From contig NZ_CP058559.1 in assembly GCF_014467015.1 (NCBI RefSeq), forward strand, positions 806,001 through 870,000: DNA of 64,000 nt, read 5' to 3'. The stretch comes from Alkalicella caledoniensis (GTDB lineage: Bacteria; Bacillota; Proteinivoracia; Proteinivoracales; Proteinivoracaceae). The notes beneath the pieces were generated by a model. That model ran no database searches, was not told where the DNA came from, and was given only the letters and a program-made list of their open reading frames with translations. Both the position numbers and the translations under genes were made by a program. How positions within the stretch are numbered: the first letter of the stretch is position 1; each line of letters starts with the position of its first letter. Shown here in pieces: positions 1-64,000 of this stretch.

Positions 1-78
1 TTTAAAATATTGGTTTAGTACTACCACTTTAACCGTTGTCGACCCTACGTCTATCCCGACATGTACTTTTTTACCCAT
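1..78 (-). CDS. Acyl-CoA dehydratase activase-like ATPase, N-terminal fragment
   Basis: Only the first 26 codons are in the window; the gene runs off the left edge. ATG is at 78-76, preceded by a strong AGGAGGGG at about 88-95. The peptide begins MGKKVHVGIDVGSTTVKVVV, the phosphate-1 loop of the ASKHA/BadF-BcrD ATPase family, which activates 2-hydroxyacyl-CoA dehydratases or related Fe-S enzymes by ATP-driven electron transfer. The exact enzyme partner cannot be told from this stub. It is divergent from the lipoprotein gene at 498. Confidence 0.6.
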   Translation of the reverse strand, partial: MGKKVHVGIDVGSTTVKVVVLNQYFK

Positions 79-497
79 TTAAAATCCCCTCCTAGCAAGT
101 CAATAATACAACAAATTTATCAATTTAATTTTTAGAATAACATATTATAGTTTCATTATAATACTATATTGATTATTTTTATATATTTAAAGTATATAAA
201 AAGTAAAATTTTACCTCTATGTGTAAAAAGGATTTAAAGGCTAGTAAAACATCGTATAAAAATAGTTAAGCCAGCAGCCCCCTTAGGATGTTGCTTTTCA
301 AATTATTAAATTTATTTAATAATTTGAAGTGGTATCACCTTAAGAACTACGAATATATAACTAGTGAGAGAAAAACCAGCTGGTATTTTTTACAAATGTT
401 ACGAACTTTTTTTAATAAAATGTATTGTTATTATTTTCACGTTATGGTATTATGTGCTTGTGAAAGATAATACATAAACTTTTAGGAGGGGAATTTA
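79..497. other. Divergent intergenic region, 419 bp
   Basis: This AT-rich spacer separates the left-edge minus-strand gene from the plus-strand lipoprotein gene. It must hold both promoters. I see a plausible sigma-A promoter for the lipoprotein gene (425-453) and its AGGAGGGG ribosome binding site at 484-491. Several TATAAT-like hexamers read leftward around 150-170, but none has a convincing -35. A 60-codon open frame at 288-470 lacks a ribosome binding site and I do not regard it as a gene. Confidence 0.5.
425..453 (+). promoter_or_regulatory. Putative sigma-A promoter of the lipoprotein gene
   Basis: TTGTTA at 425-430 and TATTAT at 448-453 are separated by exactly 17 bp, about 45 bp before the start codon. 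Two of the twelve hexamer bases depart from consensus. It is the best promoter match upstream of a gene with highly biased codon use. Confidence 0.4.
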
Positions 498-1571
498 ATG
501 AAAAAAGCTTTAATACTTTTATTGACTCTAAGTATGATGTTATTCATGTTTGCTGGATGTACTAGCGAAGATGCTACTCCAGATCCAGACAACGGGGACG
601 ACCCAATCGTAGAGGAAGGCGCTGTATCTTTTGGTTTAGGCGTAAAAACTTCAATTGGTAAATCTAGAAGCATGGCTGACGATGTAACTGCTCAAGCTCA
701 AGTTGACACAACTTTCGCTGGAGTATCCTTTGACAAAGATGGTAAGGTTGTTGCTGTTCACATCGATGTAGCTCAAGTAAGAGTTGCTTACGATGAAGAA
801 ATGCAACTTACTACTGACAAAGCTGGTCCTTTCTTAACTAAGAAAGATCTTAAAGACAATTACAACATGAAACCTCGTTCTGACATTGGTAAAGAATGGT
901 ATGAGCAAATTGCTGCTTTCGAAGAGTGGATGATCGGTAAAACAGTTGCTGAAATCAAAGCTCTTAACGTTAAGGTTGTAGACGATGCTCACCAAAACGT
1001 TCCAGATGTTCCTGAACTTACTTCTTCAGTTACAATAACTGTTGAAAGCTACATTGAAGCAGTTGAGATTGCTTGGAACAACAGAACTGAAGCTGCTAAT
1101 ATCGATAAGTTAGGTCTTGGTTACACTATCTCTATTGGTAAGTCTAGAGGCGCTGGTGACGATGTTACTGCTCAAGCTCAAGTAGATGTAACAATGTCTG
1201 CTACAGCATTTGATGCTGATGGTAAAGTTGTTGGAACTCAAATCGACGTTGCTCAAACAAGAGTAGCTTACGACGAAGAAGGCCAACTTACTTCTGACAA
1301 ATCTGCTAAATTAAAGACTAAAAAAGAACTTAAAGAAGATTACAACATGAAAGCTCGCTCTGACATTGGCAAAGAATGGTATGAGCAAATGGCTGCTTTC
1401 GAAGACTGGATGGTAGGTCAAACAGTTGCTGAAATCAAAGGCCTTAAGGTTAAGGTTGTAGACGATGCTCACCAAAACGTTCCAGATGTTCCAGAGTTAA
1501 CTTCTTCAGTTACAATCACTGTAGAAAGTTACATCAAAGCAGTTGAAAACGCTTTCGGTACTAAAAAATAG
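498..1571 (+). CDS. Secreted lipoprotein of two tandem ~150-residue repeats
   Basis: The 357-residue product has a lysine-led signal sequence ending in a lipobox (FAGC, Cys21) and an acidic linker, then two homologous units at about residues 42-190 and 203-355. Each contains the shared blocks DDVTAQAQVD, RSDIGKEWYEQ and VKVVDDAHQNVPDVPELTSS. The second repeat has diverged mainly at its start. It is expected to be anchored to the outer face of the membrane. I do not recognise a named family. GCT, GTT, AAC and TTC codons dominate, unlike most neighbours, suggesting high expression. The start follows AGGAGGGG by 6 bases. It is monocistronic, with its own promoter and a strong terminator. Confidence 0.8.
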   Translation: MKKALILLLTLSMMLFMFAGCTSEDATPDPDNGDDPIVEEGAVSFGLGVKTSIGKSRSMADDVTAQAQVDTTFAGVSFDKDGKVVAVHIDVAQVRVAYDEEMQLTTDKAGPFLTKKDLKDNYNMKPRSDIGKEWYEQIAAFEEWMIGKTVAEIKALNVKVVDDAHQNVPDVPELTSSVTITVESYIEAVEIAWNNRTEAANIDKLGLGYTISIGKSRGAGDDVTAQAQVDVTMSATAFDADGKVVGTQIDVAQTRVAYDEEGQLTSDKSAKLKTKKELKEDYNMKARSDIGKEWYEQMAAFEDWMVGQTVAEIKGLKVKVVDDAHQNVPDVPELTSSVTITVESYIKAVENAFGTKK

Positions 1572-1587
1572 TTAAATAGTATATCAA

Positions 1588-1617
1588 GGCTCCCACCTTT
1601 GTGGGAGCTTTTTTTTT
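1588..1617 (+). terminator. Rho-independent terminator of the lipoprotein gene
   Basis: An 8-bp GC-rich stem (GCTCCCAC / GTGGGAGC) with a 4-base loop is followed by nine T residues, 17 bases after the stop codon. Confidence 0.9.
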
Positions 1618-1724
1618 ACTCTACTTATATACCAAGTATTTCATCTATGATATCCTATATATAACTATTTCTTGTTTTTTTCATTCTCAAAGGATTAACT
1701 TACTATCTACGAGGAGGTTATTTT

Positions 1725-2678
1725 ATGAAAACAGTGTTTTTGAATTCTAGTAAAGTAAACTTTGATGGAAACCTAGATTATTCACCTTTGTCGAAGGCTT
1801 CCACTTTAGCAAATTTTCATAGCAGTTCTCCGGAGGAAATTTTAGAAAGAGTTAAGGACCATGATATCGTCATAACTAAAGAAATTCCCTTAGGTGGAGA
1901 CTTAATAAGGAACTTCCCCCCTTGTGTAAAATTAATCTGTGAAGCGGGTACTGGATATAACAACATTGACCTTGTGGCTTGCAAGGAAAAAGGTATAACT
2001 GTTTGTAATATCCCTGGCTACAGTACAGACTCTGTTGCTCAGCTTGCTATCACCCTTTTGTTAAGCCTTAGCTCCTACCTCACCCAACAACAAAACATGA
2101 TTCAAAATAACAACTTTAATAACTTTACTAAACACTTACAGGTCCCACACTTTGAGCTAAATGGTAAAACCTTAGGTATTATAGGTGCTGGAACCATAGG
2201 CCAAGGTGTCATCAAAGTAGCTAGGGCCTTAGGAATGAATATATTAACATACAATAGAACACCTAAATTATGGGATGATCCTAGGGTCAAGTCAGTAAGC
2301 TTAGATGATCTATTAGCTGGCAGTGATTTAGTCAGCCTACACTGTCCTCTTACCCCCCAAACTAAACATTTGATTGATATAACTAAGCTTAAGCTTATGA
2401 AACCTAGTGCTTATTTAATTAATACTTCAAGGGGTGCCCTGATTAACGAAACAGATCTCATAACTGCGTTGCAGGAAAATATTATTGCAGGTGCAGGGCT
2501 AGATGTGCTAGACCCAGAGCCACCTACCCTGGATAATCCTTTATTCTACATGGATAACGTAATTTTAACACCCCACATAGGGTGGCAAACCTTAGAAGCA
2601 AGGCAACGCCTAATCAACCTTCTTGGGGAGAACATTAAAGCCTTTATCAATGGAACACCCATGAATGTGGTAAAATAA
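1725..2678 (+). CDS. D-isomer-specific 2-hydroxyacid dehydrogenase
   Basis: This 317-residue NAD(P)-dependent oxidoreductase of the D-2-hydroxyacid dehydrogenase family interconverts a 2-keto acid and a D-2-hydroxy acid (glycerate/hydroxypyruvate-like). The N-terminal catalytic half includes CEAGTGYNNID. The Rossmann motif GIIGAGTIGQG lies near residue 150. The catalytic triad is visible as Arg in INTSRGALI (~235), Glu in DVLDPEPP (~264) and His in LTPHIGWQ (~283). The length is normal for the family. ATG follows GAGGAGG. It stands alone between two terminators, so its pathway is not shown by context. Substrate specificity (glycerate, lactate, other) cannot be fixed from sequence. Confidence 0.85.
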   Translation: MKTVFLNSSKVNFDGNLDYSPLSKASTLANFHSSSPEEILERVKDHDIVITKEIPLGGDLIRNFPPCVKLICEAGTGYNNIDLVACKEKGITVCNIPGYSTDSVAQLAITLLLSLSSYLTQQQNMIQNNNFNNFTKHLQVPHFELNGKTLGIIGAGTIGQGVIKVARALGMNILTYNRTPKLWDDPRVKSVSLDDLLAGSDLVSLHCPLTPQTKHLIDITKLKLMKPSAYLINTSRGALINETDLITALQENIIAGAGLDVLDPEPPTLDNPLFYMDNVILTPHIGWQTLEARQRLINLLGENIKAFINGTPMNVVK

Positions 2679-2683
2679 TTTTT

Positions 2684-2719
2684 GACCCAGTCTACTATTT
2701 ATAGTAGCTGGGTCTTTTT
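2684..2719 (+). terminator. Terminator of the 2-hydroxyacid dehydrogenase gene
   Basis: The stem GACCCAG / CTGGGTC encloses an inner CTACTAT / ATAGTAG stem and is followed by a T run, 5 bases after the stop codon. Confidence 0.85.
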
Positions 2720-2826
2720 CAACTCACTGCCCTCTTTCACTAAGTCAAATAATGGGTTACAATATATATATGAAACAGTGTTGAAGCAGATAAACACTGT
2801 AATTACAGTTAAGGAGTGTGAGTCAT

Positions 2827-3672
2827 ATGGATATCAAATTAATATGTATAGACCTAGACGGTACTTTACTAAATAGTGAAAATGCTATAACCCCAAGATC
2901 CAAAGATGCCTTACTAAAAGCAACACAGCTAGGAGTTCATGTTGCAGTAAGTACTGGCAGGACCTTTGTGGACGCCGATTATTACTCTAGCTTAGTTGGT
3001 TTGAAAACTCCCATTATCTCTTCCAATGGTGCATACATAAAAGAAAAAGATCAAGGTAAAGTAATCTATCAGAATGTGTTAGATGAAAATGTTTTGACTA
3101 CTATTCTTGAAATATGTAAAAGATACGGCATTTCTCCTTGTATGAATACACCTTTTAAGAAATATCACGGTAAAGACTTTAGTGAGCTTTTCAAAATTTT
3201 TGATGAAAAAGCTAAAAAATTTAACCGTATTATAACTGTCTATAAGAGAGAACTAGTAGAAAATATGGCAGAATGGAAAGATATCATAAAAAAAGAAAAG
3301 GACAATATTATAAAGTGTGAATTATACAGTAGTAATAAAGAAATTATATTAAAAATCAGACAAGAGCTGGATGATTTAGATGATGTTGAGGCTATTTTCT
3401 CCATCCATCACAGTATAGAAGTTACATGTAAAGGTGTTTCAAAGGCTAGAGGTGTTGAGATTCTTGCAGGATTTTACAACCTAAAGCCTGAGAATGTAAT
3501 GGCCATAGGAGATAGTGAGAATGACCTCTCAATGATTAAGTATGCTGGCCTAGGTGCTGCCATGGGCAACTCCATAGATATGATTAAAGAGGCCTCTGAC
3601 TATGTCACAGATAGTAATGATGACGAAGGAGTTGCTAAGGCCATTGAAAAATTTGTATTAAAAATGGGATAG
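2827..3672 (+). CDS. Cof-type HAD-superfamily phosphatase
   Basis: The 281-residue cytosolic hydrolase is of the Cof/HAD-IIB type, a family that dephosphorylates sugar phosphates, FMN-like compounds or phosphorylated cofactors. Motif I is CIDLDGTLL at residues ~8-16, motif II VSTGR near 40, and motifs III/IV are the C-terminal Lys region and GDSENDLSM (~232). The cap domain lies between. I chose ATG 2827 because AAGGAG ends 10 bases before it; the in-frame GTG nine bases earlier sits on top of that site. It stands alone and converges on the pdu operon across a shared terminator. The substrate is unknown. Confidence 0.85.
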   Translation: MDIKLICIDLDGTLLNSENAITPRSKDALLKATQLGVHVAVSTGRTFVDADYYSSLVGLKTPIISSNGAYIKEKDQGKVIYQNVLDENVLTTILEICKRYGISPCMNTPFKKYHGKDFSELFKIFDEKAKKFNRIITVYKRELVENMAEWKDIIKKEKDNIIKCELYSSNKEIILKIRQELDDLDDVEAIFSIHHSIEVTCKGVSKARGVEILAGFYNLKPENVMAIGDSENDLSMIKYAGLGAAMGNSIDMIKEASDYVTDSNDDEGVAKAIEKFVLKMG

Positions 3673-3694
3673 GCTATTTAGCCTATCCCATTTT
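3661..3694. terminator. Bidirectional terminator between HAD gene and pduT
   Basis: The long perfect stem AAAATGGGATAGGCT / AGCCTATCCCATTTT has A and T tracts on both sides. It overlaps the HAD stop codon and lies 4 bases from the end of pduT, so it can serve both converging genes. Confidence 0.85.
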
Positions 3695-3697
3695 ATT

Positions 3698-4246
3698 TTA
3701 CATTATTTTTGATATCAGTTCTTTATTAGGTGATGCTATTGAAACTGCGCTGATGATACCACCTGAATCCTCTAGGTTATTCTCACAGGCTTTTATAGCT
3801 TGTTTAACTGCTGCCACTTCACCTGTTATTAAAACAAATCCTTTTCCACCTAAGCCCCTTGCTAATCTTATCTCCAATAATTGGACATTGGCAGCTTTTA
3901 GTGCCATATCACCTACCACTATAGAAGTAATTGCAGAAATTGTTTCTATAATACCTAAGGAGCTTATTTTCTCTATTTCCCCCGTGGCTGTCAATGCCGG
4001 GAAAACAGCTTCACTTATATTTGAAATAACATGGTATTCTACTGTAAAACTACTTCCCACATTCTTTCCAACCTCAATAGCATTTTTTACTGCTCCTACA
4101 TCACCTGAAATCAAGCTGATGTACTTACCAGGACAAATGGGTGTAGATAAAACCAGTTCCACATTGGCGGATTTTATCATTTCGTCTGTTGCTTCTATTC
4201 CTTTTGCAATGCTTTTAAACTCTATCAGTCCGATGGATTTTTTCAC
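3698..4246 (-). CDS. pduT: Microcompartment shell protein PduT, lacking the usual Fe-S cysteine
   Basis: The 182-residue protein has two tandem BMC domains (about 1-88 and 95-182), the layout of PduT trimers that form shell facets. The family signature PICPGKYI with Cys38 is present. Characterised PduT proteins carry a [4Fe-4S] cluster in the trimer pore held by Cys108. The corresponding segment here (IETISAITSIVVGD, ~100-113) has Ser and Val instead, and the Cys134 position is Gly. The cluster is therefore probably absent. GTG start behind GAGGTGA. It is the last gene of the pdu operon, 35 bases after the membrane-protein gene. Confidence 0.88.
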   Translation of the reverse strand: MKKSIGLIEFKSIAKGIEATDEMIKSANVELVLSTPICPGKYISLISGDVGAVKNAIEVGKNVGSSFTVEYHVISNISEAVFPALTATGEIEKISSLGIIETISAITSIVVGDMALKAANVQLLEIRLARGLGGKGFVLITGEVAAVKQAIKACENNLEDSGGIISAVSIASPNKELISKIM

Positions 4247-4281
4247 AAATTATCACCTCTTATCAGGGTATGGATAAAGTT

Positions 4282-5145
4282 TTACATAAATAAGAAAACG
4301 ATGAAACTTAATATGAATATTGAAGTGGCAGGTGGATCAATAAATGTATCAGCATTACTATTGAAAGTCTTACCTGCTATCTCACCTAAAACACCAGATA
4401 TAACAGCGAATAATGCTCCTATATATATATTCCCTGTGGCTATGGTTGCATAGCCAGCCACTAAGGTGATGTGATGTGTTGCTGGCAAATCAAAGCCCAT
4501 CTGAACAAAAATCAAAGTTGCTGCACTTATTACAAAACCTAGAACATCAATTTGAGTAAGGTCTACTAGATAAGAAATTACTAAACCAAGTCCTAGGGAA
4601 TAAAAGGCTACAAAAGCCAGTGTTTTAGAATCAGGGAAAATGCTTGGCTTCGGATTATCAACTGCTGCCGCCACCTCGGCATTTTTGGGTGCAAAGATAG
4701 CAAATAATCCAGCTCTACCAAAAACTAAACGAGCTATAATTGCAGAAGTAAATACCGTTAAAGCCACAGTGTCTGTCTTAAGTGCTAATTCCACGTAAAC
4801 AGCATTGATCATGTAACCCACAATACCGAAGATACCACCAACAAAAAGAACGCTTATATCATTTGTCTTTTTAAGTGGTGTAACTATGTCTAAACCACTT
4901 TCTAAAGATCCCTTCTTGTTTGCTGCAAAGGCAGCTGCTGCTACACCACCAGCAAATGCTATATGTGGACCAAGTAAGGCTCCAAATGTCACATCTGTTA
5001 GAATTGTTGCAGGTCCACCACTTGCTATTACTCCCATACCAATAAGTCCTACAAAGCCAGTAAAAATAAAAGCAGGCAATGCTCCAATTAATGCACCTAA
5101 TATTCCTCCACCAAAGGCCGCTAAAATTAAAGCTAATTCAAACAT
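4282..5145 (-). CDS. Multipass membrane protein of the pdu operon, putative transporter
   Basis: This 287-residue hydrophobic protein has roughly eight membrane segments rich in Gly and Ala (for example GGGILGALIGALPAFIFTG near the N-terminus) and ends in a membrane helix. There is no signal peptide. It lies between pduS and pduT with 22- and 35-base gaps, clearly inside the operon, and replaces the PduF-type diffusion facilitator expected at such loci. A role in moving a diol, a short-chain acid or an alcohol is my inference from position only. I do not recognise a characterised family. ATG follows GGGGATGA. Confidence 0.6.
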   Translation of the reverse strand: MFELALILAAFGGGILGALIGALPAFIFTGFVGLIGMGVIASGGPATILTDVTFGALLGPHIAFAGGVAAAAFAANKKGSLESGLDIVTPLKKTNDISVLFVGGIFGIVGYMINAVYVELALKTDTVALTVFTSAIIARLVFGRAGLFAIFAPKNAEVAAAVDNPKPSIFPDSKTLAFVAFYSLGLGLVISYLVDLTQIDVLGFVISAATLIFVQMGFDLPATHHITLVAGYATIATGNIYIGALFAVISGVLGEIAGKTFNSNADTFIDPPATSIFILSFIVFLFM

Positions 5146-5167
5146 AAATTCATCCCCTTTTTTTGAT

Positions 5168-6496
5168 TTATGAAGAAATTTCTATCCCCTTTTGATTAAT
5201 GCTTTTGACAGTACCACTGATGCTTGCATGGATCATTGCGCCAAGCTGCCCATCATTAACATTAGCCACAGGATCACCTTTTTTTACAACATCCCCTACC
5301 TGCACTAAAGGTTGTGCCATGGCACCAATATGTTGTTTTTGACTAAGTACCACACCCTTGACTGTTTCATCTACACTTTCAATAAGAGGTGCGTCCACGT
5401 TATATTTCTCTAAACTCAGTCTGGCAATTAGTTTTTTCACTGGAAATTTTCGATAACCCCTAAACTGATTTACTTCTTCTGGTTTACGGTTATTATCATT
5501 TTTTATGCCAGCTGCACTCAGCCTACCCTTTAGAAAACTATTTAGTTTCCATGGTTGTAAGTCCATAATACATGCTAATTCACATAAACCACATTCACAA
5601 CATAAAAATGCTTCAGTTACAGATGAATTATTCTCACAGGTACTGTTGTAACTGGCAATTCTCATTAATTTATCTGGATGTAGTTTATGTCCTATCAGAT
5701 TTCTTGGACATACCTCTGTACACAATGAGCAGTGGCAACAAGCTGTTTTTGCTTCCCGGAGCGTAGCTTCAATGGATTTTCTCTTCCCTTTTACTAAAGG
5801 ATGCTCCTTCGGAAGAACTATAAGACCCTTGGTGGTTTTGGTGATAGGACTATGGATGTCCTCAACTAACTTTCCCATCATCGGGCCTCCATCAACTATC
5901 TCAAACTCTGCAACTGTAGGGCCTCCTGCTAACTGAATCATCTCATTTATACTAACACCCAGGGGCACCTTTAATGTCACGGGTTTATTCACTTCCCCTG
6001 TGACTGTTACATACTTTTCTGTAACAGGTAACCCTTTTTTCGCATAATAGACATTTATCAGTGTTTCAACATTGATAACCACTACTCCCACTTGTAACGG
6101 TATTCCACCTTCAGGGACGATCCTATTTAGTACTTCGTAGACAGTAATTTGCTCATCCCCTGCAGGATAGAAATCACCTAAGGTAAAGACCTCAATGGTT
6201 TCATCATCCTTTGTTAACTTTTCCAATTTTTCTATGGCAGCATGGTATTTTTTCTTTAGTGCAATAATACCTTTTTTTGCACCGGTTTCTTGAACCACAG
6301 CCTTTAGTCCAATAATCATTTCTTCAGCTTTATAGTACATTAGTTGCTGATCCACCCGTAGTAGTGGCTCACATTCTGCTCCATTAACTATTACGTACTC
6401 TGCCTTTGCCTTAACCTTAACATGGGTAGGGAACCCTGCTCCCCCTGCACCTACAATGCCTGCTCCTTGGATTAAACTAATAAGATTATTATCCAT
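5168..6496 (-). CDS. pduS: PduS, RnfC-like flavoprotein/Fe-S electron-transfer subunit
   Basis: This 442-residue homologue of PduS/RnfC resembles the protein proposed to pass electrons between NADH and the microcompartment, including cobalamin reduction for PduO. The N-terminal glycine-rich nucleotide/FMN loop GAGGAGFPTHVK comes first, then an SLBB-like segment, two CxxCxxCxxxC cluster motifs (CCHCSLCTEVC and CCECGLCELAC, ~255-310) and a C-terminal barrel-sandwich region. Both clusters look intact, in contrast to PduT. I start at ATG 6496, preceded by GAGGTGG; the upstream in-frame GTG lies within that site. It follows pduP by 15 bases. Confidence 0.9.
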   Translation of the reverse strand: MDNNLISLIQGAGIVGAGGAGFPTHVKVKAKAEYVIVNGAECEPLLRVDQQLMYYKAEEMIIGLKAVVQETGAKKGIIALKKKYHAAIEKLEKLTKDDETIEVFTLGDFYPAGDEQITVYEVLNRIVPEGGIPLQVGVVVINVETLINVYYAKKGLPVTEKYVTVTGEVNKPVTLKVPLGVSINEMIQLAGGPTVAEFEIVDGGPMMGKLVEDIHSPITKTTKGLIVLPKEHPLVKGKRKSIEATLREAKTACCHCSLCTEVCPRNLIGHKLHPDKLMRIASYNSTCENNSSVTEAFLCCECGLCELACIMDLQPWKLNSFLKGRLSAAGIKNDNNRKPEEVNQFRGYRKFPVKKLIARLSLEKYNVDAPLIESVDETVKGVVLSQKQHIGAMAQPLVQVGDVVKKGDPVANVNDGQLGAMIHASISGTVKSINQKGIEISS

Positions 6497-6511
6497 GCTT
6501 CCCACCTCGTC

Positions 6512-7906
6512 TTATTTAATGGCAAATCCACCGACTAAAGTACATCTTCTTCTTCTAGCAAAGCTCTTAGCTGATGTTAACCCTTCGCCGGTGGGTCCTG
6601 CAATGGTAAATGTTGCATAACCTTCGCCTCCAACACCAATACCCGCAAAGGACGGCCCATTTTTAACGAAGATTGTTGTCTGAATTTCTTTAGCAAATTG
6701 AGTTAAAGTATCTATATTCTTTGAGTGCATGATGGCTGTATGTCTAAAACCATGTTCAACACTTACAGCTAGTTCAATTGCCTCTTGAACATCCTTTACC
6801 CTAACTATTGGAAGAACAGGCATCATCAATTCACCTACTACAAAGGGATGATCTTTTGGTACTTCCATAATTATGGCACGGACACAATCATCACATTCAA
6901 TCCCCATTTTACCTAGAATATAATCGGCATTTTTGCCAACGAACTCTTTTACTGGATAGCCATTTTCGCCAACAATCATTTTTTGTAGTTTTAAAATGAG
7001 TTCTGGATCTTTTAATTCATAGGCTCCAGATTTTTTCATGTTAAAAATTAGGTAATCAGCTACTGAGTCAACCACAATAACTTCCTTCTCTGCAACACAA
7101 GGTAAGTTATTATCAAAACTGCAGCCGGCGATTATATCCCTAGCTGCTTTTTCAATGTCAGCAGTTTCATCAACAACTGCCGGTGGGTTTCCTGCTCCAG
7201 CTCCAATGGCTTTTTTCCCTGAAGATAGCACTGCCTTTACAACAGCAGGTCCTCCAGTTGCCACAAGCATATTAACTTTCTTATGTTTGATCATTATATC
7301 TGCCTGTTCTAGGGAAGGATTACTCACAGTTGTCAATAGGTTACTAGGTCCTCCCGCATCAATAATACTTTTATTAAGTATCTCAACTGTTTTAAGGGAA
7401 GTCTTAGTGGCAGAAGGATGTGGACTAAATACAACAGAGTTACCTGCTGCAATCATACCAATTGCATTACATATAATGGTTTCTGAAGGATTTGTGGTAG
7501 GTGTGATAGATCCAATAACACCATAGGGTGATAATTCTATCAATGTCAACCCATCATCACCAGAGTACACATCTGGCTTTAAATCTTCTATCCCAGGTGT
7601 CTTTTCTATTGCAACTATGTTTTTACTCACTTTATCTTCATATCTACCCATGTTGGTTTCTTCATAAGCCATCTTTGACAGAAGCTCAACATTTTTCTTA
7701 GCTTCCTTACGCATGGCTTCTATGAATTTCCCTCTGGTTTTTAGATCAAATTTAACAAGCTCTTTTTGAGCTATCCACGCAGCCTCAACTGCTTCATTCA
7801 TATCCTGAAAAATTCCTAAAGTTTCTTGAGGTTTTTGGGATTTTGCAGTCATTTCTACTAGTACTTTCTTAACAATTTCTTCTATTTTTAATGTTTCTAC
7901 GGTCAT
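6512..7906 (-). CDS. pduP: PduP, CoA-acylating propionaldehyde dehydrogenase
   Basis: The 464-residue enzyme oxidises the aldehyde made by diol dehydratase to acyl-CoA with NAD+ and CoA inside the shell. The first ~18 residues (MTVETLKIEEIVKKVLVE) form an amphipathic helix typical of microcompartment targeting. The catalytic cysteine lies in DNNLPCVAEKE (~270), and cofactor-binding glycines in GAGAGNPPAVVDE. The start ATG 7906 is set by AAGGAGGAAC just before it; a longer open frame extends upstream into pduO but has no ribosome binding site. It ends 15 bases before pduS. Confidence 0.93.
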   Translation of the reverse strand: MTVETLKIEEIVKKVLVEMTAKSQKPQETLGIFQDMNEAVEAAWIAQKELVKFDLKTRGKFIEAMRKEAKKNVELLSKMAYEETNMGRYEDKVSKNIVAIEKTPGIEDLKPDVYSGDDGLTLIELSPYGVIGSITPTTNPSETIICNAIGMIAAGNSVVFSPHPSATKTSLKTVEILNKSIIDAGGPSNLLTTVSNPSLEQADIMIKHKKVNMLVATGGPAVVKAVLSSGKKAIGAGAGNPPAVVDETADIEKAARDIIAGCSFDNNLPCVAEKEVIVVDSVADYLIFNMKKSGAYELKDPELILKLQKMIVGENGYPVKEFVGKNADYILGKMGIECDDCVRAIIMEVPKDHPFVVGELMMPVLPIVRVKDVQEAIELAVSVEHGFRHTAIMHSKNIDTLTQFAKEIQTTIFVKNGPSFAGIGVGGEGYATFTIAGPTGEGLTSAKSFARRRRCTLVGGFAIK

Positions 7907-7907
7907 A

Positions 7908-8894
7908 CTAGTTCCTCCTTTCGTACTCAAATACCCTAAGTGCATGATTTGCAATTTTCATATCTTCTTCCACTGAGCCACCACTTATTCCTATACCACC
8001 AATTATCTCGTTATTAAGCTTAAGGGGATAACCTCCCCCGAAGGTAACAAGTTTATTTTGGTTGGTCCACTGAAGCCCGTAAAGGCTTTCTCCAGGCTTT
8101 ACTAGTGGAGCCACTTCATGGGTAGGTAATTTAAGGGCAACTGATGTATAGGCTTTGTTAGGAGCTATATCTAAGCTTGCAAGTAGTGCATCTTTCATTC
8201 GATGTAGCAATAGAGGATTCCCTCCGTCATCTACTACTGCGAAAACAACTGGAACTCCCATTTCACTGGCTTTTACTTCAACGGCTTCTGCCATTTTTTT
8301 AGCAAGATCCAATGAAAGATTGTTATCCACAACTTGGTGCCCTAGCCGCTTTAAAACCTTTTCCTTAACGGTTTGGACCAAGGCCCATTGCTCTTCTTCC
8401 CTGGCCAACATAAATAGCGCATCAGACAAACGATTGATATATTGAACTATTTCTTTTGGTATATTTTCTCCTCTACTTAGTTCTACCACCAAGCGTTCAC
8501 CGCGCCTTATAATAGTTCTAGCTAGATGAATACTGGCAGAGGCAGGTGTTCCTCCAGGAATTACAAACTCTGTTAAAGGTCCTAATTTCTTTTCGTATTG
8601 ATCAATAATATTTTCAAGCATATCAATATCTTTTTGTCTAATAGGTTCTTTAATATATTCCTTGCCTTTATCATCAGAAGCTAACTGTGCTCCTAAAACA
8701 AACAACTTCTTCTGAATGATTCTAAGTATATCTTGGATCTCTTTGTTTTTGATTATAGAGTAGGCTACTCCTATTGCAGCATTTGCTTCATCTAAAGTAC
8801 CATAGCAGGATACTCGCAGTGTATCTTTACCAGTACGACTTCCTCCAAGGAGTCCAGTTTCCCCTCTATCACCTTTTTTTGTGTATATGGCCAT
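7908..8894 (-). CDS. pduO: PduO, two-domain cob(I)alamin adenosyltransferase
   Basis: This 328-residue fusion begins with a PduO-type ATP:cob(I)alamin adenosyltransferase domain (~1-185; N-terminal IYTKKGDRGETGLLGG ATP-binding motif, later IIRRGERLVVELSR). A GlcG/HbpS-like domain follows (~195-328, IIGGIGISGGS), which binds heme or corrinoid in relatives. It regenerates adenosylcobalamin for the dehydratase. The two-domain form matches enterobacterial PduO. It lies one base ahead of pduP and 13 bases after pduN, so the three are probably translationally linked. Confidence 0.92.
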   Translation of the reverse strand: MAIYTKKGDRGETGLLGGSRTGKDTLRVSCYGTLDEANAAIGVAYSIIKNKEIQDILRIIQKKLFVLGAQLASDDKGKEYIKEPIRQKDIDMLENIIDQYEKKLGPLTEFVIPGGTPASASIHLARTIIRRGERLVVELSRGENIPKEIVQYINRLSDALFMLAREEEQWALVQTVKEKVLKRLGHQVVDNNLSLDLAKKMAEAVEVKASEMGVPVVFAVVDDGGNPLLLHRMKDALLASLDIAPNKAYTSVALKLPTHEVAPLVKPGESLYGLQWTNQNKLVTFGGGYPLKLNNEIIGGIGISGGSVEEDMKIANHALRVFEYERRN

Positions 8895-8907
8895 ATCTTC
8901 ACGTCCT

Positions 8908-9177
8908 CTACGGTTGTACTTCGATATTATCGATTATGCCAACTATTGCAGCATCAATGGGAGAGTTTGGACTACCAAAGACATGTCTTGCAGAACTTCC
9001 CTTTGATACCAAAACATACTCACCTTTTCCTGCTCCAACTGAATCTATTGCAACCTCTTCTATTCCCAATGACTTACCATTGGCATCAGTCTTCTCAACA
9101 ACCATCAGTTTTTTCCCAACAAGGGTTTCGTCTTTCCTAGTTGCAACAACCATTCCAATCACTTTCCCTATATACAT
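8908..9177 (-). CDS. pduN: PduN/EutN/CcmL-type shell vertex protein
   Basis: The 89-residue pentamer-forming protein caps the vertices of the shell. It opens MYIGKVIGMVVATRKDE, the family's usual N-terminus, and carries the conserved AIDSVGAGKGEYVLV and SSARH stretches. A longer frame exists upstream. I chose ATG 9177 because GGCGGTGAT pairs with the 16S tail at the right distance and because the family begins there; ATG 9183 is possible. It is the only vertex protein in the locus. Confidence 0.88.
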   Translation of the reverse strand: MYIGKVIGMVVATRKDETLVGKKLMVVEKTDANGKSLGIEEVAIDSVGAGKGEYVLVSKGSSARHVFGSPNSPIDAAIVGIIDNIEVQP

Positions 9178-9217
9178 CTGCATCACCGCCTCTTTAATGA
9201 TATTGATGCATTTACCA

Positions 9218-9964
9218 TCATTTTTTGATAATCTTAACCCCAATTTTTTTAGCAGTATCATAAGCCAAGGAAGTTATAATTGTAGTGCTTGGTACATACA
9301 TAACCCCTTGGGAGCTACCAGTCTCAATGACATCGGACCTACTAAGGACCTTCTTGTTAAAATCCACGGAAATGGAATCACTGCTATGCTTATTATTTTC
9401 AATGGAGCTAAGCAAATCAGTGGAGTTCACAAGCTTTATCCCGTATTGTTCTAGGGTGGCTAGATGTTCTTGGTTTTTTGCTAAGTAAGCAGGAGGTGTC
9501 TTATCCATACCCATTTGTTTTCTAGTGGGATTTTTTAAATCGCACCCGTCTTTAACTGCAACTATGGGGATACCTTCCATAATTCCGTGGGCCACAAGGT
9601 TAGTTACTAATGTATCTGCAATGTTTAAGGATACCTTGGTCGCTGTATTTACAGTTAATGTAGGGATGATAAAGTAGTTAACATCTTCGTATAAACTCCT
9701 AGGGTTCTTTACTTCCCTCTCTAAAATCACTTCTTTAACTCCCAGTTGTTCCTTTATAAGCTCTGGAGTCAAGACATATTCTGCGCTATTTGATAGTAGA
9801 AACTTAAAGTTCCACCCCATATCAATTAGCTTTTTAATCTGTGGCATCACCTCGTTAAAACCAATGGCTGCCCCAGTAAAAATAACTAATGCTCTTTTCT
9901 TTCTAGCCTCTAATCTCCTTAATACTTCTTCAACAATCCAATTAAAGGCTTCTTCTGGTTTCAA
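9218..9964 (-). CDS. Flavoprotein-like protein of the pdu operon, probably encapsulated
   Basis: The 248-residue protein resembles the flavin-binding (PF02441-type) fold: a Rossmann-like start (ALVIFTGAAIGFNE), then VNYFIIPTLTVNTATKVSLN and ADTLVTNLVAHGIMEG, typical of FMN-dependent decarboxylase/prenyltransferase-like proteins. The first 22 residues (MKPEEAFNWIVEEVLRRLE) form an amphipathic helix like those of PduP, PduD and PduL, which suggests it goes inside the shell. A flavin or corrinoid reductase role is inference. TTG start behind GAGGTGAT. It lies 10 bases after the EutJ-like gene and 40 before pduN. Confidence 0.7.
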   Translation of the reverse strand: MKPEEAFNWIVEEVLRRLEARKKRALVIFTGAAIGFNEVMPQIKKLIDMGWNFKFLLSNSAEYVLTPELIKEQLGVKEVILEREVKNPRSLYEDVNYFIIPTLTVNTATKVSLNIADTLVTNLVAHGIMEGIPIVAVKDGCDLKNPTRKQMGMDKTPPAYLAKNQEHLATLEQYGIKLVNSTDLLSSIENNKHSSDSISVDFNKKVLSRSDVIETGSSQGVMYVPSTTIITSLAYDTAKKIGVKIIKK

Positions 9965-9974
9965 TTAAATCACC

Positions 9975-10799
9975 TCACTTCTTACAGTTCAGTGCTATAC
10001 CCAAAGGGGTTACTAACAGTGGTTGGTCTGGTTTAAGTGTTGGAACACCTATTTCTTTATAGAACACATTCTCAAATTCTTTAAAACAACAGGCTCCCCC
10101 AACAACATATATTTGTTTCACATCATAGTTTGCAATATGTCTTTTAACTATAGAAGCCATTTTCTCCACCACAGGTTTTACAACTGTAAAAATCTCCCCT
10201 TGCATACTAGGGTCTTTTTTTAATTTTTCTCCTTCATCAAAGGGAACTTTATAATTTCCAGCTACAACTAAACTCATGTGAGTTCCACCTGTTGCTTCAT
10301 CAGCTGTATATATCACTTGGCCATCCCTTAAAATACTAATACCAGTGGTACCGCCTCCCACATCCACTACAGCTCCGTCTGTTACACCTAAAACTGAAGA
10401 AGCCGCTGTTGGCTCATCTATAACATTGATACACTCCATGTCAGCTGACTCTACAACGTTGCAAATGGCCTTGGCATTTCCTCCTATTGTTCCTGGTGGT
10501 ACAGCTGTTGCAGCATAGCTAAGACGTGTACCTAGGTAACTTTCCACCTGGTGCTTTAATTGCTTAACTATTCGTACAGCACCTACATAATCTACCACTA
10601 ACCCATCCTTAACAACTGAAGCTGGGTATAGGGCACCTGCCACTGGATGATCATTTTCATCTAGAACAGATAATACTATATTTGCAGTACCTAGATCTAC
10701 ACCGACCTTCAAATCACCTTTAGGCTTTATGATCTCTTGCTGTAGGTTTATTAATTTGGCAAAACTTGCAATGTATTCATTGGCTTTAATAAGGTCCAT
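9975..10799 (-). CDS. eutJ: EutJ-like Hsp70/actin-fold ATPase
   Basis: The 274-residue ASKHA-fold protein resembles EutJ, the putative chaperone of ethanolamine microcompartments. Phosphate-1 is KVGVDLGTANIVLSV (~32-46) and phosphate-2 VVDVGGGTTGISI (~142). The adenosine motif region is YVVGGACCF (~232). EutJ has been suggested to help dehydratase/lyase reactivation or assembly, without proof. It sits between pduL and the flavoprotein gene (13- and 10-base gaps). AAAGGAG precedes ATG. Its presence beside a full PduGH reactivase implies a second, non-redundant chaperone task. Confidence 0.8.
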   Translation of the reverse strand: MDLIKANEYIASFAKLINLQQEIIKPKGDLKVGVDLGTANIVLSVLDENDHPVAGALYPASVVKDGLVVDYVGAVRIVKQLKHQVESYLGTRLSYAATAVPPGTIGGNAKAICNVVESADMECINVIDEPTAASSVLGVTDGAVVDVGGGTTGISILRDGQVIYTADEATGGTHMSLVVAGNYKVPFDEGEKLKKDPSMQGEIFTVVKPVVEKMASIVKRHIANYDVKQIYVVGGACCFKEFENVFYKEIGVPTLKPDQPLLVTPLGIALNCKK

Positions 10800-10812
10800 G
10801 ATGCAATCTCCT

Positions 10813-11460
10813 TTAGCCCTTCAGTATTTTTGCTAAGTCTCCATTACTTATTCCACCAGCATTTGCTTCATCCATATCCAAATGCATTTCCAATTCAAAT
10901 TGGTCGGAAACCCGTATCAAAACGTTATGATAAACTAATTTTCTGATACCATCTATTTCCACGTTAACCAATTCCTTATCCTTTAAACGGAACTTATCAG
11001 CAAAGGTTGGAGGGATGTGGATATGTCTTAATGCCGCAATAACACCTTGCTTTTTTTCAACACTACCCTTTGGACCCTCTATGATAAATGAAGGTGTATC
11101 TTCAGTTTTTCCTGACTCCCGTACCGGTGCACTTAAACCCAGCTTAAATCCATCACTAAGGGAGATTTCAACTTGTGTTTCTGGTCTAACAGGTCCTAAT
11201 ATCCGAACACCTTCAAAAAAACCCTTAGGCCCAATTATTTTAACGGTCTCTTTAGCTGCAAATTGACCTGGCTGTTTTAAGTCCTTCATTTTGGTCAGTT
11301 TATAACCTTGACCAAAAAGTATTTCCAAATCCTTTTGGCTTAGGTGGATATGACGATTGGAAATTCCGATGGGTACATAAGCCTCTTCCCCATTGCCATT
11401 TATCCTTTTGACCACTTCTTCTACAACTTTTTTTATGATAACTCTTTCATCTACGGTCAA
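10813..11460 (-). CDS. pduL: PduL-type phosphotransacylase
   Basis: This 215-residue enzyme converts acyl-CoA plus phosphate to acyl-phosphate and recycles CoA inside the shell. It has the PduL layout: an N-terminal amphipathic helix (MTVDERVIIKKVVEEVVKRI, encapsulation signal), then two beta-barrel halves with metal-binding His clusters at NRHIHLSQKD, ALRHIHIP and LEMHLDMDEANAGG. TTG start, AAGGAGG 9-10 bases upstream. The 114-base gap before it is the largest in the operon and holds a stem-loop. No kinase (PduW) accompanies it, so acyl-phosphate must be used by a kinase encoded elsewhere. Confidence 0.92.
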   Translation of the reverse strand: MTVDERVIIKKVVEEVVKRINGNGEEAYVPIGISNRHIHLSQKDLEILFGQGYKLTKMKDLKQPGQFAAKETVKIIGPKGFFEGVRILGPVRPETQVEISLSDGFKLGLSAPVRESGKTEDTPSFIIEGPKGSVEKKQGVIAALRHIHIPPTFADKFRLKDKELVNVEIDGIRKLVYHNVLIRVSDQFELEMHLDMDEANAGGISNGDLAKILKG

Positions 11461-11530
11461 ACTTTTTTCCTCCTTATTAGGGTTATGAGTTAATCCCTAG
11501 TAATTTTTGAGGCAACACAATAATAGCTTT

Positions 11531-11566
11531 CAAGGCGATTAGGAAGGTTAGTTTCTAATCACCTTG
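11531..11566. other. Intercistronic stem-loop between pduJ and pduL
   Basis: CAAGGcGATTAG / CTAATCaCCTTG forms a 12-position stem with one internal mismatch. On the operon (minus) strand no U run follows, so it looks like an RNA-stabilising or processing hairpin downstream of the shell genes rather than a full terminator. On the plus strand it would be followed by T residues. Confidence 0.55.
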
Positions 11567-11574
11567 AATTTTTT

Positions 11575-11850
11575 TTATAAGGTTTTTGGTAAAATCTTCT
11601 CTGTATCAGCGTTGGGTCTTGGAATAACATGAATTGAAACAAGCTCTCCAACTTTTTCTGCAGCTGCAGCTCCTGCATCGGTTGCTGCCTTAACAGCACC
11701 AACATCACCTCTAACCATAACAGTCACAAGACCTGATCCAATTTTTTCATAACCTACTAAAGTTACGTTAGCAGCCTTTGTCATTGCATCTGCCGCTTCA
11801 ATGGCTCCTACTAAGCCTTTGGTTTCAATCATTCCTAATGCGTCACCCAT
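11575..11850 (-). CDS. pduJ: PduJ/PduA-type hexameric shell protein
   Basis: The 91-residue single BMC-domain protein forms hexamers that tile the shell. It is nearly the same as the first-gene product (pduA) and has the same KIGSGLV pore loop. The C-terminus differs by a few residues ([12 protein letters not shown]). Paired pduA/pduJ paralogues are usual in pdu loci. GGAGGAAT precedes ATG, 3 bases after pduK. Which paralogue should be called A or J is assigned by operon position only. Confidence 0.92.
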
Positions 11851-11853
11851 TGT

Positions 11854-12492
11854 TTATTCCTCCTTTAGTTCTTCGTAGTGTATACAAAGGGTCCGAAGTT
11901 CACCCTTTTCCCTTGGACATTTAGGATCTTTACATAAGTTACAGGTTTCTGTAGAGATTTCAGTGGTAGATTCTAACTCTTCTACCTCTACTACCTCTTC
12001 TTGTACTTTTGTTTCTTCTTTTTCATCAACTATATCTTCCATGGTCTCTTCTATAGCTTCTTCTTCCACATCTACTTTATTTTCTTCAAGCTGTTCTACT
12101 GCTACTGTCGTTTGTTCTTTTACTTTTGGATTGTTGTCTTTTTTTTTGGTCTCTTTTACTGTCTTCTCTTCCTTGACCTCTTCTTTAAGTTGAGGTTGAC
12201 TATATCCCACTGTCTCATTGGTCAAAATAATCTTTGTAATTTCATCATGAGGTCTAGGAATAATCTGTCTACTCCAAACACTGGTAACCTTTTCAGCAGC
12301 TGCACAACCTGCTTCAACAGCTGCTTTCACTGCTCCAACATCGCCCTCAAGCTTGATGGTAACCATACCACCTCCTTTGGATAACTCATATCCCAGTAAG
12401 CTTACATTAGCTGATTTAAGAGCTGTATCTGCAGCTTCTATAGCAGCAGCCAAACCTACGGTTTCTATTAGACCTAAGGCGAGTCTTGGCAA
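11854..12492 (-). CDS. pduK: PduK-like shell protein with acidic linker and Cys-rich tail
   Basis: This 212-residue protein has an N-terminal BMC domain (~1-88, LALGLIETVGLAAAIEAAD), a long Lys/Glu-rich low-complexity linker (~95-185) and a C-terminal Cys cluster, CNLCKDPKCPREKGELRTLC. The enterobacterial PduK has the same BMC-plus-Cys tail plan, possibly for an Fe-S or zinc site. The linker is unusually long and strongly acidic, and should hold the tail away from the shell facet. TTG start, GGGAGGTG upstream. Three-base gaps to pduH and pduJ indicate tight coupling. Confidence 0.85.
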   Translation of the reverse strand: MPRLALGLIETVGLAAAIEAADTALKSANVSLLGYELSKGGGMVTIKLEGDVGAVKAAVEAGCAAAEKVTSVWSRQIIPRPHDEITKIILTNETVGYSQPQLKEEVKEEKTVKETKKKDNNPKVKEQTTVAVEQLEENKVDVEEEAIEETMEDIVDEKEETKVQEEVVEVEELESTTEISTETCNLCKDPKCPREKGELRTLCIHYEELKEE

Positions 12493-12495
12493 AGT

Positions 12496-12993
12496 CTACA
12501 CCTCCCTTTTATCACTTTTGTTCAAGTTCAAAGCAATTAAAACTTCTATAACCTTGTTCTTTATTAACTCAATTTCTGCATCAGAAACATTATTATGACC
12601 TTTATCCTCAAGGGGTATCTGTTCTTCTCTTTCTTTATCAAGATCCTTGAAGGGAAGTCCTTTCACCAGTCGCGCACCATTGGCACCTAACGCCCTTAAA
12701 GTAGTTTTATGATCTGATATTTTGCTTTTAAATAGAGGTTGGTCACTATTAAGCTTTAAATAGTGTAGTATGACATCCCCTTCTTCACCTATACCGATAC
12801 CAACACCAAGTTGGGATTCCTCGGACGCGAAGCAAGCTAAATCCAATGCTGAGCTTGATTCCCTTATATCTGTATGGTAGGGGACTCCTTCTTCTTCAAT
12901 ACCAAATAGAATATCGCAAATCAAAGAGGAGTCTACCTGTTGATGACAATAAACATGAACAGATGGTATCTTGTTTCCACTACCTACTTTCAC
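12496..12993 (-). CDS. pduH: PduH, diol dehydratase reactivase small subunit
   Basis: The 165-residue small subunit of the reactivating factor helps exchange damaged cobalamin from the dehydratase for fresh cofactor. Conserved elements are the N-terminal PSVHVYCHQ, GIEEEGVPY and LGVGIGIGEEGDVILHY, as in the DdrB/PduH family, which resembles the dehydratase beta subunit fold. The C-terminus is a Lys/Glu-rich extension. The GTG start overlaps the pduG stop (TAGTG), so translation is coupled, as expected for a fixed-stoichiometry complex. Confidence 0.9.
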   Translation of the reverse strand: MKVGSGNKIPSVHVYCHQQVDSSLICDILFGIEEEGVPYHTDIRESSSALDLACFASEESQLGVGIGIGEEGDVILHYLKLNSDQPLFKSKISDHKTTLRALGANGARLVKGLPFKDLDKEREEQIPLEDKGHNNVSDAEIELIKNKVIEVLIALNLNKSDKREV

Positions 12994-14816
12994 TATTTAT
13001 CGCACCCTTCTTCAGCCGCTATAATAAGTCCAGTTGCCACGGCGTTTCTCGGACCTTCTGTACCACGTATGTTACCCCTACCAGCCACTACCCCGTATTG
13101 AGATAGGGCATCTGTTACCAGCTGGGGTATTTCAAAATCTAGTGCTGACCCACCTACCAAAACAACAAATTCTATATCACGGATATTCCCTGTGGGGCAA
13201 ACCATACTTAAAGCCCTTAAAGCATTGGTCACAAAAACCTTTTCTTTAGCAGACTTTCGTATGAACTTTATCCTTTCGATGGACTGTTGCCCTGGGATAG
13301 GTATCATATTACCTTCTTTCAAAATTACCACCCTGGCGAACACACTGGCATCCAGGGGCTTTTGGTAAAACTCCACTGTTCCATCTTCATGTCGGATATG
13401 GAATAGACTTTCAACTTTTGCAAGGGGGTATTTTTTAATATCCTCTGCCAAGGCAAAATCCTCTAATCCCAGCTCGGAATTGATCAATAGAGTAACCATA
13501 TTTCCAGCACCAGCCAAATGTATGGAGCTAATTTTCCCCTCTTTATTGACTATGGAAGCATCTGTTGAGCCTGCCCCCATATCTAGGATAGCTAAGGGTT
13601 TATTACTTCCCGGTGTAGTTAAAGCTCCACGTATGGCCATGTCAGCTTCCACTCCACCGACTTCTACATCAATTTGTATCTCTTTTTGAAGTTCATCTGC
13701 TATCATCTTCATTTGAAGTTTATCTGCCTTAACCATGGCTGCAATACCAACGGCATTTTCCATGGAGAACTCTTCAGCAAGTCCACCCTTTACTTTTTGA
13801 GGTACAAAGGTATCCACAGCAAGCATATCTTGAATTTTTATGTCATGGGGATGTTGTTTAGTAAGCTCTGACATCACATGTCTTACCCTTTCAAGCATCC
13901 CTCCTGCATTTGTTCCAGGCTCACCCTTGATATCTTCAATGGGATTTGAAGCCTTAATAACATCCATAATCCTACTTGCTCCCTCATCAACATCTACAGA
14001 TGCTCTTCGCTTCTCACCTATGATGTGGATCTGCCCTGCCGGTATACGTCGTTCTTGTACGTCACCCTTCGGTGTTTTGATAACTACAGCTGAACGATTG
14101 CCAATTAAAGCTCTTGCAATGGGAACTATTAACTTAGTTTCATCACTTGTCAGTTCAAAAACCGTAGCAACACCATAGGGATTTGCCAAAACTTCCACAA
14201 CTCCACCAGGCGGAGCCACTTCGATGGCTGACTTCATGCCCACTGGAACCTTTTCTAGCAAACTCACTTCATCCACTATGGGTATGATATGCTTTAAGCG
14301 ATTGTTGATTAGGACACCATCATCCCTTTGAACTATGGCACCCTGCACTTTTATACCTTTTTCAACTGCCCTGTTAATAATATTGGCAGCATCCTCAAAA
14401 TCAATTTCTTTGCCTATCAAAGCAATAACTTGTTCGTTAAAGCTTTGCTTTTCTAGATCCTTTATTCTAACTGTTATCCCTATGCCCAACCCAAGTCCCC
14501 CTGGAGTGGAGGGGTTGTGGCCAATCATCGTTGACTCAGTGATTATAGTCTCAGTGATGGTTTCCATGGCTACATCCCCAATAACAGGAGCTGCTTCGTT
14601 AATCCTGACAAGATCTAGATCTTCTATTTTGAGGTTACATTTGTCTAAAGCCTTTTTCAGTGAAGCAAATGCACCATGTATATTCTTTCGAGTTCCTTTA
14701 ATTCCAGTTGTTTCAACTATACCGCTGGATAAAAAGTCAACTTTCCCTTTAGATACATGGGCAAGTGCTACTTCTGTTGTTGCATTTCCAATATCAATAC
14801 CTGCAATCAGCTTCAT
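12993..14816 (-). CDS. pduG: PduG, diol dehydratase reactivase large subunit
   Basis: The 607-residue ATPase subunit of the reactivase has Hsp70-like phosphate loops (LIAGIDIGNATTEVALA at the start; ILDMGAGSTDASIV, ~425) around a swivel domain, matching DdrA/PduG. With PduH it uses ATP to release inactivated cobalamin from PduCDE. The length is as expected. AGGAGGG precedes ATG. It follows pduE by 36 bases and overlaps pduH by one base. GEPGTNAGGMLERVRHVM and GTEGPRNAVATGLI further mark the family. Confidence 0.94.
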   Translation of the reverse strand: MKLIAGIDIGNATTEVALAHVSKGKVDFLSSGIVETTGIKGTRKNIHGAFASLKKALDKCNLKIEDLDLVRINEAAPVIGDVAMETITETIITESTMIGHNPSTPGGLGLGIGITVRIKDLEKQSFNEQVIALIGKEIDFEDAANIINRAVEKGIKVQGAIVQRDDGVLINNRLKHIIPIVDEVSLLEKVPVGMKSAIEVAPPGGVVEVLANPYGVATVFELTSDETKLIVPIARALIGNRSAVVIKTPKGDVQERRIPAGQIHIIGEKRRASVDVDEGASRIMDVIKASNPIEDIKGEPGTNAGGMLERVRHVMSELTKQHPHDIKIQDMLAVDTFVPQKVKGGLAEEFSMENAVGIAAMVKADKLQMKMIADELQKEIQIDVEVGGVEADMAIRGALTTPGSNKPLAILDMGAGSTDASIVNKEGKISSIHLAGAGNMVTLLINSELGLEDFALAEDIKKYPLAKVESLFHIRHEDGTVEFYQKPLDASVFARVVILKEGNMIPIPGQQSIERIKFIRKSAKEKVFVTNALRALSMVCPTGNIRDIEFVVLVGGSALDFEIPQLVTDALSQYGVVAGRGNIRGTEGPRNAVATGLIIAAEEGCDK

Positions 14817-14852
14817 ATCGTGTCCCTCCTGGCCTTGTTAAGTCCAAGAATA

Positions 14853-15368
14853 TTAGTCCTGTCTTAATCTATTTCTTCCTTCGTAAACCACAGCTGCTTC
14901 TTTAACAAATGCAGCATTGATTTTCGCGTTGTACTTTGTTTCTAGTTCCTGTGCAATTTCAAAAAGTTCCTCTTTAGTTGAACGGTAAGGTCTAAGGGCA
15001 TTATATATTTCAAGGATTCTTTCATCTGGCACAGCAATTAGTTCAGCAGCTCTTCTTAAATTTCTAGCAAATGCCTCACGTCCTATGGAGTCAGCAACTT
15101 GTGCTTGAAGTTCTAAGGTCTCTGGTGAAATACGAACATCCGTTGCCTTTATCTCTCCGTTTAACACACTATTTAATGTTATATCCTCTAAGGTTTTACC
15201 TGTAGGAGTTTTTAAGAGCTCAGGTCTTTTTGTTGCCAATGGATAATCGTCTTTAGCATTGACAGTACCACTTGGCTTAACTGAAGTTTTCTGTTCATTT
15301 CCTGTGGTGCTTCCTCCCATGGAAGCCATAACTTCTTTTACTATTTGCTCAATTAGCTGTTGATTCAT
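14853..15368 (-). CDS. pduE: PduE, diol dehydratase small subunit
   Basis: The 171-residue gamma subunit belongs to the adenosylcobalamin-dependent diol/glycerol dehydratase. The conserved core runs YPLATKRPELLKTPTGK through RDV-like segments to RNLRRAAELIAVPDERILEIYNALRPYRS. Its N-terminus, MNQQLIEQIVKEVMASMGG, resembles a microcompartment-targeting helix. I start at ATG 15368 behind GGAGGTGA; the in-frame GTG nine bases upstream is part of that site. It lies 15 bases after pduD. Confidence 0.93.
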   Translation of the reverse strand: MNQQLIEQIVKEVMASMGGSTTGNEQKTSVKPSGTVNAKDDYPLATKRPELLKTPTGKTLEDITLNSVLNGEIKATDVRISPETLELQAQVADSIGREAFARNLRRAAELIAVPDERILEIYNALRPYRSTKEELFEIAQELETKYNAKINAAFVKEAAVVYEGRNRLRQD

Positions 15369-15383
15369 TCCATTCACCTCCGA

Positions 15384-16040
15384 TTAATTGAACTTTACTT
15401 CATATTCAACAGGCTTGCTACCCATATTTACATGTTCTGTCTCTTTGATATGCAAAAGTGCTGCTTTAGCTTGAAACTTTGGTCTAGCCATTTGGTCATT
15501 TCTAGTTGGTACTGGATTAGGTGATTCACCTTTTGCATATTTAGCTGCATTTTTACCTATTGCTCTAAATGTATCTAAGTCTAAAAGCGGTGCTTGAGGG
15601 AATAACTCTAAGTTGCTCAGGGGTAATAGGTCTTTCTGATGGATAACGGTAGTCCCTTTAGACTGAATACCTATACCTACTCCTGATCCACTTATTTTTG
15701 CACCATCATGGGCAATAAAGGCTACATCAGAAGTTCTAAGAACTCTTACTACTCTAGCCTTAAGACCTTCCTCTTCAATTCCAGCAATTACTTGCCTTAA
15801 TACATCGTGATGTGGAATATCTACTATTGTTTTAGTTTGATATTTATTAAAAGCAGGTGCTACAGCAATGACAACTTCATCGTTTCTTGTACCCGCTGAA
15901 GCAGTACCCTTTTCAATAAATTCTAATTTACTACTTGAATTATGGGTCACTGTCTCACTTGCCACTTGTTTATCTTCTAAATTGAAACCTTTTAAAACTT
16001 CCTCAATAACTTCACGGATCAATTTTTCATTAATGGCCAT
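15384..16040 (-). CDS. pduD: PduD, diol dehydratase medium subunit
   Basis: The 218-residue beta subunit contributes part of the cobalamin-binding site. Conserved segments are [23 protein letters not shown], the following [16 protein letters not shown] and [21 protein letters not shown]. The first ~20 residues ([20 protein letters not shown]) form the encapsulation helix known to target the whole dehydratase in enterobacteria. GGGGTGG precedes ATG. It lies 18 bases after pduC and 15 before pduE. Confidence 0.94.
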
Positions 16041-16058
16041 ATGTTTTCCACCCCTTCC

Positions 16059-17723
16059 TTAACGAATATCTTCAGGCTTTATAGCGTTGGCGATATTTTT
16101 AATTTCATCCCATCTTTGGTCACTAATAACGTAACCAGTTTGAGGACCACGATAGTCATTAGGATCATTTACTGAACTTACAACGTTAAAGTCCTTATCC
16201 AATATAGCTGATGTATGAAGATAATCTCCAGCCACCCTTTGCTTAAGTAGTGAAAGAACACTGCTAGCTACATCTTCAAATCCTTTTTTATGAAGAGCCT
16301 TAACTACATCTAATCCAGTTATTCCTCTGTCCATCATTTCTCCAGCAGCTTTTAAGTCCTCAACAACGTTTCTCTCAGGCATATCTTTACTTCCATGAGC
16401 GTAAGTAGCTGCTTCTACTTCTTCATCTGTAACAGTTGGTAGGCCAAGTTCTTCAAACAGTGCTTGAATTACTTTAGCTGCCTTATTTCTAACCTTGATA
16501 ACAGCTTCTTCTGTAACTGGTCTTAATCCTGCATCTATACGTAGATCCCTTTGGATTACGTTCCAGTCATCATAATCATCTGCATCCCAGTTAGATCCAG
16601 CAAACATGTTGTCATAGTTAGGTGTTGCACTATATCCTGAACATATGAAGTCAGTTCCTGGAACCATTTGCATCAGTGATCTTGCAACTCTTCTTAAATC
16701 AGAGTGAGTAAATGTTTGGTCATTACTTGAAGCACATTCAAGGTCTAGCATCATACCAATTAAGTTTTCTGCAAGTACCGCTCTGATACCACCAGGCACA
16801 CCTGCAGGTACACCTATACAACTTACAGAACCATTTTGAGTTCCTTGTGAACCAGCACCTTTAGTTACATATAGGCAGCGAGCTTCTAGGTAAAGCATAG
16901 ATTTACCTTCTGCATAACCCATTTGTACTTCAGACCCAGTACCTGAAGTGAATCTCATTTTTAGTCCCCTAGATGCATAGGCAGAAGCCAAAAATGCCTT
17001 AGAAAATGGAGTGTCATCCCCATCAACAAAAACCTGTTCAGTACCATATACAGAAACAGTTTCTGCATAAGATGTTAAACCTCTCATACCTAAAATAAGT
17101 TCAGTAGCTTCTTCAACTGCACATTGAGTTAGTATACCAGGTCTACCTACCTGTGCACCTACCATCAGTGATAATGCGTTAAAAGGAGCGTAACGTCCTA
17201 TACCTACAGTAGTTTCTTGCTCATCAAATCCTCTTACTGCAGCTTCCGCAGCATCTGCTGCTATCTGTACAGGATTGTCTTTTAGGTTAGTAACGTGGCA
17301 TTGATTAGATGGAACTCTTCTACTTCTCATCTTGTTAACTGCCATCATCATTTCAAGTACTGTTAGGTGTCCAACAACCTCAACAATTTTAGCTGGAGTC
17401 ATGGCAGTTGTATATTTCACTATTTCAGCTCTAGGTACATTTATATCAACTAGCATTCTAGCAAATTCTAATGAATCCATATTTATAGCCTCTTCTGCCA
17501 AATCTAAGTTAATGGCATGGTCAGCAATAAAACTATCTAACATGTCAAACTCTTCTCTTTTTTTACCGTCCAGTTCAACTACCTTACCGTTAGCTACTTT
17601 AATACTTGGCTTAGGGTCTTTTGGACTGTTCATGGCTATTAGACCTACTTCAGACCATTCTTTAACGAAACCGTCCTTATTTACAGGTCTATCTGCTAAA
17701 ACTTGAAAACGTTTTGATTTCAT
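16059..17723 (-). CDS. pduC: PduC, B12-dependent diol/glycerol dehydratase large subunit
   Basis: The 554-residue TIM-barrel catalytic subunit converts 1,2-propanediol to propionaldehyde, or glycerol to 3-hydroxypropionaldehyde, by a radical rearrangement. It is typical throughout: MKSKRFQVLADRPVNKDGFV at the start, RRVPSNQCHVTN, FTSGTGSEVQMGYAEGKSM and the diol-site DQTFTHSDLRR are all recognisable. The length equals the family's usual 554. AAAGGAGGG precedes ATG. Substrate preference cannot be read with certainty; the PduP/PduL pathway favours propanediol. There is no adjacent glycerol-specific 1,3-propanediol dehydrogenase. Confidence 0.95.
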   Translation of the reverse strand: MKSKRFQVLADRPVNKDGFVKEWSEVGLIAMNSPKDPKPSIKVANGKVVELDGKKREEFDMLDSFIADHAINLDLAEEAINMDSLEFARMLVDINVPRAEIVKYTTAMTPAKIVEVVGHLTVLEMMMAVNKMRSRRVPSNQCHVTNLKDNPVQIAADAAEAAVRGFDEQETTVGIGRYAPFNALSLMVGAQVGRPGILTQCAVEEATELILGMRGLTSYAETVSVYGTEQVFVDGDDTPFSKAFLASAYASRGLKMRFTSGTGSEVQMGYAEGKSMLYLEARCLYVTKGAGSQGTQNGSVSCIGVPAGVPGGIRAVLAENLIGMMLDLECASSNDQTFTHSDLRRVARSLMQMVPGTDFICSGYSATPNYDNMFAGSNWDADDYDDWNVIQRDLRIDAGLRPVTEEAVIKVRNKAAKVIQALFEELGLPTVTDEEVEAATYAHGSKDMPERNVVEDLKAAGEMMDRGITGLDVVKALHKKGFEDVASSVLSLLKQRVAGDYLHTSAILDKDFNVVSSVNDPNDYRGPQTGYVISDQRWDEIKNIANAIKPEDIR

Positions 17724-17754
17724 CTAATTTCCCTCCTTTATTAACTAATTAAGT

Positions 17755-18534
17755 TTATATATAAGGAACAGTCACAGGAGCGGGCTCGCCACCAAGGGTT
17801 CCCAATAATTTAACTCCTACTTCCTTAGCAGCTATTAGGGATTGTCTTACAGCACCAGAATCACCACTAATGAATAGAATAACTTCGTTTGAGTAGCTTG
17901 TTCCACCAGCGGGCGAAGCATAGCCAATTACATCAACGTTGGCAGCTTTGATAGCTGTATCAGCGATAATTACACCTATTGCTGCAGGAGCTCCTACCAT
18001 AAGACCAAATGCTTTTCCTACAGGTGCACCAAAGGCTTTTTCACATGCATAACTAGCCCTTGCAGTATACTGAAGTTCTATATGACCAGCATCGTTTGCA
18101 TATACGTCACCGAAGGTTCTTTCTAATTCTTTTAATGTTACTTCAACGGCTCTTCTTGCATCTGATACATCTTCAGCTCCAAAAATAATTAAACATCCGT
18201 GACCTGCTCCACCTTTTGTATCCCTTGCTAATTCTACTGAGATAATCTCTGTATTTGTTGCTTTTACAGCCTCATCAGCTGCCATTATTTGTGGGCCTGC
18301 ACCAGTACGTGCACCTATAATTCCGATTGAACGATATTTCTTATCTAATTTCATTACTTCATGAAGGCTTGGATCAACATTTGCAATTACAAGACCTATA
18401 GTGTCGCCAATACCTGTACCTACAAACTCAGTCATACCACAAAACTTAGGTGTAGCTTTTGGAGCTTCAGTTTTTGGCTCCTCTACCTTTTTCATTACTT
18501 CTTCCATAATCTTTTCGATTAATTGATCTTTCAT
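17755..18534 (-). CDS. pduB: PduB, tandem-BMC shell protein
   Basis: The 259-residue trimeric shell protein has two circularly permuted BMC domains (~35-145 and ~150-259), for example MTEFVGTGIGDTIGLVIANVD and IIGARTGAGPQIMAADEAVKATNTE. The N-terminal extension (MKDQLIEKIMEEVMKKVEE) is a helix like those on the cargo enzymes; in enterobacteria this extension ties core to shell. An internal Met at 34 could give a short PduB' form, but I see no clear internal ribosome binding site. It follows pduA by 26 bases. Confidence 0.95.
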   Translation of the reverse strand: MKDQLIEKIMEEVMKKVEEPKTEAPKATPKFCGMTEFVGTGIGDTIGLVIANVDPSLHEVMKLDKKYRSIGIIGARTGAGPQIMAADEAVKATNTEIISVELARDTKGGAGHGCLIIFGAEDVSDARRAVEVTLKELERTFGDVYANDAGHIELQYTARASYACEKAFGAPVGKAFGLMVGAPAAIGVIIADTAIKAANVDVIGYASPAGGTSYSNEVILFISGDSGAVRQSLIAAKEVGVKLLGTLGGEPAPVTVPYI

Positions 18535-18560
18535 TTTATTACACCTCCATAAAATTTAAA

Positions 18561-18836
18561 TTATTGTTTAGGTAATATTTTCTCAACATCTGTATGTGGC
18601 CTTGGGATTACGTGTACAGAAACAACTTCTCCCACTTTCTCTGCAGCAGCGGCACCTGCATCTGTAGCTGCCTTAACTGCACCTACATCTCCTCTAACTA
18701 GCACTGTGACAAGACCTGAACCGATTTTTTCATATCCAACTAGTGCTACGTTTGCAGCTTTTACCATGGCGTCTGCAGCTTCAACTGCCCCTACCAGGCC
18801 TTTTGTTTCTACCATTCCTAAAGCTTCCTTGGTCAT
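18561..18836 (-). CDS. pduA: PduA-type hexameric shell protein, first gene of the operon
   Basis: The 91-residue single-BMC protein ([20 protein letters not shown] start, KIGSGLV pore loop, [17 protein letters not shown] end) forms the main shell facets, and its pore admits the diol. I start at ATG 18836 behind AAAGGGGGA; a longer frame upstream has no ribosome binding site and begins in the leader. As the first cistron it should be the most abundant product. It is almost the same as the pduJ product eight genes downstream. Confidence 0.94.
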
Positions 18837-19145
18837 TTTAAATCCCCCTTTTATTTTTTTATAGCAATCCTGCATTTGTAGTAAGCCACATATGTAGGAC
18901 ACTATATTTGTATTTACTTAATTCTCTTTTTATTGCTTTTTGCCTTGACAACAATTTGACCTGTAAGGGTAATATAATGATTGTCTATTTAAAAGATTCT
19001 GATATTTAATCCCTTTTTAGGGTATTTTTTTGAATATGCATCTTAGGCCTGATAATTTATTGCTTTATGGTGATATTTTTTTAACTTAATGCTTAAAAAA
19101 GTGCAAAAAAATTCCCATAAGAGCTTAGTTGCTTTTATGGGTGTA
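18837..19145 (-). promoter_or_regulatory. Upstream region of the pdu operon, 309 bp
   Basis: This gap lies between the response-regulator gene and pduA, both leftward. It holds the regulator's terminator (19102-19141) and then about 260 AT-rich bases that must carry the pdu promoter. TTGTCA and several TATA-like hexamers occur but no well-spaced consensus pair, which fits an activator-dependent promoter. TGATA-TTT words recur three times and could be regulator sites (weak). I see no cobalamin riboswitch. Confidence 0.5.
19102..19141 (-). terminator. Terminator of the response-regulator gene
   Basis: On the minus strand, CCCATAA / TTATGGG closes a stem-loop and is followed by a run of seven T residues, starting 4 bases after the regulator stop codon. 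It separates the regulators from the pdu operon. Confidence 0.75.
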
Positions 19146-20234
19146 TTAAACATACCACTTTCCATTTGAAATTTTGGTGTACCTTTTTTTTAAACCTCTA
19201 TTTTTTACTCTTTCTTCTTCATATAAATTTCTGTAATCAGTAGGAGTGCTACCAACTACTTTTTTGAAAACCTTACTAAAGTAATTTGGCTCATTATATG
19301 ATAGTTCCATAGAAATATTAATAATGGGAATATCAGTGAATCTCAGTAGTTCCTTGGCGTATTCTATTTTCCTATGGGTAACATAGTTCACAAAATTAAC
19401 ATCTAATTCCTTCTTAAAGAGTTTACTGAAGTAATGTGGATTTAAGTGAACATATTCTGCCACTTCCTCAAGGGTAATTCCCTTTTTAAAGTTTTTCTCT
19501 ATATAGTTTAATGCAGCATGAATTTCATTATTTTCTTCTATCTTCTTTTGGTTAATTATTTCCTCAAAAAACCTGTCTAATACTTTCAATATGGCATATT
19601 CCATATTGTTTGGAGTCATGGAGTTTCTAATTTCTTCTTGGTTATTGGTAATTTCATTGAGTCCCTTCAAGTGGCAAATATCTAAAATCTGTTTAGCTAT
19701 ACGATCTAAGCTCAATTTCATTTGCTCTAAATCGTCCTTATAAATTTCGTTTAACTCATTTAAAACTTGTCTCAATTGTATCTTCGATTCTTTATAATCT
19801 TCTGTACGGATAGCTTCGTATAAAGAATCAGTATTTACATCTTTTTTAACATCCTTTTTAACATGTTTCTTATCCCTGTGTTTCATGTAAACCTCGAGGA
19901 TATCCTTAGGTCGTGCAGGCTTTAGAACATAATCATCGGCTCCAAGCTTTAATGCCCTTTGTGCATACTTAAATTCTTCATATGCAGTTAAGATTATGAT
20001 GACTTTATCTTTATCTAGCTTCTTTATTATCTCTGTTGCCTCTAAACCATCCATCCCCGGCATTTTTATGTCCATAAATATGACATCTGGGTCGTGGGTT
20101 TCACATAACTCCACAGCTTGCTTACCCGTGGCCGCCTCCCCCACAATAATCGTATCAGAGCTATCATCGCATAAAATGATTTTTAACGCTTCCCTTTCTA
20201 AACGCTCGTCATCAGCTAAGACTACTTTATACAT
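19146..20234 (-). CDS. AraC-type response regulator, probable pdu activator
   Basis: The 362-residue protein has a receiver domain (~1-120; acidic pair DDER, phospho-Asp in VIFMDIKMPGMDG ~55, Lys in VLKPARP ~105), a linker with a charged coiled stretch, and a C-terminal AraC/XylS double helix-turn-helix (~255-355; HPHYFSKLFKKE- and NYFSKVFKKVVG-type motifs). It overlaps the kinase gene by 8 bases and lies directly upstream of pduA in the same direction, so activation of the pdu operon is the natural inference. Which DNA sites it binds is not evident. Confidence 0.88.
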   Translation of the reverse strand: MYKVVLADDERLEREALKIILCDDSSDTIIVGEAATGKQAVELCETHDPDVIFMDIKMPGMDGLEATEIIKKLDKDKVIIILTAYEEFKYAQRALKLGADDYVLKPARPKDILEVYMKHRDKKHVKKDVKKDVNTDSLYEAIRTEDYKESKIQLRQVLNELNEIYKDDLEQMKLSLDRIAKQILDICHLKGLNEITNNQEEIRNSMTPNNMEYAILKVLDRFFEEIINQKKIEENNEIHAALNYIEKNFKKGITLEEVAEYVHLNPHYFSKLFKKELDVNFVNYVTHRKIEYAKELLRFTDIPIINISMELSYNEPNYFSKVFKKVVGSTPTDYRNLYEEERVKNRGLKKRYTKISNGKWYV

Positions 20235-21477
20235 TTACAGTTCTCCTCGACTTGATCTCTTTTGGTATCTTAACCTTTACCTTCGTTCCAACACCAATCT
20301 TGCTACTTATCTCAATTTTATATTCTGGACCGTAATGATAGGATAATCTCTTGTTTACATTGTTTATACCAATACCTGTGGATTTAGTTAAACTACCAAT
20401 TTCTTTGTTCTCATCAAGTATCATTTCAAGATTATGTTCATGGATCCCAACGCCATTATCTGCTATTTCTATCTCTATTCCATAATCAGTTATATAACCT
20501 TTTATAGTAATATACCCATTTGATTCTTTAGGCTCTAGTCCATGGTTAATAGAATTTTCCACAAGGGATTGGAGAATCATTGAAGGAATCCTAATGCTCT
20601 CAATAGATTTAGGTATATCCAACTTATATTGAATTCGATCTCCAAATCTTATGGCTTGTATGGTTAAGTACCGCTCAATATGAGATATTTCTTCCCTTAA
20701 TTCTACCATTTGATTTATGTTTTTTAAGGTATACCGTAGTATTTCTGCCAACGTGTAGACTATTTCTTGTGTTTTAGATGCCTTTTCTATAAGGGCTTGC
20801 CTGCCTATGGTATTGAGAACATTAAAAAGAAAGTGGGGATTAACTTGGGACTGTAATGCCTTCAACTCCGATTCTTTTAGTGTCCTCTCTAGTTCTATCC
20901 TAACTCGTTCTTCTTCCACTAGTTTGATACTTTTTTGATTTAGTTCAGCTTGCATTATCTGCATCATATCTTTTTCAACTATATAGTTAGAAACTAAGAA
21001 CATCATTTCAGCGGCACCTAATATTTTGTCATAGGAAATAACAGGTATTTCATTATATGCTTCCATTATTTCCTCATTTTTCTTCCAACTTGGTATCTCT
21101 TTGACAATATGATCTAGTCTATTTAGTTCAGCTTCTTCAATTTTAACTTGACCTGCCATGATAGAACCCATATATTGTCCACCAATATTTATGGGTATAG
21201 CAAAATCAACTAGTCCAGTATGACATCGATAAATATAAGGTTTCTCATTCCTAACGGCCTCTAAACCTCCATAGGCATCTGAGCGATAGCAAGCATCCCT
21301 ACATTTTGAGTCCTCACGAATTAGTTTGCAAAACCGACTGAAATTACTGTACTCGGTTATTGGTTTACCTTTGAAATCCACAGTCACTGCTGCTAATCCT
21401 GTAGCTTCTGAAAACCTATTTTGGATCTCCTGTAAAATGTCCACATCAGTAATGTCCCTTAAATGCACTCTCTGCAT
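20227..21477 (-). CDS. Soluble sensor histidine kinase with PocR ligand-binding domain
   Basis: The ~416-residue kinase has no membrane segment. N-terminal ~1-170 is a PocR-type sensor domain with its Cys set (FCKLI, SKCRDACYRSD, YRCHTGLVDF); PocR regulates pdu/cob genes in response to 1,2-propanediol. A short coiled coil follows, then the LytS/YesM-type phosphoacceptor region (LKALQSQVNPHFLFNVLNTI) and an ATPase domain (IADNGVGI, TGIGINNVNKRL). It therefore probably reads diol inside the cell. Start ATG 21477 follows AAGGGGTGA; the upstream GTG overlaps that site. The 8-base overlap with the regulator gene marks them as a pair. Confidence 0.88.
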   Translation of the reverse strand: MQRVHLRDITDVDILQEIQNRFSEATGLAAVTVDFKGKPITEYSNFSRFCKLIREDSKCRDACYRSDAYGGLEAVRNEKPYIYRCHTGLVDFAIPINIGGQYMGSIMAGQVKIEEAELNRLDHIVKEIPSWKKNEEIMEAYNEIPVISYDKILGAAEMMFLVSNYIVEKDMMQIMQAELNQKSIKLVEEERVRIELERTLKESELKALQSQVNPHFLFNVLNTIGRQALIEKASKTQEIVYTLAEILRYTLKNINQMVELREEISHIERYLTIQAIRFGDRIQYKLDIPKSIESIRIPSMILQSLVENSINHGLEPKESNGYITIKGYITDYGIEIEIADNGVGIHEHNLEMILDENKEIGSLTKSTGIGINNVNKRLSYHYGPEYKIEISSKIGVGTKVKVKIPKEIKSRRTVNV

Positions 21478-21596
21478 TATGGTCACCCCTTAAGAATTAA
21501 TATTCTTGTCCAACATTTTAATCCTATTTGAATTGTACCACAAATATAGGTAACAGAGAATACATAAATATAAAGATTCAAAAAATTTAAATATAA

Positions 21597-21633
21597 AAAG
21601 ATGAAGGTCCCGTCTTTGCGACCTTCATCTTTT
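21597..21633 (-). terminator. Terminator of the split permease operon
   Basis: The perfect stem AAAGATGAAGGTC / GACCTTCATCTTT has a T-rich tract on the minus strand, 3 bases after the permease stop codon. Usable in both directions. Confidence 0.85.
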
Positions 21634-21635
21634 CT

Positions 21636-22175
21636 TTAAGCCATTCTTTCCATATTTTCCTCGAGTTCTTTCCTATCCTTTTCATTTAGTGATCTGTCTA
21701 GTAAATTAGCTATAATAATTATTATAGGGATGTTAATCAATAGCCTTGTAGCTGTGAAGGTTAACCCAAGAGCTGATAGCTCAAACATAAGCATTGGAAT
21801 TTTAGTTGTTGACCATGCACCTATAAATATAGCAACGTTTTTAAATGGAACCCCCTTTTTTACAAGTACAGCAGCTATGGGAAATGCTCCATATAGTGGA
21901 CCTGCTGCCGCAGATCCTAGAAAAAATGCTAAAACCACTCCCAGTAAACCTGCTTCCTTCCCCATAAATCTCACCATAGTCTCCTTGGGAACCCATACAT
22001 CTAAAAGACCTAAAATAATAAAAATAGGGGGTAAAACTAAAAGTAGCTGTCTAAAGCTCGTTAATGAAGTGTTAACTGCTTCTCCTGCTAAAGAAAAGTT
22101 GTACAGAGCCAAAGCTCCTAAGAAAATCAGCGAGATAAATACAATATTATATCTGCTTTTTTTGTTTTTCATCAT
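21636..22175 (-). CDS. Permease, C-terminal half-type subunit
   Basis: This 179-residue membrane protein has about five helices and the motif GPLYGAFPIAAVLVKKGVPF followed by GAWSTTKIPM, as in the DUF318/ArsP-like permease superfamily, where a full-length protein is made of two such halves. It overlaps the preceding half-permease gene by 4 bases (ATGA), so the two probably form a heterodimer. The C-terminus is a charged cytosolic tail. The cargo is unknown; family members move arsenicals or are linked to thiol/metal stress. A CsoR-like operator controls the operon. Confidence 0.75.
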   Translation of the reverse strand: MMKNKKSRYNIVFISLIFLGALALYNFSLAGEAVNTSLTSFRQLLLVLPPIFIILGLLDVWVPKETMVRFMGKEAGLLGVVLAFFLGSAAAGPLYGAFPIAAVLVKKGVPFKNVAIFIGAWSTTKIPMLMFELSALGLTFTATRLLINIPIIIIIANLLDRSLNEKDRKELEENMERMA

Positions 22176-22657
22176 AACACATTCACCACCAAGTTTATAA
22201 TATAAGCGATAACAAAGGAAAATCCAAATGCCAATAAGTTTCTGAAAATCGCCAGCTTCTTACCAAAGTATTTAAACTCAACAGGCAAAGTAGCTATACC
22301 AACCATCATAAGAGTGGAGACAAATGCTCCTATAGGTAAATAGTTAGCACCGTTTTCCAATAGCATAGCAGCTAGTGGAAATGCAATAAAACCAGGTATT
22401 AGAGTAATTGCACCTACAACTGCAGCAGATACCACTCCAAGAATTCCTGAACCTTCCCCTAGGAGTTTTGAAATGGTCTGAGGGTTCAGAAGTGATAGTA
22501 TCACACCTATTATGATAATAACCCCTACTAACTCCGGAAGTATATTTAAGATAGATTTCTTTGCTTTCATCATTGCCTGCTTGGTTTTTTTCTTATCCTT
22601 CACAAATGAAACTATTAATAGAATAAATGCTATTATATAAACTAAAACATCGTACAA
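22172..22657 (-). CDS. Permease, N-terminal half-type subunit
   Basis: The 161-residue protein has an N-terminal helix, a basic loop (KKKTKQAMMKAKK) and about four more helices, with GFIAFPLAAMLLENG and GAFVSTLMMVGIATLP corresponding to the repeated core seen in its partner. TTG start behind GGAGGAGGG. It is the first gene of a two-gene operon transcribed from a consensus promoter containing a CsoR-like palindrome. This points to copper or reactive-sulfur control, although no CsoR gene lies in the window. Confidence 0.75.
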   Translation of the reverse strand: MYDVLVYIIAFILLIVSFVKDKKKTKQAMMKAKKSILNILPELVGVIIIIGVILSLLNPQTISKLLGEGSGILGVVSAAVVGAITLIPGFIAFPLAAMLLENGANYLPIGAFVSTLMMVGIATLPVEFKYFGKKLAIFRNLLAFGFSFVIAYIINLVVNVL

Positions 22658-22688
22658 TTTTACCCTCCTCCTTTATCTTTTAGACATA

Positions 22689-22717
22689 ATTATATACCCC
22701 ATAGGGGTATGTGTCAA
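22689..22717 (-). promoter_or_regulatory. Consensus promoter with a CsoR/CstR-like operator as its spacer
   Basis: On the minus strand, TTGACA (22717-22712) and TATAAT (22694-22689) are both perfect hexamers with a 17-bp spacer. The palindrome ATACCCC-ATA-GGGGTAT occupies 22694-22710, filling almost the entire spacer. C4/G4 palindromes of this type are bound by CsoR-family repressors (copper CsoR, persulfide-sensing CstR). Binding would block RNA polymerase directly. Confidence 0.8.
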
Positions 22718-22778
22718 TATATAATAGGTTGTAAATATTATACCCTTATAAATAATAATACCTATCTTTTAAAACATA

Positions 22779-22814
22779 AAAAACACGACGGTTACTACTA
22801 CCATCATGTTTTTT
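22779..22814 (-). terminator. Terminator of the OYE / Fe-S protein operon
   Basis: On the minus strand ACATGATGGT pairs with ACCGTCGTGT through two G-U pairs, followed by six T residues, 6 bases after the stop codon. The wobble pairs form only on this strand, which fits the gene direction. Confidence 0.75.
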
Positions 22815-22819
22815 GCCTT

Positions 22820-23029
22820 TTATCTGGTTTCTTCTAAAATCTCTCCTATTTTATGGGCACATCTTTTGCCTTTGCAAGGACCTGAGCTTGCTCCAGTGGC
22901 CTTTTCAACTTCTTTTAGTGTTTTTGCACCTTCTTTAATAGCTTTTTTTATAGAGGCTTTTGATATACCTTTACACAAACTGATCTTTTGTAGTTTATCC
23001 ATAATATCAGCTGAGATCACTTGATTCAT
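22820..23029 (-). CDS. Small BFD-like Fe-S protein
   Basis: This 69-residue protein resembles the bacterioferritin-associated ferredoxin / NirB-type [2Fe-2S] domain: a first Cys in LCKGIS (19), an amphipathic helical middle, and TGASSGPCKGKRC (52, 57). Standard BFD domains have four Cys in two pairs; only three are here, so cluster binding is uncertain. GAGGTGG precedes ATG 23029; the longer open frame upstream overlaps the reductase gene. It is co-transcribed 26 bases after an old-yellow-enzyme gene and may be its electron partner. Confidence 0.7.
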   Translation of the reverse strand: MNQVISADIMDKLQKISLCKGISKASIKKAIKEGAKTLKEVEKATGASSGPCKGKRCAHKIGEILEETR

Positions 23030-23055
23030 TTTGCCACCTCTAAATTTTCTTGAGA

Positions 23056-24057
23056 TTATTTTTTCAAACCCTCTATGGCGTTTTTTGCCCAATTAGAGTC
23101 ATTTAGTATGGCTCTACCTACACCTATTAGGTCAGTTTTTTCATCTTGTAATAGTTTCTCCGCCGCCAGTGAATCAGTAATACCTCCAGTGAGTATCAAT
23201 GGGATGGAAACAACCTCCTTTAAAGCTTCAGTCAACGGATAAAAATATCCTTGCTTGTCAGCTCCAGGTATATTGTATCCACTGAACCCACCAGATATAT
23301 CTAGTAAATCTACACCTGCTTTTTCAAATTCCACTGCTGCAATCTTACTATCTTCAATGGTAGTACCATTCTCATTATAGTCTGAAGCTCCGAGTCTTAA
23401 AGATACATTAAAATCAGGCCCTACAGCTTCACGTACTGCCTTAATTATTTCTAAATGTATTGTGATTCTACCTAGGGTATCACCACCATATTTATCTGTT
23501 CTCTTGTTGGTCAAGGGTGAATAGAACTGATTTAAAAGATAGCCGTGGGCGGAGTGTATTTGTACACCATCAAAGCCTGCTTTTTTTACCCTTATAGCTG
23601 CATTCTTAAATTCTTCTACAATTGTTGCAATTTCATGTTGGCTCAGTTCCTTAGGAACAATCCCACTTTTTGACCTAGGATTTGCTATGGCCGATGGACC
23701 CACGGGTTCCATACCAGTAACATCTTTTTTTGCAGCATTTCCAGCATGGTTTATTTGCATAACGGTTTTTGATCCGTTTTTTTGTATAGTATTCGCCAGT
23801 ACCTTTAGACTTTCTATACAACTATCATCAGCCACTGAAAGCTGTTTATCACTGGCTTTTCCTTGTTGAGTTATAAAGCTATGTTCAATAACTATTAGAC
23901 CTATGTATCCACCTTTAGATTTTTCATCATAATAGTCTATGATTTCCTTACTTACTTTGCCATCTGGTTGAGATGCTGATGTGGCCATGGGCGGCATAAC
24001 CAACCTGTTCGATAGATTTATGTTTTTTAAAACTAAGGGTTTTAATAAATTTGCCAT
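23056..24057 (-). CDS. NADH:flavin oxidoreductase, old yellow enzyme family
   Basis: The 333-residue TIM-barrel FMN enzyme reduces activated C=C bonds. Family markers are RLVMPPMATSASQPDG at the N-terminus, QINHAGN, IHSAHGYLLNQFYSPLTNKR and TDKYGG in the active-site region, and LILTGGI / LIGVGRAIL in the phosphate-binding loops. It lacks the C-terminal Fe-S/FAD domains of 2,4-dienoyl-CoA reductase, so it is the short form; the small Fe-S protein gene next to it may compensate. GGGAGGAAT precedes ATG. The substrate is unknown. Confidence 0.88.
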   Translation of the reverse strand: MANLLKPLVLKNINLSNRLVMPPMATSASQPDGKVSKEIIDYYDEKSKGGYIGLIVIEHSFITQQGKASDKQLSVADDSCIESLKVLANTIQKNGSKTVMQINHAGNAAKKDVTGMEPVGPSAIANPRSKSGIVPKELSQHEIATIVEEFKNAAIRVKKAGFDGVQIHSAHGYLLNQFYSPLTNKRTDKYGGDTLGRITIHLEIIKAVREAVGPDFNVSLRLGASDYNENGTTIEDSKIAAVEFEKAGVDLLDISGGFSGYNIPGADKQGYFYPLTEALKEVVSIPLILTGGITDSLAAEKLLQDEKTDLIGVGRAILNDSNWAKNAIEGLKK

Positions 24058-24150
24058 GTTAATTCCTCCCTAAAAATCACTTTACCAATATTTTATCATA
24101 ATATATTGATTTAAGCTAAATATGTTATAAATTAGGAGTTTTAAAGTAAA

Positions 24151-24176
24151 AGAGCCTTCCCTTAAGGGAAGACTCT
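24151..24176 (-). terminator. Terminator of the nucleotidase / DUF1540 genes
   Basis: The stem AGAGTCTTCCCTT / AAGGGAAGGCTCT is followed by TTTTACTTT on the minus strand, 12 bases after the DUF1540 stop codon. Confidence 0.75.
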
Positions 24177-24188
24177 ACAATAAGTTAT

Positions 24189-24347
24189 CTATTTACTTTC
24201 GAAGCTACCACAGTCCGTTGCTTCTTGGTTCTTTGCTCTACTTTCATGTTTTACTACATTGATATGATCTAAACTACAGTAAGAGTCACTATTAGCATGA
24301 TATTTACACTCATCAACTGTACAACCTATACTTTTATTTATTTTCAT
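24189..24347 (-). CDS. DUF1540-type small Cys-rich protein
   Basis: The 52-residue protein has the DUF1540 pattern: IGCTVDECKYHA, then YCSLDHINV and a later TDCGSFES, giving four Cys likely to bind a metal. Such peptides are common in Clostridia and in spore-formers, with no established function. AGGAGGTTTT precedes ATG 24347; the longer open frame upstream has no ribosome binding site. It lies 83 bases downstream of the nucleotidase gene, in the same direction. Confidence 0.8.
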   Translation of the reverse strand: MKINKSIGCTVDECKYHANSDSYCSLDHINVVKHESRAKNQEATDCGSFESK

Positions 24348-24430
24348 GAAAAAACCTCCTTTGTTTTTTAGTACACAATTATTATTTGCACTTAGGGGAT
24401 TTTTTATAAAAATAAAATTTGCCAAAAAAC

Positions 24431-25042
24431 TTAAACAGTCACTACTTTAGCTAAGTTTTTTTCTCTATCTTGGATTATAGAAGTTTCAAGTTCTTTTATC
24501 ATTTCATTTACTTCTTCCCAGTTATTGACCCTAGTTATACCTGGAATAAGTGGTTTTCTATTGTATACACAGTCAATTAGTAGTACTTTAAAGCCAGCTT
24601 CAGCAAGCTCAATTGCATTGTTATACCTATCCTCAATAAATAAATCACATTTTACTTGTTCAGCTGTTTTAACCTTATAGTGACTTCCTAAGATATGCAA
24701 TTTCCCAGAAGGTAACTTGTATTTCTCAAACCACCTCTGTGTTACATCTGTCAAAAAGTCTTCCCTTGCAGTCACATAGTGAATGTTGTGTTTGCCATCT
24801 ATTTCTAGTAGGACTTCTCTTACCCTTTCCCTGGGATCTACATCAATTAGGACTTCATTAGCAACAGAGATGTAAAATTCAAAAAAATCCTTAAACTCTA
24901 CACCATACAGTTGATGAATTTCATAACTGTCCACATCTTCTGGTTTAATATTTTTTTCAAAGTGCTTATTTGCTCTGTCTAACAGAAAAAAAGGCTCTGT
25001 AAGTGTGCCGTCGATATCAATACATATATTTAATTTTTCCAC
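24431..25042 (-). CDS. HAD-superfamily 5'(3')-deoxyribonucleotidase-like protein
   Basis: The 203-residue hydrolase is of the 5' nucleotidase, deoxy (C) type. Motif I is ICIDIDGTLTEP (~6-17). VTAREDFL supplies the Thr of motif II (~96), and LFIEDRYNNAIELA the acidic motif IV (~135). It is predicted to remove phosphate from (deoxy)nucleoside monophosphates and so tune nucleotide pools. GTG start with AAAGGAGATGA upstream. No pathway neighbour explains it; the following gene is DUF1540. Confidence 0.8.
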   Translation of the reverse strand: MEKLNICIDIDGTLTEPFFLLDRANKHFEKNIKPEDVDSYEIHQLYGVEFKDFFEFYISVANEVLIDVDPRERVREVLLEIDGKHNIHYVTAREDFLTDVTQRWFEKYKLPSGKLHILGSHYKVKTAEQVKCDLFIEDRYNNAIELAEAGFKVLLIDCVYNRKPLIPGITRVNNWEEVNEMIKELETSIIQDREKNLAKVVTV

Positions 25043-25114
25043 GTTATCATCTCCTTTATATATGTAAATTTCAACATAGGTGTATATAATCCTTCAAAAA
25101 TAAATCCATAAAAT

Positions 25115-25146
25115 TACCCCTGTCAACAATATAGTCCACAGGGGTA
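25115..25146 (-). terminator. Terminator of the ferritin-like gene
   Basis: A 9-bp stem TACCCCTGT / ACAGGGGTA, followed on the minus strand by a short AATTTTA tract, lies 8 bases after the stop codon. The T tract is weak. Confidence 0.65.
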
Positions 25147-25154
25147 AATGTTTA

Positions 25155-25643
25155 TTAAAATGGTGCGTATTCTTGGGCAGACCACCATTCTTCTTTATAC
25201 ATCTCGTATTGCTTAGTAAATTGATCTAGATGAACCTTTTCCCATTTGATAAGCAGTTGATATAGCTTTTTAGCTTCTTCAAACTTACTATTTTCTAAGG
25301 CTTTTTCGTAGAAAATTATAGAATCTTTTTCTAGTTGTATGGCTATCCCGAAAACAGACATGGCCATACTTGTATACTGCCCATCTACTTTATCCCAGTT
25401 AAAGATATTTGGAGATGGTGGGTCAGCTAGAAAGGCTAGGGTGAATGCCTCATCGCCTTGCTGAATTTTATCAAATAACTCTTTTAGATAGTCAGCATGC
25501 TTAAGCTCTTCCTTGGCTAATTCCATAAAAGCTTCCTTGCTTTCAGTACTTTTTGTTTGTTCAGCAGCCAACCTATAAAACTCGTAACCTTCTACCTCAT
25601 GGATAATGGCTTGTTTGATCGCGTTTAGCTCTTCTTTTAACAT
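25155..25643 (-). CDS. Ferritin-like di-iron protein, rubrerythrin family
   Basis: The 162-residue four-helix-bundle protein has ferritin-like metal ligands: HEVEGYEFY (helix 1), KEELKHADY (helix 2), QLEKDSIIFYEKAL (helix 3) and WEKVHLDQF (helix 4). There is no C-terminal rubredoxin domain, so it is a rubrerythrin-related or YhjR/COG1633-type protein that may handle peroxide or iron in an anaerobe. The gene is monocistronic, ending just before a terminator; GGAGAGGG precedes ATG. Confidence 0.85.
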   Translation of the reverse strand: MLKEELNAIKQAIIHEVEGYEFYRLAAEQTKSTESKEAFMELAKEELKHADYLKELFDKIQQGDEAFTLAFLADPPSPNIFNWDKVDGQYTSMAMSVFGIAIQLEKDSIIFYEKALENSKFEEAKKLYQLLIKWEKVHLDQFTKQYEMYKEEWWSAQEYAPF

Positions 25644-25779
25644 ATGTAGCCCTCTCCTTTATTATAAAATTTGAGACTTACATACATTTTACACCTATAA
25701 TTCAAATTTTTCAACTAATTAAGACCCATACATACACTTTGAAGCTTGATTTTATATCCATGTCATTGTTTACCTTAGC

Positions 25780-27081
25780 TTACTTCTTTGACTGCATTTG
25801 TTTTTTCCATGCATGCATCCCCAAGGAAACTCCTATTACTCCATATACAACAAAGGCCCTGAAGTATTCACCCAGTTGTGCATCTCCAAGTAAGTTTCTA
25901 CCTGCAAGGGGAGAAACAATAAATATGGTATGGAACAATACAGTTCCTAATAATGCCTGACCAATTGTTGCCTTAGTAACAGTGGCTCCGCCTATTAAAA
26001 GTGCTGCAATAGCAAACATACCAATATTTTCATGGCTCCCGTATGTGCTCAAGGTACCCATATTCTGTAGGTAAATAATATGTCCCCATGCTGCAAGGAC
26101 TGTGGAAATTACAATGGCCAGAACTCTAATTTTATTGGAGTCTATACCCGATACATTAGCTAAATGTTGATCCTGTCCCACTGTTCTGAAATCCTGACCT
26201 AGCTTTGTCTTTGTTAAAAATGCTGTGGCAAAGCATAAAAGGCCTATTATAACAAAGGTAACCACAGGAATATTTAGGTTGTTGAGCATATTTCTGCTAT
26301 TTAGCATTGTCATAATACTCCATACACCAAGGACAATTCCTGATGCTGAAAGTGCCATAACTTTACCTTTAGCACTATCTAGTTGTCCTTGCTTATTGTT
26401 TTTGATATACATGTATAAGGCTACTGAAATGAACACAATTCCCACAATCAACACTGATTTTATAAATGAAAATCTAAACAGGCTGTCTATGGCATATCTT
26501 AATTTTTTATCTAAGTCCACGGTAACCCTAAGCCCTACACCTGTGCTTAAAACTAGTTCCTCGTTCTTCATGGGAATAACAGACCCAACTAAGATAAGAA
26601 ATATAAACTGATATACACCGTTGGCAAACCAGCCTAGTATTAGACTTGTAATCATTTCCTGTCCCTTAGTTTTATTTAAAAGCTTTCCCGTTAAAAAACC
26701 AAAAAGTATTGCAATGGGTGTAGCCAGTAGGACACATAGTAATATCCCCTGCCAATTAAAGACTCCCCAGTGTATGGTCATGATAATAGCCATTTGTCCA
26801 GCCATTGCCCCTAGCACAACGGCAAAATTTAACCCCATGCCAGCTAGTACTGGTATTATGAGGGCTAAAACTAAAAATCCATTTCTCGCTACCCTGTTTA
26901 TCAAATCATTTAGAAAAAAAGGCAAAGATAAGCCAGAGAGTACAAATCCTATATAGCCTATAATTACAAAAAGTATGGTAACCATATTATTTATCAGAAA
27001 TTTTTTCCCTTTTTCCAGCATTTCTATTCTTTTATTTTGGGTGTTTTCTTCTATGTTTGGCCTTGGCTCCAATCTACTCAC
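25780..27081 (-). CDS. ABC transporter permease, BMP/nucleoside-type, second subunit
   Basis: The 433-residue membrane protein has about ten helices and the permease segment GHIIYLQNMGTLSTYGSHENIGMFAIAALLIGGA (described by its ends), which is typical of BPD_transp_2 (RbsC/YufQ-like) permeases. The C-terminus is basic (WKKQMQSKK). It overlaps the first permease gene by 8 bases, so both are made together. With the partner permease, ATPase and DUF3798 binding protein it forms an importer. No obvious terminator follows; the 136 bases downstream show no strong hairpin. Confidence 0.85.
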   Translation of the reverse strand: MSRLEPRPNIEENTQNKRIEMLEKGKKFLINNMVTILFVIIGYIGFVLSGLSLPFFLNDLINRVARNGFLVLALIIPVLAGMGLNFAVVLGAMAGQMAIIMTIHWGVFNWQGILLCVLLATPIAILFGFLTGKLLNKTKGQEMITSLILGWFANGVYQFIFLILVGSVIPMKNEELVLSTGVGLRVTVDLDKKLRYAIDSLFRFSFIKSVLIVGIVFISVALYMYIKNNKQGQLDSAKGKVMALSASGIVLGVWSIMTMLNSRNMLNNLNIPVVTFVIIGLLCFATAFLTKTKLGQDFRTVGQDQHLANVSGIDSNKIRVLAIVISTVLAAWGHIIYLQNMGTLSTYGSHENIGMFAIAALLIGGATVTKATIGQALLGTVLFHTIFIVSPLAGRNLLGDAQLGEYFRAFVVYGVIGVSLGMHAWKKQMQSKK

Positions 27082-28114
27082 CTCCGACTACTTGAGTTAA
27101 TGCATAGAGAATAATACCGTTACTAACTAACATCCTAGTAATTTCAGCCAAGCTTCCTTGTTCTAATAAATTATTTGCCACTGGCAGAGCAACTACTAAC
27201 AAGCCTTGAAACAAAAATGTTCCTATTAAAACATGGGTTATAGTAGCATTTCTTACATTGGCACCTCCAATTAGCACCGCAGCAACTGCATGAAAACCCA
27301 TAAACATGGGTGCTTGGTAAAGCTGTAAAAATCCAAAGCTTTGTGCATAGACAATAATCCCTATAGCCCCTAGTATAGAAGATAAAATAGTTCCAATGAT
27401 TCTGTACTTATCTACATTTAACCCCGATGCCACAGCAAATTTTGGGTTGTCCCCTACTGTTTTCATAGCAATTCCTGTTTTACTCCTTAATACTAGCCAC
27501 ATGATAAAGCACATAAGGAGCCCGAACAAAATCAAACCTGTAGGCACCCTAAATGCCCCTATATTAAAGTGCCAAAGATTATTAAGTAAATGTCGAAACC
27601 TTCCCTCAAGGGAAATGGTGGTCCTGATACCTTTTCCCATGGCCCATGCCATTTCTGGATTTTTTATGGGGAGTACCATCCACCCGATACTCATTAAAGA
27701 CACCGCTGAGAAACCTACATAAGTGGCCACCATCATCTCAGATCCCTTTACCTTGTTTAAAAGCCAACCATAACCCCAACCCACTATTGCTGCCAGTGGT
27801 ATAGCCATAAGTATGGCACCAATAAAGGCTGATCTCCCTACCAGTTCCATTTCAATACTTATAATGGCCCCTAAAAGTCCTGCTAAAATTCCTAAGGGCA
27901 ATCCAAAATTAGGCCCTATCCCACTTAGTATACCTGGCACCATGGCTAAAACTAAAACTACATTCATTGCAACCCTAACTATTACATCTGTCATAAGTCC
28001 ACCAAAGGGTATTCCGATGATGCTTGAGGTTACTGTGAGTATAAAGAAAAAAACAGCTATTATTATTCTAGGTAGCCCGGCTTTTTTATAGAAAGATTGA
28101 AACCTCTCAATCAT
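27074..28114 (-). CDS. ABC transporter permease, BMP/nucleoside-type, first subunit
   Basis: The 346-residue BPD_transp_2-family permease shows GGLMTDVIVRVAMNVVLVLAMV and GIGPNFGLPLGILAGLLGA near the N-terminus and FMGFHAVAAVLIGGANVRN in the conserved cytosolic-loop region. The ATG start abuts the stop codon of the ATPase gene (TAAATG) with AAAGGAGGTTAAC upstream. Two different permeases with one double ATPase is the arrangement of YufOPQ-like nucleoside/sugar importers. Confidence 0.87.
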   Translation of the reverse strand: MIERFQSFYKKAGLPRIIIAVFFFILTVTSSIIGIPFGGLMTDVIVRVAMNVVLVLAMVPGILSGIGPNFGLPLGILAGLLGAIISIEMELVGRSAFIGAILMAIPLAAIVGWGYGWLLNKVKGSEMMVATYVGFSAVSLMSIGWMVLPIKNPEMAWAMGKGIRTTISLEGRFRHLLNNLWHFNIGAFRVPTGLILFGLLMCFIMWLVLRSKTGIAMKTVGDNPKFAVASGLNVDKYRIIGTILSSILGAIGIIVYAQSFGFLQLYQAPMFMGFHAVAAVLIGGANVRNATITHVLIGTFLFQGLLVVALPVANNLLEQGSLAEITRMLVSNGIILYALTQVVGGE

Positions 28115-29716
28115 TTAGTTAACCTCCTTTCTGCTTATGTTGTGGTACTCTCCCGCCATCATCAATCCGAAATCCACGTCACTATCCTCTGGTTTAAGGA
28201 TTCCTTCTAACTTGCCTTGATTTATTATGGCTATCCTATCACAAACAGAACGAAGTTCTGCCAATTCACTGGAGGTCATTATTATTGTCATACCCAGTTG
28301 CTGGTTTAACTTAACTAAAGTGTCCAATACCAATTTTTTTGCTCCAACATCTATCCCCCGAGTTGGTTCAGAGACAAATAATATGTTAGGTTCAAGGGTT
28401 AAAGCCCTTGCTATACAGACCTTTTGCTGGTTACCCCCACTAAGCCTTCTAGTGATTTGGGTTACACCTGTACACCTTATATCTAATTCTTTTTTATATT
28501 TAAGTGCATGCTGCCTTATACCCTTTGTATCTTTTTGAGTAAATATAACAAAATCCTTTAGAAACTTATCTTTATTTTGCATGGCAGTTATGGCTATATT
28601 CATCTCAATGGACATGTTCAGTAACAATCCAACTCCCCGCCTATCTTCTGAAACAAAAGCTATATTTTTCTTCATTGATTCCCTAGGGTCATTGAGCATT
28701 AGTTGTTCACCATCTATTGTGACATCACCTGTTGATGGATAAAAGCCACTAATTCCATTTGCTATACCTATCTTACCTTGACCTGCCAGTCCACCTATAC
28801 CTAATATTTCCCCTTTATAAATGTCTAAATCAACACCCTTAACCTCTTCTCCAGGCATCTCTACCTTAAGGTCTCTAATGGACATAAGTACTTTTTTGTT
28901 TTCTTGATTAAATTCACCTTTATCAACCTTTTCTACTTTTCTACCAACCATCAACTCTGCTAACTCCATTACATTTGTGTCTTTTTTATCTCTTTTTGCA
29001 ACCATATTTCCGTCCCTTAGAACACTGATACTATCGGCTACATCCATTACCTCATCTAACCTATGGGTGATAAATAAAATTGCTATGCCCTTATCAGCAA
29101 TTGTTCTCATGGCACCTAGTAAATTTTTTGCTTCACTTTCAGTAAGTACAGCTGTTGGTTCATCAAATACAAGTATCTTCAGATTATTTTTATCTATCTC
29201 ACGGGCAATTTCAACAAATTGCATGTATCCCACTGGTAGTCCCGCTATTTTAGCCCACTCGTCCACATTCAATTCAAGGGTTTTTAACGCTTTTTTAGCA
29301 TCCTTATTCATTTTTTCAAAGTCTAGGGTTTCTAGCTTTTTCCCTAGTATACTGCTTATTATGTTTGGTTTTGTTATTTCCCTATTAAGTTTAATATTTT
29401 CTGTGATAGTATACTCCGGTATTAACATAAACTCTTGGTGAACCATACCAATACCAGAGTCCATAGCCTGTACAGGAGACTTAATTAATACCTTTTTACC
29501 ATCAATAATCACTTCACCTTCAAAGCCACCTGTTGAATGTATAACAGGCATCCCAAATAGTATATTCATAAGAGTTGACTTACCTGCTCCATTCTCACCT
29601 AATATGGCATGTATCTCTCCAGGTTTTATTGATATATTTATGTCCTTTAGAACCCGTGTTCCATAATAGATTTTCCCTATATTATTCATTTGTAAAATAT
29701 AATTATCTCTGCCCAA
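28115..29716 (-). CDS. ABC transporter ATPase, two fused nucleotide-binding domains
   Basis: The 533-residue RbsA/YufO-like ATPase has a first domain with Walker A GENGAGKSTLMNILFG (~38) and FDEPTAVLT, and a second domain with GGLAGQGKIGIANGI in the Walker A place and signature LSGGNQQKVCIARAL (~430). Only the first Walker A is canonical; the second is degenerate, as usual for this family. TTG start behind GGGGGAGG. The 92-base gap from the binding-protein gene carries a stem-loop that may lower expression of the membrane complex relative to the binding protein. Confidence 0.88.
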   Translation of the reverse strand: MGRDNYILQMNNIGKIYYGTRVLKDINISIKPGEIHAILGENGAGKSTLMNILFGMPVIHSTGGFEGEVIIDGKKVLIKSPVQAMDSGIGMVHQEFMLIPEYTITENIKLNREITKPNIISSILGKKLETLDFEKMNKDAKKALKTLELNVDEWAKIAGLPVGYMQFVEIAREIDKNNLKILVFDEPTAVLTESEAKNLLGAMRTIADKGIAILFITHRLDEVMDVADSISVLRDGNMVAKRDKKDTNVMELAELMVGRKVEKVDKGEFNQENKKVLMSIRDLKVEMPGEEVKGVDLDIYKGEILGIGGLAGQGKIGIANGISGFYPSTGDVTIDGEQLMLNDPRESMKKNIAFVSEDRRGVGLLLNMSIEMNIAITAMQNKDKFLKDFVIFTQKDTKGIRQHALKYKKELDIRCTGVTQITRRLSGGNQQKVCIARALTLEPNILFVSEPTRGIDVGAKKLVLDTLVKLNQQLGMTIIMTSSELAELRSVCDRIAIINQGKLEGILKPEDSDVDFGLMMAGEYHNISRKEVN

Positions 29717-29750
29717 TGGTCCTCCCCCTTTATGTAATCTTTATATAGGT

Positions 29751-29782
29751 AATATAAGGTTGCAAAAATGCAACCTTATATT
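29751..29782. other. Intercistronic stem-loop after the DUF3798 binding-protein gene
   Basis: A perfect 14-bp stem AATATAAGGTTGCA / TGCAACCTTATATT with a 4-base loop. On the operon strand no T run follows, so it is likely an mRNA-stabilising hairpin or partial terminator that favours the binding protein. Confidence 0.65.
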
Positions 29783-29808
29783 ATTTTGTTTTAGATTTAT
29801 TTAGTTTT

Positions 29809-30948
29809 TTAAAACACTATATGATCTGATAAATATAGGAAGTAGTTTTTAGGATCATTAGGATCATCTTCGTCACCATATATAGTTAACTGTACACTTG
29901 TGCCAGCAATTTCTTCCATAATGGATTGTAGTTTTGCCTTGTCTACCCTACCATCTGTTTCACCGTTTAGGTAAGCTATAGCGTACTCTACACCAGCTTC
30001 GATGAACATCATGTTTACAGGAACTGGCCATGTGGCAACTCTTCCCGATGCTCCAGCTTCAGCAACCTTCTCGCCAATCATTGTAAGAATATAGTCTAAG
30101 TCACCTTGGAACTCTTCAGGAACAGGAATTGCTAGGGCCGCTGGATATGCATGATATGGAGATGGACAGCATTGAACTGGGAATATACCTTTGTGTTCAA
30201 TTGTCTGTCTGATAAGTGGCTCCATCATTGAACAGTTTGTTGCAAATAACGCTGTGTCTTCACCGTATTCGGCTATACGTCTAGGAACATCTTCATTGAT
30301 AAATTGTTGAGTTCCTGGAACTCCTGCATCCCCTGTTGGGTCTGGAGCGTCTACTTCAACAAAAGTCATACCTAATCTTTGAGCTTCAGCCTTCATTCTG
30401 TCTCTTCTTACTGCTAAAAATTCGATGGACATATGTCTTGGGAAAGAATAGTGAACTAATGTCTTAGCACCCATATCATGTGCTTGTTGAGCAATTTGTT
30501 CACCTCTACCTAAATCGTCAGTATTTAAGATAATATCCCCTTTTGTTTTTATTAAGTCTTGATCCTCTTGTGGAGCACCCAGTATAAATAACATATCTGG
30601 TCTTACTTCCCTAACTCTGTCTATTGCAGCAGCTGCCCCAGGCACTGCTTGAACCATTACTATAGCTTTGACATCTGGGTCATCAGCCATAGCCATCATG
30701 TTTGTAATGGTTGTCTCTACCTCTTGCATAAATCTATCTGGGTAGGTAGTAGTAACTATCATGTCAGGATATTTCGCTAGCATATCTTGGGCCATCCTAA
30801 ACTCTTCCTCGCCCTGGGATACAGTACCGGTCATGATGCCTATTTTGAATGTTCCATCTGCATTGTCGTCAGTATCACTTGTGTCACAAGCTGCTAAACT
30901 CAATGCCATAATAGCTACTAACAGCAAAATAAATAACTTTTTGAACAT
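29809..30948 (-). CDS. DUF3798 substrate-binding lipoprotein
   Basis: The 379-residue lipoprotein has a signal sequence ending in LSLAAC (Cys20) and an acidic linker, followed by a periplasmic-binding-protein fold starting KIGIMTGTVSQGEEEFRMAQ, the DUF3798 pattern. ILNTDDLGRGEQIAQQAHDMGAKT and the GxPSPYHAYPAALAIP-like stretch fit the same family. It delivers an unidentified ligand to the permease/ATPase encoded downstream. AAGGGGG lies upstream of ATG. In the leader an inverted repeat CTCAC / GTGAG (30983-30998) could be a regulator site, but this is weak. Confidence 0.82.
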   Translation of the reverse strand: MFKKLFILLLVAIMALSLAACDTSDTDDNADGTFKIGIMTGTVSQGEEEFRMAQDMLAKYPDMIVTTTYPDRFMQEVETTITNMMAMADDPDVKAIVMVQAVPGAAAAIDRVREVRPDMLFILGAPQEDQDLIKTKGDIILNTDDLGRGEQIAQQAHDMGAKTLVHYSFPRHMSIEFLAVRRDRMKAEAQRLGMTFVEVDAPDPTGDAGVPGTQQFINEDVPRRIAEYGEDTALFATNCSMMEPLIRQTIEHKGIFPVQCCPSPYHAYPAALAIPVPEEFQGDLDYILTMIGEKVAEAGASGRVATWPVPVNMMFIEAGVEYAIAYLNGETDGRVDKAKLQSIMEEIAGTSVQLTIYGDEDDPNDPKNYFLYLSDHIVF

Positions 30949-31134
30949 TTACAATCCCCCTTTTATATTATTAATCTTAGGCTCACCCCCGTGTGAGTTA
31001 TAATATTTTATTATAGGATTAATCAAATTATTCTGTTTTTTAATATTTAATTTTAATTTTTATTTTTGTAGGCTAACTTTCATTTAAAATCTTATTACAA
31101 GTACGTTGTAAGCTGCAGTAGTACTTCAACATGA

Positions 31135-31166
31135 AAAATAACTCCCTATTGATAGGGAGTTATTTT
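31135..31166. terminator. Terminator downstream of xylH
   Basis: The perfect stem AAAATAACTCCCTAT / ATAGGGAGTTATTTT with a 2-base loop lies 20 bases after the xylH stop codon. Its own A and T ends make it usable in either direction. Confidence 0.8.
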
Positions 31167-31185
31167 AAAAGGGGATCTATTTAAA

Positions 31186-32394
31186 TTAGGAATTTTTCTT
31201 TCTAGTTGAGATATCAACCCATACGGCAAGCAGTAACACTAAGCCTCTTACTATAAGTCTTTGGGTTGTTCCCACGTCTAGTAATAACATACCATTGTTA
31301 AGTGTTGACATTACTAGGGCACCTACTATTGCACCAACAATTGTTCCTTCTCCACCTAAGGTACTAGTACCACCAATGATGGCAGCAGCTATAACATCTA
31401 GTTCCATTGCCTGCCCTGCAGATGCAGCAGCTGATCCAACCCTAGCTGTGTATACAATACCGCCGAGTGCTCCTAATATACCAGAGGATATAAATATCCA
31501 TAAAGTTCTCTTTTTAATATTGATACCTGACAGTTTTGCTGCTTCCTTGTTACCACCTATGGCGTATACATGTCTTCCGAAAGTAGTTTTAGTGGTCAGG
31601 AAGGTATAAAATGCCCCAACAGCCATCAACAAAATAATAGAGTAGGGAACCCCTAGGTACATGGCCATAATGTAAAACACTGCGCTTATCAATGCACCTA
31701 CTAGCACTAGTTTTGCAACAAATAAGTTTAATGGCAAAACTTCAAATTCATATTTTAGTCTTTCTTTGCGATTTCTAAACTCAAAGAATAAATATACTAA
31801 GATTACTAAAAGCCAGATAATTACTGTGGTATCATGGGGGATATTATCCCTTGGACCACTTTCAAAAAACATAGTAGGGAGATAACCCTGCCCTAGTTTG
31901 TTAAATGAAGACTGTGTAGCTATGGTCTCACCTCTAGTAACACCAAGTAGTAAGCCGTTGAAAATCATCATGCCTGCTAATGTAACAATAAAAGCGGGAA
32001 CTTGTCTATATGCAACCCAGTACCCCTGCCACAATCCTATTAAAGCTCCTATGGCTAAAGTTATTAAAATAGCTGGGAATATACCAATTCCATATCTGGC
32101 CGGTAGTATGGCTACAATAGCCCCTGTTAAGCCAACCACTGCGCCAATGGAAAGATCTATATGTCCTGCAACTATAACCAGTACAACCCCACATGTCAGG
32201 ATGGCTATATGAGCAGTCTGTAAAAACAATGTTGATAGGTTTCTCGGGGTGAAAAACACATCACTTAATAGGGAGAATATTACCATAATACCTATCAGTG
32301 CTATAAACATCATATACTGCTTTATGTTATTGTTTAGGGATATTTTAATAATTTCCAATGGATTGCGATCATTTATGTTTGTTTTGCTTTGCAT
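31186..32394 (-). CDS. xylH: Xylose-type ABC transporter permease (XylH-like)
   Basis: The ~402-residue BPD_transp_2 permease has about ten to eleven helices: GVVLVIVAGHIDLSIGAVVGLTGA near residue 60-80, VPAFIVTLAGMMIFNGLLLGVTRG, and the coupling segment GGNKEAAKLSGINIKK followed by GSAAASAGQAMELDVIAAAIIGG. This matches XylH of the D-xylose XylFGH importer. I start at ATG 32394 with AGAGGAGG 10 bases upstream. It is the last gene of the xylFGH cluster, 35 bases after xylG. Confidence 0.88.
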   Translation of the reverse strand: MQSKTNINDRNPLEIIKISLNNNIKQYMMFIALIGIMVIFSLLSDVFFTPRNLSTLFLQTAHIAILTCGVVLVIVAGHIDLSIGAVVGLTGAIVAILPARYGIGIFPAILITLAIGALIGLWQGYWVAYRQVPAFIVTLAGMMIFNGLLLGVTRGETIATQSSFNKLGQGYLPTMFFESGPRDNIPHDTTVIIWLLVILVYLFFEFRNRKERLKYEFEVLPLNLFVAKLVLVGALISAVFYIMAMYLGVPYSIILLMAVGAFYTFLTTKTTFGRHVYAIGGNKEAAKLSGINIKKRTLWIFISSGILGALGGIVYTARVGSAAASAGQAMELDVIAAAIIGGTSTLGGEGTIVGAIVGALVMSTLNNGMLLLDVGTTQRLIVRGLVLLLAVWVDISTRKKNS

Positions 32395-32429
32395 AAAAAT
32401 CAAACCTCCTCTAAATCTTTAATCCTAGT

Positions 32430-33950
32430 TTATTCTCCGCCTGTGGCGTAATGCATTATTTGCTCTTGGTTTGTGTTCTGCCAGTCTAGATCAGCGGTTA
32501 TTTTGCCTTCATGCATCACTAGTATACGATCACTAATACCTAAAATCTCAGGTAATTCAGAAGAAATCATTATAATACATACCCCTTGCTCGACTAATTT
32601 GTTCATTATATTATAGATTTCATATTTAGCACCAACGTCTATGCCTCTAGTGGGTTCATCTAAAACTAGTATTTTAGGTGCTGCCATTAACCATTTGGCT
32701 ATAACAACCTTTTGCTGATTTCCTCCACTTAAGTTCATAGCCTTTTGCTCAATGGATGGAGTCCTTATTTTTAAAGCATCAACATAATGATTCGATACTT
32801 TTATTTCCTCATTCTCATTTATTCCAGCTGCAGAAGAAATCTGTTTTAAGCTTGAAAGAGTTATATTTTCTTTTATATTCATCATCAATACAAGCCCTGA
32901 CTTTTTTCTGTCCTCTGAAAGATAACAAAGTCCCTTTTGAATTGCATCTTCTGGATTTTTTATATTTGCACTTTTACCATCTATGATTATCTCACCAGAC
33001 TTATTTACACCATAGGCCCCAAAGATACTCATAAACAATTCTGTACGTCCTGAACCCATTAGCCCAGAAATTCCAAGGATTTCTCCCCTTCTAGCTTGGA
33101 AACTAATATCCTTTATAATTTTCCTGTCAGGAATTTCTGGATTATAGACATTCCAGTTTTTAACCTCAAGGACAGTTTCACCAGGATTATGGGGTTTACG
33201 GGGAAATAATTGTGTCAGTTCACGGCCAACCATGCCAGTAATAATCTTGTTTTGCGTAACATTTTCATCGTTTGGATATGTGTCAACTGTTTTTCCATCC
33301 CTAAGTATGGTTATGGTATCAGCAATAGCTTTAACTTCTTTAAGTTTATGAGAAATATAAATGCAACTTATTCCCTCTTTTTTGAGGTTTCTAATAATCT
33401 CAAGGAGATTTTCACTGTCATCTTCGTTTAAGGCAGCGGTAGGCTCATCTAAAATTAGTACACTGATTTTCTTTGAAAGGGCCTTTGCTATCTCTACTAG
33501 TTGTTGTTTTCCAATACCTAAATTTAAAATGAGGGTTTCAGGACTAGCAGTAAGACCAACTTCCTTAAGGAGTTTTTTTGTTTGTGTTGTAGCTTCGTTC
33601 CAATCAATAATACCGTATTTCCCAATTTCGCTTCCTAAAAATATATTTTCGCAGATACTCATCTGCTTTACTAATGTGAGTTCTTGATAGATTATTCCTA
33701 TACCAGCAGATTCGCTGTCCTTGGTATTTTGGAATTTTTGTTCAGTACCATTTATTAAAATTTCCCCTTGATAGGTTCCATGGGGATATACACCACTTAA
33801 GACTTTCATTAGTGTAGATTTTCCTGCTCCATTTTCTCCTACCAGAGCGTGTATTTCACCCTTTTTAAGTTTGAAGTTAACTTTATCCAGTGCTTTAACC
33901 CCTGGAAACTCTTTCACCATATCCTTCATTTCCAGTATATATTCTGACAT
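32430..33950 (-). CDS. xylG: Xylose-type ABC transporter ATPase (XylG-like)
   Basis: The ~506-residue double ATPase has Walker A GENGAGKSTLMKVLSG (~37) and LGIGKQQLVEIAKAL with LDEPTAALNEDD in domain 1, and GLMGSGRTELFMSIFG and LSGGNQQKVVIAKWL with LDEPTRGIDVGAKYEI in domain 2. It is the sugar-importer class that includes XylG, AraG and RbsA; xylose is inferred from the XylF-like partner. Start ATG 33950 follows AAAGGTGG; the upstream GTG lies in that site. A stem-loop separates it from xylF. Confidence 0.9.
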   Translation of the reverse strand: MSEYILEMKDMVKEFPGVKALDKVNFKLKKGEIHALVGENGAGKSTLMKVLSGVYPHGTYQGEILINGTEQKFQNTKDSESAGIGIIYQELTLVKQMSICENIFLGSEIGKYGIIDWNEATTQTKKLLKEVGLTASPETLILNLGIGKQQLVEIAKALSKKISVLILDEPTAALNEDDSENLLEIIRNLKKEGISCIYISHKLKEVKAIADTITILRDGKTVDTYPNDENVTQNKIITGMVGRELTQLFPRKPHNPGETVLEVKNWNVYNPEIPDRKIIKDISFQARRGEILGISGLMGSGRTELFMSIFGAYGVNKSGEIIIDGKSANIKNPEDAIQKGLCYLSEDRKKSGLVLMMNIKENITLSSLKQISSAAGINENEEIKVSNHYVDALKIRTPSIEQKAMNLSGGNQQKVVIAKWLMAAPKILVLDEPTRGIDVGAKYEIYNIMNKLVEQGVCIIMISSELPEILGISDRILVMHEGKITADLDWQNTNQEQIMHYATGGE

Positions 33951-33970
33951 AGAGCAATCCACCTTTCTAA

Positions 33971-34006
33971 AAATAGGAGGAATAACTTTTAAGCTATTCC
34001 TCCTAT
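33971..34006 (-). other. Stem-loop between xylF and xylG, partial terminator
   Basis: The 12-bp stem ATAGGAGGAATA / TATTCCTCCTAT is followed by TTTTTA on the minus strand. It looks like an attenuating terminator that would keep xylG and xylH below xylF, as is common for binding-protein operons. The xylG ribosome binding site lies just beyond it. Confidence 0.7.
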
Positions 34007-34027
34007 GATTATCCCTAAGTTAAACTA

Positions 34028-35059
34028 TTAGTTAAGATCTGCTTCTGTGATATAGCCACTTCCAACAAGAACTTCTCTAATGTTGTCTTCAGTAATAACA
34101 GTTGCTTCAAGAAGAACTGATGGTACATCTACAGTTCCATTATTCACTGTAGCATTAGTAGAAACATTCTCACCTTTAGCTAATTTGATAGCTATTTCGA
34201 TGGCTTTTTCCCCTAGATCCCTTGTATCTTTGAAAATTGTCATAGATTGAGTACCTTCAACGATTCTCTTAGCAGCAGCTTTCTCAGCATCTTGACCAGT
34301 TATTGGCACTTGACCACCTAGACCTTGAGCTATTAAAGCTTGGATAGCTGCACCAGCAGTACCATCGTTTGGAGCTAGTATAGCATCTACTTCATTGTTG
34401 TTTGCAGCTAAAGCTGCTTCAACTATTTGAAGTGCATTTTCTGGAACCCAGTTCTCAACAGCTTGCTCAGCAATTACCTCGATGTCACCACTATCAATTA
34501 GTGGTTGGATGTATTTCATAGCGCCTTGCTTAAATAAAGTAGCGTTGTTGTCTGTTGGAGCACCAGACATAATGATGTATTTTCCTGCAGGTACTAAATC
34601 AGTTATGAATTTACCTTGTAACTCACCAACCCTTACATTGTCAAATGATAAATATACATCTAACTTGTCTGTGTTAGCAATCAGACGGTCATAGGATATA
34701 ACTGGAACACCTTCAGCGTTTGCTTTGTCTACAAGTGACGCTGCTGCAGCTGCATCGTGTGGAGCCAAGATTAGTACATCAATACCTTGTGTTAACAATG
34801 CTTCAACTTGAGTAATCTGCTCTTGCATGTTAGCATCTGCTACTCTTACGATAAGTTCAATACCTAATTCAGCAGCAACTGCTTCCATTTTTTCTTTATC
34901 TCTAACCCATCTTTCTTCCCTTTGAGTTGGAAGAGATAAACCTACTTTGATAACTTTTTCATCATCGTCACCATCTGTATCACTGGAAGTACAACCAGCG
35001 AACAGACCTAATGCTAGTAAGCTAACTAAAAACAGTGCTATAATCTTACTCTTTTTCAT
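34028..35059 (-). CDS. xylF: D-xylose-binding lipoprotein (XylF-like)
   Basis: The 343-residue secreted lipoprotein (lipobox LFAGC, Cys22) has a type I periplasmic-binding fold very like XylF. VGLSLPTQREERWVRDKE opens the mature domain, and ADANMQEQITQVEALLTQGIDV, VPVISYDRLI, VYLSFDNVRVGELQG and ITGQDAEKAAAKRIVEGTQSMTI follow. Arg, Asn and Asp residues of these loops contact the sugar in XylF. It is predicted to capture D-xylose outside the membrane and hand it to XylGH. AAAGGGGGAAAGTG precedes ATG. It is the first gene of xylFGH. Confidence 0.9.
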   Translation of the reverse strand: MKKSKIIALFLVSLLALGLFAGCTSSDTDGDDDEKVIKVGLSLPTQREERWVRDKEKMEAVAAELGIELIVRVADANMQEQITQVEALLTQGIDVLILAPHDAAAAASLVDKANAEGVPVISYDRLIANTDKLDVYLSFDNVRVGELQGKFITDLVPAGKYIIMSGAPTDNNATLFKQGAMKYIQPLIDSGDIEVIAEQAVENWVPENALQIVEAALAANNNEVDAILAPNDGTAGAAIQALIAQGLGGQVPITGQDAEKAAAKRIVEGTQSMTIFKDTRDLGEKAIEIAIKLAKGENVSTNATVNNGTVDVPSVLLEATVITEDNIREVLVGSGYITEADLN

Positions 35060-35398
35060 TTCACTTTCCCCCTTTTTTTATATACATAGGACATTATTTT
35101 AATGCCTATTGTATTACAACAGTTAAACAAACAATTGAAAGCCAATGACTTAAGCTAATATAACCCCTGTCCTTCTTAATGAAATTATACTATAGCAGTT
35201 ATTTAGGGAGACTGATTATCTCGGGTAACATTTTGTTCATACCTTTACTTTTTTGTGTGACTAAAAACTAAAATCTACTAACTAGTAAATTTTTGTAAAC
35301 AAAAAAATACTATAGTTGGACATGCTTAGGGTTCGGATCCCTGCCCCTACAGATAAACTAAAAACCAATGAAATTGGCTAGGCCAATTTCATTGGTTT
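35060..35398 (-). promoter_or_regulatory. Intergenic region upstream of xylF, 339 bp
   Basis: The region contains the terminator of the upstream sensor operon (35360-35400), a tRNA-like 3'-end fragment (35327-35351) and about 260 AT-rich bases before xylF. A TATAAT-like hexamer reads leftward near 35185-35195 without a convincing -35, consistent with an activated promoter for xylFGH under the adjacent two-component system. I see no clear catabolite-control (cre) box. Confidence 0.4.
35327..35351 (+). other. tRNA-like 3'-end fragment (possible att-site relic)
   Basis: TAGGG-TTCGGAT-CCCTG forms a 5-bp stem with a 7-base loop like a tRNA T-arm, followed by CCCCTAC and A as an acceptor 3' strand plus discriminator. 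No 5' half, D-arm or anticodon arm is present upstream, and the loop has G where tRNAs have the invariant A58. It is at best a relic such as an integration scar, and could be chance. Confidence 0.25.
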
Positions 35399-35400
35399 TT
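35360..35400. terminator. Terminator of the xylose-sensor operon
   Basis: A very strong perfect stem of about 19 bp, AAAAACCAATGAAATTGGC and its complement, with a 3-base loop, overlaps the stop codon of the gene that ends at 35399. It is followed by T residues on the minus strand. Confidence 0.9.
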
Positions 35401-36469
35401 AGTTATTGTTTCTATAAATTTCATCCACCATATGGAAGCCGTCCTTGATTATGGTTTCCTCTAAATTATGTATGTTTACAGGGATTGGTTCTAATTTATA
35501 GTAAGGAACATTATAGGTTCCATCATTTATTGTGTTTACTATATTAGTGAGAGGTCCATCCTTAGCTAGCTGAATGGCCATGGAAGCAGCGGCACCTGCA
35601 AGTTTCTCAATGGGTTTATACACTGTCATATGCTGTGTGCCTTCCACAATTCTTTGACATGCAACAAGATCTGCGTCCTGTCCTACTACCAAAGTGTTTC
35701 CAGCAGTCCTATAAAGGGACAGTGCCTCTATAACACCATCTGCAAGACCATCATTTCCCGCAATCACTGCGTCAATTTTAGCACCTTCCCTTAATAGCTC
35801 ATCAGTTATATTAAAGGCATATTCCTTCATCCAGTTTGGAGCCCATTCCTCTTTTATTATACTGGCAGCACCTTCAGCAACTTTGCTTTTAAGGACTTTA
35901 TCGTATCCTCGTTTAATCATCATTGTATTATGATCACTGGTTGCTCCGTTTACAATCAAAATATTGCTACCAACAGGAGAATTCTCTAAAACATATTGTG
36001 CCATTATTTCTCCAACCCTTGTGTTATCAAAGGAAATGTACAAATCAACATTTGAATTAAGTACCAGTCTATCGTAGGATATAACCTTTACTCCATTTTT
36101 TTTTGCTAATTCCACTGCCTCAACAGCTTTATTGTGATCATTTGGCACAAGGATCAATACGTCTATATCTTGTCCTAGGAGATACCTTACTTGTTTTAAC
36201 TGGTCCTGATCATCATTATTAGCATTCTGAACTATAATATCTGCACCCATCTCCTTAACTTTTGCCATCAAGATATCCCTATCTTTAATCCAACGTTCTT
36301 CCTTTAAAGTTCCTAAGGAAAAACCAACTTTGATTCTTTTATCATCCCCGAATTCATTAGAGTTCGATGAATCTGTGTAAATAACTTGAACTACTCTAAC
36401 AGTCAAGGTAACAAAAACTGTAAAAAGTATAGCTACTAATGCCCCCCGCAATAGTCTTTTATCAGCCAA
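35399..36469 (-). CDS. Membrane-anchored xylose-binding-like sensor protein (XylFII-like)
   Basis: This 356-residue protein has an uncleaved N-terminal membrane helix (LLRGALVAILFTVFVTLTV, ~5-25), no lipobox, and an extracytoplasmic domain closely similar to XylF (VGFSLGTLKEERWIKDRD, VKVISYDRLVL, LYISFDNTRVGEI, VVGQDADLVACQRIVEGTQ). In Clostridium, XylFII with LytS and YesN forms a xylose-sensing system that activates xylFGH; this gene fits that role by homology and position. TTG start behind GAGGGGTGAT. It begins one base after the response-regulator gene. Confidence 0.8.
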   Translation of the reverse strand: MADKRLLRGALVAILFTVFVTLTVRVVQVIYTDSSNSNEFGDDKRIKVGFSLGTLKEERWIKDRDILMAKVKEMGADIIVQNANNDDQDQLKQVRYLLGQDIDVLILVPNDHNKAVEAVELAKKNGVKVISYDRLVLNSNVDLYISFDNTRVGEIMAQYVLENSPVGSNILIVNGATSDHNTMMIKRGYDKVLKSKVAEGAASIIKEEWAPNWMKEYAFNITDELLREGAKIDAVIAGNDGLADGVIEALSLYRTAGNTLVVGQDADLVACQRIVEGTQHMTVYKPIEKLAGAAASMAIQLAKDGPLTNIVNTINDGTYNVPYYKLEPIPVNIHNLEETIIKDGFHMVDEIYRNNN

Positions 36470-36470
36470 T

Positions 36471-38075
36471 TTACATCACCCCTCGTGATATGGAATTTGC
36501 TCTATACTCAGTTGGTGTCATCCCTGTTGCCTTTTTAAACAGTTTACTAAAATAGTTGGGGTCGGTATAACCAACCTCATAACACGCTTCCTTTACATTG
36601 GCATTTTTATCTTTTAATACCATTTTTGCCTTTTCAATCCTTAACTCTGTAATATAATCAACGAAATTTTTCCCTGTTGACTCCTTAAAAAATTTGCTAA
36701 AGTGATGGTAACTCATACTGATTTCCTTTGCCACATCATCTAATGTTAGATTGTGCTGGTAGTTTTCATCTATATATTCTAAAGCCTTTATAATAAATCC
36801 ATTTAGCTTTTTGCTCTTTTTCTCCTCCACATTTACAAGTAAGTTCTTTAAGTAGTTCATGTAATTCAATTTAATCTCATTAGGGTCGTCTATACTTAAT
36901 AGCTGTATCAAAAACTCACTATCTAGTAGACTATCATCTTGAACGTCTCTATTTACAGTCCTTTGAGATATTATTATTAGTTCTATTAGCTTGGACTTTA
37001 TTTTATTGACATCATTTGGGTTGTTAGCTGTAAGCCACAAAAATAGCTCTTCAAATATTTCAAGAACACCCTTAAGATCACCTGTGGATAATTTATCTAA
37101 GTAAAGCTTCTCTTTATGTATAGGGTAGTTGTCTTGCTGTGCTAGCACTCCATGAAAATCCTCAAAATGGGTGACTGTTTCTCCCTTACCACTGTTTACT
37201 GATTTAGATGCTTCTTTATAGGATTTTGTGAATAATTCTATGTTGTAACCTTTACCTATGCCAATTTCGAAAGGTATTTTTACATTGCGTGCAATTTTTT
37301 CCCCTAGCTTATTTGCATAGGATATTGATATATTTCGCAAATCATAGGCATCTGTTTTCTCGTCCATGGGTATAAATGCCACAACCCTATCTAAAAGTGG
37401 AGGCCCTATCAAACAAGGACATATATTTTTTAGTTGCATGGAAAACATGTCGTAAAATTTTTGTTTTAATAGACTTATACTTATAGTATCTGTTTTTGTA
37501 CAAGCTTCATGGTTTTTTACTGTAGCCACCATGGCATAGCCATACCTTAACTTCATACCGAAAATCTCTTCATAAAAGGATAGATCGTCCACAGTATTAC
37601 TATTGAACAAAAGTGAATGGATGAATTGACTTTCGAGATGGGGGATTATAGTATTCATTTTTTCCATTAGTATCATTTCTTTTTTTAGTGCTTCTTTCTT
37701 TGAGTAGATAATCTGGGATAAATCGTTAATCACATTCACTAGCTTATATTTGTTTACTGGTTTTGTTATGTACTCGTAAACTCCTAGATTCACAGCATCT
37801 TTGGCGTATTGAAAATACTCGTATGCACTAATAATTACAAATTCTGCATCGTTGTAGGAGTTTTTAATTTGCCTTATGGCTTCTATCCCATTTATTCCAG
37901 GAATGTGAATATCCATAAGTATTATGTCAGGCTTTAGGTCTAAAGCCTTTTCTATGGCTTCCCTTCCTGAACTTGCAGAACCAACTACCTCAACATCATC
38001 TAAAAACTTATGGATTATAAATTTTATGGATTGAATAACAATATGCTCATCGTCAGCAATCAACAGTTTGATCAT
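36471..38075 (-). CDS. YesN-type response regulator of the xylose-sensing system
   Basis: The 534-residue regulator has a receiver domain (~1-120; ADDEH, phospho-Asp in IILMDIHIPGING ~55, Lys in YITKPVNKYK), a long middle domain of the YesN family, and a C-terminal AraC-type double helix-turn-helix (~430-530; YHHFSKFFKESTG and DPNYFSKLFKKATG). It is predicted to activate xylFGH. It overlaps the kinase gene by 23 bases and abuts the XylFII-like gene. GGGAGTG precedes ATG. Confidence 0.88.
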   Translation of the reverse strand: MIKLLIADDEHIVIQSIKFIIHKFLDDVEVVGSASSGREAIEKALDLKPDIILMDIHIPGINGIEAIRQIKNSYNDAEFVIISAYEYFQYAKDAVNLGVYEYITKPVNKYKLVNVINDLSQIIYSKKEALKKEMILMEKMNTIIPHLESQFIHSLLFNSNTVDDLSFYEEIFGMKLRYGYAMVATVKNHEACTKTDTISISLLKQKFYDMFSMQLKNICPCLIGPPLLDRVVAFIPMDEKTDAYDLRNISISYANKLGEKIARNVKIPFEIGIGKGYNIELFTKSYKEASKSVNSGKGETVTHFEDFHGVLAQQDNYPIHKEKLYLDKLSTGDLKGVLEIFEELFLWLTANNPNDVNKIKSKLIELIIISQRTVNRDVQDDSLLDSEFLIQLLSIDDPNEIKLNYMNYLKNLLVNVEEKKSKKLNGFIIKALEYIDENYQHNLTLDDVAKEISMSYHHFSKFFKESTGKNFVDYITELRIEKAKMVLKDKNANVKEACYEVGYTDPNYFSKLFKKATGMTPTEYRANSISRGVM

Positions 38076-39597
38076 TTAAAGCACTCCCTTTTTTATACGG
38101 TAACTTTAAAGTTACCTTAGTGCCATAACCTACTTTGCTTTCTATCTCAAATACCTCATTGATGTTTTTACTGTTATAAAACAATCTCAGTCTGTCAATT
38201 ACATTGTGTATACCTATACCACTGGCATGTTTCCCTGTATTCTTTTTAGAACCCCCTGGGGAAATGATAGTTTTTATCTTACTTTCGTCTATCCCAATAC
38301 CGTTATCTTCTACTTCTACTCGGATTATTCCATCACTTTCATTAACTGTTAGCTTTATTTCACCACTTTTTTCTAAGTTTTCTATACCATGGATAAAAGC
38401 ATTTTCCACTATTGGCTGAATTATAGCGCATGGTGTTTCTATGTTTAACAAGTGCTCATCTACATCTAAGGTAAAATCTATCTTGTCTCCAAACCTAGTC
38501 TTTAATATATACATATAATTTTGTGAGTAGTTTATTTCATCCTTTAAGGTTACGGCTTCATCTAGTTTTCGAAGGTTATATCTAAACAACTGGGCTATAT
38601 TTTCTATAAACTCAGAAGTATTGTCAGCCCCTTCCATCATTGCCAGTTGTCCAGCTGCGTTAAAGGTATTAAATAAAAAGTGGGGGTTTATCTGAGACTG
38701 TAAGGCCTTAAGTTCAGCATCCCTTAATAAACTCTTCATTTTAAAATTTTCCATCTCTTGTACTTTAAGCTTTTTTTCCATTTCGGCCTGTTTTTTTATC
38801 TCATCAATATAAGTTTTTATATTTACAACCATTTTCTCAAAGGCAGTGGCCAAAGTGCTTATTTCATCCCCTGTTTTTATATTGAATGGTTGTATATCAA
38901 AATCACCCTGGGATATTTTCTCGGCAGAGTGGGCAAGTTTGATGATTGGTTTAGTTAACCTATATGCAAACATAAAGGCTAAAAATATGTTTAGAGTTAC
39001 AGAAACAACAATTATAATTGCGTTTATATAGCTTAAGAAAGTCATATTCTTAGTAATTAAATTATACTGAGAAGACCCTTCCTGTAGCTTGTATGTAAGA
39101 AGATTATTTATGTACAGTTTTATATGTTCACTAATTTCAATGGAGCGAGTAAAGTGTGCTATGTATTCGTGACTGATACGCCCCCTCTTAGCCTTTACAG
39201 CCTGGTCTGTCTCCACAAGTAAATTATCTATCATGTATCCTATATTTTTTAGTATTAAAATATCATTATCATAGCTACTATCCCTTGGAATATTCTTTGC
39301 TTTAACATCTAGGGAGTTATATATTGTATAATAATCCAGTAGTGCATCGGAGGACTTTGTTGTTAAGTACTTTTCCACTTCCATCATCATTGTATTGACA
39401 TCGTTATTTAGCTCGTTTAGATAAACATAGTCAATTATAATTGTATTTAGCTTATCTAAAACTAGCTTGGCATTGTAGTAAGAGAATATACTTGTTGCAC
39501 CTAAAATCAGTGTGACTATAAGATAGTAAACCACTAATTTTTTTCTTATACCGGTTATAGGGAGTATGTATTTAGTCATTTTCTTGTTGGTATTCAT
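38053..39597 (-). CDS. LytS/YesM-type sensor histidine kinase of the xylose-sensing system
   Basis: The 514-residue kinase has two membrane helices (~22-40 and ~185-207) enclosing a helical extracytoplasmic domain, then HAMP (~208-260), the phosphoacceptor region LKALQSQINPHFLFNTFNAA (~300) and an ATPase domain (VEDNGIGIDES, HASGIGIHNVIDRL). The extracytoplasmic part has no obvious ligand pocket, so it probably reads the binding proteins encoded on either side. It overlaps the upstream binding-protein gene by 26 bases; GGAGAAC precedes ATG. Confidence 0.88.
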   Translation of the reverse strand: MNTNKKMTKYILPITGIRKKLVVYYLIVTLILGATSIFSYYNAKLVLDKLNTIIIDYVYLNELNNDVNTMMMEVEKYLTTKSSDALLDYYTIYNSLDVKAKNIPRDSSYDNDILILKNIGYMIDNLLVETDQAVKAKRGRISHEYIAHFTRSIEISEHIKLYINNLLTYKLQEGSSQYNLITKNMTFLSYINAIIIVVSVTLNIFLAFMFAYRLTKPIIKLAHSAEKISQGDFDIQPFNIKTGDEISTLATAFEKMVVNIKTYIDEIKKQAEMEKKLKVQEMENFKMKSLLRDAELKALQSQINPHFLFNTFNAAGQLAMMEGADNTSEFIENIAQLFRYNLRKLDEAVTLKDEINYSQNYMYILKTRFGDKIDFTLDVDEHLLNIETPCAIIQPIVENAFIHGIENLEKSGEIKLTVNESDGIIRVEVEDNGIGIDESKIKTIISPGGSKKNTGKHASGIGIHNVIDRLRLFYNSKNINEVFEIESKVGYGTKVTLKLPYKKGSALNDQTVDC

Positions 39598-40567
39598 GTA
39601 AGTTCTCCATGGTGATCACCTTCACCCCAGTTTCTATAAAAGTAGAAACATTGTTATTTTCCTTTACGTTTATCAATGCCTTTACACTTTCATAGCCCAT
39701 TTCATAGGGCTCACTCATAACAGTTCCATAGATTATTCCCATGGAAATATCCCTTAATATATTTTCGCTATCCCCATAGCCTATAAGTGTGAAGTCTCCA
39801 ATCTTATTACCGTCCACGATGAGCTGTGAAGTTCCTAAAGTGTCCACAACAGTTGCGGTGAATATGGCATCGATGTCAGGATGATTATTTATTATGGATT
39901 GAGTAATCTCCTCTGCACTTAAAATTCCCATTTGTGATGTAAACACCTGGGAAACCTTCATTTCGGGAAAGTCCTTTATTGTAGTTAGAAAACCATTTAA
40001 CTTAAGATTTTGGCTTGCTGTATCTAATTCTAGATTACTACTTACTATAATTGCAATATTTGCCACACCCTCAGTGGCTTGAATCATAAGCTGAGCAGCC
40101 TCTTTTCCCAACACAAAACTATTTGTACCCACAAACGCGCTCCGGTTACTGTTTTTACTGTCATTTTCTATGGTCACTATGGGAATCCCTTTGGCATATC
40201 CTCTGTTGATAAGAGACGTCACTTCAGCTCCCGTTGACGCATGTGTTATTATACCATCAACCCTAGATGTAATAGCTATATCAAGATACCTTAGTTCCTC
40301 ATGGTGATTGTTAAACCTTGGGGCATTATGTTCCACAACTACTCCGTACTCTGTAGCAGCATCTTGAACTCCCCTAAGAATTTCCTTCCAAAAAGGATCA
40401 ACTAGATTCTGTCCTACAAAGTAGAAATGATAAAGAGGTTTATCTGGTTCTTTAACATCTTCCCTTTGATAAAGGTACAAAAAAGCACTGTTTACAGAGA
40501 TTAGCACAATAAGGATAATTATTATATGCTTGTTAATAAATTGGTATAATTTACTAATCCTACTCAT
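39572..40567 (-). CDS. Membrane-anchored sugar-binding-like sensor protein
   Basis: This 331-residue protein has an N-terminal membrane anchor (HIIIILIVLISVNSAFLYLY, ~14-33) and a type I periplasmic-binding fold of the ribose/LacI group (FVGQNLVDPFWKEILRGVQDAA, VDGIITHASTG, GIPIVTIENDS, ALINVKENN). It has no lipobox. It is clearly different from the XylF-like proteins downstream and may recognise another pentose or sugar. First gene of a four-gene sensor operon in which the kinase start lies inside this gene. GAGGGGGC lies upstream of ATG. Confidence 0.8.
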   Translation of the reverse strand: MSRISKLYQFINKHIIIILIVLISVNSAFLYLYQREDVKEPDKPLYHFYFVGQNLVDPFWKEILRGVQDAATEYGVVVEHNAPRFNNHHEELRYLDIAITSRVDGIITHASTGAEVTSLINRGYAKGIPIVTIENDSKNSNRSAFVGTNSFVLGKEAAQLMIQATEGVANIAIIVSSNLELDTASQNLKLNGFLTTIKDFPEMKVSQVFTSQMGILSAEEITQSIINNHPDIDAIFTATVVDTLGTSQLIVDGNKIGDFTLIGYGDSENILRDISMGIIYGTVMSEPYEMGYESVKALINVKENNNVSTFIETGVKVITMENLHEYQQEND

Positions 40568-40659
40568 TAGGTCGCCCCCTCAAATCTTCGAACCAAAAAT
40601 TTTCTCCTAATTTAATATTATTCTATATACATCATTTTTTTCCTTCTAAAGTATTAACA

Positions 40660-40694
40660 AAAAAGCTCGAACCCATTTTAGGGTTCGAGCTTTT
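40660..40694 (-). terminator. Terminator of the AOR operon
   Basis: The stem AAAAGCTCGAACCC / GGGTTCGAGCTTTT has a 6-base loop and T residues on the minus strand. It lies about 10 bases after the moaD-like stop codon. Confidence 0.85.
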
Positions 40695-40704
40695 CAGCTT
40701 TCGT

Positions 40705-40902
40705 TTATCCTCCTGCCATCATATGAATTACCTTCACATCGTCTCCGTCTTTTATTTCCACGGTGGCATATTCTTCTTGTGGGATAAGTTCATCATTTAT
40801 CCTTACATAAATTTTAGGAAAGGTGTATTTCTTCTTTTCTAAAAGTCCCTTAACAGTGAGGCCTTCTTCCCATTGAAAGTCCCTGCCATTGACTTTGATC
40901 AT
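40705..40902 (-). CDS. MoaD/ThiS-family sulfur-carrier-like protein
   Basis: The 65-residue ubiquitin-like protein ends in AGG, the C-terminal Gly-Gly used for thiocarboxylate formation. The strand pattern (MIKVNGRDFQWEEGLTVKGL, then VEIKDGDDVKVIHMMAGG) is typical. Its ATG overlaps the AOR gene end by 4 bases, so it probably serves pterin cofactor sulfuration for that enzyme; this partnership is common for AOR genes. A ThiS role is possible but not supported by context. Confidence 0.82.
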   Translation of the reverse strand: MIKVNGRDFQWEEGLTVKGLLEKKKYTFPKIYVRINDELIPQEEYATVEIKDGDDVKVIHMMAGG

Positions 40903-43067
40903 TTTGTTTCCCCAACTTTTTCAAGAACTTCTAGAACCTCTGGTAAGTCCATACCGATTTCCTTTAAATGTTCAATCTTGGGTATACCCTCTTTTGTCCA
41001 TCCTCTTCGAGCATATACAGTATCTTGTAATTTCTCAAACTGCTCTTCACGGTATTTCCTTAACACCTTTACCTTCTCTTGGGTTGTTTTACCATCTACT
41101 TCATAGCCTAAAATTTCCTTCAACTGGCTATCATATCTATCCTGTCTTGATTCATACTCTTCCACAGTTACAGGTCCAATGGAACGATAGGGGGCTCTAT
41201 CGTGTACCCTTAATCCTTTACCCATTCTAATATTGAAGACCTTTTGGAAATTATATACTCTCTCAGATTCCCTTATGAGTTGGTCTTTATCTATACTCTT
41301 TCCAGTAACTGCATTACAGATATCCACATAGTTTTGTACATGCTCTGGGATTTTAGCTGGTTCATTTGCATGGGCATTGCTTTCAGGTACAATATCATTC
41401 CATGGCAGCTTACACATACCGTAAAGTCCAAACCATGTTCTAAACATCGGGAAGTAATGTAGGGCTTCGGCTTTATCATCAAAAGTAGGAATTTGGTTAT
41501 TTACCATATCCATGAAAATAAGCCATGCTTCATCATGCTGAGGTCCCTTATTAGTAAGGGCATATCCCCCTTGCTGGGCTAATGATTCCTTTGATAAGTA
41601 TTGAGAGTACTCAAGACCCTTTTGCTCCATACCTATATCATTTAGGAAGCTTTCATCTGCTCCGTATTTTTCCACAAAAAGCTTCTTCATTCTGTGAACA
41701 CCTTGACCTGCAACCTTACCGAAACCTTCTCCCCGGGACATTTGGTGTAACAGTTCAAGGGCAGCATCGCTATTTCCGAATTTTAGTTCAAGGCCACCTG
41801 TTATTTCTTTGTTTATGATGCCGTTTTCGTAACAGTCCATTATAAATGCTGTGATGGTACCGAAGGATATGGTATCCACAGCGTATGTGTCACAATAGAA
41901 ATTTAGCTCTAAAACAACATGGGGATCAAATATCCCACAGTTTGAACCAAGACCTGCAGCGTTTTCGTATTCTGGCCCGTCCACTGTAACTAAGTGCCCT
42001 TTGTAAGGACCTGTTTTTAACTCAAACTTATCAGCTGCCTTTGCACATGCCATGGAACACCCATACCAGCAACCATCTGCCATTCCCTGGGTAATATATT
42101 TTTCAATAAAAACTTTGGATGAAATTTTATGTGTATCCTTATGCATTCCAAACTTAAAGTTGTGAGTAGGTAGCAAATCATATTCATCCATAACCTCAAT
42201 AATATTTGCTGTACCTATTTTTCTCATGCCATTTTGTTTGTCGTCAAGCTTGCATATCTCTTTATGAAGTTTAATACCCGTCTGGTTAATTGTACCTTGA
42301 TCAACAGGATTATTTAGGTTACCTTTAACTCCTTGGTATTTCACAACAAGGGCTTTTATTTTTTTATTTCTAAATACTGTTCCAATACCACCCCTGCCTG
42401 CTTGCTTAAGGCGTGCTACCTTCCTTCTAACATCATAGAAAGTAAAGTTTAAAAGTCCTACAAGTGTATGCTCTGCAGCGGTACCTGCTGTTACAACAGC
42501 CACATTTCTCTTATCTTCCTCGCTGTCCGCATACATTTCAGTAAGTTGCTCACCTATTACATGACCATCTATGGCCTCTAGGGGAGCTTCTTCTATCTTT
42601 ACAGTACCGTTGTTACCATCGATTACAATTATTACATCTTTGTCTGCTTTCCCTTGTATCTCTAATGCATCCCATCCAGAAAACTTAAGTAATGGTCCGA
42701 AATATCCTCCTACATTACTGTCAATTGGTATGCCAGTTAGTGGAGAAATGGTGCAGATAAGAGACTTCCCTGAACCTGGGTATTGGGTAATACCGCATAT
42801 TGGCCCTCCTGCGATAACTATCTCATTTTCGGGATCATTCCATTTAGTTTGTGGTGTAACTGCATTCCACAAATACCACAGACCAAAACCTTTCCCTCCA
42901 ATGAATTTTTCCTTCATTTGTTGTGTAACTTCCTTAGTCTTAATTTTGTTTTCACTTAAGTTTATATACAAAGTTCTGTTAGTATAACCTTTATCGACAT
43001 TTCCTAACTGATATGTGTATTCTTGTAAAGTTACATGTTCATCCTTAATTTTTTTAACATCCATCAT
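40899..43067 (-). CDS. aor: Aldehyde:ferredoxin oxidoreductase (tungsten-type AOR family)
   Basis: The ~722-residue enzyme of the AOR family oxidises aldehydes to acids with ferredoxin using a tungsto- or molybdo-bispterin and one [4Fe-4S] cluster. The N-terminal domain has FIGGKGFGLWYLW and GPICGITQYPGSGKS. The cluster motif reads GCWYGCSMAC (C-x3-C-x3-C) with a fourth Cys in LYGMCKLPW; classical AORs have C-x2-C-x3-C. Start ATG 43067 follows GGGGAG; the upstream GTG is in the ribosome binding site. It could oxidise aldehyde leaking from the diol pathway or make alcohol from acid in reverse; neither is proven. Confidence 0.88.
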   Translation of the reverse strand: MMDVKKIKDEHVTLQEYTYQLGNVDKGYTNRTLYINLSENKIKTKEVTQQMKEKFIGGKGFGLWYLWNAVTPQTKWNDPENEIVIAGGPICGITQYPGSGKSLICTISPLTGIPIDSNVGGYFGPLLKFSGWDALEIQGKADKDVIIVIDGNNGTVKIEEAPLEAIDGHVIGEQLTEMYADSEEDKRNVAVVTAGTAAEHTLVGLLNFTFYDVRRKVARLKQAGRGGIGTVFRNKKIKALVVKYQGVKGNLNNPVDQGTINQTGIKLHKEICKLDDKQNGMRKIGTANIIEVMDEYDLLPTHNFKFGMHKDTHKISSKVFIEKYITQGMADGCWYGCSMACAKAADKFELKTGPYKGHLVTVDGPEYENAAGLGSNCGIFDPHVVLELNFYCDTYAVDTISFGTITAFIMDCYENGIINKEITGGLELKFGNSDAALELLHQMSRGEGFGKVAGQGVHRMKKLFVEKYGADESFLNDIGMEQKGLEYSQYLSKESLAQQGGYALTNKGPQHDEAWLIFMDMVNNQIPTFDDKAEALHYFPMFRTWFGLYGMCKLPWNDIVPESNAHANEPAKIPEHVQNYVDICNAVTGKSIDKDQLIRESERVYNFQKVFNIRMGKGLRVHDRAPYRSIGPVTVEEYESRQDRYDSQLKEILGYEVDGKTTQEKVKVLRKYREEQFEKLQDTVYARRGWTKEGIPKIEHLKEIGMDLPEVLEVLEKVGETK

Positions 43068-43084
43068 TATGGCTCCCCCCTCCA

Positions 43085-43489
43085 CTATTTAGCTGCTACC
43101 TTATCTTCGTCCTTCTCAGTTATAAATATGGCATTTGTTGGACATTGTTTTGTACACAGGCCACAAGCTATACACTTAAATGGCTCGATGTAGTCATCAT
43201 GCTGCATCATAGCTTCTTCTGGGCAGAACCCCACACACATAAAACAGCCAACGCAGTCTTTCTTTTTAATTCTTACTATCCCTTTATTATCCCTTACTAT
43301 GGTTTCAACTGGGCATATATCAATACACACCCCACATTGATTACAAGTAGTGATAATTTCAGGACCATCTTCACTAATACGAATACATGATTTACTTGGG
43401 TCTTCAGTCTTAAAATACGCTTTAGAGCAAACATCTTCACAAGCATGACACTGGATACATAGGCTATCATCCTTAGCTAAATACTTCAT
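43085..43489 (-). CDS. Ferredoxin-like protein with four 4Fe-4S cluster motifs
   Basis: The 134-residue polyferredoxin has four CxxCxxCxxxC motifs: CIQCHACEDVC (~12), CNQCGVCIDIC (~47), CVGCFMCVGFC (~74) and CIACGLCTKQC (~103). It should bind four clusters and act as electron partner for the AOR gene 17 bases downstream. I start at ATG 43489, preceded by GGGAGGGG; the longer open frame has no ribosome binding site. It resembles HycB/AOR-associated ferredoxin subunits. Confidence 0.88.
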   Translation of the reverse strand: MKYLAKDDSLCIQCHACEDVCSKAYFKTEDPSKSCIRISEDGPEIITTCNQCGVCIDICPVETIVRDNKGIVRIKKKDCVGCFMCVGFCPEEAMMQHDDYIEPFKCIACGLCTKQCPTNAIFITEKDEDKVAAK

Positions 43490-43670
43490 AACTAATCCCC
43501 TCCCTGTATTTATTTTGTTAAAATTATATAACGAGACCATATTATCTAGTCCCCTAAATAAACATTGTAATCCCCCACACCATTAAACTGCAATTTTAAA
43601 TTTTAGCTATAATTATAATTGTAACATTTTTTAGTATTTTTTCAATTAAAAATAATGATTTAGTACCAAA

Positions 43671-43701
43671 AAAATCCCCTTCTAACAATAGAAAGGGATT
43701 T
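43671..43701. repeat. Direct repeat A flanking structured element 1
   Basis: This 31-bp sequence matches 43974-44004 at 30 of 31 positions and contains a hairpin (AATCCCCTTCTA / TAGAAAGGGATT). On the minus strand it is followed by seven T residues, making it a terminator-like structure. Confidence 0.8.
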
Positions 43702-43709
43702 CAGCTTGT

Positions 43710-43973
43710 AGACAAACCTAAGATAAAGTCATTGACCCTAGATGTGTATATTAAAAAGCAGTACAATTAATTCGAGGAGATAGACTTAAGAGCTGAATAG
43801 CTAAACGGAAGAAGGGGCGAGAAACAGGACGTTTCGAGAGCTCCACTGAACCATGGACGGTGAATTGGAGCGGTACCCTTCTGGAGTTTAGATAGAAGCC
43901 TTAAGTCTCGACGCAGAATTTTGTACAGCGTTTAATATGCGACATTCCTAAAAAATGACTTTGGCATCAGTCT
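43710..43973 (+). ncRNA. Large structured RNA-like element, copy 1
   Basis: Non-coding. Nested helices on the plus strand: 43725-43733/43954-43962, 43746-43755/43931-43940, 43769-43773/43916-43920, 43782-43790/43900-43908, 43801-43806/43886-43891, 43810-43816/43876-43882, a hairpin 43821-43835 with loop AGGAC, and a branch 43841-43870 with inner loop ATGGAC. A second copy at 58587-58833 folds identically, with about nine compensatory pair changes and three C-G to U-G changes that are pairable only on the plus strand. Outer AGAC/GTCT may extend the base stem. I do not recognise the family; a full promoter is not evident. Confidence 0.72.
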
Positions 43974-44005
43974 AAAATCCCTTTCTAACAATAGAAAGGG
44001 ATTTT
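43974..44005 (-). terminator. Terminator of the penicillin-binding protein gene; direct repeat B
   Basis: The stem AAAATCCCTTTCTA / TAGAAAGGGATTTT lies 10 bases after the stop codon of the gene ending at 44015. It also forms the right-hand member of the 31-bp direct repeat that brackets structured element 1. Confidence 0.8.
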
Positions 44006-44014
44006 CATTACATT

Positions 44015-46051
44015 TTACTGATCAATGGATCTCCAAAAGTCATTGGAAATATTCACTGCTTTAGCACTTCCACCTCTTAATTGTGCATTTTGGATCATTA
44101 TAGTGGTTACTAGATCCTTTTTTTCATAGTCAAAGCTTACGTACCAACCAATTTGTTCTCCACCTTGTTCATTTAAATCTTTCTTCAGTTCAGCAGTACC
44201 TGTTTTGCCAGCAATTTTTCGACTATGACCGGGGTTTGACCTATTGGCAGAGCCACGATTATCCTCTACAACAGCAATTAATGAGTTAAGCACCTTATCT
44301 ATTGTTTGGGTAGAAGCAATATTCTCACGATAAAACTCTGGTTCATTTCCTGAAATCAATCTAGGTTGAATCATGCTTCCATCATTTACAAATATAGAAT
44401 ACATTGCGGTCATATGTACTGGAGATACAAGAATCTGCCCTTGTCCGTAGCCTGTATCTGCTAACAAAACCTCAGTGTTTATTCCACTATTTGCAATTGC
44501 AGATGCATATATAGGAAACTCAAAGGGAATAGGTTCACCAAAGCCTAGCTTTTCGGCCCATGCTTCCATTTTATCATTACCTATACGTAAAGCTTGTTGG
44601 GCAAAGTAGATATTGTCAGATCTCATCATGGCTATATTTAAGTCCACTTGGCTTTCTGATTCGTTTACCCGTGTGATATGGTAACCCCCCCATGAGTTAT
44701 TAGGTTGCCATCTTCGCCCACTGATGTTTATTTTTTCAGTAGGGTCTAATGTTTTTTCTTCAATACCCATTACAGCAGTAAAAGGTTTAAATATGGAACC
44801 TGGTGAGTATGTATTTTGAAAACGCCTCTCAAATAGAACAGTAGTGTCTTCCATAGCCATGGCCCTAGGGTCACGCAAGCCTAAATATCTTAGGTTAGAG
44901 TCAAATGCCGGTTCACTTACTAAGGCAAGGACTTCCCCTGTTGCGGGGTCCATAACAACACCAGCACCAATCTCACCATTTAGGGACTTTACCAACTTCC
45001 TTTGTATGTCAATATCTATTGTAAGATGAACATCCTCTCCATCAACGGAACTCCTTTCAGCTATAACCCTACCATTTTTCCCACTTTCATCGGTTACTGA
45101 AATGACAGCTCCTGGTGTTCCCCGTAGGGTTTCTTCAAAAACCAACTCCAAGTTATTTTTCCCTATAATAGACGTACTAGTATATCCCTGTCCTTGGCGG
45201 TTTTGTAGTTCCTCTGCCGTGATTGCGCCCATATGACCAATAAGGTGACCTGTAACATCACCACTTGGGTACTGTCTTCCGTCAATTTGACCCAAAAGAA
45301 CACCTGGTATCGCAACTAGTTCCTTTGCCCTAGGATCATTGAGTGCCAAGTTTTGAATAGGCGCTGCCCAATCAGGACGATGGGGATATTGCTTCGCCAA
45401 TTTCAAAACCTGTTCGTCATCTATACCTAATACCTTAGCAAATCTAATGGCAGTCTCTTCTAAATCCTCTGTGCTATTTGGCACGATGGAAACCTGATAT
45501 AAACTTCCGTTTATAGCTAGGCCATTTCCATTTCTATCAAATATTTCACCCCGTTGAGGTAGCAGTGTGCGAACACTTAATTTATCCGTAGGGCTTTCTA
45601 AACCAGTCAAAAGTTGTGTTGGATGCCAAACTACCTTCCAATTTTCTTTATCTTCATCATTCTTTTCTTTTACCATTTTTATGTGTGTAGTATAGGCGAT
45701 CTCACCTGCTAAAGAGTCCATGGTGATATCCACAGGATAAACAATTTCTGTTATTTCTTCTAAATCAATCTTTTCCCCTTTAAAATCCACAGGTTCAAAA
45801 ACTGCTGTTATATTATCTATTCTTAAGTCGCTGTAAACCTTTTCATAACGCTCGTCGAAAGCCCATTCTTGATTGCGAATTAGCATGACAGATTCCCCAT
45901 TAAGTCTAGAAAACATTTCGTCATATTTCTGATTACTCCAGTTATCAAGATATTCCTTAAGAGTATCCTCGGGGTTTTCAACCTTAGAAGAACACCCTGC
46001 AAAAATAACCATACTAAGTATAAGGCAAAGTATAATTCCTATTTTCTTCAC
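44015..46051 (-). CDS. MecA-like class B penicillin-binding protein
   Basis: The 678-residue lipoprotein-like transpeptidase has signal/lipobox IFAGC (Cys20), an N-terminal NTF2-like MecA domain (~25-140), a dimerisation domain, and a transpeptidase domain with SPGSIFKPF (SxxK, ~420), SDN (~480) and KTGTAE (~620). It cross-links peptidoglycan outside the membrane. The NTF2 plus dimer plus transpeptidase plan is that of low-affinity PBP2a/PBP3 proteins that often give intrinsic beta-lactam tolerance. It stands alone. AGGAGGG precedes ATG. Confidence 0.88.
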   Translation of the reverse strand: MKKIGIILCLILSMVIFAGCSSKVENPEDTLKEYLDNWSNQKYDEMFSRLNGESVMLIRNQEWAFDERYEKVYSDLRIDNITAVFEPVDFKGEKIDLEEITEIVYPVDITMDSLAGEIAYTTHIKMVKEKNDEDKENWKVVWHPTQLLTGLESPTDKLSVRTLLPQRGEIFDRNGNGLAINGSLYQVSIVPNSTEDLEETAIRFAKVLGIDDEQVLKLAKQYPHRPDWAAPIQNLALNDPRAKELVAIPGVLLGQIDGRQYPSGDVTGHLIGHMGAITAEELQNRQGQGYTSTSIIGKNNLELVFEETLRGTPGAVISVTDESGKNGRVIAERSSVDGEDVHLTIDIDIQRKLVKSLNGEIGAGVVMDPATGEVLALVSEPAFDSNLRYLGLRDPRAMAMEDTTVLFERRFQNTYSPGSIFKPFTAVMGIEEKTLDPTEKINISGRRWQPNNSWGGYHITRVNESESQVDLNIAMMRSDNIYFAQQALRIGNDKMEAWAEKLGFGEPIPFEFPIYASAIANSGINTEVLLADTGYGQGQILVSPVHMTAMYSIFVNDGSMIQPRLISGNEPEFYRENIASTQTIDKVLNSLIAVVEDNRGSANRSNPGHSRKIAGKTGTAELKKDLNEQGGEQIGWYVSFDYEKKDLVTTIMIQNAQLRGGSAKAVNISNDFWRSIDQ

Positions 46052-46244
46052 AAAAATCCCTCCTATATTTTTAAAGTTCCTTAAGCACTTATTAGTACGT
46101 AGCAGACATTAATTTGAAACATTTTTCGGGGTATTATTTCCAAACTTATGCTTAATTATACAATTTTTTTAACTTAATTGCTAAAATCTCCCTTGTTTAG
46201 AAGTTTCATTTTTCATCCCATGGGCTTGGGCACATATCTAAATA

Positions 46245-46290
46245 CAAAAACCCTGCTGCAAAATTTAACACAAGCGGCTGGGTTTTGTTT
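46245..46290 (-). terminator. Terminator of the nitroreductase locus
   Basis: On the minus strand AAAACCCAGCCGC pairs with GCAGCAGGGTTTT around a long loop and is followed by T residues, 10-20 bases beyond the stop codon. Confidence 0.65.
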
Positions 46291-46299
46291 TAACTTAAA

Positions 46300-47021
46300 T
46301 TATTCTTTTATGAACTTTCCTTTATTCCCTAACTCAAAATGTCCCCCAACAGTAAGGGAAAAATGTACTTTGGCTATACCTAAATCTATAAGATCGTATA
46401 CCATGGTATCTGGTGTAGAAGCACTAACCACACCGTTTTTGTATTCAAATTTTACCGGTAGCCTGTTAATTGCTGATGGAGCTTTTTGAACAGCCTCCAT
46501 ACCCTTAATAAACCAGTTAGGTGTTTCAGCATCGGATACATAAAGGTCTTTTAGAGGCTTAATTTTTCTAAGGGTTAGCTTATAGATAATACTTTCTTTA
46601 AAGGTATTTTCTTCATTTACATTGCCTATTGTAAGAACACACACTAAAGTTTCATCATCTGCCACCTTAAAGATAGGGTTCTTTTTCTCAAAGGTTCCAC
46701 CTACCCAACATGTACCAAGATTTAATTCAGTGGCTTCAAGTACAAGTAATTCTCCGTAGTGACCCGCTTTCTCTTTAAGATGTGGATCATTGGTCTTACC
46801 TGCCAGTGTAATTATCGTTCTTACATTGGAAAACATGCCATAGCTTTTCCTAAAGCCATTAAAAGCATCCCTTGCATCCTCTATTATATCCATGGACATA
46901 TTAGCTTCTTGGTTAAAAATTCTTATTTTTTTTTGAGATAGTCAATCTTTTCATCAGCTATTGGTTCTTGTAAATAACTGCGTCGGGATCTTCTTTTGTT
47001 TATGGCGTCTAAATAGTTCAT
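46300..47021 (-). pseudogene. TM1586-type nitroreductase, frameshifted in an A9 run
   Basis: Translation from ATG 47021 (GAGGTGATG upstream) gives MNYLDAINKRRSRRSYLQEP then stops at TAA just after nine A residues (minus strand; plus-strand T run 46926-46934). Adding one A restores the frame and joins it to 46300-46899, giving a full-length protein of about 240 residues with the family's N-terminus (RRSRRSYL) followed by EDARDAFNGFRKSYGMFSNV and ELNLGTCWVGG. The break could be a real mutation, a sequencing error, or a transcriptional slippage site. FMN-dependent reductase if functional. Confidence 0.8.
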
Positions 47022-47091
47022 ATACATCACCTCGTTAATCTTTGCTGTTAATTTTGCTTTAAGTTTACTATATTGCTATTCCCTTATAATG

Positions 47092-47292
47092 TCAATCTCT
47101 CTTTCTACTGACAGCCTCACAGGCCACTTCGTACATCTTTACAACACCTTCATTGGACGCTATATATTCATACGCATTTTCATAATTTATTCCTATGTTA
47201 CCTGCTTCCTTAGCAGCATCTATATTTGCACTTAAGTATAAAATGCTCGTGGTATGGTCCTCTTTTGGGCGACATTTATCAGCATTTTTGTG
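47092..47292 (-). pseudogene. Decayed gene fragment, C-terminal end
   Basis: An open minus-strand frame of 66 codons, bounded upstream by TGA and ending in TGA at 47094-47092, reads as plausible protein (for example DHTTSILYLSANIDAAKEAG and YEVACEAVSRKRD at its end) but has no start codon or ribosome binding site. It is upstream of the nitroreductase gene in the same direction. I read it as the remnant of a truncated gene; the family is not recognised. Confidence 0.5.
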
Positions 47293-47306
47293 TCATTCAA
47301 AATCAG

Positions 47307-47340
47307 TAAAAACAACATCCCACAATAAGATGTTGTTTTT
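47307..47340 (-). terminator. Terminator of the glycosyltransferase operon
   Basis: The stem AAAACAACATC / GATGTTGTTTTT is followed on the minus strand by T residues, 16 bases after the glycosyltransferase stop codon. Confidence 0.75.
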
Positions 47341-47355
47341 AGATCAATCTATTCT

Positions 47356-48480
47356 TCACCATATATACATCAGACTTTCATAAATATTTATCATCTGATT
47401 AACTGGCTTCTTTTCTTCTACAGTACTGTGTTTTGAACTATTTGCCATAAAAATTTCGCTACTGCGATAAATAGACTCTAAAACCTTATCAGCTATGACC
47501 TTGGGTTCAATGGTCTTTATATAAGTAGGATAGTTGTCAAGGACCTCTTTGAAGGAACTATTTTCAAGGCACACTATAGATGTTCCACACTCTTTAGCTT
47601 CCACAGCAGCTAATGGGTATCCTTCATATGTGGACAAGTTTAAAAAGCAATTAGCTGCGTTATATATATAAGGCATATGCTTGTAAGGTATAGGTCCTAA
47701 AAAATGCACTTTTTCAGCAATTCCGAGTTTTTTAGCATCATTTAAAAGGTTTATATAGTGGTGCTCTCGCTTCCCTTTTGTACTTCCCACAATTAACAGT
47801 TTAAGATTAGCTTCTCTTTTTATCACTTCTTTGAAGGTAGATAACAGTAGGGGTAATTGCTTTCTTTCATGCAAACCTCCTGCATATAGTACGTAGTCAT
47901 CAGTGATATCATAATGTTTCCTCATAAAGTTCTTGGAGTGAACTTCCCATATATCCTTAAACCCCTTAGAAACTATTGGATAAACAACTTCTATTTTATC
48001 TTGGGGCACGTCATAGTATTTGACTAACTCCTCCATAACAAAGTTGGAAACGGCAATAACCTTATCAGCTTTTTCAAGGGCTTTAGGAACCAAATTTATA
48101 TGTTTATTAAAATATTTATCATCAACTAAAGTCTTGTCACTCATAGGCAGCATGTCATGTATTGTAACTACATATTTACATTCTTTTTCATCTGGTATGG
48201 AAAAACCATTGTTTAAGGAATGATATAGTCTGATCTTGTTATTTGACAAATAATTACCTATCAAGCTATAATCATTTTTTTTCCTGTCAATATCAAGTAA
48301 ATCTATGGCCAGTCCCTTACCTTTATTAAAGGGGATCTCACTGCCTCCATTATTAGTAATCAAACTATACTTAGGCTGAGGGTATATGGTTAGCAAGCTA
48401 TTTATCAACTCATAGGAATAAGAATATAGTCCTGTGTTAGGTAAATGACTTAAACTAAAGGCATCGAAACATATCTTCAC
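47356..48480 (-). CDS. GT4-family glycosyltransferase
   Basis: The 374-residue GT-B-fold enzyme has an N-terminal acceptor domain beginning MKICFDAFSLSHLPNTGLYS and a C-terminal donor-nucleotide domain with DDYVLYAGGLHERKQLPLLL, HFLGPIPYKHMPYIYNAA and the EGYPLAAVEAKECG motif that ends in the catalytic Glu pair. It transfers a sugar from a nucleotide donor; the acceptor is unknown. GTG start behind GAGGTGAT. Ten bases separate it from the SPOCS-domain gene, suggesting a spore-envelope or surface glycan role (inference). Confidence 0.82.
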   Translation of the reverse strand: MKICFDAFSLSHLPNTGLYSYSYELINSLLTIYPQPKYSLITNNGGSEIPFNKGKGLAIDLLDIDRKKNDYSLIGNYLSNNKIRLYHSLNNGFSIPDEKECKYVVTIHDMLPMSDKTLVDDKYFNKHINLVPKALEKADKVIAVSNFVMEELVKYYDVPQDKIEVVYPIVSKGFKDIWEVHSKNFMRKHYDITDDYVLYAGGLHERKQLPLLLSTFKEVIKREANLKLLIVGSTKGKREHHYINLLNDAKKLGIAEKVHFLGPIPYKHMPYIYNAANCFLNLSTYEGYPLAAVEAKECGTSIVCLENSSFKEVLDNYPTYIKTIEPKVIADKVLESIYRSSEIFMANSSKHSTVEEKKPVNQMINIYESLMYIW

Positions 48481-48490
48481 TTATATCACC

Positions 48491-49048
48491 TCACATAATC
48501 TCTTCATCAATATCATAAAGCATATTATCGACATACCTTGTAGGTACCGTCTGATACCTTTTAGTTTCTTCAATGGACTTATTAGTGTTGGGCTTATCAA
48601 TTTTATCATCATATTGCAACTCTATTAAATAAACGAAGTAAGCATAGAGCTTTCTAGAATCCATAAGGTGAAAGTATGCATCTAGTATAAATACATTTAT
48701 TCCTTTGATTTTTATAGTATCCTCAGGCAAGTCCATGTAGGTGTTAAATGGAATTTGTATATTAGTAATACTGTCTATTTCTTCTGGAGAGTTCTCCTTA
48801 TAGAAAATCCTATAATTGATTAACCCACCAAGGATTACCATCTTTTCTGTGGCTCCTCTAACAATTCTATTACTGTCTATATTTAAGCTTATCTCAACTT
48901 TCTTTATACTTTTAGCCTCTGATTTACTAGGTGGAATAAATAATGTTTCTACCTGGGAAGAGCGAACAATTTGTCCATAAACTTCTTTTGGTAATTCTTC
49001 CTCCTTAGCTAATCCATCCACAATGATAGAGTTACGGATAATCCCCAC
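48491..49048 (-). CDS. SPOCS-domain (DUF3794) protein
   Basis: The 185-residue protein has one DUF3794/SPOCS domain: KKVEISLNIDSNRIVRGATEKMVILGGLINYRIFY (named by its ends), a central EIDSITNIQIPFNTYMDL, and an extended Asp/Lys-rich tail. SPOCS domains occur in spore coat proteins such as CotM/SafA-linked proteins of Firmicutes. GTG start behind AAGGGGGG. With the glycosyltransferase gene it forms a two-gene operon; a spore coat glycosylation function is an inference. Confidence 0.72.
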   Translation of the reverse strand: MGIIRNSIIVDGLAKEEELPKEVYGQIVRSSQVETLFIPPSKSEAKSIKKVEISLNIDSNRIVRGATEKMVILGGLINYRIFYKENSPEEIDSITNIQIPFNTYMDLPEDTIKIKGINVFILDAYFHLMDSRKLYAYFVYLIELQYDDKIDKPNTNKSIEETKRYQTVPTRYVDNMLYDIDEEIM

Positions 49049-49187
49049 AACAATCCCCCCTTCTTATAGATATATTTAAGTACTTTCTCTTTTAGTATAA
49101 AAAGGTTCTATAGACTTTGTTATCAGTCTGAGAAAGAAGCCAATCATATTTCAGCTATAATTGGTGAACTAAAGACCATATAAACCA

Positions 49188-49226
49188 TAAGACTCCATTT
49201 AAGGAAATCCCTTAAATGGAGTCTTA
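49188..49226 (-). terminator. Terminator of the CofE-like gene
   Basis: The long stem AAGACTCCATTTAAGG / CCTTAAATGGAGTCTT begins 3 bases after the stop codon. It is symmetric and may also act on plus-strand transcripts. Confidence 0.8.
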
Positions 49227-49228
49227 CT

Positions 49229-50419
49229 TTACTTTGTATAATTATCAAAATACCCTTGGATATATACAACAGGAGTTCCTTTATCACCACTACCTGAAGT
49301 TAAGTCACAAAGGGAACCTAAAAGATCTGTTATTTGCCTAGGAGTAGTCCCTTGTGCTTCCATGGCACCTGTTAAATCAGCATTTTTGTTTCTTATATGC
49401 TCTGAAATAGCATTTTCAAGTTCTGCACCCTTCAACCCAGCAAAGTTGTTATCTGCAAGATATTTTAGTTTTACTTCATTTGGTGTTCCTTCAAGTCCCT
49501 TAGTAAATCCAGGAGACACTACGGGATCTGCAAGCTCCCAAATTTTACCCACTGGGTCTTTAAATGCACCATCACCATAAATCATAACTTCAACGTTCTT
49601 ACCAGTCTTTTCAACTAAAATCTTCTGGATCTTTTCAACAACTCCTTGGCTGTTACGGGGAAAAAGCTTAACTCCATCTTCCGTAGCTTTGTTAGAGCCT
49701 AAAAGTCCATAGTCTTCATTATACCCACTTCCATCTATGGATTCAGATAATATGTTGTCTAAGCTGTACACCTTCTGTACACCGTTTTTCAGTAGTATCC
49801 TTTTAGTTCTAAATCTTGAGTGAATATCACAGGCAAGAACACTTTTAGTATAGTTTAATATGGTCTTAGGATCATTTGAGAATATAATCTCACAATCTAT
49901 TCCATACTCTTGAACAAGTGATTTATAGTAGTCAATATAATCAATACCCGTAAAGGTATGCTTTTTATATCCAAATAGGTCTCGATACTCTTTTTCAGTT
50001 AAAACATCAGTCCAGGGGTTGATACCTTTCTCATCTAACGTATCAAGGTCAACTAAATGGTTACCAACCTCATCAGATGGATAGCTAAGCATTAAAACAA
50101 TTTTCTTAGCTCCCTTTGCTATACCCCTTAGGTTTATGGCAAAACGATTACGGCTCAAAATCGGAAAAATAACGCCTACTGTATCATTACCAAACTTATT
50201 GCTAACATCCTTAGCAATACTTTCAATAGGTGCATAGTTGCCTTGAGCACGGGCAACTACAGATTCCGTGATAGCCACGATATCCTTATCATTTATAGTA
50301 AAGCCCTCAACTTCGGAAGCCTTTAGCACAGTATTTACAACGATTTCCTCGATATCATCACCCTTGTTTATAATGGGTGTCCTAAGCCCTCTAGTAACAG
50401 TTCCTACAACTCTTTCCAT
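49229..50419 (-). CDS. CofE-family (F420-0:glutamate ligase-like) protein
   Basis: The 396-residue protein matches the PF01996 family: TPIINKGDDIEEIV, NDKDIVAITESVVARAQG (phosphate/GTP-binding region) and FPILSRNRFAINLRGIAKGA. CofE adds glutamate to coenzyme F420. Clostridia usually lack F420, and homologues there have no known role; they are longer than archaeal CofE, as here. It sits alone with its own terminator, so no pathway is implied. AGGAGAG precedes ATG. Confidence 0.75.
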   Translation of the reverse strand: MERVVGTVTRGLRTPIINKGDDIEEIVVNTVLKASEVEGFTINDKDIVAITESVVARAQGNYAPIESIAKDVSNKFGNDTVGVIFPILSRNRFAINLRGIAKGAKKIVLMLSYPSDEVGNHLVDLDTLDEKGINPWTDVLTEKEYRDLFGYKKHTFTGIDYIDYYKSLVQEYGIDCEIIFSNDPKTILNYTKSVLACDIHSRFRTKRILLKNGVQKVYSLDNILSESIDGSGYNEDYGLLGSNKATEDGVKLFPRNSQGVVEKIQKILVEKTGKNVEVMIYGDGAFKDPVGKIWELADPVVSPGFTKGLEGTPNEVKLKYLADNNFAGLKGAELENAISEHIRNKNADLTGAMEAQGTTPRQITDLLGSLCDLTSGSGDKGTPVVYIQGYFDNYTK

Positions 50420-50601
50420 ATCAAATCTCTCCTTAAACTAGTTTGGTAAGATAGAATTATTTTTATTACAACTATACATTATATACCTAAAACTAGGTTT
50501 TTAGCAAATAGATATTGCCATATAATCATTAGTAGAGCTAAAAGTAGTATCCCCTAAAATTCCATTTTTTAACTTATAGTACATAAATATTCTCTATTAG
50601 T

Positions 50602-50659
50602 AAAAAAAACTTATATCCACTGCAAAGCACCTTAAAGTCCTGGCAGTAGATATAAGTTT
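50602..50659 (-). terminator. Terminator of the CPBP protease gene
   Basis: On the minus strand AAACTTATATCTACTGC pairs with GCAGTGGATATAAGTTT around a 20-base loop, followed by T residues. Confidence 0.75.
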
Positions 50660-50666
50660 ATAAATA

Positions 50667-51542
50667 CTATACCTCCAGATTCACCCCTGGATTGCCATCA
50701 GAAGGGATTCTGGGAATGAAGTTAATCCTACGTTTATAAAGATATATGAATGTAAAAGGTAGTATCCCAAATACAGCCACTAGTATCATAACTGTTACAA
50801 GGGTAGGATATTTATCAGCAAAGCTTTCAAATGGAACTACTCCTAAAAAAAGACTAAATAGGTTATTACCTAGATGAATCAGTATGGGTGCCCATATTGA
50901 ACCAGTCCAGATTAATGATAAACCTAGAAATATCCCCATAACTGAAGTATAAACACCTTGGGCTATATTCATATGGTATAAGCCAAATAACAGCCCTTGG
51001 AGTATTATAGTAGTTCTCAACGAAACTTTTGTTTCTAACTCATCAAATATAATTCCACGGAACATTATCTCTTCTATAAAGGGTGCCACGATACCAACGC
51101 TTAGGAAAAGTAGTAGGACTCCTCCTTGTTCAAGACCTAACATGTTTTCCTCATGTATTTCTAAAGCACTAGGTAACAGGGTGCTCAATAAACTTAGCAT
51201 AATAGAGCTTAAAAAAATAAATGCCATCCCTGCCACAAATGAAACTATTGCTTTATCCCAAGATAGTTTCTTAAACCTAGACACCTCAAAAATATTTCTT
51301 TTTCTCTTTTTCATCATCCTTTTGTAAATAAAAAATGAAACAATACCTGCAAAAATCATGGACATAGGAAGCTGTGTTGTCATCATAGCGTCAATGTTTG
51401 AGTTTAAATTCTCTACGTACCCTCGAGCCTCCCACATCATCGCGTAAATAATAGTTACTACAAAAATATACGGAAGTCCTATCAAGGAATGAATCAGTAA
51501 TACCTTAAGTATATTCCAAGTTGTTTTAAAAAAGATTTTCAT
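50667..51542 (-). CDS. CPBP-family intramembrane metalloprotease (CAAX-like)
   Basis: This 291-residue membrane protein has about seven to eight helices. Glutamate-protease motifs are EEIMFRGIIF (~155), FGLYHMN (~190) and HLGNN (~238), matching the ABI/CPBP family of Rce1-like proteases. Substrates in bacteria are mostly unknown; some process bacteriocins or signalling peptides. GGGGAGGGG precedes ATG. It is flanked by its own terminator and, upstream, by a decayed fragment on the opposite strand. Confidence 0.82.
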   Translation of the reverse strand: MKIFFKTTWNILKVLLIHSLIGLPYIFVVTIIYAMMWEARGYVENLNSNIDAMMTTQLPMSMIFAGIVSFFIYKRMMKKRKRNIFEVSRFKKLSWDKAIVSFVAGMAFIFLSSIMLSLLSTLLPSALEIHEENMLGLEQGGVLLLFLSVGIVAPFIEEIMFRGIIFDELETKVSLRTTIILQGLLFGLYHMNIAQGVYTSVMGIFLGLSLIWTGSIWAPILIHLGNNLFSLFLGVVPFESFADKYPTLVTVMILVAVFGILPFTFIYLYKRRINFIPRIPSDGNPGVNLEV

Positions 51543-51649
51543 TCAAACCCCTCCCCTTTCTCTACCCTTTGATAATAAATGTACTATTTATTATATTCTC
51601 TATCTAACTATTAAATCCCTCTATAATAATATACATTTATCCTATGTAA

Positions 51650-51886
51650 ATACCAAAACCCAATTATTTTATATTAAATCTCTCAACCTTTACTGCCTTT
51701 TATTCTTTAGGACAATTATCTGTAAAGTATGGTCCAACAGAACTAACAAACATCCTTTATTTCTTAAGCGCTACCTCTATTGTAGTACCATTTTTAAAAA
51801 TAGATTTTAGAAAAATAAAGGATATAGAGAGGGTATGTGATGCTTCAATGTTTCTTGGAATAGGTATTCTAGTTATTTTGGCTTAG
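51650..51886 (+). pseudogene. Decayed membrane-protein fragment
   Basis: A plus-strand frame of 78 codons runs from just after TAA (51647-51649) to TAG at 51886 without a start codon or ribosome binding site. It reads NYFILNLSTFTAFYSLGQLS, then a hydrophobic stretch ILYFLSATSIVVPFLKI and FLGIGILVILA at the end, like the C-terminus of a membrane protein. I cannot assign a family. It lies between two terminators and probably results from deletion of the upstream part. Confidence 0.5.
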
Positions 51887-51909
51887 TGAAGTAATATCTA
51901 AGATAGATA

Positions 51910-51951
51910 AAAAGCAGTTGCTCGGTTTTCCGAACAACTGCTTTATTTTTT
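51910..51951. terminator. Bidirectional terminator left of the CorC/HlyC-type gene
   Basis: The stem AAGCAGTTGCTCGG / CCGAACAACTGCTT (one mismatch) has A-rich and T-rich flanks and can end both the minus-strand gene (51981) and rightward transcription through the decayed fragment. Confidence 0.8.
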
Positions 51952-51980
51952 GCGAAACACACTATATGAGATTTTTTCCA

Positions 51981-53234
51981 CTAACCACCTTCTATTTTAA
52001 GCTTAACCCTCTTTATTCTAGTGCTGGTAACCTCTAACACAATAAACTTTAAATCATTTATAACAACAGCTTCTCCTTCTTGAGGAAAATGCCCAAAAAC
52101 TCCCGTTATGTAACCACCAATAGTTTCAAAGTGTTCTGAGCTAAGATTCGTTCCTAATACTTCGTTAACCTGATTTAAGCGGGTTAGGCCATCAATAACA
52201 TAATTTCCTTCGCCAACATTTTCTATATCATTGTAAACTCCACCATATTCATCACCAAAATCACCAAAAATTTCGTCCACTAGGTCTTGAATTGTTATTA
52301 TACCAGAAGTACCACCATACTCATCTACTACAACGGCCAACTGAAATCTATCTTTGCGCATCTCTTCGAATAGCTCAACTATTCTCTTGTTCTCAAAGGT
52401 ATAAAAAGTCTTGCGCAGGTTCGATTTAATATCAAATTGTTCTACTTTTTTATCTTGGAAAAAGACATCCTTTATATGCAAAAATCCAATTATGTTATCT
52501 ATGGTATTTTCATATACGGGAATTCGAGTATAAAGCTCCTTTCTAAATACCTCTAATATATCTTTAAAGTCAGAAGAAACATCAACTGCTTCTATGTCCA
52601 TTCTAGGAATCATAATTTCCCTCACCAATGAATCTCCAAATCGAAAAACATTGTGAATCATTTTCCTTTCCTCTATGGCTAGTACCCCTTCTTCATGCCC
52701 TACATCAACCATGGTCTTTAATTCTTCCTCTGTAATCAGTGGTTGCTGGGTATCAATCTTGCCACCAAAAAGTCTAATTACAAATCCTGTGGTAACAGTA
52801 AGGATAACAACTATAGGGCTTAAAAATTTAGTGATCAATAACACAGCTGGGGAGACTTTTATAGACATTTTTTCTGAGTTAGCAGCAGCTAAGGATTTAG
52901 GAGTAATTTCTCCAAAGATTAACACAAGCAATGTCATTATACCTGTGGCTATACCAACACCTCTATTACCATATATATCTATTGCCAAGGATGTGGCAAG
53001 GGCAGATGCACCTATGTTGACCACATTATTACCTACTAAAATTGCACCTAAAAGATTGGAAGGATTATCAAGAAGTCTTCCTACTAGCTCAGCACCCTTT
53101 ACTTTTTCTTCTATCATATAACGTATTTTTATTTTACTTAAGGACATCAAAGCTGTTTCTGACGCCGAAAAAAAACCAGAAAAAAATAGTAGAACAGACA
53201 GTATAGCTATCCGCAAAACAAAATTCGGATTCAA
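51981..53234 (-). CDS. CorC/HlyC-family CNNM-CBS membrane protein
   Basis: The ~417-residue protein has a CNNM (DUF21) membrane domain of three to four helices (GFFSASETALMSLSK, LLGAILVGNNVVNIGA), two CBS domains (REIMIPRMDIEAVDVSS at ~200; DVFFQDKKV and RKDRFQLAVVVDEYGGTSGI), and a CorC-HlyC C-terminal domain (~340-417). Members move or sense magnesium and other divalent cations. AAGGAG lies one base from GTG 53243 but 10 bases from TTG 53234, so I use TTG. The spacing is a judgement. Confidence 0.82.
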   Translation of the reverse strand: MNPNFVLRIAILSVLLFFSGFFSASETALMSLSKIKIRYMIEEKVKGAELVGRLLDNPSNLLGAILVGNNVVNIGASALATSLAIDIYGNRGVGIATGIMTLLVLIFGEITPKSLAAANSEKMSIKVSPAVLLITKFLSPIVVILTVTTGFVIRLFGGKIDTQQPLITEEELKTMVDVGHEEGVLAIEERKMIHNVFRFGDSLVREIMIPRMDIEAVDVSSDFKDILEVFRKELYTRIPVYENTIDNIIGFLHIKDVFFQDKKVEQFDIKSNLRKTFYTFENKRIVELFEEMRKDRFQLAVVVDEYGGTSGIITIQDLVDEIFGDFGDEYGGVYNDIENVGEGNYVIDGLTRLNQVNEVLGTNLSSEHFETIGGYITGVFGHFPQEGEAVVINDLKFIVLEVTSTRIKRVKLKIEGG

Positions 53235-53390
53235 ATTAAACACACTCCTTAGAGCAATCTAGATTCCTTACACACTTAGTATGCAGAAATAGAACCCTAC
53301 TAATACAATAGTTGAATCTGATTCTTAATAATATACCAAATTCATAGAGTTTTTGTTATAATGAAATTATCAAAACAAAGAGGTGATTAC

Positions 53391-53606
53391 ATGATAGTTA
53401 TCAATGTTACCATTAAACACAATGATATTATAGCTGCCGTAGAAGCTTTGACTGAAGCGAAATTTACCTTCGTTAAAAAAGACAAAATGAAGCTATACTT
53501 TGAATGTGATAACAATGATTTAGAAGCCATGGCTAAAGTGGTAAAGAACAGACTAAAGACAGATCCAATTTTTGGGATACTTTATTTCCAAGTAACAACA
53601 GCATAA
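53391..53606 (+). CDS. Small conserved protein of unknown function
   Basis: The 71-residue protein MIVINVTIKHNDIIAAVEAL ... DKMKLYFECDN with alternating strands and helices; no signal or membrane segment. I do not recognise the family. AAAGAGGTGATT precedes ATG 53391; a 10-codon upstream extension lacks its own site. It is divergent from the CorC/HlyC gene and has a terminator directly after it. A TATAAT at 53357-53362 lacks a good -35. Confidence 0.65.
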   Translation: MIVINVTIKHNDIIAAVEALTEAKFTFVKKDKMKLYFECDNNDLEAMAKVVKNRLKTDPIFGILYFQVTTA

Positions 53607-53646
53607 AAAAACATCCTCCCTTTTGCACATAAGGGGGGATGTTTTT
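53607..53646. terminator. Bidirectional terminator between small protein gene and ABC permease gene
   Basis: The stem AAAACATCCTCCC / GGGGGGATGTTTTT has T-rich flanks on the plus strand and lies between two converging genes. Confidence 0.8.
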
Positions 53647-53653
53647 ATTTTAT

Positions 53654-54268
53654 CTATAGTTCTTTTTTTCTGTAGATTCTCATGGACAATCCCATGGAGC
53701 TAGCTAATGCAAGTGAAGCTATTAGTGGCAAAGCTTTACCTACAAACTCTATCACTTCAGCAATATTTATCTCATGACTAATATCTAGCTTAGTAAAAAA
53801 GATAAAAATAGCTGCTGGGAGAAAAAACACCAACATCACGAGTATTCTACCTTTTTCTACACCAAACTTAAATTGTATAGGTAGTATCATAGATAAGACA
53901 ACAATACTCAACCCAAATAATGCTAAAATACCTTTAACATTTCCCCCTGCGTCACTTGGCAAAAATTTGTTTAATAAAAATATCAGTACAAGCCCTAAAG
54001 AAGAGCACATTATTCCTAGTAAGTATTTACTTATAACTATTTCCCGTCTACTTATTGGCATGGATAGTCCATATTTATCCCACTGTGCCCGTTCATCAAA
54101 AGCCATGGCTGTTACTGGAACCATGGTACAAAACAAAAATAACATTGTCCCTAACATAGAGGCGTCGCCAGTGGCAAAGGCCATTAGGGAGTAAAATACT
54201 ATGGCAACCATATAAACTTTCCCTTGTTTTCTTAAGTTCATTAAGTCCTTTAAAATAAGCCCCTTCAT
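53654..54268 (-). CDS. ABC-2-type transporter permease
   Basis: This 204-residue protein has about six helices (MVAIVFYSLMAFATGDASML, GTMLFLFCTMVPVTAMAFDER and others). It resembles the ABC-2 permease partners of YtrB/BcrA-type exporters. Its ATG overlaps the stop codon of the ATPase gene by one base. It belongs to a three-gene repressor-ATPase-permease operon, a plan seen in antibiotic- or cell-envelope-responsive exporters. The cargo is unknown. Confidence 0.75.
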   Translation of the reverse strand: MKGLILKDLMNLRKQGKVYMVAIVFYSLMAFATGDASMLGTMLFLFCTMVPVTAMAFDERAQWDKYGLSMPISRREIVISKYLLGIMCSSLGLVLIFLLNKFLPSDAGGNVKGILALFGLSIVVLSMILPIQFKFGVEKGRILVMLVFFLPAAIFIFFTKLDISHEINIAEVIEFVGKALPLIASLALASSMGLSMRIYRKKEL

Positions 54269-55110
54269 TATTTCCCCTCCTTAAGATGAAATAACATAAT
54301 ATCCTCAATACTAGCCTTTTCTATAAGTAAACTATCCTTTACCTTATTTCTATAAACCAGAGCCTCTACTCCAAATTTATGTTTGCGGTACCCCTTAACG
54401 GCAGTGGTATCTATAGCTTTAAATTCCTCTTCTGAGCATTTCAGTACTCCGTAACTGTCCATCAAATCATCCTTTGGCTCAGAAAAAACTAATTTTCCCT
54501 TATGGATAAATGTAATATAATCACAGATTTTTTCTAGATCACTAATTATATGTGAAGATATAAAAATGGAGTTTCTTTCATCTTGGATAAACTCTAAAAA
54601 TACATCAAGGATTTCATCCCTAACTATTGGATCAAGGCCACTGGTAGCTTCGTCTAGAAGAAGAATCTTAGAGTCATGGGCCAGTGCCACAGCTATAGAT
54701 AACTTCATTTTCATTCCCCTTGAATAATCCTTAATAGGTTTTTTCAGTGGGAGGGAAAATTGTTGCATATATTTATTAAATTTCCTTTCATCCCAAGTCC
54801 TATAGATATTTTTCATAATCTTATTTATTTCTTGTTGGGAAAGGTTTTCTGGAAAACAACTTTCATCTAGCACAACTCCAATATGTTCTTTAATGTCTTT
54901 ACCTGCATTGCGTAAATCTTTACCTAACACTTTTATTTCTCCAGTATCTCGGCTGATTAAATCTAAAATAAGCTTTATTGTAGTACTTTTTCCTGCACCA
55001 TTTTCTCCTATAAAACCCATGATGCAACCAGATGGCAGAGTAATATTTAAGTTTTCTAAACTAAATCCATCATATGTTTTACTTAGATTTCTAATTTCCA
55101 AACCATTCAT
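54268..55110 (-). CDS. ABC transporter ATPase, YtrB-like
   Basis: The 280-residue ATPase has Walker A GENGAGKSTTIKLILD (~35), signature YSRGMKMKLSIAVALA (~130), Walker B LLLDEATSGLDP and H-loop SSHIISDLEKICD. The C-terminus carries the ~60-residue extension of the YtrB/BcrA group. It lies between the GntR gene (3-base gap) and the permease gene (1-base overlap). It powers the two-component exporter and is probably repressed by the adjacent GntR protein. Confidence 0.88.
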   Translation of the reverse strand: MNGLEIRNLSKTYDGFSLENLNITLPSGCIMGFIGENGAGKSTTIKLILDLISRDTGEIKVLGKDLRNAGKDIKEHIGVVLDESCFPENLSQQEINKIMKNIYRTWDERKFNKYMQQFSLPLKKPIKDYSRGMKMKLSIAVALAHDSKILLLDEATSGLDPIVRDEILDVFLEFIQDERNSIFISSHIISDLEKICDYITFIHKGKLVFSEPKDDLMDSYGVLKCSEEEFKAIDTTAVKGYRKHKFGVEALVYRNKVKDSLLIEKASIEDIMLFHLKEGK

Positions 55111-55113
55111 CCT

Positions 55114-55488
55114 TTATTCCCCCTTGTAAATAAGTACTAACATTTGTAGTAATTCTTCAAGACTTAAACCACAAACATTAGCTGATTCCACGATATTTTG
55201 CATATGATTTTCAATGTTGCGCAGCTGCTCTTCTTTGATAAAATCAATATTCTTACTTGCGACAAAACTTCCTTTACCGGTAAAAGAGACAATAAACCCG
55301 TCTCTTTCCAGCTCCTCATAGGCTCGTTTTGTAGTGATAACACTTATGCGTAGCTCCTTTGCAAGTAGACGCATGGAGGGTAGGGCGTCCCCATCCTTTA
55401 ATTGTCCTGAGATTATCATATTTTTAATCTGCGAACTAATCTGCTCATAGATGGGCTGACCACTGGAATTGCTAATTATAATATTCAC
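55114..55488 (-). CDS. GntR-family transcriptional repressor, YtrA-like
   Basis: The 124-residue protein has a winged-helix DNA-binding domain (PIYEQISSQIKNMIISGQL, LPSMRLLAKELRISVITTKRAY, GFIVSFTGKGSFVA) and a short helical C-terminal dimerisation tail, the YtrA layout that lacks a ligand domain. I start at GTG 55488 behind AGGTGG; the longer frame upstream runs through the operator and promoter. It heads the operon and very likely binds the perfect palindrome at 55507-55543, giving negative autoregulation. Confidence 0.85.
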   Translation of the reverse strand: MNIIISNSSGQPIYEQISSQIKNMIISGQLKDGDALPSMRLLAKELRISVITTKRAYEELERDGFIVSFTGKGSFVASKNIDFIKEEQLRNIENHMQNIVESANVCGLSLEELLQMLVLIYKGE

Positions 55489-55506
55489 AGTTAACCACCT
55501 TTCAAT

Positions 55507-55543
55507 GGTAATATTGTATATAACCATTATATACAATATTACC
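55507..55543. promoter_or_regulatory. Perfect 17-bp inverted-repeat operator of the GntR operon
   Basis: The arms are 55507-55523 and 55527-55543, each the exact reverse complement of the other with a 3-bp centre. The site sits 20 bp upstream of the GntR start codon and overlaps the promoter -10, as expected for a YtrA-type repressor. Confidence 0.9.
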
Positions 55544-55553
55544 AAAAATGCAA
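55526..55553 (-). promoter_or_regulatory. Promoter of the GntR-ABC operon
   Basis: On the minus strand TTGCAT (55553-55548) and TATAAT (55531-55526) are 16 bp apart. The -10 lies within the inverted repeat, so bound repressor would exclude RNA polymerase. Confidence 0.7.
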
Positions 55554-55614
55554 GTACTTTTTTAAATTTCCTTTTAAGACACATCCTAGCTTCAAAAACA
55601 ACATATGTCTAAAC

Positions 55615-55658
55615 AAAAATACCCCCTTGTAGCAATATTGCTACAAGGGGGTATTTTT
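55615..55658. terminator. Strong bidirectional terminator between MutS-like gene and GntR operon promoter
   Basis: A perfect stem of more than 20 bp (AAAAATACCCCCTTGTAGCA and complement) with a 4-base loop sits downstream of the MutS-like gene. Confidence 0.9.
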
Positions 55659-55690
55659 GACAGTCTTACGCTGCAAGTACCCCTTAACTA

Positions 55691-57355
55691 TTAACTTATT
55701 TCGTTCCATACTCCTCTATCTAAGAAACTCTTAGCCCTATTTTCAGCTTTTGATACAATTTCACTGCTGTATCCCATTATGCTTAAGAGTTTAATGGCAT
55801 TTCTTGTTTCTGCCCTACCTGGGTATAATTTGTAATCAAAAATTATTTCATCCTCGATTATTTCCTCTTGGAAATGATAATTTTCGAACACATTCCTTAA
55901 GATTCTAGTTAGCTCCACATCATGTGTAGCACTTACACATAAACAGTTACTTTTTGCTATAGAGTCTAGGACCTCACTAGATGCTGAGATTCTCTCCACA
56001 GTATTAGTTCCCCGCAATATCTCATCTATAAAGCATAGGGAACTAATACTATTATCTATGCTTTCAATTATCCTCTTCAATGATTTAATCTCCACAATAT
56101 AGTAACTTTCATTACCCATTAGATCATCCTTTAGTGCCATGGAAGTATAAGTTTTAAAATACGAGGACTCATACTCCCTAGCCAGGCAAGTATAAATGGT
56201 TTGAGCCAGTATTGAATTTATAGCTATGGTTTTTAAGAAAGTAGATTTTCCTGAAGCATTGGACCCTGTAACTAAAATAGATTTGTGTATATCACATGAA
56301 TTTGAAACAGGGTTAGTTATAAGTGGATGATATATTTCTTTAAATGCCAATTGTTTACTTTGTTTATGGTTTAACACTGGTTTAGTATAACAGTTTAGGC
56401 TTTTACGATATGAAGCTACAGAAATCAAACTGTCTATGTAACCTAGAAACTCGTAAAGAATCTTTAAAGATTGTTGATTTTTTCCTATTGTATTGTTGAT
56501 TTTTTCAAGCTTTATAACATCTGTTAAGAAGAACATTTTTGTGTATTCCATAAATATATCCATCTCAATCATCCCTTGAGGAAAAGAGAAACCTGATTTC
56601 TTAATACTCTTTAAATTACTTAGTGCCTCCCTAGCTGGATTGAAGTAATTTTTCAACCCTAAATCCAACTTTAGTATACCATTTGCACATTGTATCATAG
56701 AAACTATATAGTTTAGCCTACGCATCTGAAACTCCGTTTCTTTAAACCTTAGTACATGGATTAAAGTGTTCGCTGCAATAGAAGCAAAAAAAACTAAAAT
56801 CGCCAGTGGGTTAACAAAAGATAAACCAATAGATATCAAAGGTATTAAACCCAAAACCCTATAATATATCGACTTATTAGCGTGTGTCCATTTTTGGTTA
56901 AAAAAGTCCGAGGCACATGCACCCCTATCCTTGCCTAATTTGGCAAGATTAAAAGCAACATCTTCCCTTTCCTTTGCCTTTTCTTCAAAGTACTTTATAA
57001 TGCCATCCATATTCCTTAATTGATCCTCTTCAAACAAAGGCTCCCGCAATTTGTTATACAAAAATTCTTCCCCCACAGAAGATTGAGTGTTGTTAATTCT
57101 GCTAAAGACCTCATTCATGTTTAAATCATTCCATGTTATATCATCGATATAAAAACCCTTACTTTCTTTAGTATTTCTAAAGTAGCTAGAGATGGACTCT
57201 AATTCATCTTCACTATACTTTACTTTTTTTTGTTTACCCCATCCTCTTGTTATCTCTTCTCTTAGCTTTCTTAATTTTTTCCTGTGGTTCCATATGTTAA
57301 CTATGAACACTCCTACAACAATGGAAACTAAAATAAATATTCTACTATCTGGCAT
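55691..57355 (-). CDS. MutS-like membrane-associated ATPase
   Basis: The 554-residue protein has an N-terminal membrane helix (FILVSIVVGVFIVNIW) and a helix pair near 165-205, a MutS lever/clamp-like middle region, and a C-terminal MutS ATPase domain: Walker A GSNASGKSTFLKT (~365), CFIDEILRGTNTVERI (Walker B and signature) and SATHDVEL. It lacks the mismatch-binding domain I, so it is not a repair MutS; this short membrane-anchored MutS subfamily occurs in Firmicutes with no known function. It stands alone. Confidence 0.8.
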   Translation of the reverse strand: MPDSRIFILVSIVVGVFIVNIWNHRKKLRKLREEITRGWGKQKKVKYSEDELESISSYFRNTKESKGFYIDDITWNDLNMNEVFSRINNTQSSVGEEFLYNKLREPLFEEDQLRNMDGIIKYFEEKAKEREDVAFNLAKLGKDRGACASDFFNQKWTHANKSIYYRVLGLIPLISIGLSFVNPLAILVFFASIAANTLIHVLRFKETEFQMRRLNYIVSMIQCANGILKLDLGLKNYFNPAREALSNLKSIKKSGFSFPQGMIEMDIFMEYTKMFFLTDVIKLEKINNTIGKNQQSLKILYEFLGYIDSLISVASYRKSLNCYTKPVLNHKQSKQLAFKEIYHPLITNPVSNSCDIHKSILVTGSNASGKSTFLKTIAINSILAQTIYTCLAREYESSYFKTYTSMALKDDLMGNESYYIVEIKSLKRIIESIDNSISSLCFIDEILRGTNTVERISASSEVLDSIAKSNCLCVSATHDVELTRILRNVFENYHFQEEIIEDEIIFDYKLYPGRAETRNAIKLLSIMGYSSEIVSKAENRAKSFLDRGVWNEIS

Positions 57356-57515
57356 AAGAGCTTTATCCCCCTATTTGATTTTATATTTTAATTCATTCCA
57401 ATCCCATTTACTCATCCTATCTGCAAAGCACCCACCGGGTAACTCCCATGGGTATAGTAATTCTTTAATTAAAGACTAATCCCTTCTATATCATAAAATT
57501 ATTAATAAAAAATTA

Positions 57516-57550
57516 ATACCCATCGGCTTGACCAAAAGTCCGATGGGTAT
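57516..57550 (-). terminator. Terminator of the ROK kinase gene
   Basis: The stem ATACCCATCGG / CCGATGGGTAT is followed by a TTAATTTTTT tract on the minus strand, 14 bases after the stop codon. Confidence 0.85.
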
Positions 57551-57564
57551 CTTATCACTTGAGT

Positions 57565-58422
57565 TTACAAACTGTTTTTCGCTAAAAGTAACCCTCCAGT
57601 TATTCCTGCATTATCTCCTAATGTAGGGGTAACTATATAAGAATCTGCATCAGGTACTTCAACGTATTTTGCAAGTAATGTAGTAAACTGTTCTTTTACT
57701 AGGTCAAGGATTTGAGGTTGATGCATTACTCCTCCACCTATGATAATTTTTTCTGGTCTAAGTATTAGTGTATAGCTCACACAGGCTTGTGCCAGGTAGC
57801 TGGCCAATATCTCCCAAATTTTGTGGTCTGTCTCAAGCTCTTGGGCTTTTACACCATATCTTTTCTCTATAGATGGTCCTGAAGCTAGGCCTTCTAAACA
57901 GTCACCATGGTAAGGACATACACCTTCAAAATCATCTTGGGGATGTTTCTTTATTAAGATATGTCCCATCTCGGGGTGCCCAAATCCACCTATGAAGTTA
58001 CCGTTGAATATAGCCCCACCACCTATTCCAGTACCAATTGTCAAGTATAGGCAACTATCATTATCAACAGCACCACCTACTTCATACTCTCCTAGACATG
58101 CTGCATTCACATCTGTTGTCCAACCTATGGGTATATTATAATGCTCTTTCATTTTTCCCAGGAAATTAAAATTGTTCCACCCCTTTTTAGGAGTAGTGGT
58201 TATGTAACCGTAGGTAGGAGACTTTTCCACAATATCAATGGGGCCAAATGAGCCAATACCTATGGCTTTTATGTCATTATATGTATCGAAAAACTCAAAT
58301 ATCTTCTCCAAAACCTCTTCAGGTGTCGTGGTTGGAAAAGATACCCTCTCAAAAATCTTTAACTCTTCATCACTAACTGCACAGACAAACTTAGTACCAC
58401 CAGCTTCAATAGCACCAAACAT
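57565..58422 (-). CDS. ROK-family sugar kinase, fructokinase-like
   Basis: The 285-residue ROK kinase has N-terminal phosphate loop GAIEAGGTKFVCAV, catalytic region LTIGTGIGGGAIFNG and zinc-binding GHPEMGHILI plus CPYHGDCLEGLASGPS. This motif combination is closest to fructokinases (ScrK/GmuE type), and glucokinase is a less likely reading. It phosphorylates a hexose in the cytosol with ATP. Start ATG 58422 follows GGGGAGGG; the longer upstream frame lacks a ribosome binding site. It stands alone and begins about 165 bases from structured element 2. Confidence 0.85.
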   Translation of the reverse strand: MFGAIEAGGTKFVCAVSDEELKIFERVSFPTTTPEEVLEKIFEFFDTYNDIKAIGIGSFGPIDIVEKSPTYGYITTTPKKGWNNFNFLGKMKEHYNIPIGWTTDVNAACLGEYEVGGAVDNDSCLYLTIGTGIGGGAIFNGNFIGGFGHPEMGHILIKKHPQDDFEGVCPYHGDCLEGLASGPSIEKRYGVKAQELETDHKIWEILASYLAQACVSYTLILRPEKIIIGGGVMHQPQILDLVKEQFTTLLAKYVEVPDADSYIVTPTLGDNAGITGGLLLAKNSL

Positions 58423-58518
58423 GATAAACCCTCCCCTTTTTGTTTTGTAATTTATTATATCAAAATATTGATAAAGATAAAACAAATTCAAGTTCTAAAA
58501 CACTAACAGATTACGCCG

Positions 58519-58551
58519 TAGACATTAACAGATTACGCGTATTACTCGGAC
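58519..58551. repeat. Direct repeat A flanking structured element 2
   Basis: TAGACATTAA and ATTACTCGGAC occur here at the same 12-base separation as in 58874-58906, so the 33-bp segments match at both ends but not in the middle. It is a degraded copy of the thrS terminator region. Confidence 0.5.
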
Positions 58552-58586
58552 CTGACCGTTTGGGAATACCTTCTTATTAACTTTCA

Positions 58587-58833
58587 GACAAAGTCGTAGA
58601 CCCTCGAATGGGCATATTGACTTAAGCAGTATCATTAACTTGAGGAGTAAGGTTTAAGAGGTTTTTGGCTAAGTGGAAGAAGGGGCGAAGAACAGGACGT
58701 TCTGAGATCTCCTTTGAGCCATGGACGGCGAATTGGAGATGTCCCCTTCTGGAGCATAGACAAAAGACCTTAAACCTCGACGCAGAGTTTGTACTGTGTA
58801 GATCAATATGCAACATTCTTAAACGACTTTGTC
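58587..58833 (+). ncRNA. Large structured RNA-like element, copy 2
   Basis: Same architecture as copy 1: base stem 58587-58597/58823-58833, GCATATTGA 58612-58620/58803-58811, AGGTTTAAG paired with CTTAAACCT, AGAAGGGG paired with CCCCTTCT, a hairpin 58689-58703 with loop AGGAC and a branch around loop ATGGAC (58721-58726). About 65-70% of positions match copy 1, with most helix changes compensated. Like copy 1 it is on the plus strand and points at the terminator of a leftward gene (thrS). No promoter identified. Confidence 0.72.
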
Positions 58834-58873
58834 AGCTTTCAAAATTCGACAGGTATAAATTTTTATACTTTCC

Positions 58874-58906
58874 TAGACATTAAAATAAGCGCCCGATTAC
58901 TCGGAC
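58874..58906. repeat. Direct repeat B flanking structured element 2
   Basis: Right-hand partner of 58519-58551; it overlaps the thrS terminator. Confidence 0.5.
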
Positions 58907-58910
58907 GCTT
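58887..58910 (-). terminator. Terminator of thrS
   Basis: The stem AAGCGTCCGA / TCGGGCGCTT with loop GTAA is followed by ATTTTA on the minus strand, 16 bases after the thrS stop codon. Confidence 0.75.
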
Positions 58911-58926
58911 TGTCTGGTTTATCTCT

Positions 58927-60876
58927 TTATTGATAGTTTAAAACTCTATCTTCAACTTCTTTTCTGATGATATTCTTGTAGTCCTCTATGGACATTTGCC
59001 CTAGATCACCAGCTGTACGGCTTCTAACTGCTACTAGGTTGTCTTCTACTTCTTTTTCACCAACGATTAACATGTATGGTACTTTTTCAAGCTGGGCTTC
59101 GCGGATCTTGTATCCGATTTTTTCTGCCCTATCGTCAAGCTCTACTCTGAATCCAGAACGTTTTAGGGATTTTTCTACATCTTTAGCATAGTCCATGAAG
59201 CGGTCTGATATAGGTAGTACTTTAACTTGAACAGGAGCTAACCATGTTGGAAATTTACCTGCATATTTTTCAATAAGCATAGCAAGAGTTCTTTCATAAC
59301 ACCCTATTGAAGTTCTATGGATTATGATAGGACGCTTCTTCTCGCCATCTTTAGCTATATATGTCATGTCAAAGCGTTCTGCTAAAGAAAAATCGATTTG
59401 AACAGTAATAATTGAGTCTTCCTTACCATGCACATTTTTGAATTGGATATCTAGTTTTGGACCGTAGAAAGCCGCTTCTCCATCTGCTTCGACATATTCT
59501 AATCCAAGGCTATCTAAAATGTCACGCATGGTATCTTGAGTTTGTTCCCACTGCTCAGGATCGCCAACATATTTGGACTTATTGTTTGGATCCCACTTTG
59601 AGAAGCGGTAGGAAACGTCATCAATAATACCTAGTGTAGTCATCATATAATTGATTAAATCTACAACACCTTTGAATTCGTCTTCTAGTTGTTCTGGAGT
59701 CACCATTAAATGGCCTTCAGATATGGTAAACTGCCTTACACGTATAAGTCCATGCATCTCTCCTGATGACTCATTTCTAAACAGTGTGGAAGTCTCTGCT
59801 AACCTCATTGGAAGATCACGATAACTTCTTTGTTTTTGCTTATAAACATAGAACTGGAATGGGCAAGTCATAGGTCTAAGTGCTAAAGCATTATCTTCCT
59901 CTTCACCCTCTGGAATTACAAACATACCTTCACGGTATAGGTTCCAGTGACCAGATATCTTGTATAAATCTGATTTTGCCATTAGTGGAGTCTTAGTTAA
60001 CTGATAACCCCTTGACTCTTCTTCATCTTCCACAAAACGCTGTAAAATTTGAAGTACCTTTGCACCCTTTGGCATCATAAGTGGAAGTCCTTGACCTATA
60101 ACGTCTACTGAAGTAAACAACTCAAGTTCACGGCCAACCTTATTGTGGTCACGTTTTTTAGCTTCCTCTAACATTGCCAGATGCTCTTCTAAGTGAGACT
60201 TTTTAGGGAAAGTTACACCATATATCCTTTGAAGCATCTTGTTTTTCTCATCCCCGCGCCAGTATGCACCTGTTGCGCTTAGAAGTTTAATACCTTTTAC
60301 TCCTTCAGTTGACAATAAATGGGGACCTGCACAAAGGTCAGTAAATTCACCTTGCTTATAAAAGCTTATAACTTCACCTTCAGGTAGTTCTTCGATAAGT
60401 TCAACCTTATAGTCTTCTCCCTGTTGTTTACAAAAAGCAATGGCCTCATCCTTAGGTAGCTCAAAGCGCTCAATCCCTTGTTTCTCACTTACTATTTTCG
60501 CCATTTCTTTTTCGATTTTCTCAAGTTCTTCTGGCCTAAAGGGTTTTTCCACATCAAAGTCATAGTAGAACCCACGGTCTATTGCTGGCCCTATTGCAAG
60601 CTTGGCATTTGGATAAAGCCTTTTAACGGCTTGTGCTAAAATATGTGCTGATGTATGTCTAAAGGTCTCTTTTCCACCTTCATCTTCGAATTTCAAAATA
60701 CTTAGCTCACAATCATTTGTAATTGGTGTACGTAGGTCCACCACTTTTCCATCGATAATTCCAGCCATAGCTTCTTTAGCTAAACGGCCACTGATAGATT
60801 TTGCGACATCTAAAACACTTGATCCCCCTTCAATCTCCCTTACTGATCCATCTTTCAAACTAATTTTGACAGTCAT
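58927..60876 (-). CDS. thrS: Threonyl-tRNA synthetase
   Basis: The 649-residue class II synthetase charges tRNA-Thr. Domains in order: TGS (~1-60, MTVKISLKDGSVREI), editing domain with HTSAHIL and DLCAGPHL metal/editing motifs (~65-240), catalytic core with MTCPFQFYVYK, RNESSGEMHGLIRVRQF and HRTSIGCYERTLAML (~240-535), and the anticodon-binding domain (~540-649, VEKSLKRSGFRVELDD). Start ATG 60876 follows GGAGGTGA. Expression is controlled by a T-box leader with a Thr specifier. Confidence 0.95.
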   Translation of the reverse strand: MTVKISLKDGSVREIEGGSSVLDVAKSISGRLAKEAMAGIIDGKVVDLRTPITNDCELSILKFEDEGGKETFRHTSAHILAQAVKRLYPNAKLAIGPAIDRGFYYDFDVEKPFRPEELEKIEKEMAKIVSEKQGIERFELPKDEAIAFCKQQGEDYKVELIEELPEGEVISFYKQGEFTDLCAGPHLLSTEGVKGIKLLSATGAYWRGDEKNKMLQRIYGVTFPKKSHLEEHLAMLEEAKKRDHNKVGRELELFTSVDVIGQGLPLMMPKGAKVLQILQRFVEDEEESRGYQLTKTPLMAKSDLYKISGHWNLYREGMFVIPEGEEEDNALALRPMTCPFQFYVYKQKQRSYRDLPMRLAETSTLFRNESSGEMHGLIRVRQFTISEGHLMVTPEQLEDEFKGVVDLINYMMTTLGIIDDVSYRFSKWDPNNKSKYVGDPEQWEQTQDTMRDILDSLGLEYVEADGEAAFYGPKLDIQFKNVHGKEDSIITVQIDFSLAERFDMTYIAKDGEKKRPIIIHRTSIGCYERTLAMLIEKYAGKFPTWLAPVQVKVLPISDRFMDYAKDVEKSLKRSGFRVELDDRAEKIGYKIREAQLEKVPYMLIVGEKEVEDNLVAVRSRTAGDLGQMSIEDYKNIIRKEVEDRVLNYQ

Positions 60877-60903
60877 TTCTTTCACCTCCATATAATATAA
60901 AAA

Positions 60904-61165
60904 CAAAAAGACACTCTATCCCTTAATTCAAGGGACGAATGTCTTGATTCGCGGTTCCACCCAAGTTGCCAAAGCTATGCTCTGACCTCTCAAAAAGACT
61001 TATATCGGATCTTACCCGGTACAGTTTCGTAAAAATCACTACTACTGTACTGCTCAGGGTTAGTTTTCACAATTGGACAAACAGTGTTCTTTCAGCCAAG
61101 GAACACCTCTCTAAAAGTTTGCTACCCAATGCTACTCTTCCCTATCATGGCATTAGTAATTTAAT
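60904..61165 (-). promoter_or_regulatory. T-box leader of thrS, specifier ACU (Thr)
   Basis: On the minus strand the conserved T-box GGGTGGAACCGCG lies at 60962-60950, followed by a terminator stem (AAGACA...TGTCTT around CCCTT/AAGGG) and a U run. Stem I carries AGTA, AGAGAG and GGCTGAAAG motifs. After the loop-E GAA, the specifier codon reads ACT at 61064-61062. Uncharged tRNA-Thr would stabilise the antiterminator and switch thrS on. Confidence 0.9.
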
Positions 61166-61342
61166 ATTAACTCAATTATACCCATAAATAGCAAGATGTC
61201 AATAAGTATTAAGAATTTCCCTTAGAAACATAAAGGTTTTAATATAAATATTATGCCCTAATAATAGAAAAAATGCATGTCCGCAAAGCATTATTTTTAT
61301 TGTTAAAAAATTTGCACTATTACTGTTTATCTGATATCCCTA

Positions 61343-61351
61343 TGATATAAT
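61343..61351 (+). promoter_or_regulatory. Extended -10 promoter element of the secreted-protein gene
   Basis: TGATATAAT (TGnTATAAT) with no good -35 hexamer lies about 45 bp before the start of the gene at 61395. Confidence 0.45.
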
Positions 61352-61394
61352 AATAATATAATTATAGTTTAAATGTTAATAAGGGGGGAAAAGG

Positions 61395-62018
61395 GTGAAG
61401 GTATTTAAAAGTTTTGTTTTACTTCTCACTGTATTTTTACTTTTTGCAATGCTGGCAACAGTAGGAAATGGAGCCGCTAAAACTATACCACCTGCGTATT
61501 ATGGCGAGGAATGGACGTTAATATCATCTAAGGTTATACTGCCTATGCAAGCTATTGGTACGAAACACGTGTCAAAAGTTCCAGCAAATAAAGTCATTAA
61601 AGGTGTTAATTCTACTTGGAAAATCTCAGCTGGGGAAAGCATAATGGGTCATATAGTAGATCAATCCTTTCTTATATCAATATCAGGTAAATCTACTTTC
61701 AAAGGACCAAATGACAATGAGTTACTTACAGGTACAAACTTAGAAGCAACTCATGCCTTTATTACAGCAGTCTTTTTTGGAGAGCTAGTAAGCTACACCT
61801 ATAAAGTTGAAAATAAAATTACAGGAGAATTGCGATATGAAACTTATAATGTAATAGCATCTGGAGATATATTGAATTACTATCAAAGGGTCCATGTAGA
61901 TGATAATGGTGTCACCACAATAGAAGATGCTGGAAGAACTAAAACAAGATCATTTGCCACAGAAAAAGAGCTTAAAGAAGTTCTAAACTCAAATAATACA
62001 GATGTAGTTTTTAATTAA
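61395..62018 (+). CDS. Secreted protein of unknown function
   Basis: The 207-residue protein has a signal peptide (MKVFKSFVLLLTVFLLFAML, then ATVGNGAA with a likely Ala-x-Ala cut near residue 28) and an extracytoplasmic domain with mostly beta-strand character (GTKHVSKVPANKVIKGV, SYTYKVENKITGELRYET). No membrane anchor or cell-wall motif. I do not recognise the family. GTG start with AAGGGGGGA upstream. It stands alone with its own terminator. Confidence 0.7.
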   Translation: MKVFKSFVLLLTVFLLFAMLATVGNGAAKTIPPAYYGEEWTLISSKVILPMQAIGTKHVSKVPANKVIKGVNSTWKISAGESIMGHIVDQSFLISISGKSTFKGPNDNELLTGTNLEATHAFITAVFFGELVSYTYKVENKITGELRYETYNVIASGDILNYYQRVHVDDNGVTTIEDAGRTKTRSFATEKELKEVLNSNNTDVVFN

Positions 62019-62022
62019 TTTC

Positions 62023-62065
62023 AAAATGCAGTTGCTCAACTCTCGGCAACTGCATTTATTTTTTT
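62023..62065 (+). terminator. Terminator of the secreted-protein gene
   Basis: The stem AAATGCAGTTGC / GCAACTGCATTT is followed by ATTTTTTT, 5 bases after the stop codon. Confidence 0.85.
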
Positions 62066-62110
62066 CATCATAAATCGCTTAAAATAGGACCGCTTCTTCC
62101 CTTTGAAATT

Positions 62111-62139
62111 AAAAAACCCTTCACTAAAAAGTGAAGGGG
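62111..62139 (-). terminator. Terminator of the first cold-shock gene
   Basis: On the minus strand CCCTTCACT pairs with AGTGAAGGG and is followed by six T residues, 22 bases after the stop codon. Confidence 0.85.
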
Positions 62140-62160
62140 TAAATATTTACCATTAGACTA

Positions 62161-62361
62161 TTAAACTACTGTAATATTTTCTGCTTGAGGGCCTTTAGGG
62201 CCTTGCGCAAGCTTAAAAGTAACTTTTTGACCTTCTTCTAAAGTTTTGAAACCATCAGTGTTGATTTGAGAGAAGTGAGCAAATACATCTGTACCGTCTT
62301 CCCCTGTAATAAAACCAAAACCTTTGTCTGCGTTAAACCATTTTACTGTACCATTCATCAT
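62161..62361 (-). CDS. Cold-shock protein (CspA family), paralogue 1
   Basis: The 66-residue OB-fold protein has both RNA-binding motifs, KGFGFIT (RNP1) and VFAHFS (RNP2). It acts as an RNA chaperone. Start ATG 62361 lies 9 bases after AGGAGG; a longer open frame upstream runs through the leader. It differs at only a few positions from the paralogue 280 bp away, so this is a recent tandem duplication. The leader shares a motif with the second copy. Confidence 0.92.
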
Positions 62362-62595
62362 AATAAGTAACCTCCTAGTTGTTTTTTCCAAAATCTTTGT
62401 AACTTGGATTTGCAATTAAATTACTGTATATAGGATTATGGCTAATCCATATAATAAAGAATTCTTTGCAAATAGTTGTTTTTAATTCCTATATTTATTT
62501 TGCTCAAATTTTAATAATTCATTTGCAATTAATTAAAATTTCACTACTAATTTTAATTAACACTTTATTTTTTCTATTAACTGAGAAAAAGCATA

Positions 62596-62627
62596 TAAAA
62601 AACCCTTCACCATCAAGGCGAAGGGTT
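62596..62627 (-). terminator. Terminator of the second cold-shock gene
   Basis: On the minus strand AACCCTTCGCC pairs with GGTGAAGGGTT (one G-U) and is followed by TTTTT, 14 bases after the stop codon. Confidence 0.85.
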
Positions 62628-62640
62628 AAATATACAATAA

Positions 62641-62844
62641 CTATTTAATTACTGTAATGTTTTCTGCTTGAGGACCTTTAGGACCTTGAGCAACTTTGAA
62701 AGAAACGCTTTGGCCTTCTTCTAAAGTTTTGAAACCATCAGAGTTAATTTGTGAGAAATGAGCGAATACATCTGTACCGTCTTCTCCTGTAATAAAACCA
62801 AAACCTTTGTCTGCGTTAAACCATTTTACTGTACCATTCATCAT
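62641..62844 (-). CDS. Cold-shock protein (CspA family), paralogue 2
   Basis: The 67-residue protein is almost the same as paralogue 1 (KGFGFIT and VFAHFS motifs; changes such as SDGF for TDGF and SVSFKVAQG for KVTFKLAQG). ATG 62844 follows AGGAGG. Each paralogue has its own leader and terminator, so each can be regulated separately. Which is cold-inducible cannot be told from sequence. Confidence 0.92.
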
Positions 62845-62910
62845 AATGTGTACCTCCTAATTGTTTTTTCCTTAAATCTTTGAATTTAGATCGCAAGTAC
62901 ATTTTAAATT
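62845..62910 (-). promoter_or_regulatory. Conserved cold-shock leader segment, copy 2
   Basis: The minus-strand leader contains CAAAGATTT-AAGGAAAAAACAATTAGGAGG. The paralogue's leader (62362-62410) has the same arrangement with a few changes and one fewer base. Conservation outside the coding region suggests a regulatory leader rather than plain spacer. Confidence 0.45.
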
Positions 62911-63052
62911 AGGTTGATACTACATCTTGATAATGATCACCTTATATAAAAACATATGCTACCCTTTTATTCTTGTTTAAGTTTCTACTTATTCTAACAC
63001 ATCTAAAATTCAAAGTCAAATTTTACATTCTTTTTCTTTAAATAATTTTTCT

Positions 63053-63613
63053 TTAGGACTTAATTTCCTTAATCACCCGTGCTGGATTACCCCCTACAAC
63101 TACATTGTCAGGCGTGTCCTTAACAACCACAGCCCCTGAAGCAATTACTACATTGTTACCTATTGTAACCCCTGGATTAATTACCGCCCTACCCCCAATC
63201 CAAACATTGTCACCAATATTAACTGGCTTCCCAAATTCAACCCCAGAATTCCTTTGATGTGGGTCTAGTGGATGAGCAGCAGTGTATATATGTACCCCAG
63301 GTGCTAACATACAATTATCTCCTATTCTAACTTCACAAACATCTAAAATAACACAATCAAAATTTGCATAAAAGTTCTCTCCCACATGGATATTATATCC
63401 ATAATCACAACGGAAGTTTGGTTCAATAAAAATATTCTCTTTTGTAGAACCAAAAAGATTTTTTAACATTTCTGTACGCTTATCAACCTCTGATTCCAAT
63501 GATTGATTAAATAATCTAACCTTACCACGGGCTATTTGCCTATCCGAAGACAATTCTTTATCCCCAGGGTTGTACAGCTCACCTGCTAACATCTTCTCTT
63601 TTTCTGTTTTCAC
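63053..63613 (-). CDS. Maltose/galactoside O-acetyltransferase-like protein
   Basis: The 186-residue left-handed beta-helix transferase of the Maa/LacA family begins [18 protein letters not shown] and has repeated hexapeptides ([30 protein letters not shown]) ending in [13 protein letters not shown]. It transfers acetyl from acetyl-CoA to a sugar hydroxyl. The catalytic His is in [14 protein letters not shown] start behind AGAGGTGG. Its role here (detoxifying or wall-related) is open; it stands alone. Confidence 0.88.
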
Positions 63614-63826
63614 GTTGCCACCTCTTCTACTTAATTATTTTGCCTATATCTACTATATTTATTTTATGAGCTATTTATATAAAATTTAGTGCACTATCTA
63701 CATTTAGTATCTGAAATACCCAAGATATAATATCCCATACCACCTAAGTGTATTACACAGTGTATATGAGGTCAATGATTTATTAGAATCTTCAAAGATT
63801 AATATTAATAAATTGCCAAATTTGTC

Positions 63827-63854
63827 TTGACATTAATTTTTAGCATGTTATTAT
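63827..63854 (+). promoter_or_regulatory. Sigma-A promoter, plus strand
   Basis: A perfect TTGACA at 63827-63832 and TATTAT at 63849-63854 are 16 bp apart. TATAAA at 63852-63857 is an alternative -10 with a longer spacer. Confidence 0.6.
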
Positions 63855-63900
63855 AAAACCATAAAATAATATTTTTTTCGGTGTGTTACTGATAAAACAG

Positions 63901-63944
63901 GCATAAACCGTAGTGATTTTTTTACTATAGGTTTATGCTTTTTT
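63901..63944 (+). terminator. Terminator between the promoter and the right-edge gene
   Basis: GCATAAACC / GGTTTATGC with an inner TAGT / ACTA stem is followed by six T residues. It lies about 45 bases after the predicted transcription start and 40 before the next start codon, so it would end transcription as a short RNA or act as an attenuator. Confidence 0.75.
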
Positions 63945-63984
63945 AAGTCTTAGAGAAACCTTAGCTATTAAAGGGGGCTAGAAT

Positions 63985-64000
63985 ATGTTGGATAAAGAGT
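63985..64000 (+). CDS. Start of a gene cut by the right edge
   Basis: ATG at 63985-63987 follows AAAGGGGG by 8 bases; only MLDKE is visible. Function cannot be told. Confidence 0.5.

Follow-up and report, generated by a model that had tools for sequence, protein, structure and literature searches.

A probable four-gene sensor cassette next to xylFGH

The window analysed here, a stretch of 64,000 nucleotides from the genome of Alkalicella caledoniensis, carries a minus-strand cassette of four genes that encode two membrane-anchored periplasmic-binding proteins, a LytS-type sensor histidine kinase and a YesN-type response regulator (Table 1). An ORF check of the window sequence found all four genes where the first-pass annotation had placed them and bore out its description of their spacing, with the XylFII-like and LytS genes sharing 26 bases (positions 39572-39597), the LytS and YesN genes sharing 23 (38053-38075) and a single base (36470) separating the YesN gene from that of the XylF-like protein. 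A ribosome-binding-like sequence lies 5' of each of the four starts. The domain content agrees with the claimed set of one kinase, one regulator and two binding proteins: Pfam assigns Peripla_BP_4 to both binding proteins, HAMP, His_kinase and HATPase to LytS, and a receiver and an AraC-type HTH to YesN. Each binding protein has a single N-terminal hydrophobic segment (residues 15-33 in the XylFII-like and 9-27 in the XylF-like protein), and a search for a lipobox in these two proteins found none; LytS combines two hydrophobic segments with its HAMP domain. Unlike the transmembrane-anchored XylF-like protein, the transport XylF whose gene lies downstream is a typical lipoprotein.

Table 1. Positions of the cassette, its flanking terminator-like elements and the xylFGH region in the window.
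Feature	Position	Strand	Details
XylFII-like membrane-anchored periplasmic-binding protein	39572..40567	-	331 aa; first gene of cassette; assigned by ORF, PDB sequence search and fold
LytS-type sensor histidine kinase	38053..39597	-	514 aa; TM 21-39, extracytoplasmic domain ~40-192, TM 193-211, HAMP, His_kinase, HATPase_c
YesN-type response regulator	36471..38075	-	534 aa; receiver and AraC-type DNA-binding domain
XylF-like membrane-anchored sugar-binding protein	35399..36469	-	356 aa; TTG start; fourth component, proposed xylose receptor
Intrinsic-terminator-like hairpin directly 3' of XylF-like gene	35358..35402	-	20+ pairs, -34.6 kcal/mol, z -8.3; sets cassette apart from xylFGH
Terminator-like perfect inverted repeat, then T's, upstream of cassette	40661..40694		ends the aldehyde ferredoxin oxidoreductase unit before the cassette
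Region upstream of xylF, putative YesN target	35060..35357	-	only divergent match to A4-8-N3-5-YAGAGG
xylF, transport-type D-xylose-binding lipoprotein	34028..35059	-	lipobox FAGC
xylG, sugar ABC transporter ATPase	32430..33962	-	domain models
xylH, sugar ABC transporter permease	31186..32403	-	best NCBIfam model GguB

Because a hairpin follows the XylF-like gene and an inverted repeat precedes the cassette, the four genes apparently form a single transcription unit apart from xylFGH. Among relatives, a terminator-like site is found within 110 bases after the XylF-like gene in 19 of 57 cases under a strict rule, with 0.7 expected from shuffled sequences. Of 21 cassette neighbours, 9 have the pattern A4-8-N3-5-YAGAGG 5' of xylF, compared with 0 of 22 elsewhere; since it was defined on the same sequences that were used for counting, this operator-like element is a lead only.

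Assignment of the two binding proteins

The described clostridial sensor of C. beijerinckii consists of a single XylFII protein with LytS and YesN, with xylFGH located downstream; its XylFII and LytS reportedly form a xylose-dependent complex and activate xylFGH. The first-pass annotation had noted that, unlike in this three-component system, a kinase and a regulator are flanked here by two dissimilar anchored binding proteins, and ORFs, transmembrane segments and homology all confirm it. Its assignment of the two roles, on the other hand, has to be reversed. The upstream protein, initially described as ribose/LacI-like, has its best PDB sequence matches in GanP of Geobacillus (6GQ0) and the XylFII protein of C. 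beijerinckii (5XSJ, 5XSS and 5XSD; E about 1e-39), and a fold search with its AlphaFold2 model (pLDDT 88.9) returned GanP, AraP (6SW4) and XylFII among the top matches. The downstream protein has its matches in E. coli XylF (250 bits) and an Actinobacillus homologue, and its model (pLDDT 88.5) reaches TM-scores of 0.89-0.91, by target length, to E. coli XylF (3M9W, 3MA0). It is thus the XylF-like protein that constitutes the extra component. Its score of 285.7 bits lies below the NCBIfam xylF equivalog cut-off of 389.55, as does that of the neighbouring transport XylF (357.3). The XylFII-like model shows its smallest rmsd to AraP 6SW4 (2.2-2.5), followed by the D103A variant of XylFII (3.1-3.4) and the 5XSJ/5XSS structures (4.1-4.3), a pattern that would weakly fit an open, ligand-free protein, although the conformation of a model may mean nothing.

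The cassette resembles the C. beijerinckii system in that the gene of a XylFII homologue adjoins that of a LytS-type kinase with two transmembrane segments, an extracytoplasmic helical domain and HAMP, the regulator is an AraC-type YesN protein and xylFGH lies downstream; it differs in possessing a fourth, XylF-type anchored protein, encoded one base after the regulator gene. The three-component operons AraPST and GanPST of Geobacillus stearothermophilus likewise include a XylFII-type binding protein, as reflected in the matches to AraP and GanP, but have only one such protein and respond to other sugars, and the GanP pocket is intact. With E. coli XylF, a free periplasmic transport protein, the XylF-like protein shares its fold and pocket residues, whereas it is membrane-anchored and encoded in a kinase operon. 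The closest parallel in gene order is the four-component fructose/mannose sensor LevQRST of Streptococcus mutans, whose operon (levT-S-R-Q) also encodes two anchored sugar-binding proteins; LevQ, encoded last, is essential and sets the specificity, and LevT has a modulating role (PMC3043104). This likeness, drawn from gene order and published description, extends to the arrangement of binding protein, kinase, regulator and binding protein and to the anchoring of both binding proteins. By contrast, LevS has up to five transmembrane segments, compared with two plus HAMP in LytS, and LevQRST controls a PTS and a fructanase (PMC3043104), whereas the predicted target adjoining the present cassette is the ABC transporter XylFGH.

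Occurrence of the cassette in other genomes

Relatives were sought in 398 genomes of the phylum, in named genome contigs (including those of Natronincola, Anaerosolibacter, Alkaliphilus serpentinus and Tepidibacillus) and in a second class represented by 349 genomes, which is referred to as Bacilli here since it includes the Tepidibacillus contig; an analysis of gene order followed. Of the 398 sampled phylum genomes, 28 (14 family codes) have the order XylFII-LytS-YesN-XylF-like, as do 12 of 37 kinase loci with an adjacent XylFII-type gene in the Bacilli sample, which was chosen by kinase similarity and examined after the first. L082 also carries a XylF-like gene, missed by one ORF caller. Conservation of the gene order across dozens of genomes argues that the arrangement is more than chance. 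Exact overlap lengths vary among relatives, with a short gap between the XylFII and LytS genes in most of them; the fourth protein is anchored by a transmembrane segment in most relatives and a lipoprotein in others, and xylFGH is divergently placed or missing in some cassettes. A search of viral contigs found no relatives.

Within the window's own class, the XylF-like protein was detected in the window genome only and in none of the 12 other genomes, yet Natronincola peptidivorans (L073) contains the whole locus (31186-40567 in the window), with xylFGH 78-81% identical. This combination suggests that the locus was transferred horizontally. Genus g132 (L064, L066, L070 and L119-L123) carries two four-component cassettes, one on each side of xylFGH, and in-frame stops occur in some of its XylFII-like genes. 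A further locus (L095:6548-15999) encodes a degenerate XylFII-like protein, a kinase, a regulator and an anchored Peripla_BP_4 protein, followed by an MglB-like transport system; it is possibly a four-component variant for another sugar.

Sugar-pocket residues of the two binding proteins

Pocket positions of XylFII-type proteins, numbered according to E. coli RbsB, are defined by the signature D89-R141-D215-Q235. In the XylFII-like protein of the window, these residues are replaced by E134, K189, G265 and S285, respectively. The first of these changes, from D to E, is conservative; it affects the position of D103 in C. beijerinckii XylFII, which aligns with RbsB D89 and is mutated to A in PDB entry 5XSD, whose title reads XylFII-LytSN complex mutant D103A. 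The window homologue thus differs from C. beijerinckii XylFII both at D103 and at the positions of R, D and Q.

This difference extends to other four-component systems. Among the 18 transport-type relatives of XylFII in the first sample, 16 retain D89, 17 retain R141 and all retain both D215 and Q235; the four-component XylFII proteins keep D215 in 2 of 41, Q235 in 2 of 41 and the full signature in none (0/41). A weighted scan of all alignment columns, blind to the pocket, placed Q235, D215, D89 and R141 among the five positions with the strongest conservation in intact relatives and the heaviest loss in four-component XylFII proteins. The Bacilli sample gave the same picture, with the signature intact in 0 of 12 four-component but 19 of 24 three-component systems; the four-component proteins of this group have mostly lost D89 alone and kept R, D and Q, and 10 of 12 carry A or G in place of D103. 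Taken together, the two samples contain an incomplete signature in 54 of 54 four-component loci, as opposed to 8 of 35 three-component loci (L042, L093, L096, L128, L130, L150, L151 and L161), the full signature being kept in the remaining 27. The XylF-like proteins, in turn, retain the E. coli XylF pocket: R16, W17, D90, R91, N137, W169, D197, D222 and K242 are kept in 47 of 47 proteins of the first set and N196 in 40 of 47, and all ten scored positions are kept in 12 of 12 Bacilli proteins. In the XylF-like protein of the window, D90 and R91 correspond to D133 and R134.

A predicted relay from the XylF-like protein to LytS

The reading we favour, by a modest degree of confidence, is that of a four-component sensor with a single xylose signal, in which the XylF-like protein would bind xylose, the XylFII-like protein would serve as a sugar-blind adaptor on LytS, and YesN would switch on xylFGH. 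In this scheme, the anchored XylF-like protein would capture extracellular xylose, close and act either via the XylFII-like protein or jointly with it; the latter, having lost its sugar-binding residues, would sit on the extracytoplasmic helical domain of LytS. The closed complex would then activate LytS, which would phosphorylate YesN, enabling it to activate xylFGH; compared with C. beijerinckii, a XylF-type protein would have taken over sugar recognition from XylFII. An adaptor that works without ligand is plausible, since XylFII, LuxP and TorT associate with their kinases whether or not ligand is bound (review, PMC6321045).

The first-pass annotation had instead suggested that the kinase may integrate two sugar signals. 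Such a system, with both proteins binding sugars (xylose and another pentose), could draw on the fact that both are folded periplasmic-binding proteins anchored beside the same kinase, on the aromatic W in the cleft, which is kept in 38 of 40 XylFII-like proteins, and on the influence of both LevQRST binding proteins on the sugar response (PMC3043104). We nevertheless regard it as unlikely, because the XylFII-like pocket signature is incomplete in all 54 four-component systems, including the residue mutated in the D103A crystal, while the XylF-like pocket is kept. It is similarly improbable, in our view, that the XylFII-like protein now recognises another ligand, perhaps not a sugar, such that the kinase would integrate xylose, perceived via the XylF-like protein, with a second signal. 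In the main clade, the altered E-K-G-S cleft is itself conserved, suggesting a retained function, and D13, E89, K141, G215-D216 and S235 (RbsB numbering) are strongly conserved in 20-odd members of the window's clade. In other four-component clades, however, the same pocket positions accept a wide range of residues (L, F, S, R, Y, I, P), a pattern that relaxed constraint explains better than one new ligand.

For the single-signal relay, the kinase offers a candidate contact site. S83, Y90, K137, R138 and R140 in the extracytoplasmic domain of LytS are conserved in the main four-component clade and variable in three-component and Bacilli four-component kinases. Judged by topology, they would lie near the membrane-distal tip of the four-helix domain, making this region a candidate docking site.

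Evolutionary history

In trees of the XylF family, the XylF-like sensors form two groups separate from the transporter XylFs, one of 38 or 41 rows (support 98-99) and one of 12 rows (support 100), which indicates that a dedicated XylF-like sensor would have arisen twice. The transporter XylFs that adjoin the cassettes are spread over several clades, and some cassettes lack one; the fourth gene thus travels with the kinase rather than the transporter. These relationships bear on the idea that the XylF-like protein just provides XylGH with another anchored substrate-binding component and plays no part in signalling. Its intact XylF pocket and the presence of xylFGH downstream in the window would suit this role, but we consider it very unlikely, given that the XylF-like proteins form clades of their own that stay with the kinase while transporters change, that the spacing from the regulator gene to theirs ranges from -133 to +353 bases and is usually only a few, that several cassettes have no xylFGH nearby and that a terminator separates the XylF-like gene from xylF.

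Returning to a XylF-like xylose receptor, the Bacilli sensor clade groups with the transport XylFs of seven three-component operons (L128, L042, L150, L151, L135, L136 and L161), five of which have an incomplete XylFII pocket. A transport XylF may therefore first have done both jobs and later have given rise to a dedicated sensor once another transporter had taken over. More broadly, it is conceivable, albeit with considerable doubt, that two lineages independently moved sensing from XylFII to a transporter-derived XylF and kept XylFII as a pseudo-receptor, blind to sugar, which links a second binding protein with the kinase, creating a two-protein relay on one kinase. The tree used for counting contains four changes of the four-component label and three of the pocket state; the deeper nodes of the XylFII tree are weakly supported. 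An independent-pairs test of pocket loss against the four-component label gave no significance, which such statistics cannot reach with so few events; the association between pocket loss and the fourth gene rests on few independent evolutionary events.

One of the three-component operons with an incomplete XylFII pocket, L042, encodes a membrane-anchored protein of 224 aa (L042:10147-10821) between YesN and xylF. It was considered as a binding protein and rejected, as it corresponds to DUF1980_C; L150 and L151 probably share this arrangement.

Implications for sugar sensing in Bacillota

An operon with the order binding protein, kinase, regulator and binding protein is already known from LevQRST; kinase type, sugar and target differ here. 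Our literature search for two sugar-binding proteins with one histidine kinase found no paper, nor did the literature searched yield a description of pocket loss in one partner of such a pair. The solved XylFII-LytS complex serves as a model for the perception of sugars by kinases via binding proteins. Should XylFII prove sugar-blind in many Bacillota, this model would not be transferable to them, the annotation of the gene as a sensor would be wrong there, and attempts to engineer xylose induction in these fermenters would have to target the XylF-like gene. The system would also be a clear example from nature of an adaptor that evolved from a ligand receptor, and its relatives would show what is plausibly the intermediate stage, a transport XylF doing double duty.

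Other features of the window

Directly after xylH, the gene of a DUF3798 lipoprotein (29809-30948) precedes those of a XylG-like ATPase (28115-29716) and a BPD_transp_2 permease (27074-28114); the region 25780-30948 looks like a second ABC importer, with the DUF3798 protein as its possible binding protein. Upstream of the cassette (40734-43540) lies what is apparently a single unit, with genes for a ferredoxin-like protein and an aldehyde ferredoxin oxidoreductase-like protein of 728 aa and with a small MoaD/ThiS-like ORF whose product ends in MMAGG. Rfam matches comprise a TwoAYGGAY RNA barely above threshold (58640-58788), a T-box leader (60928-61157) and a cspA thermoregulator (62111-62451), an element that is unusual outside enterobacteria.
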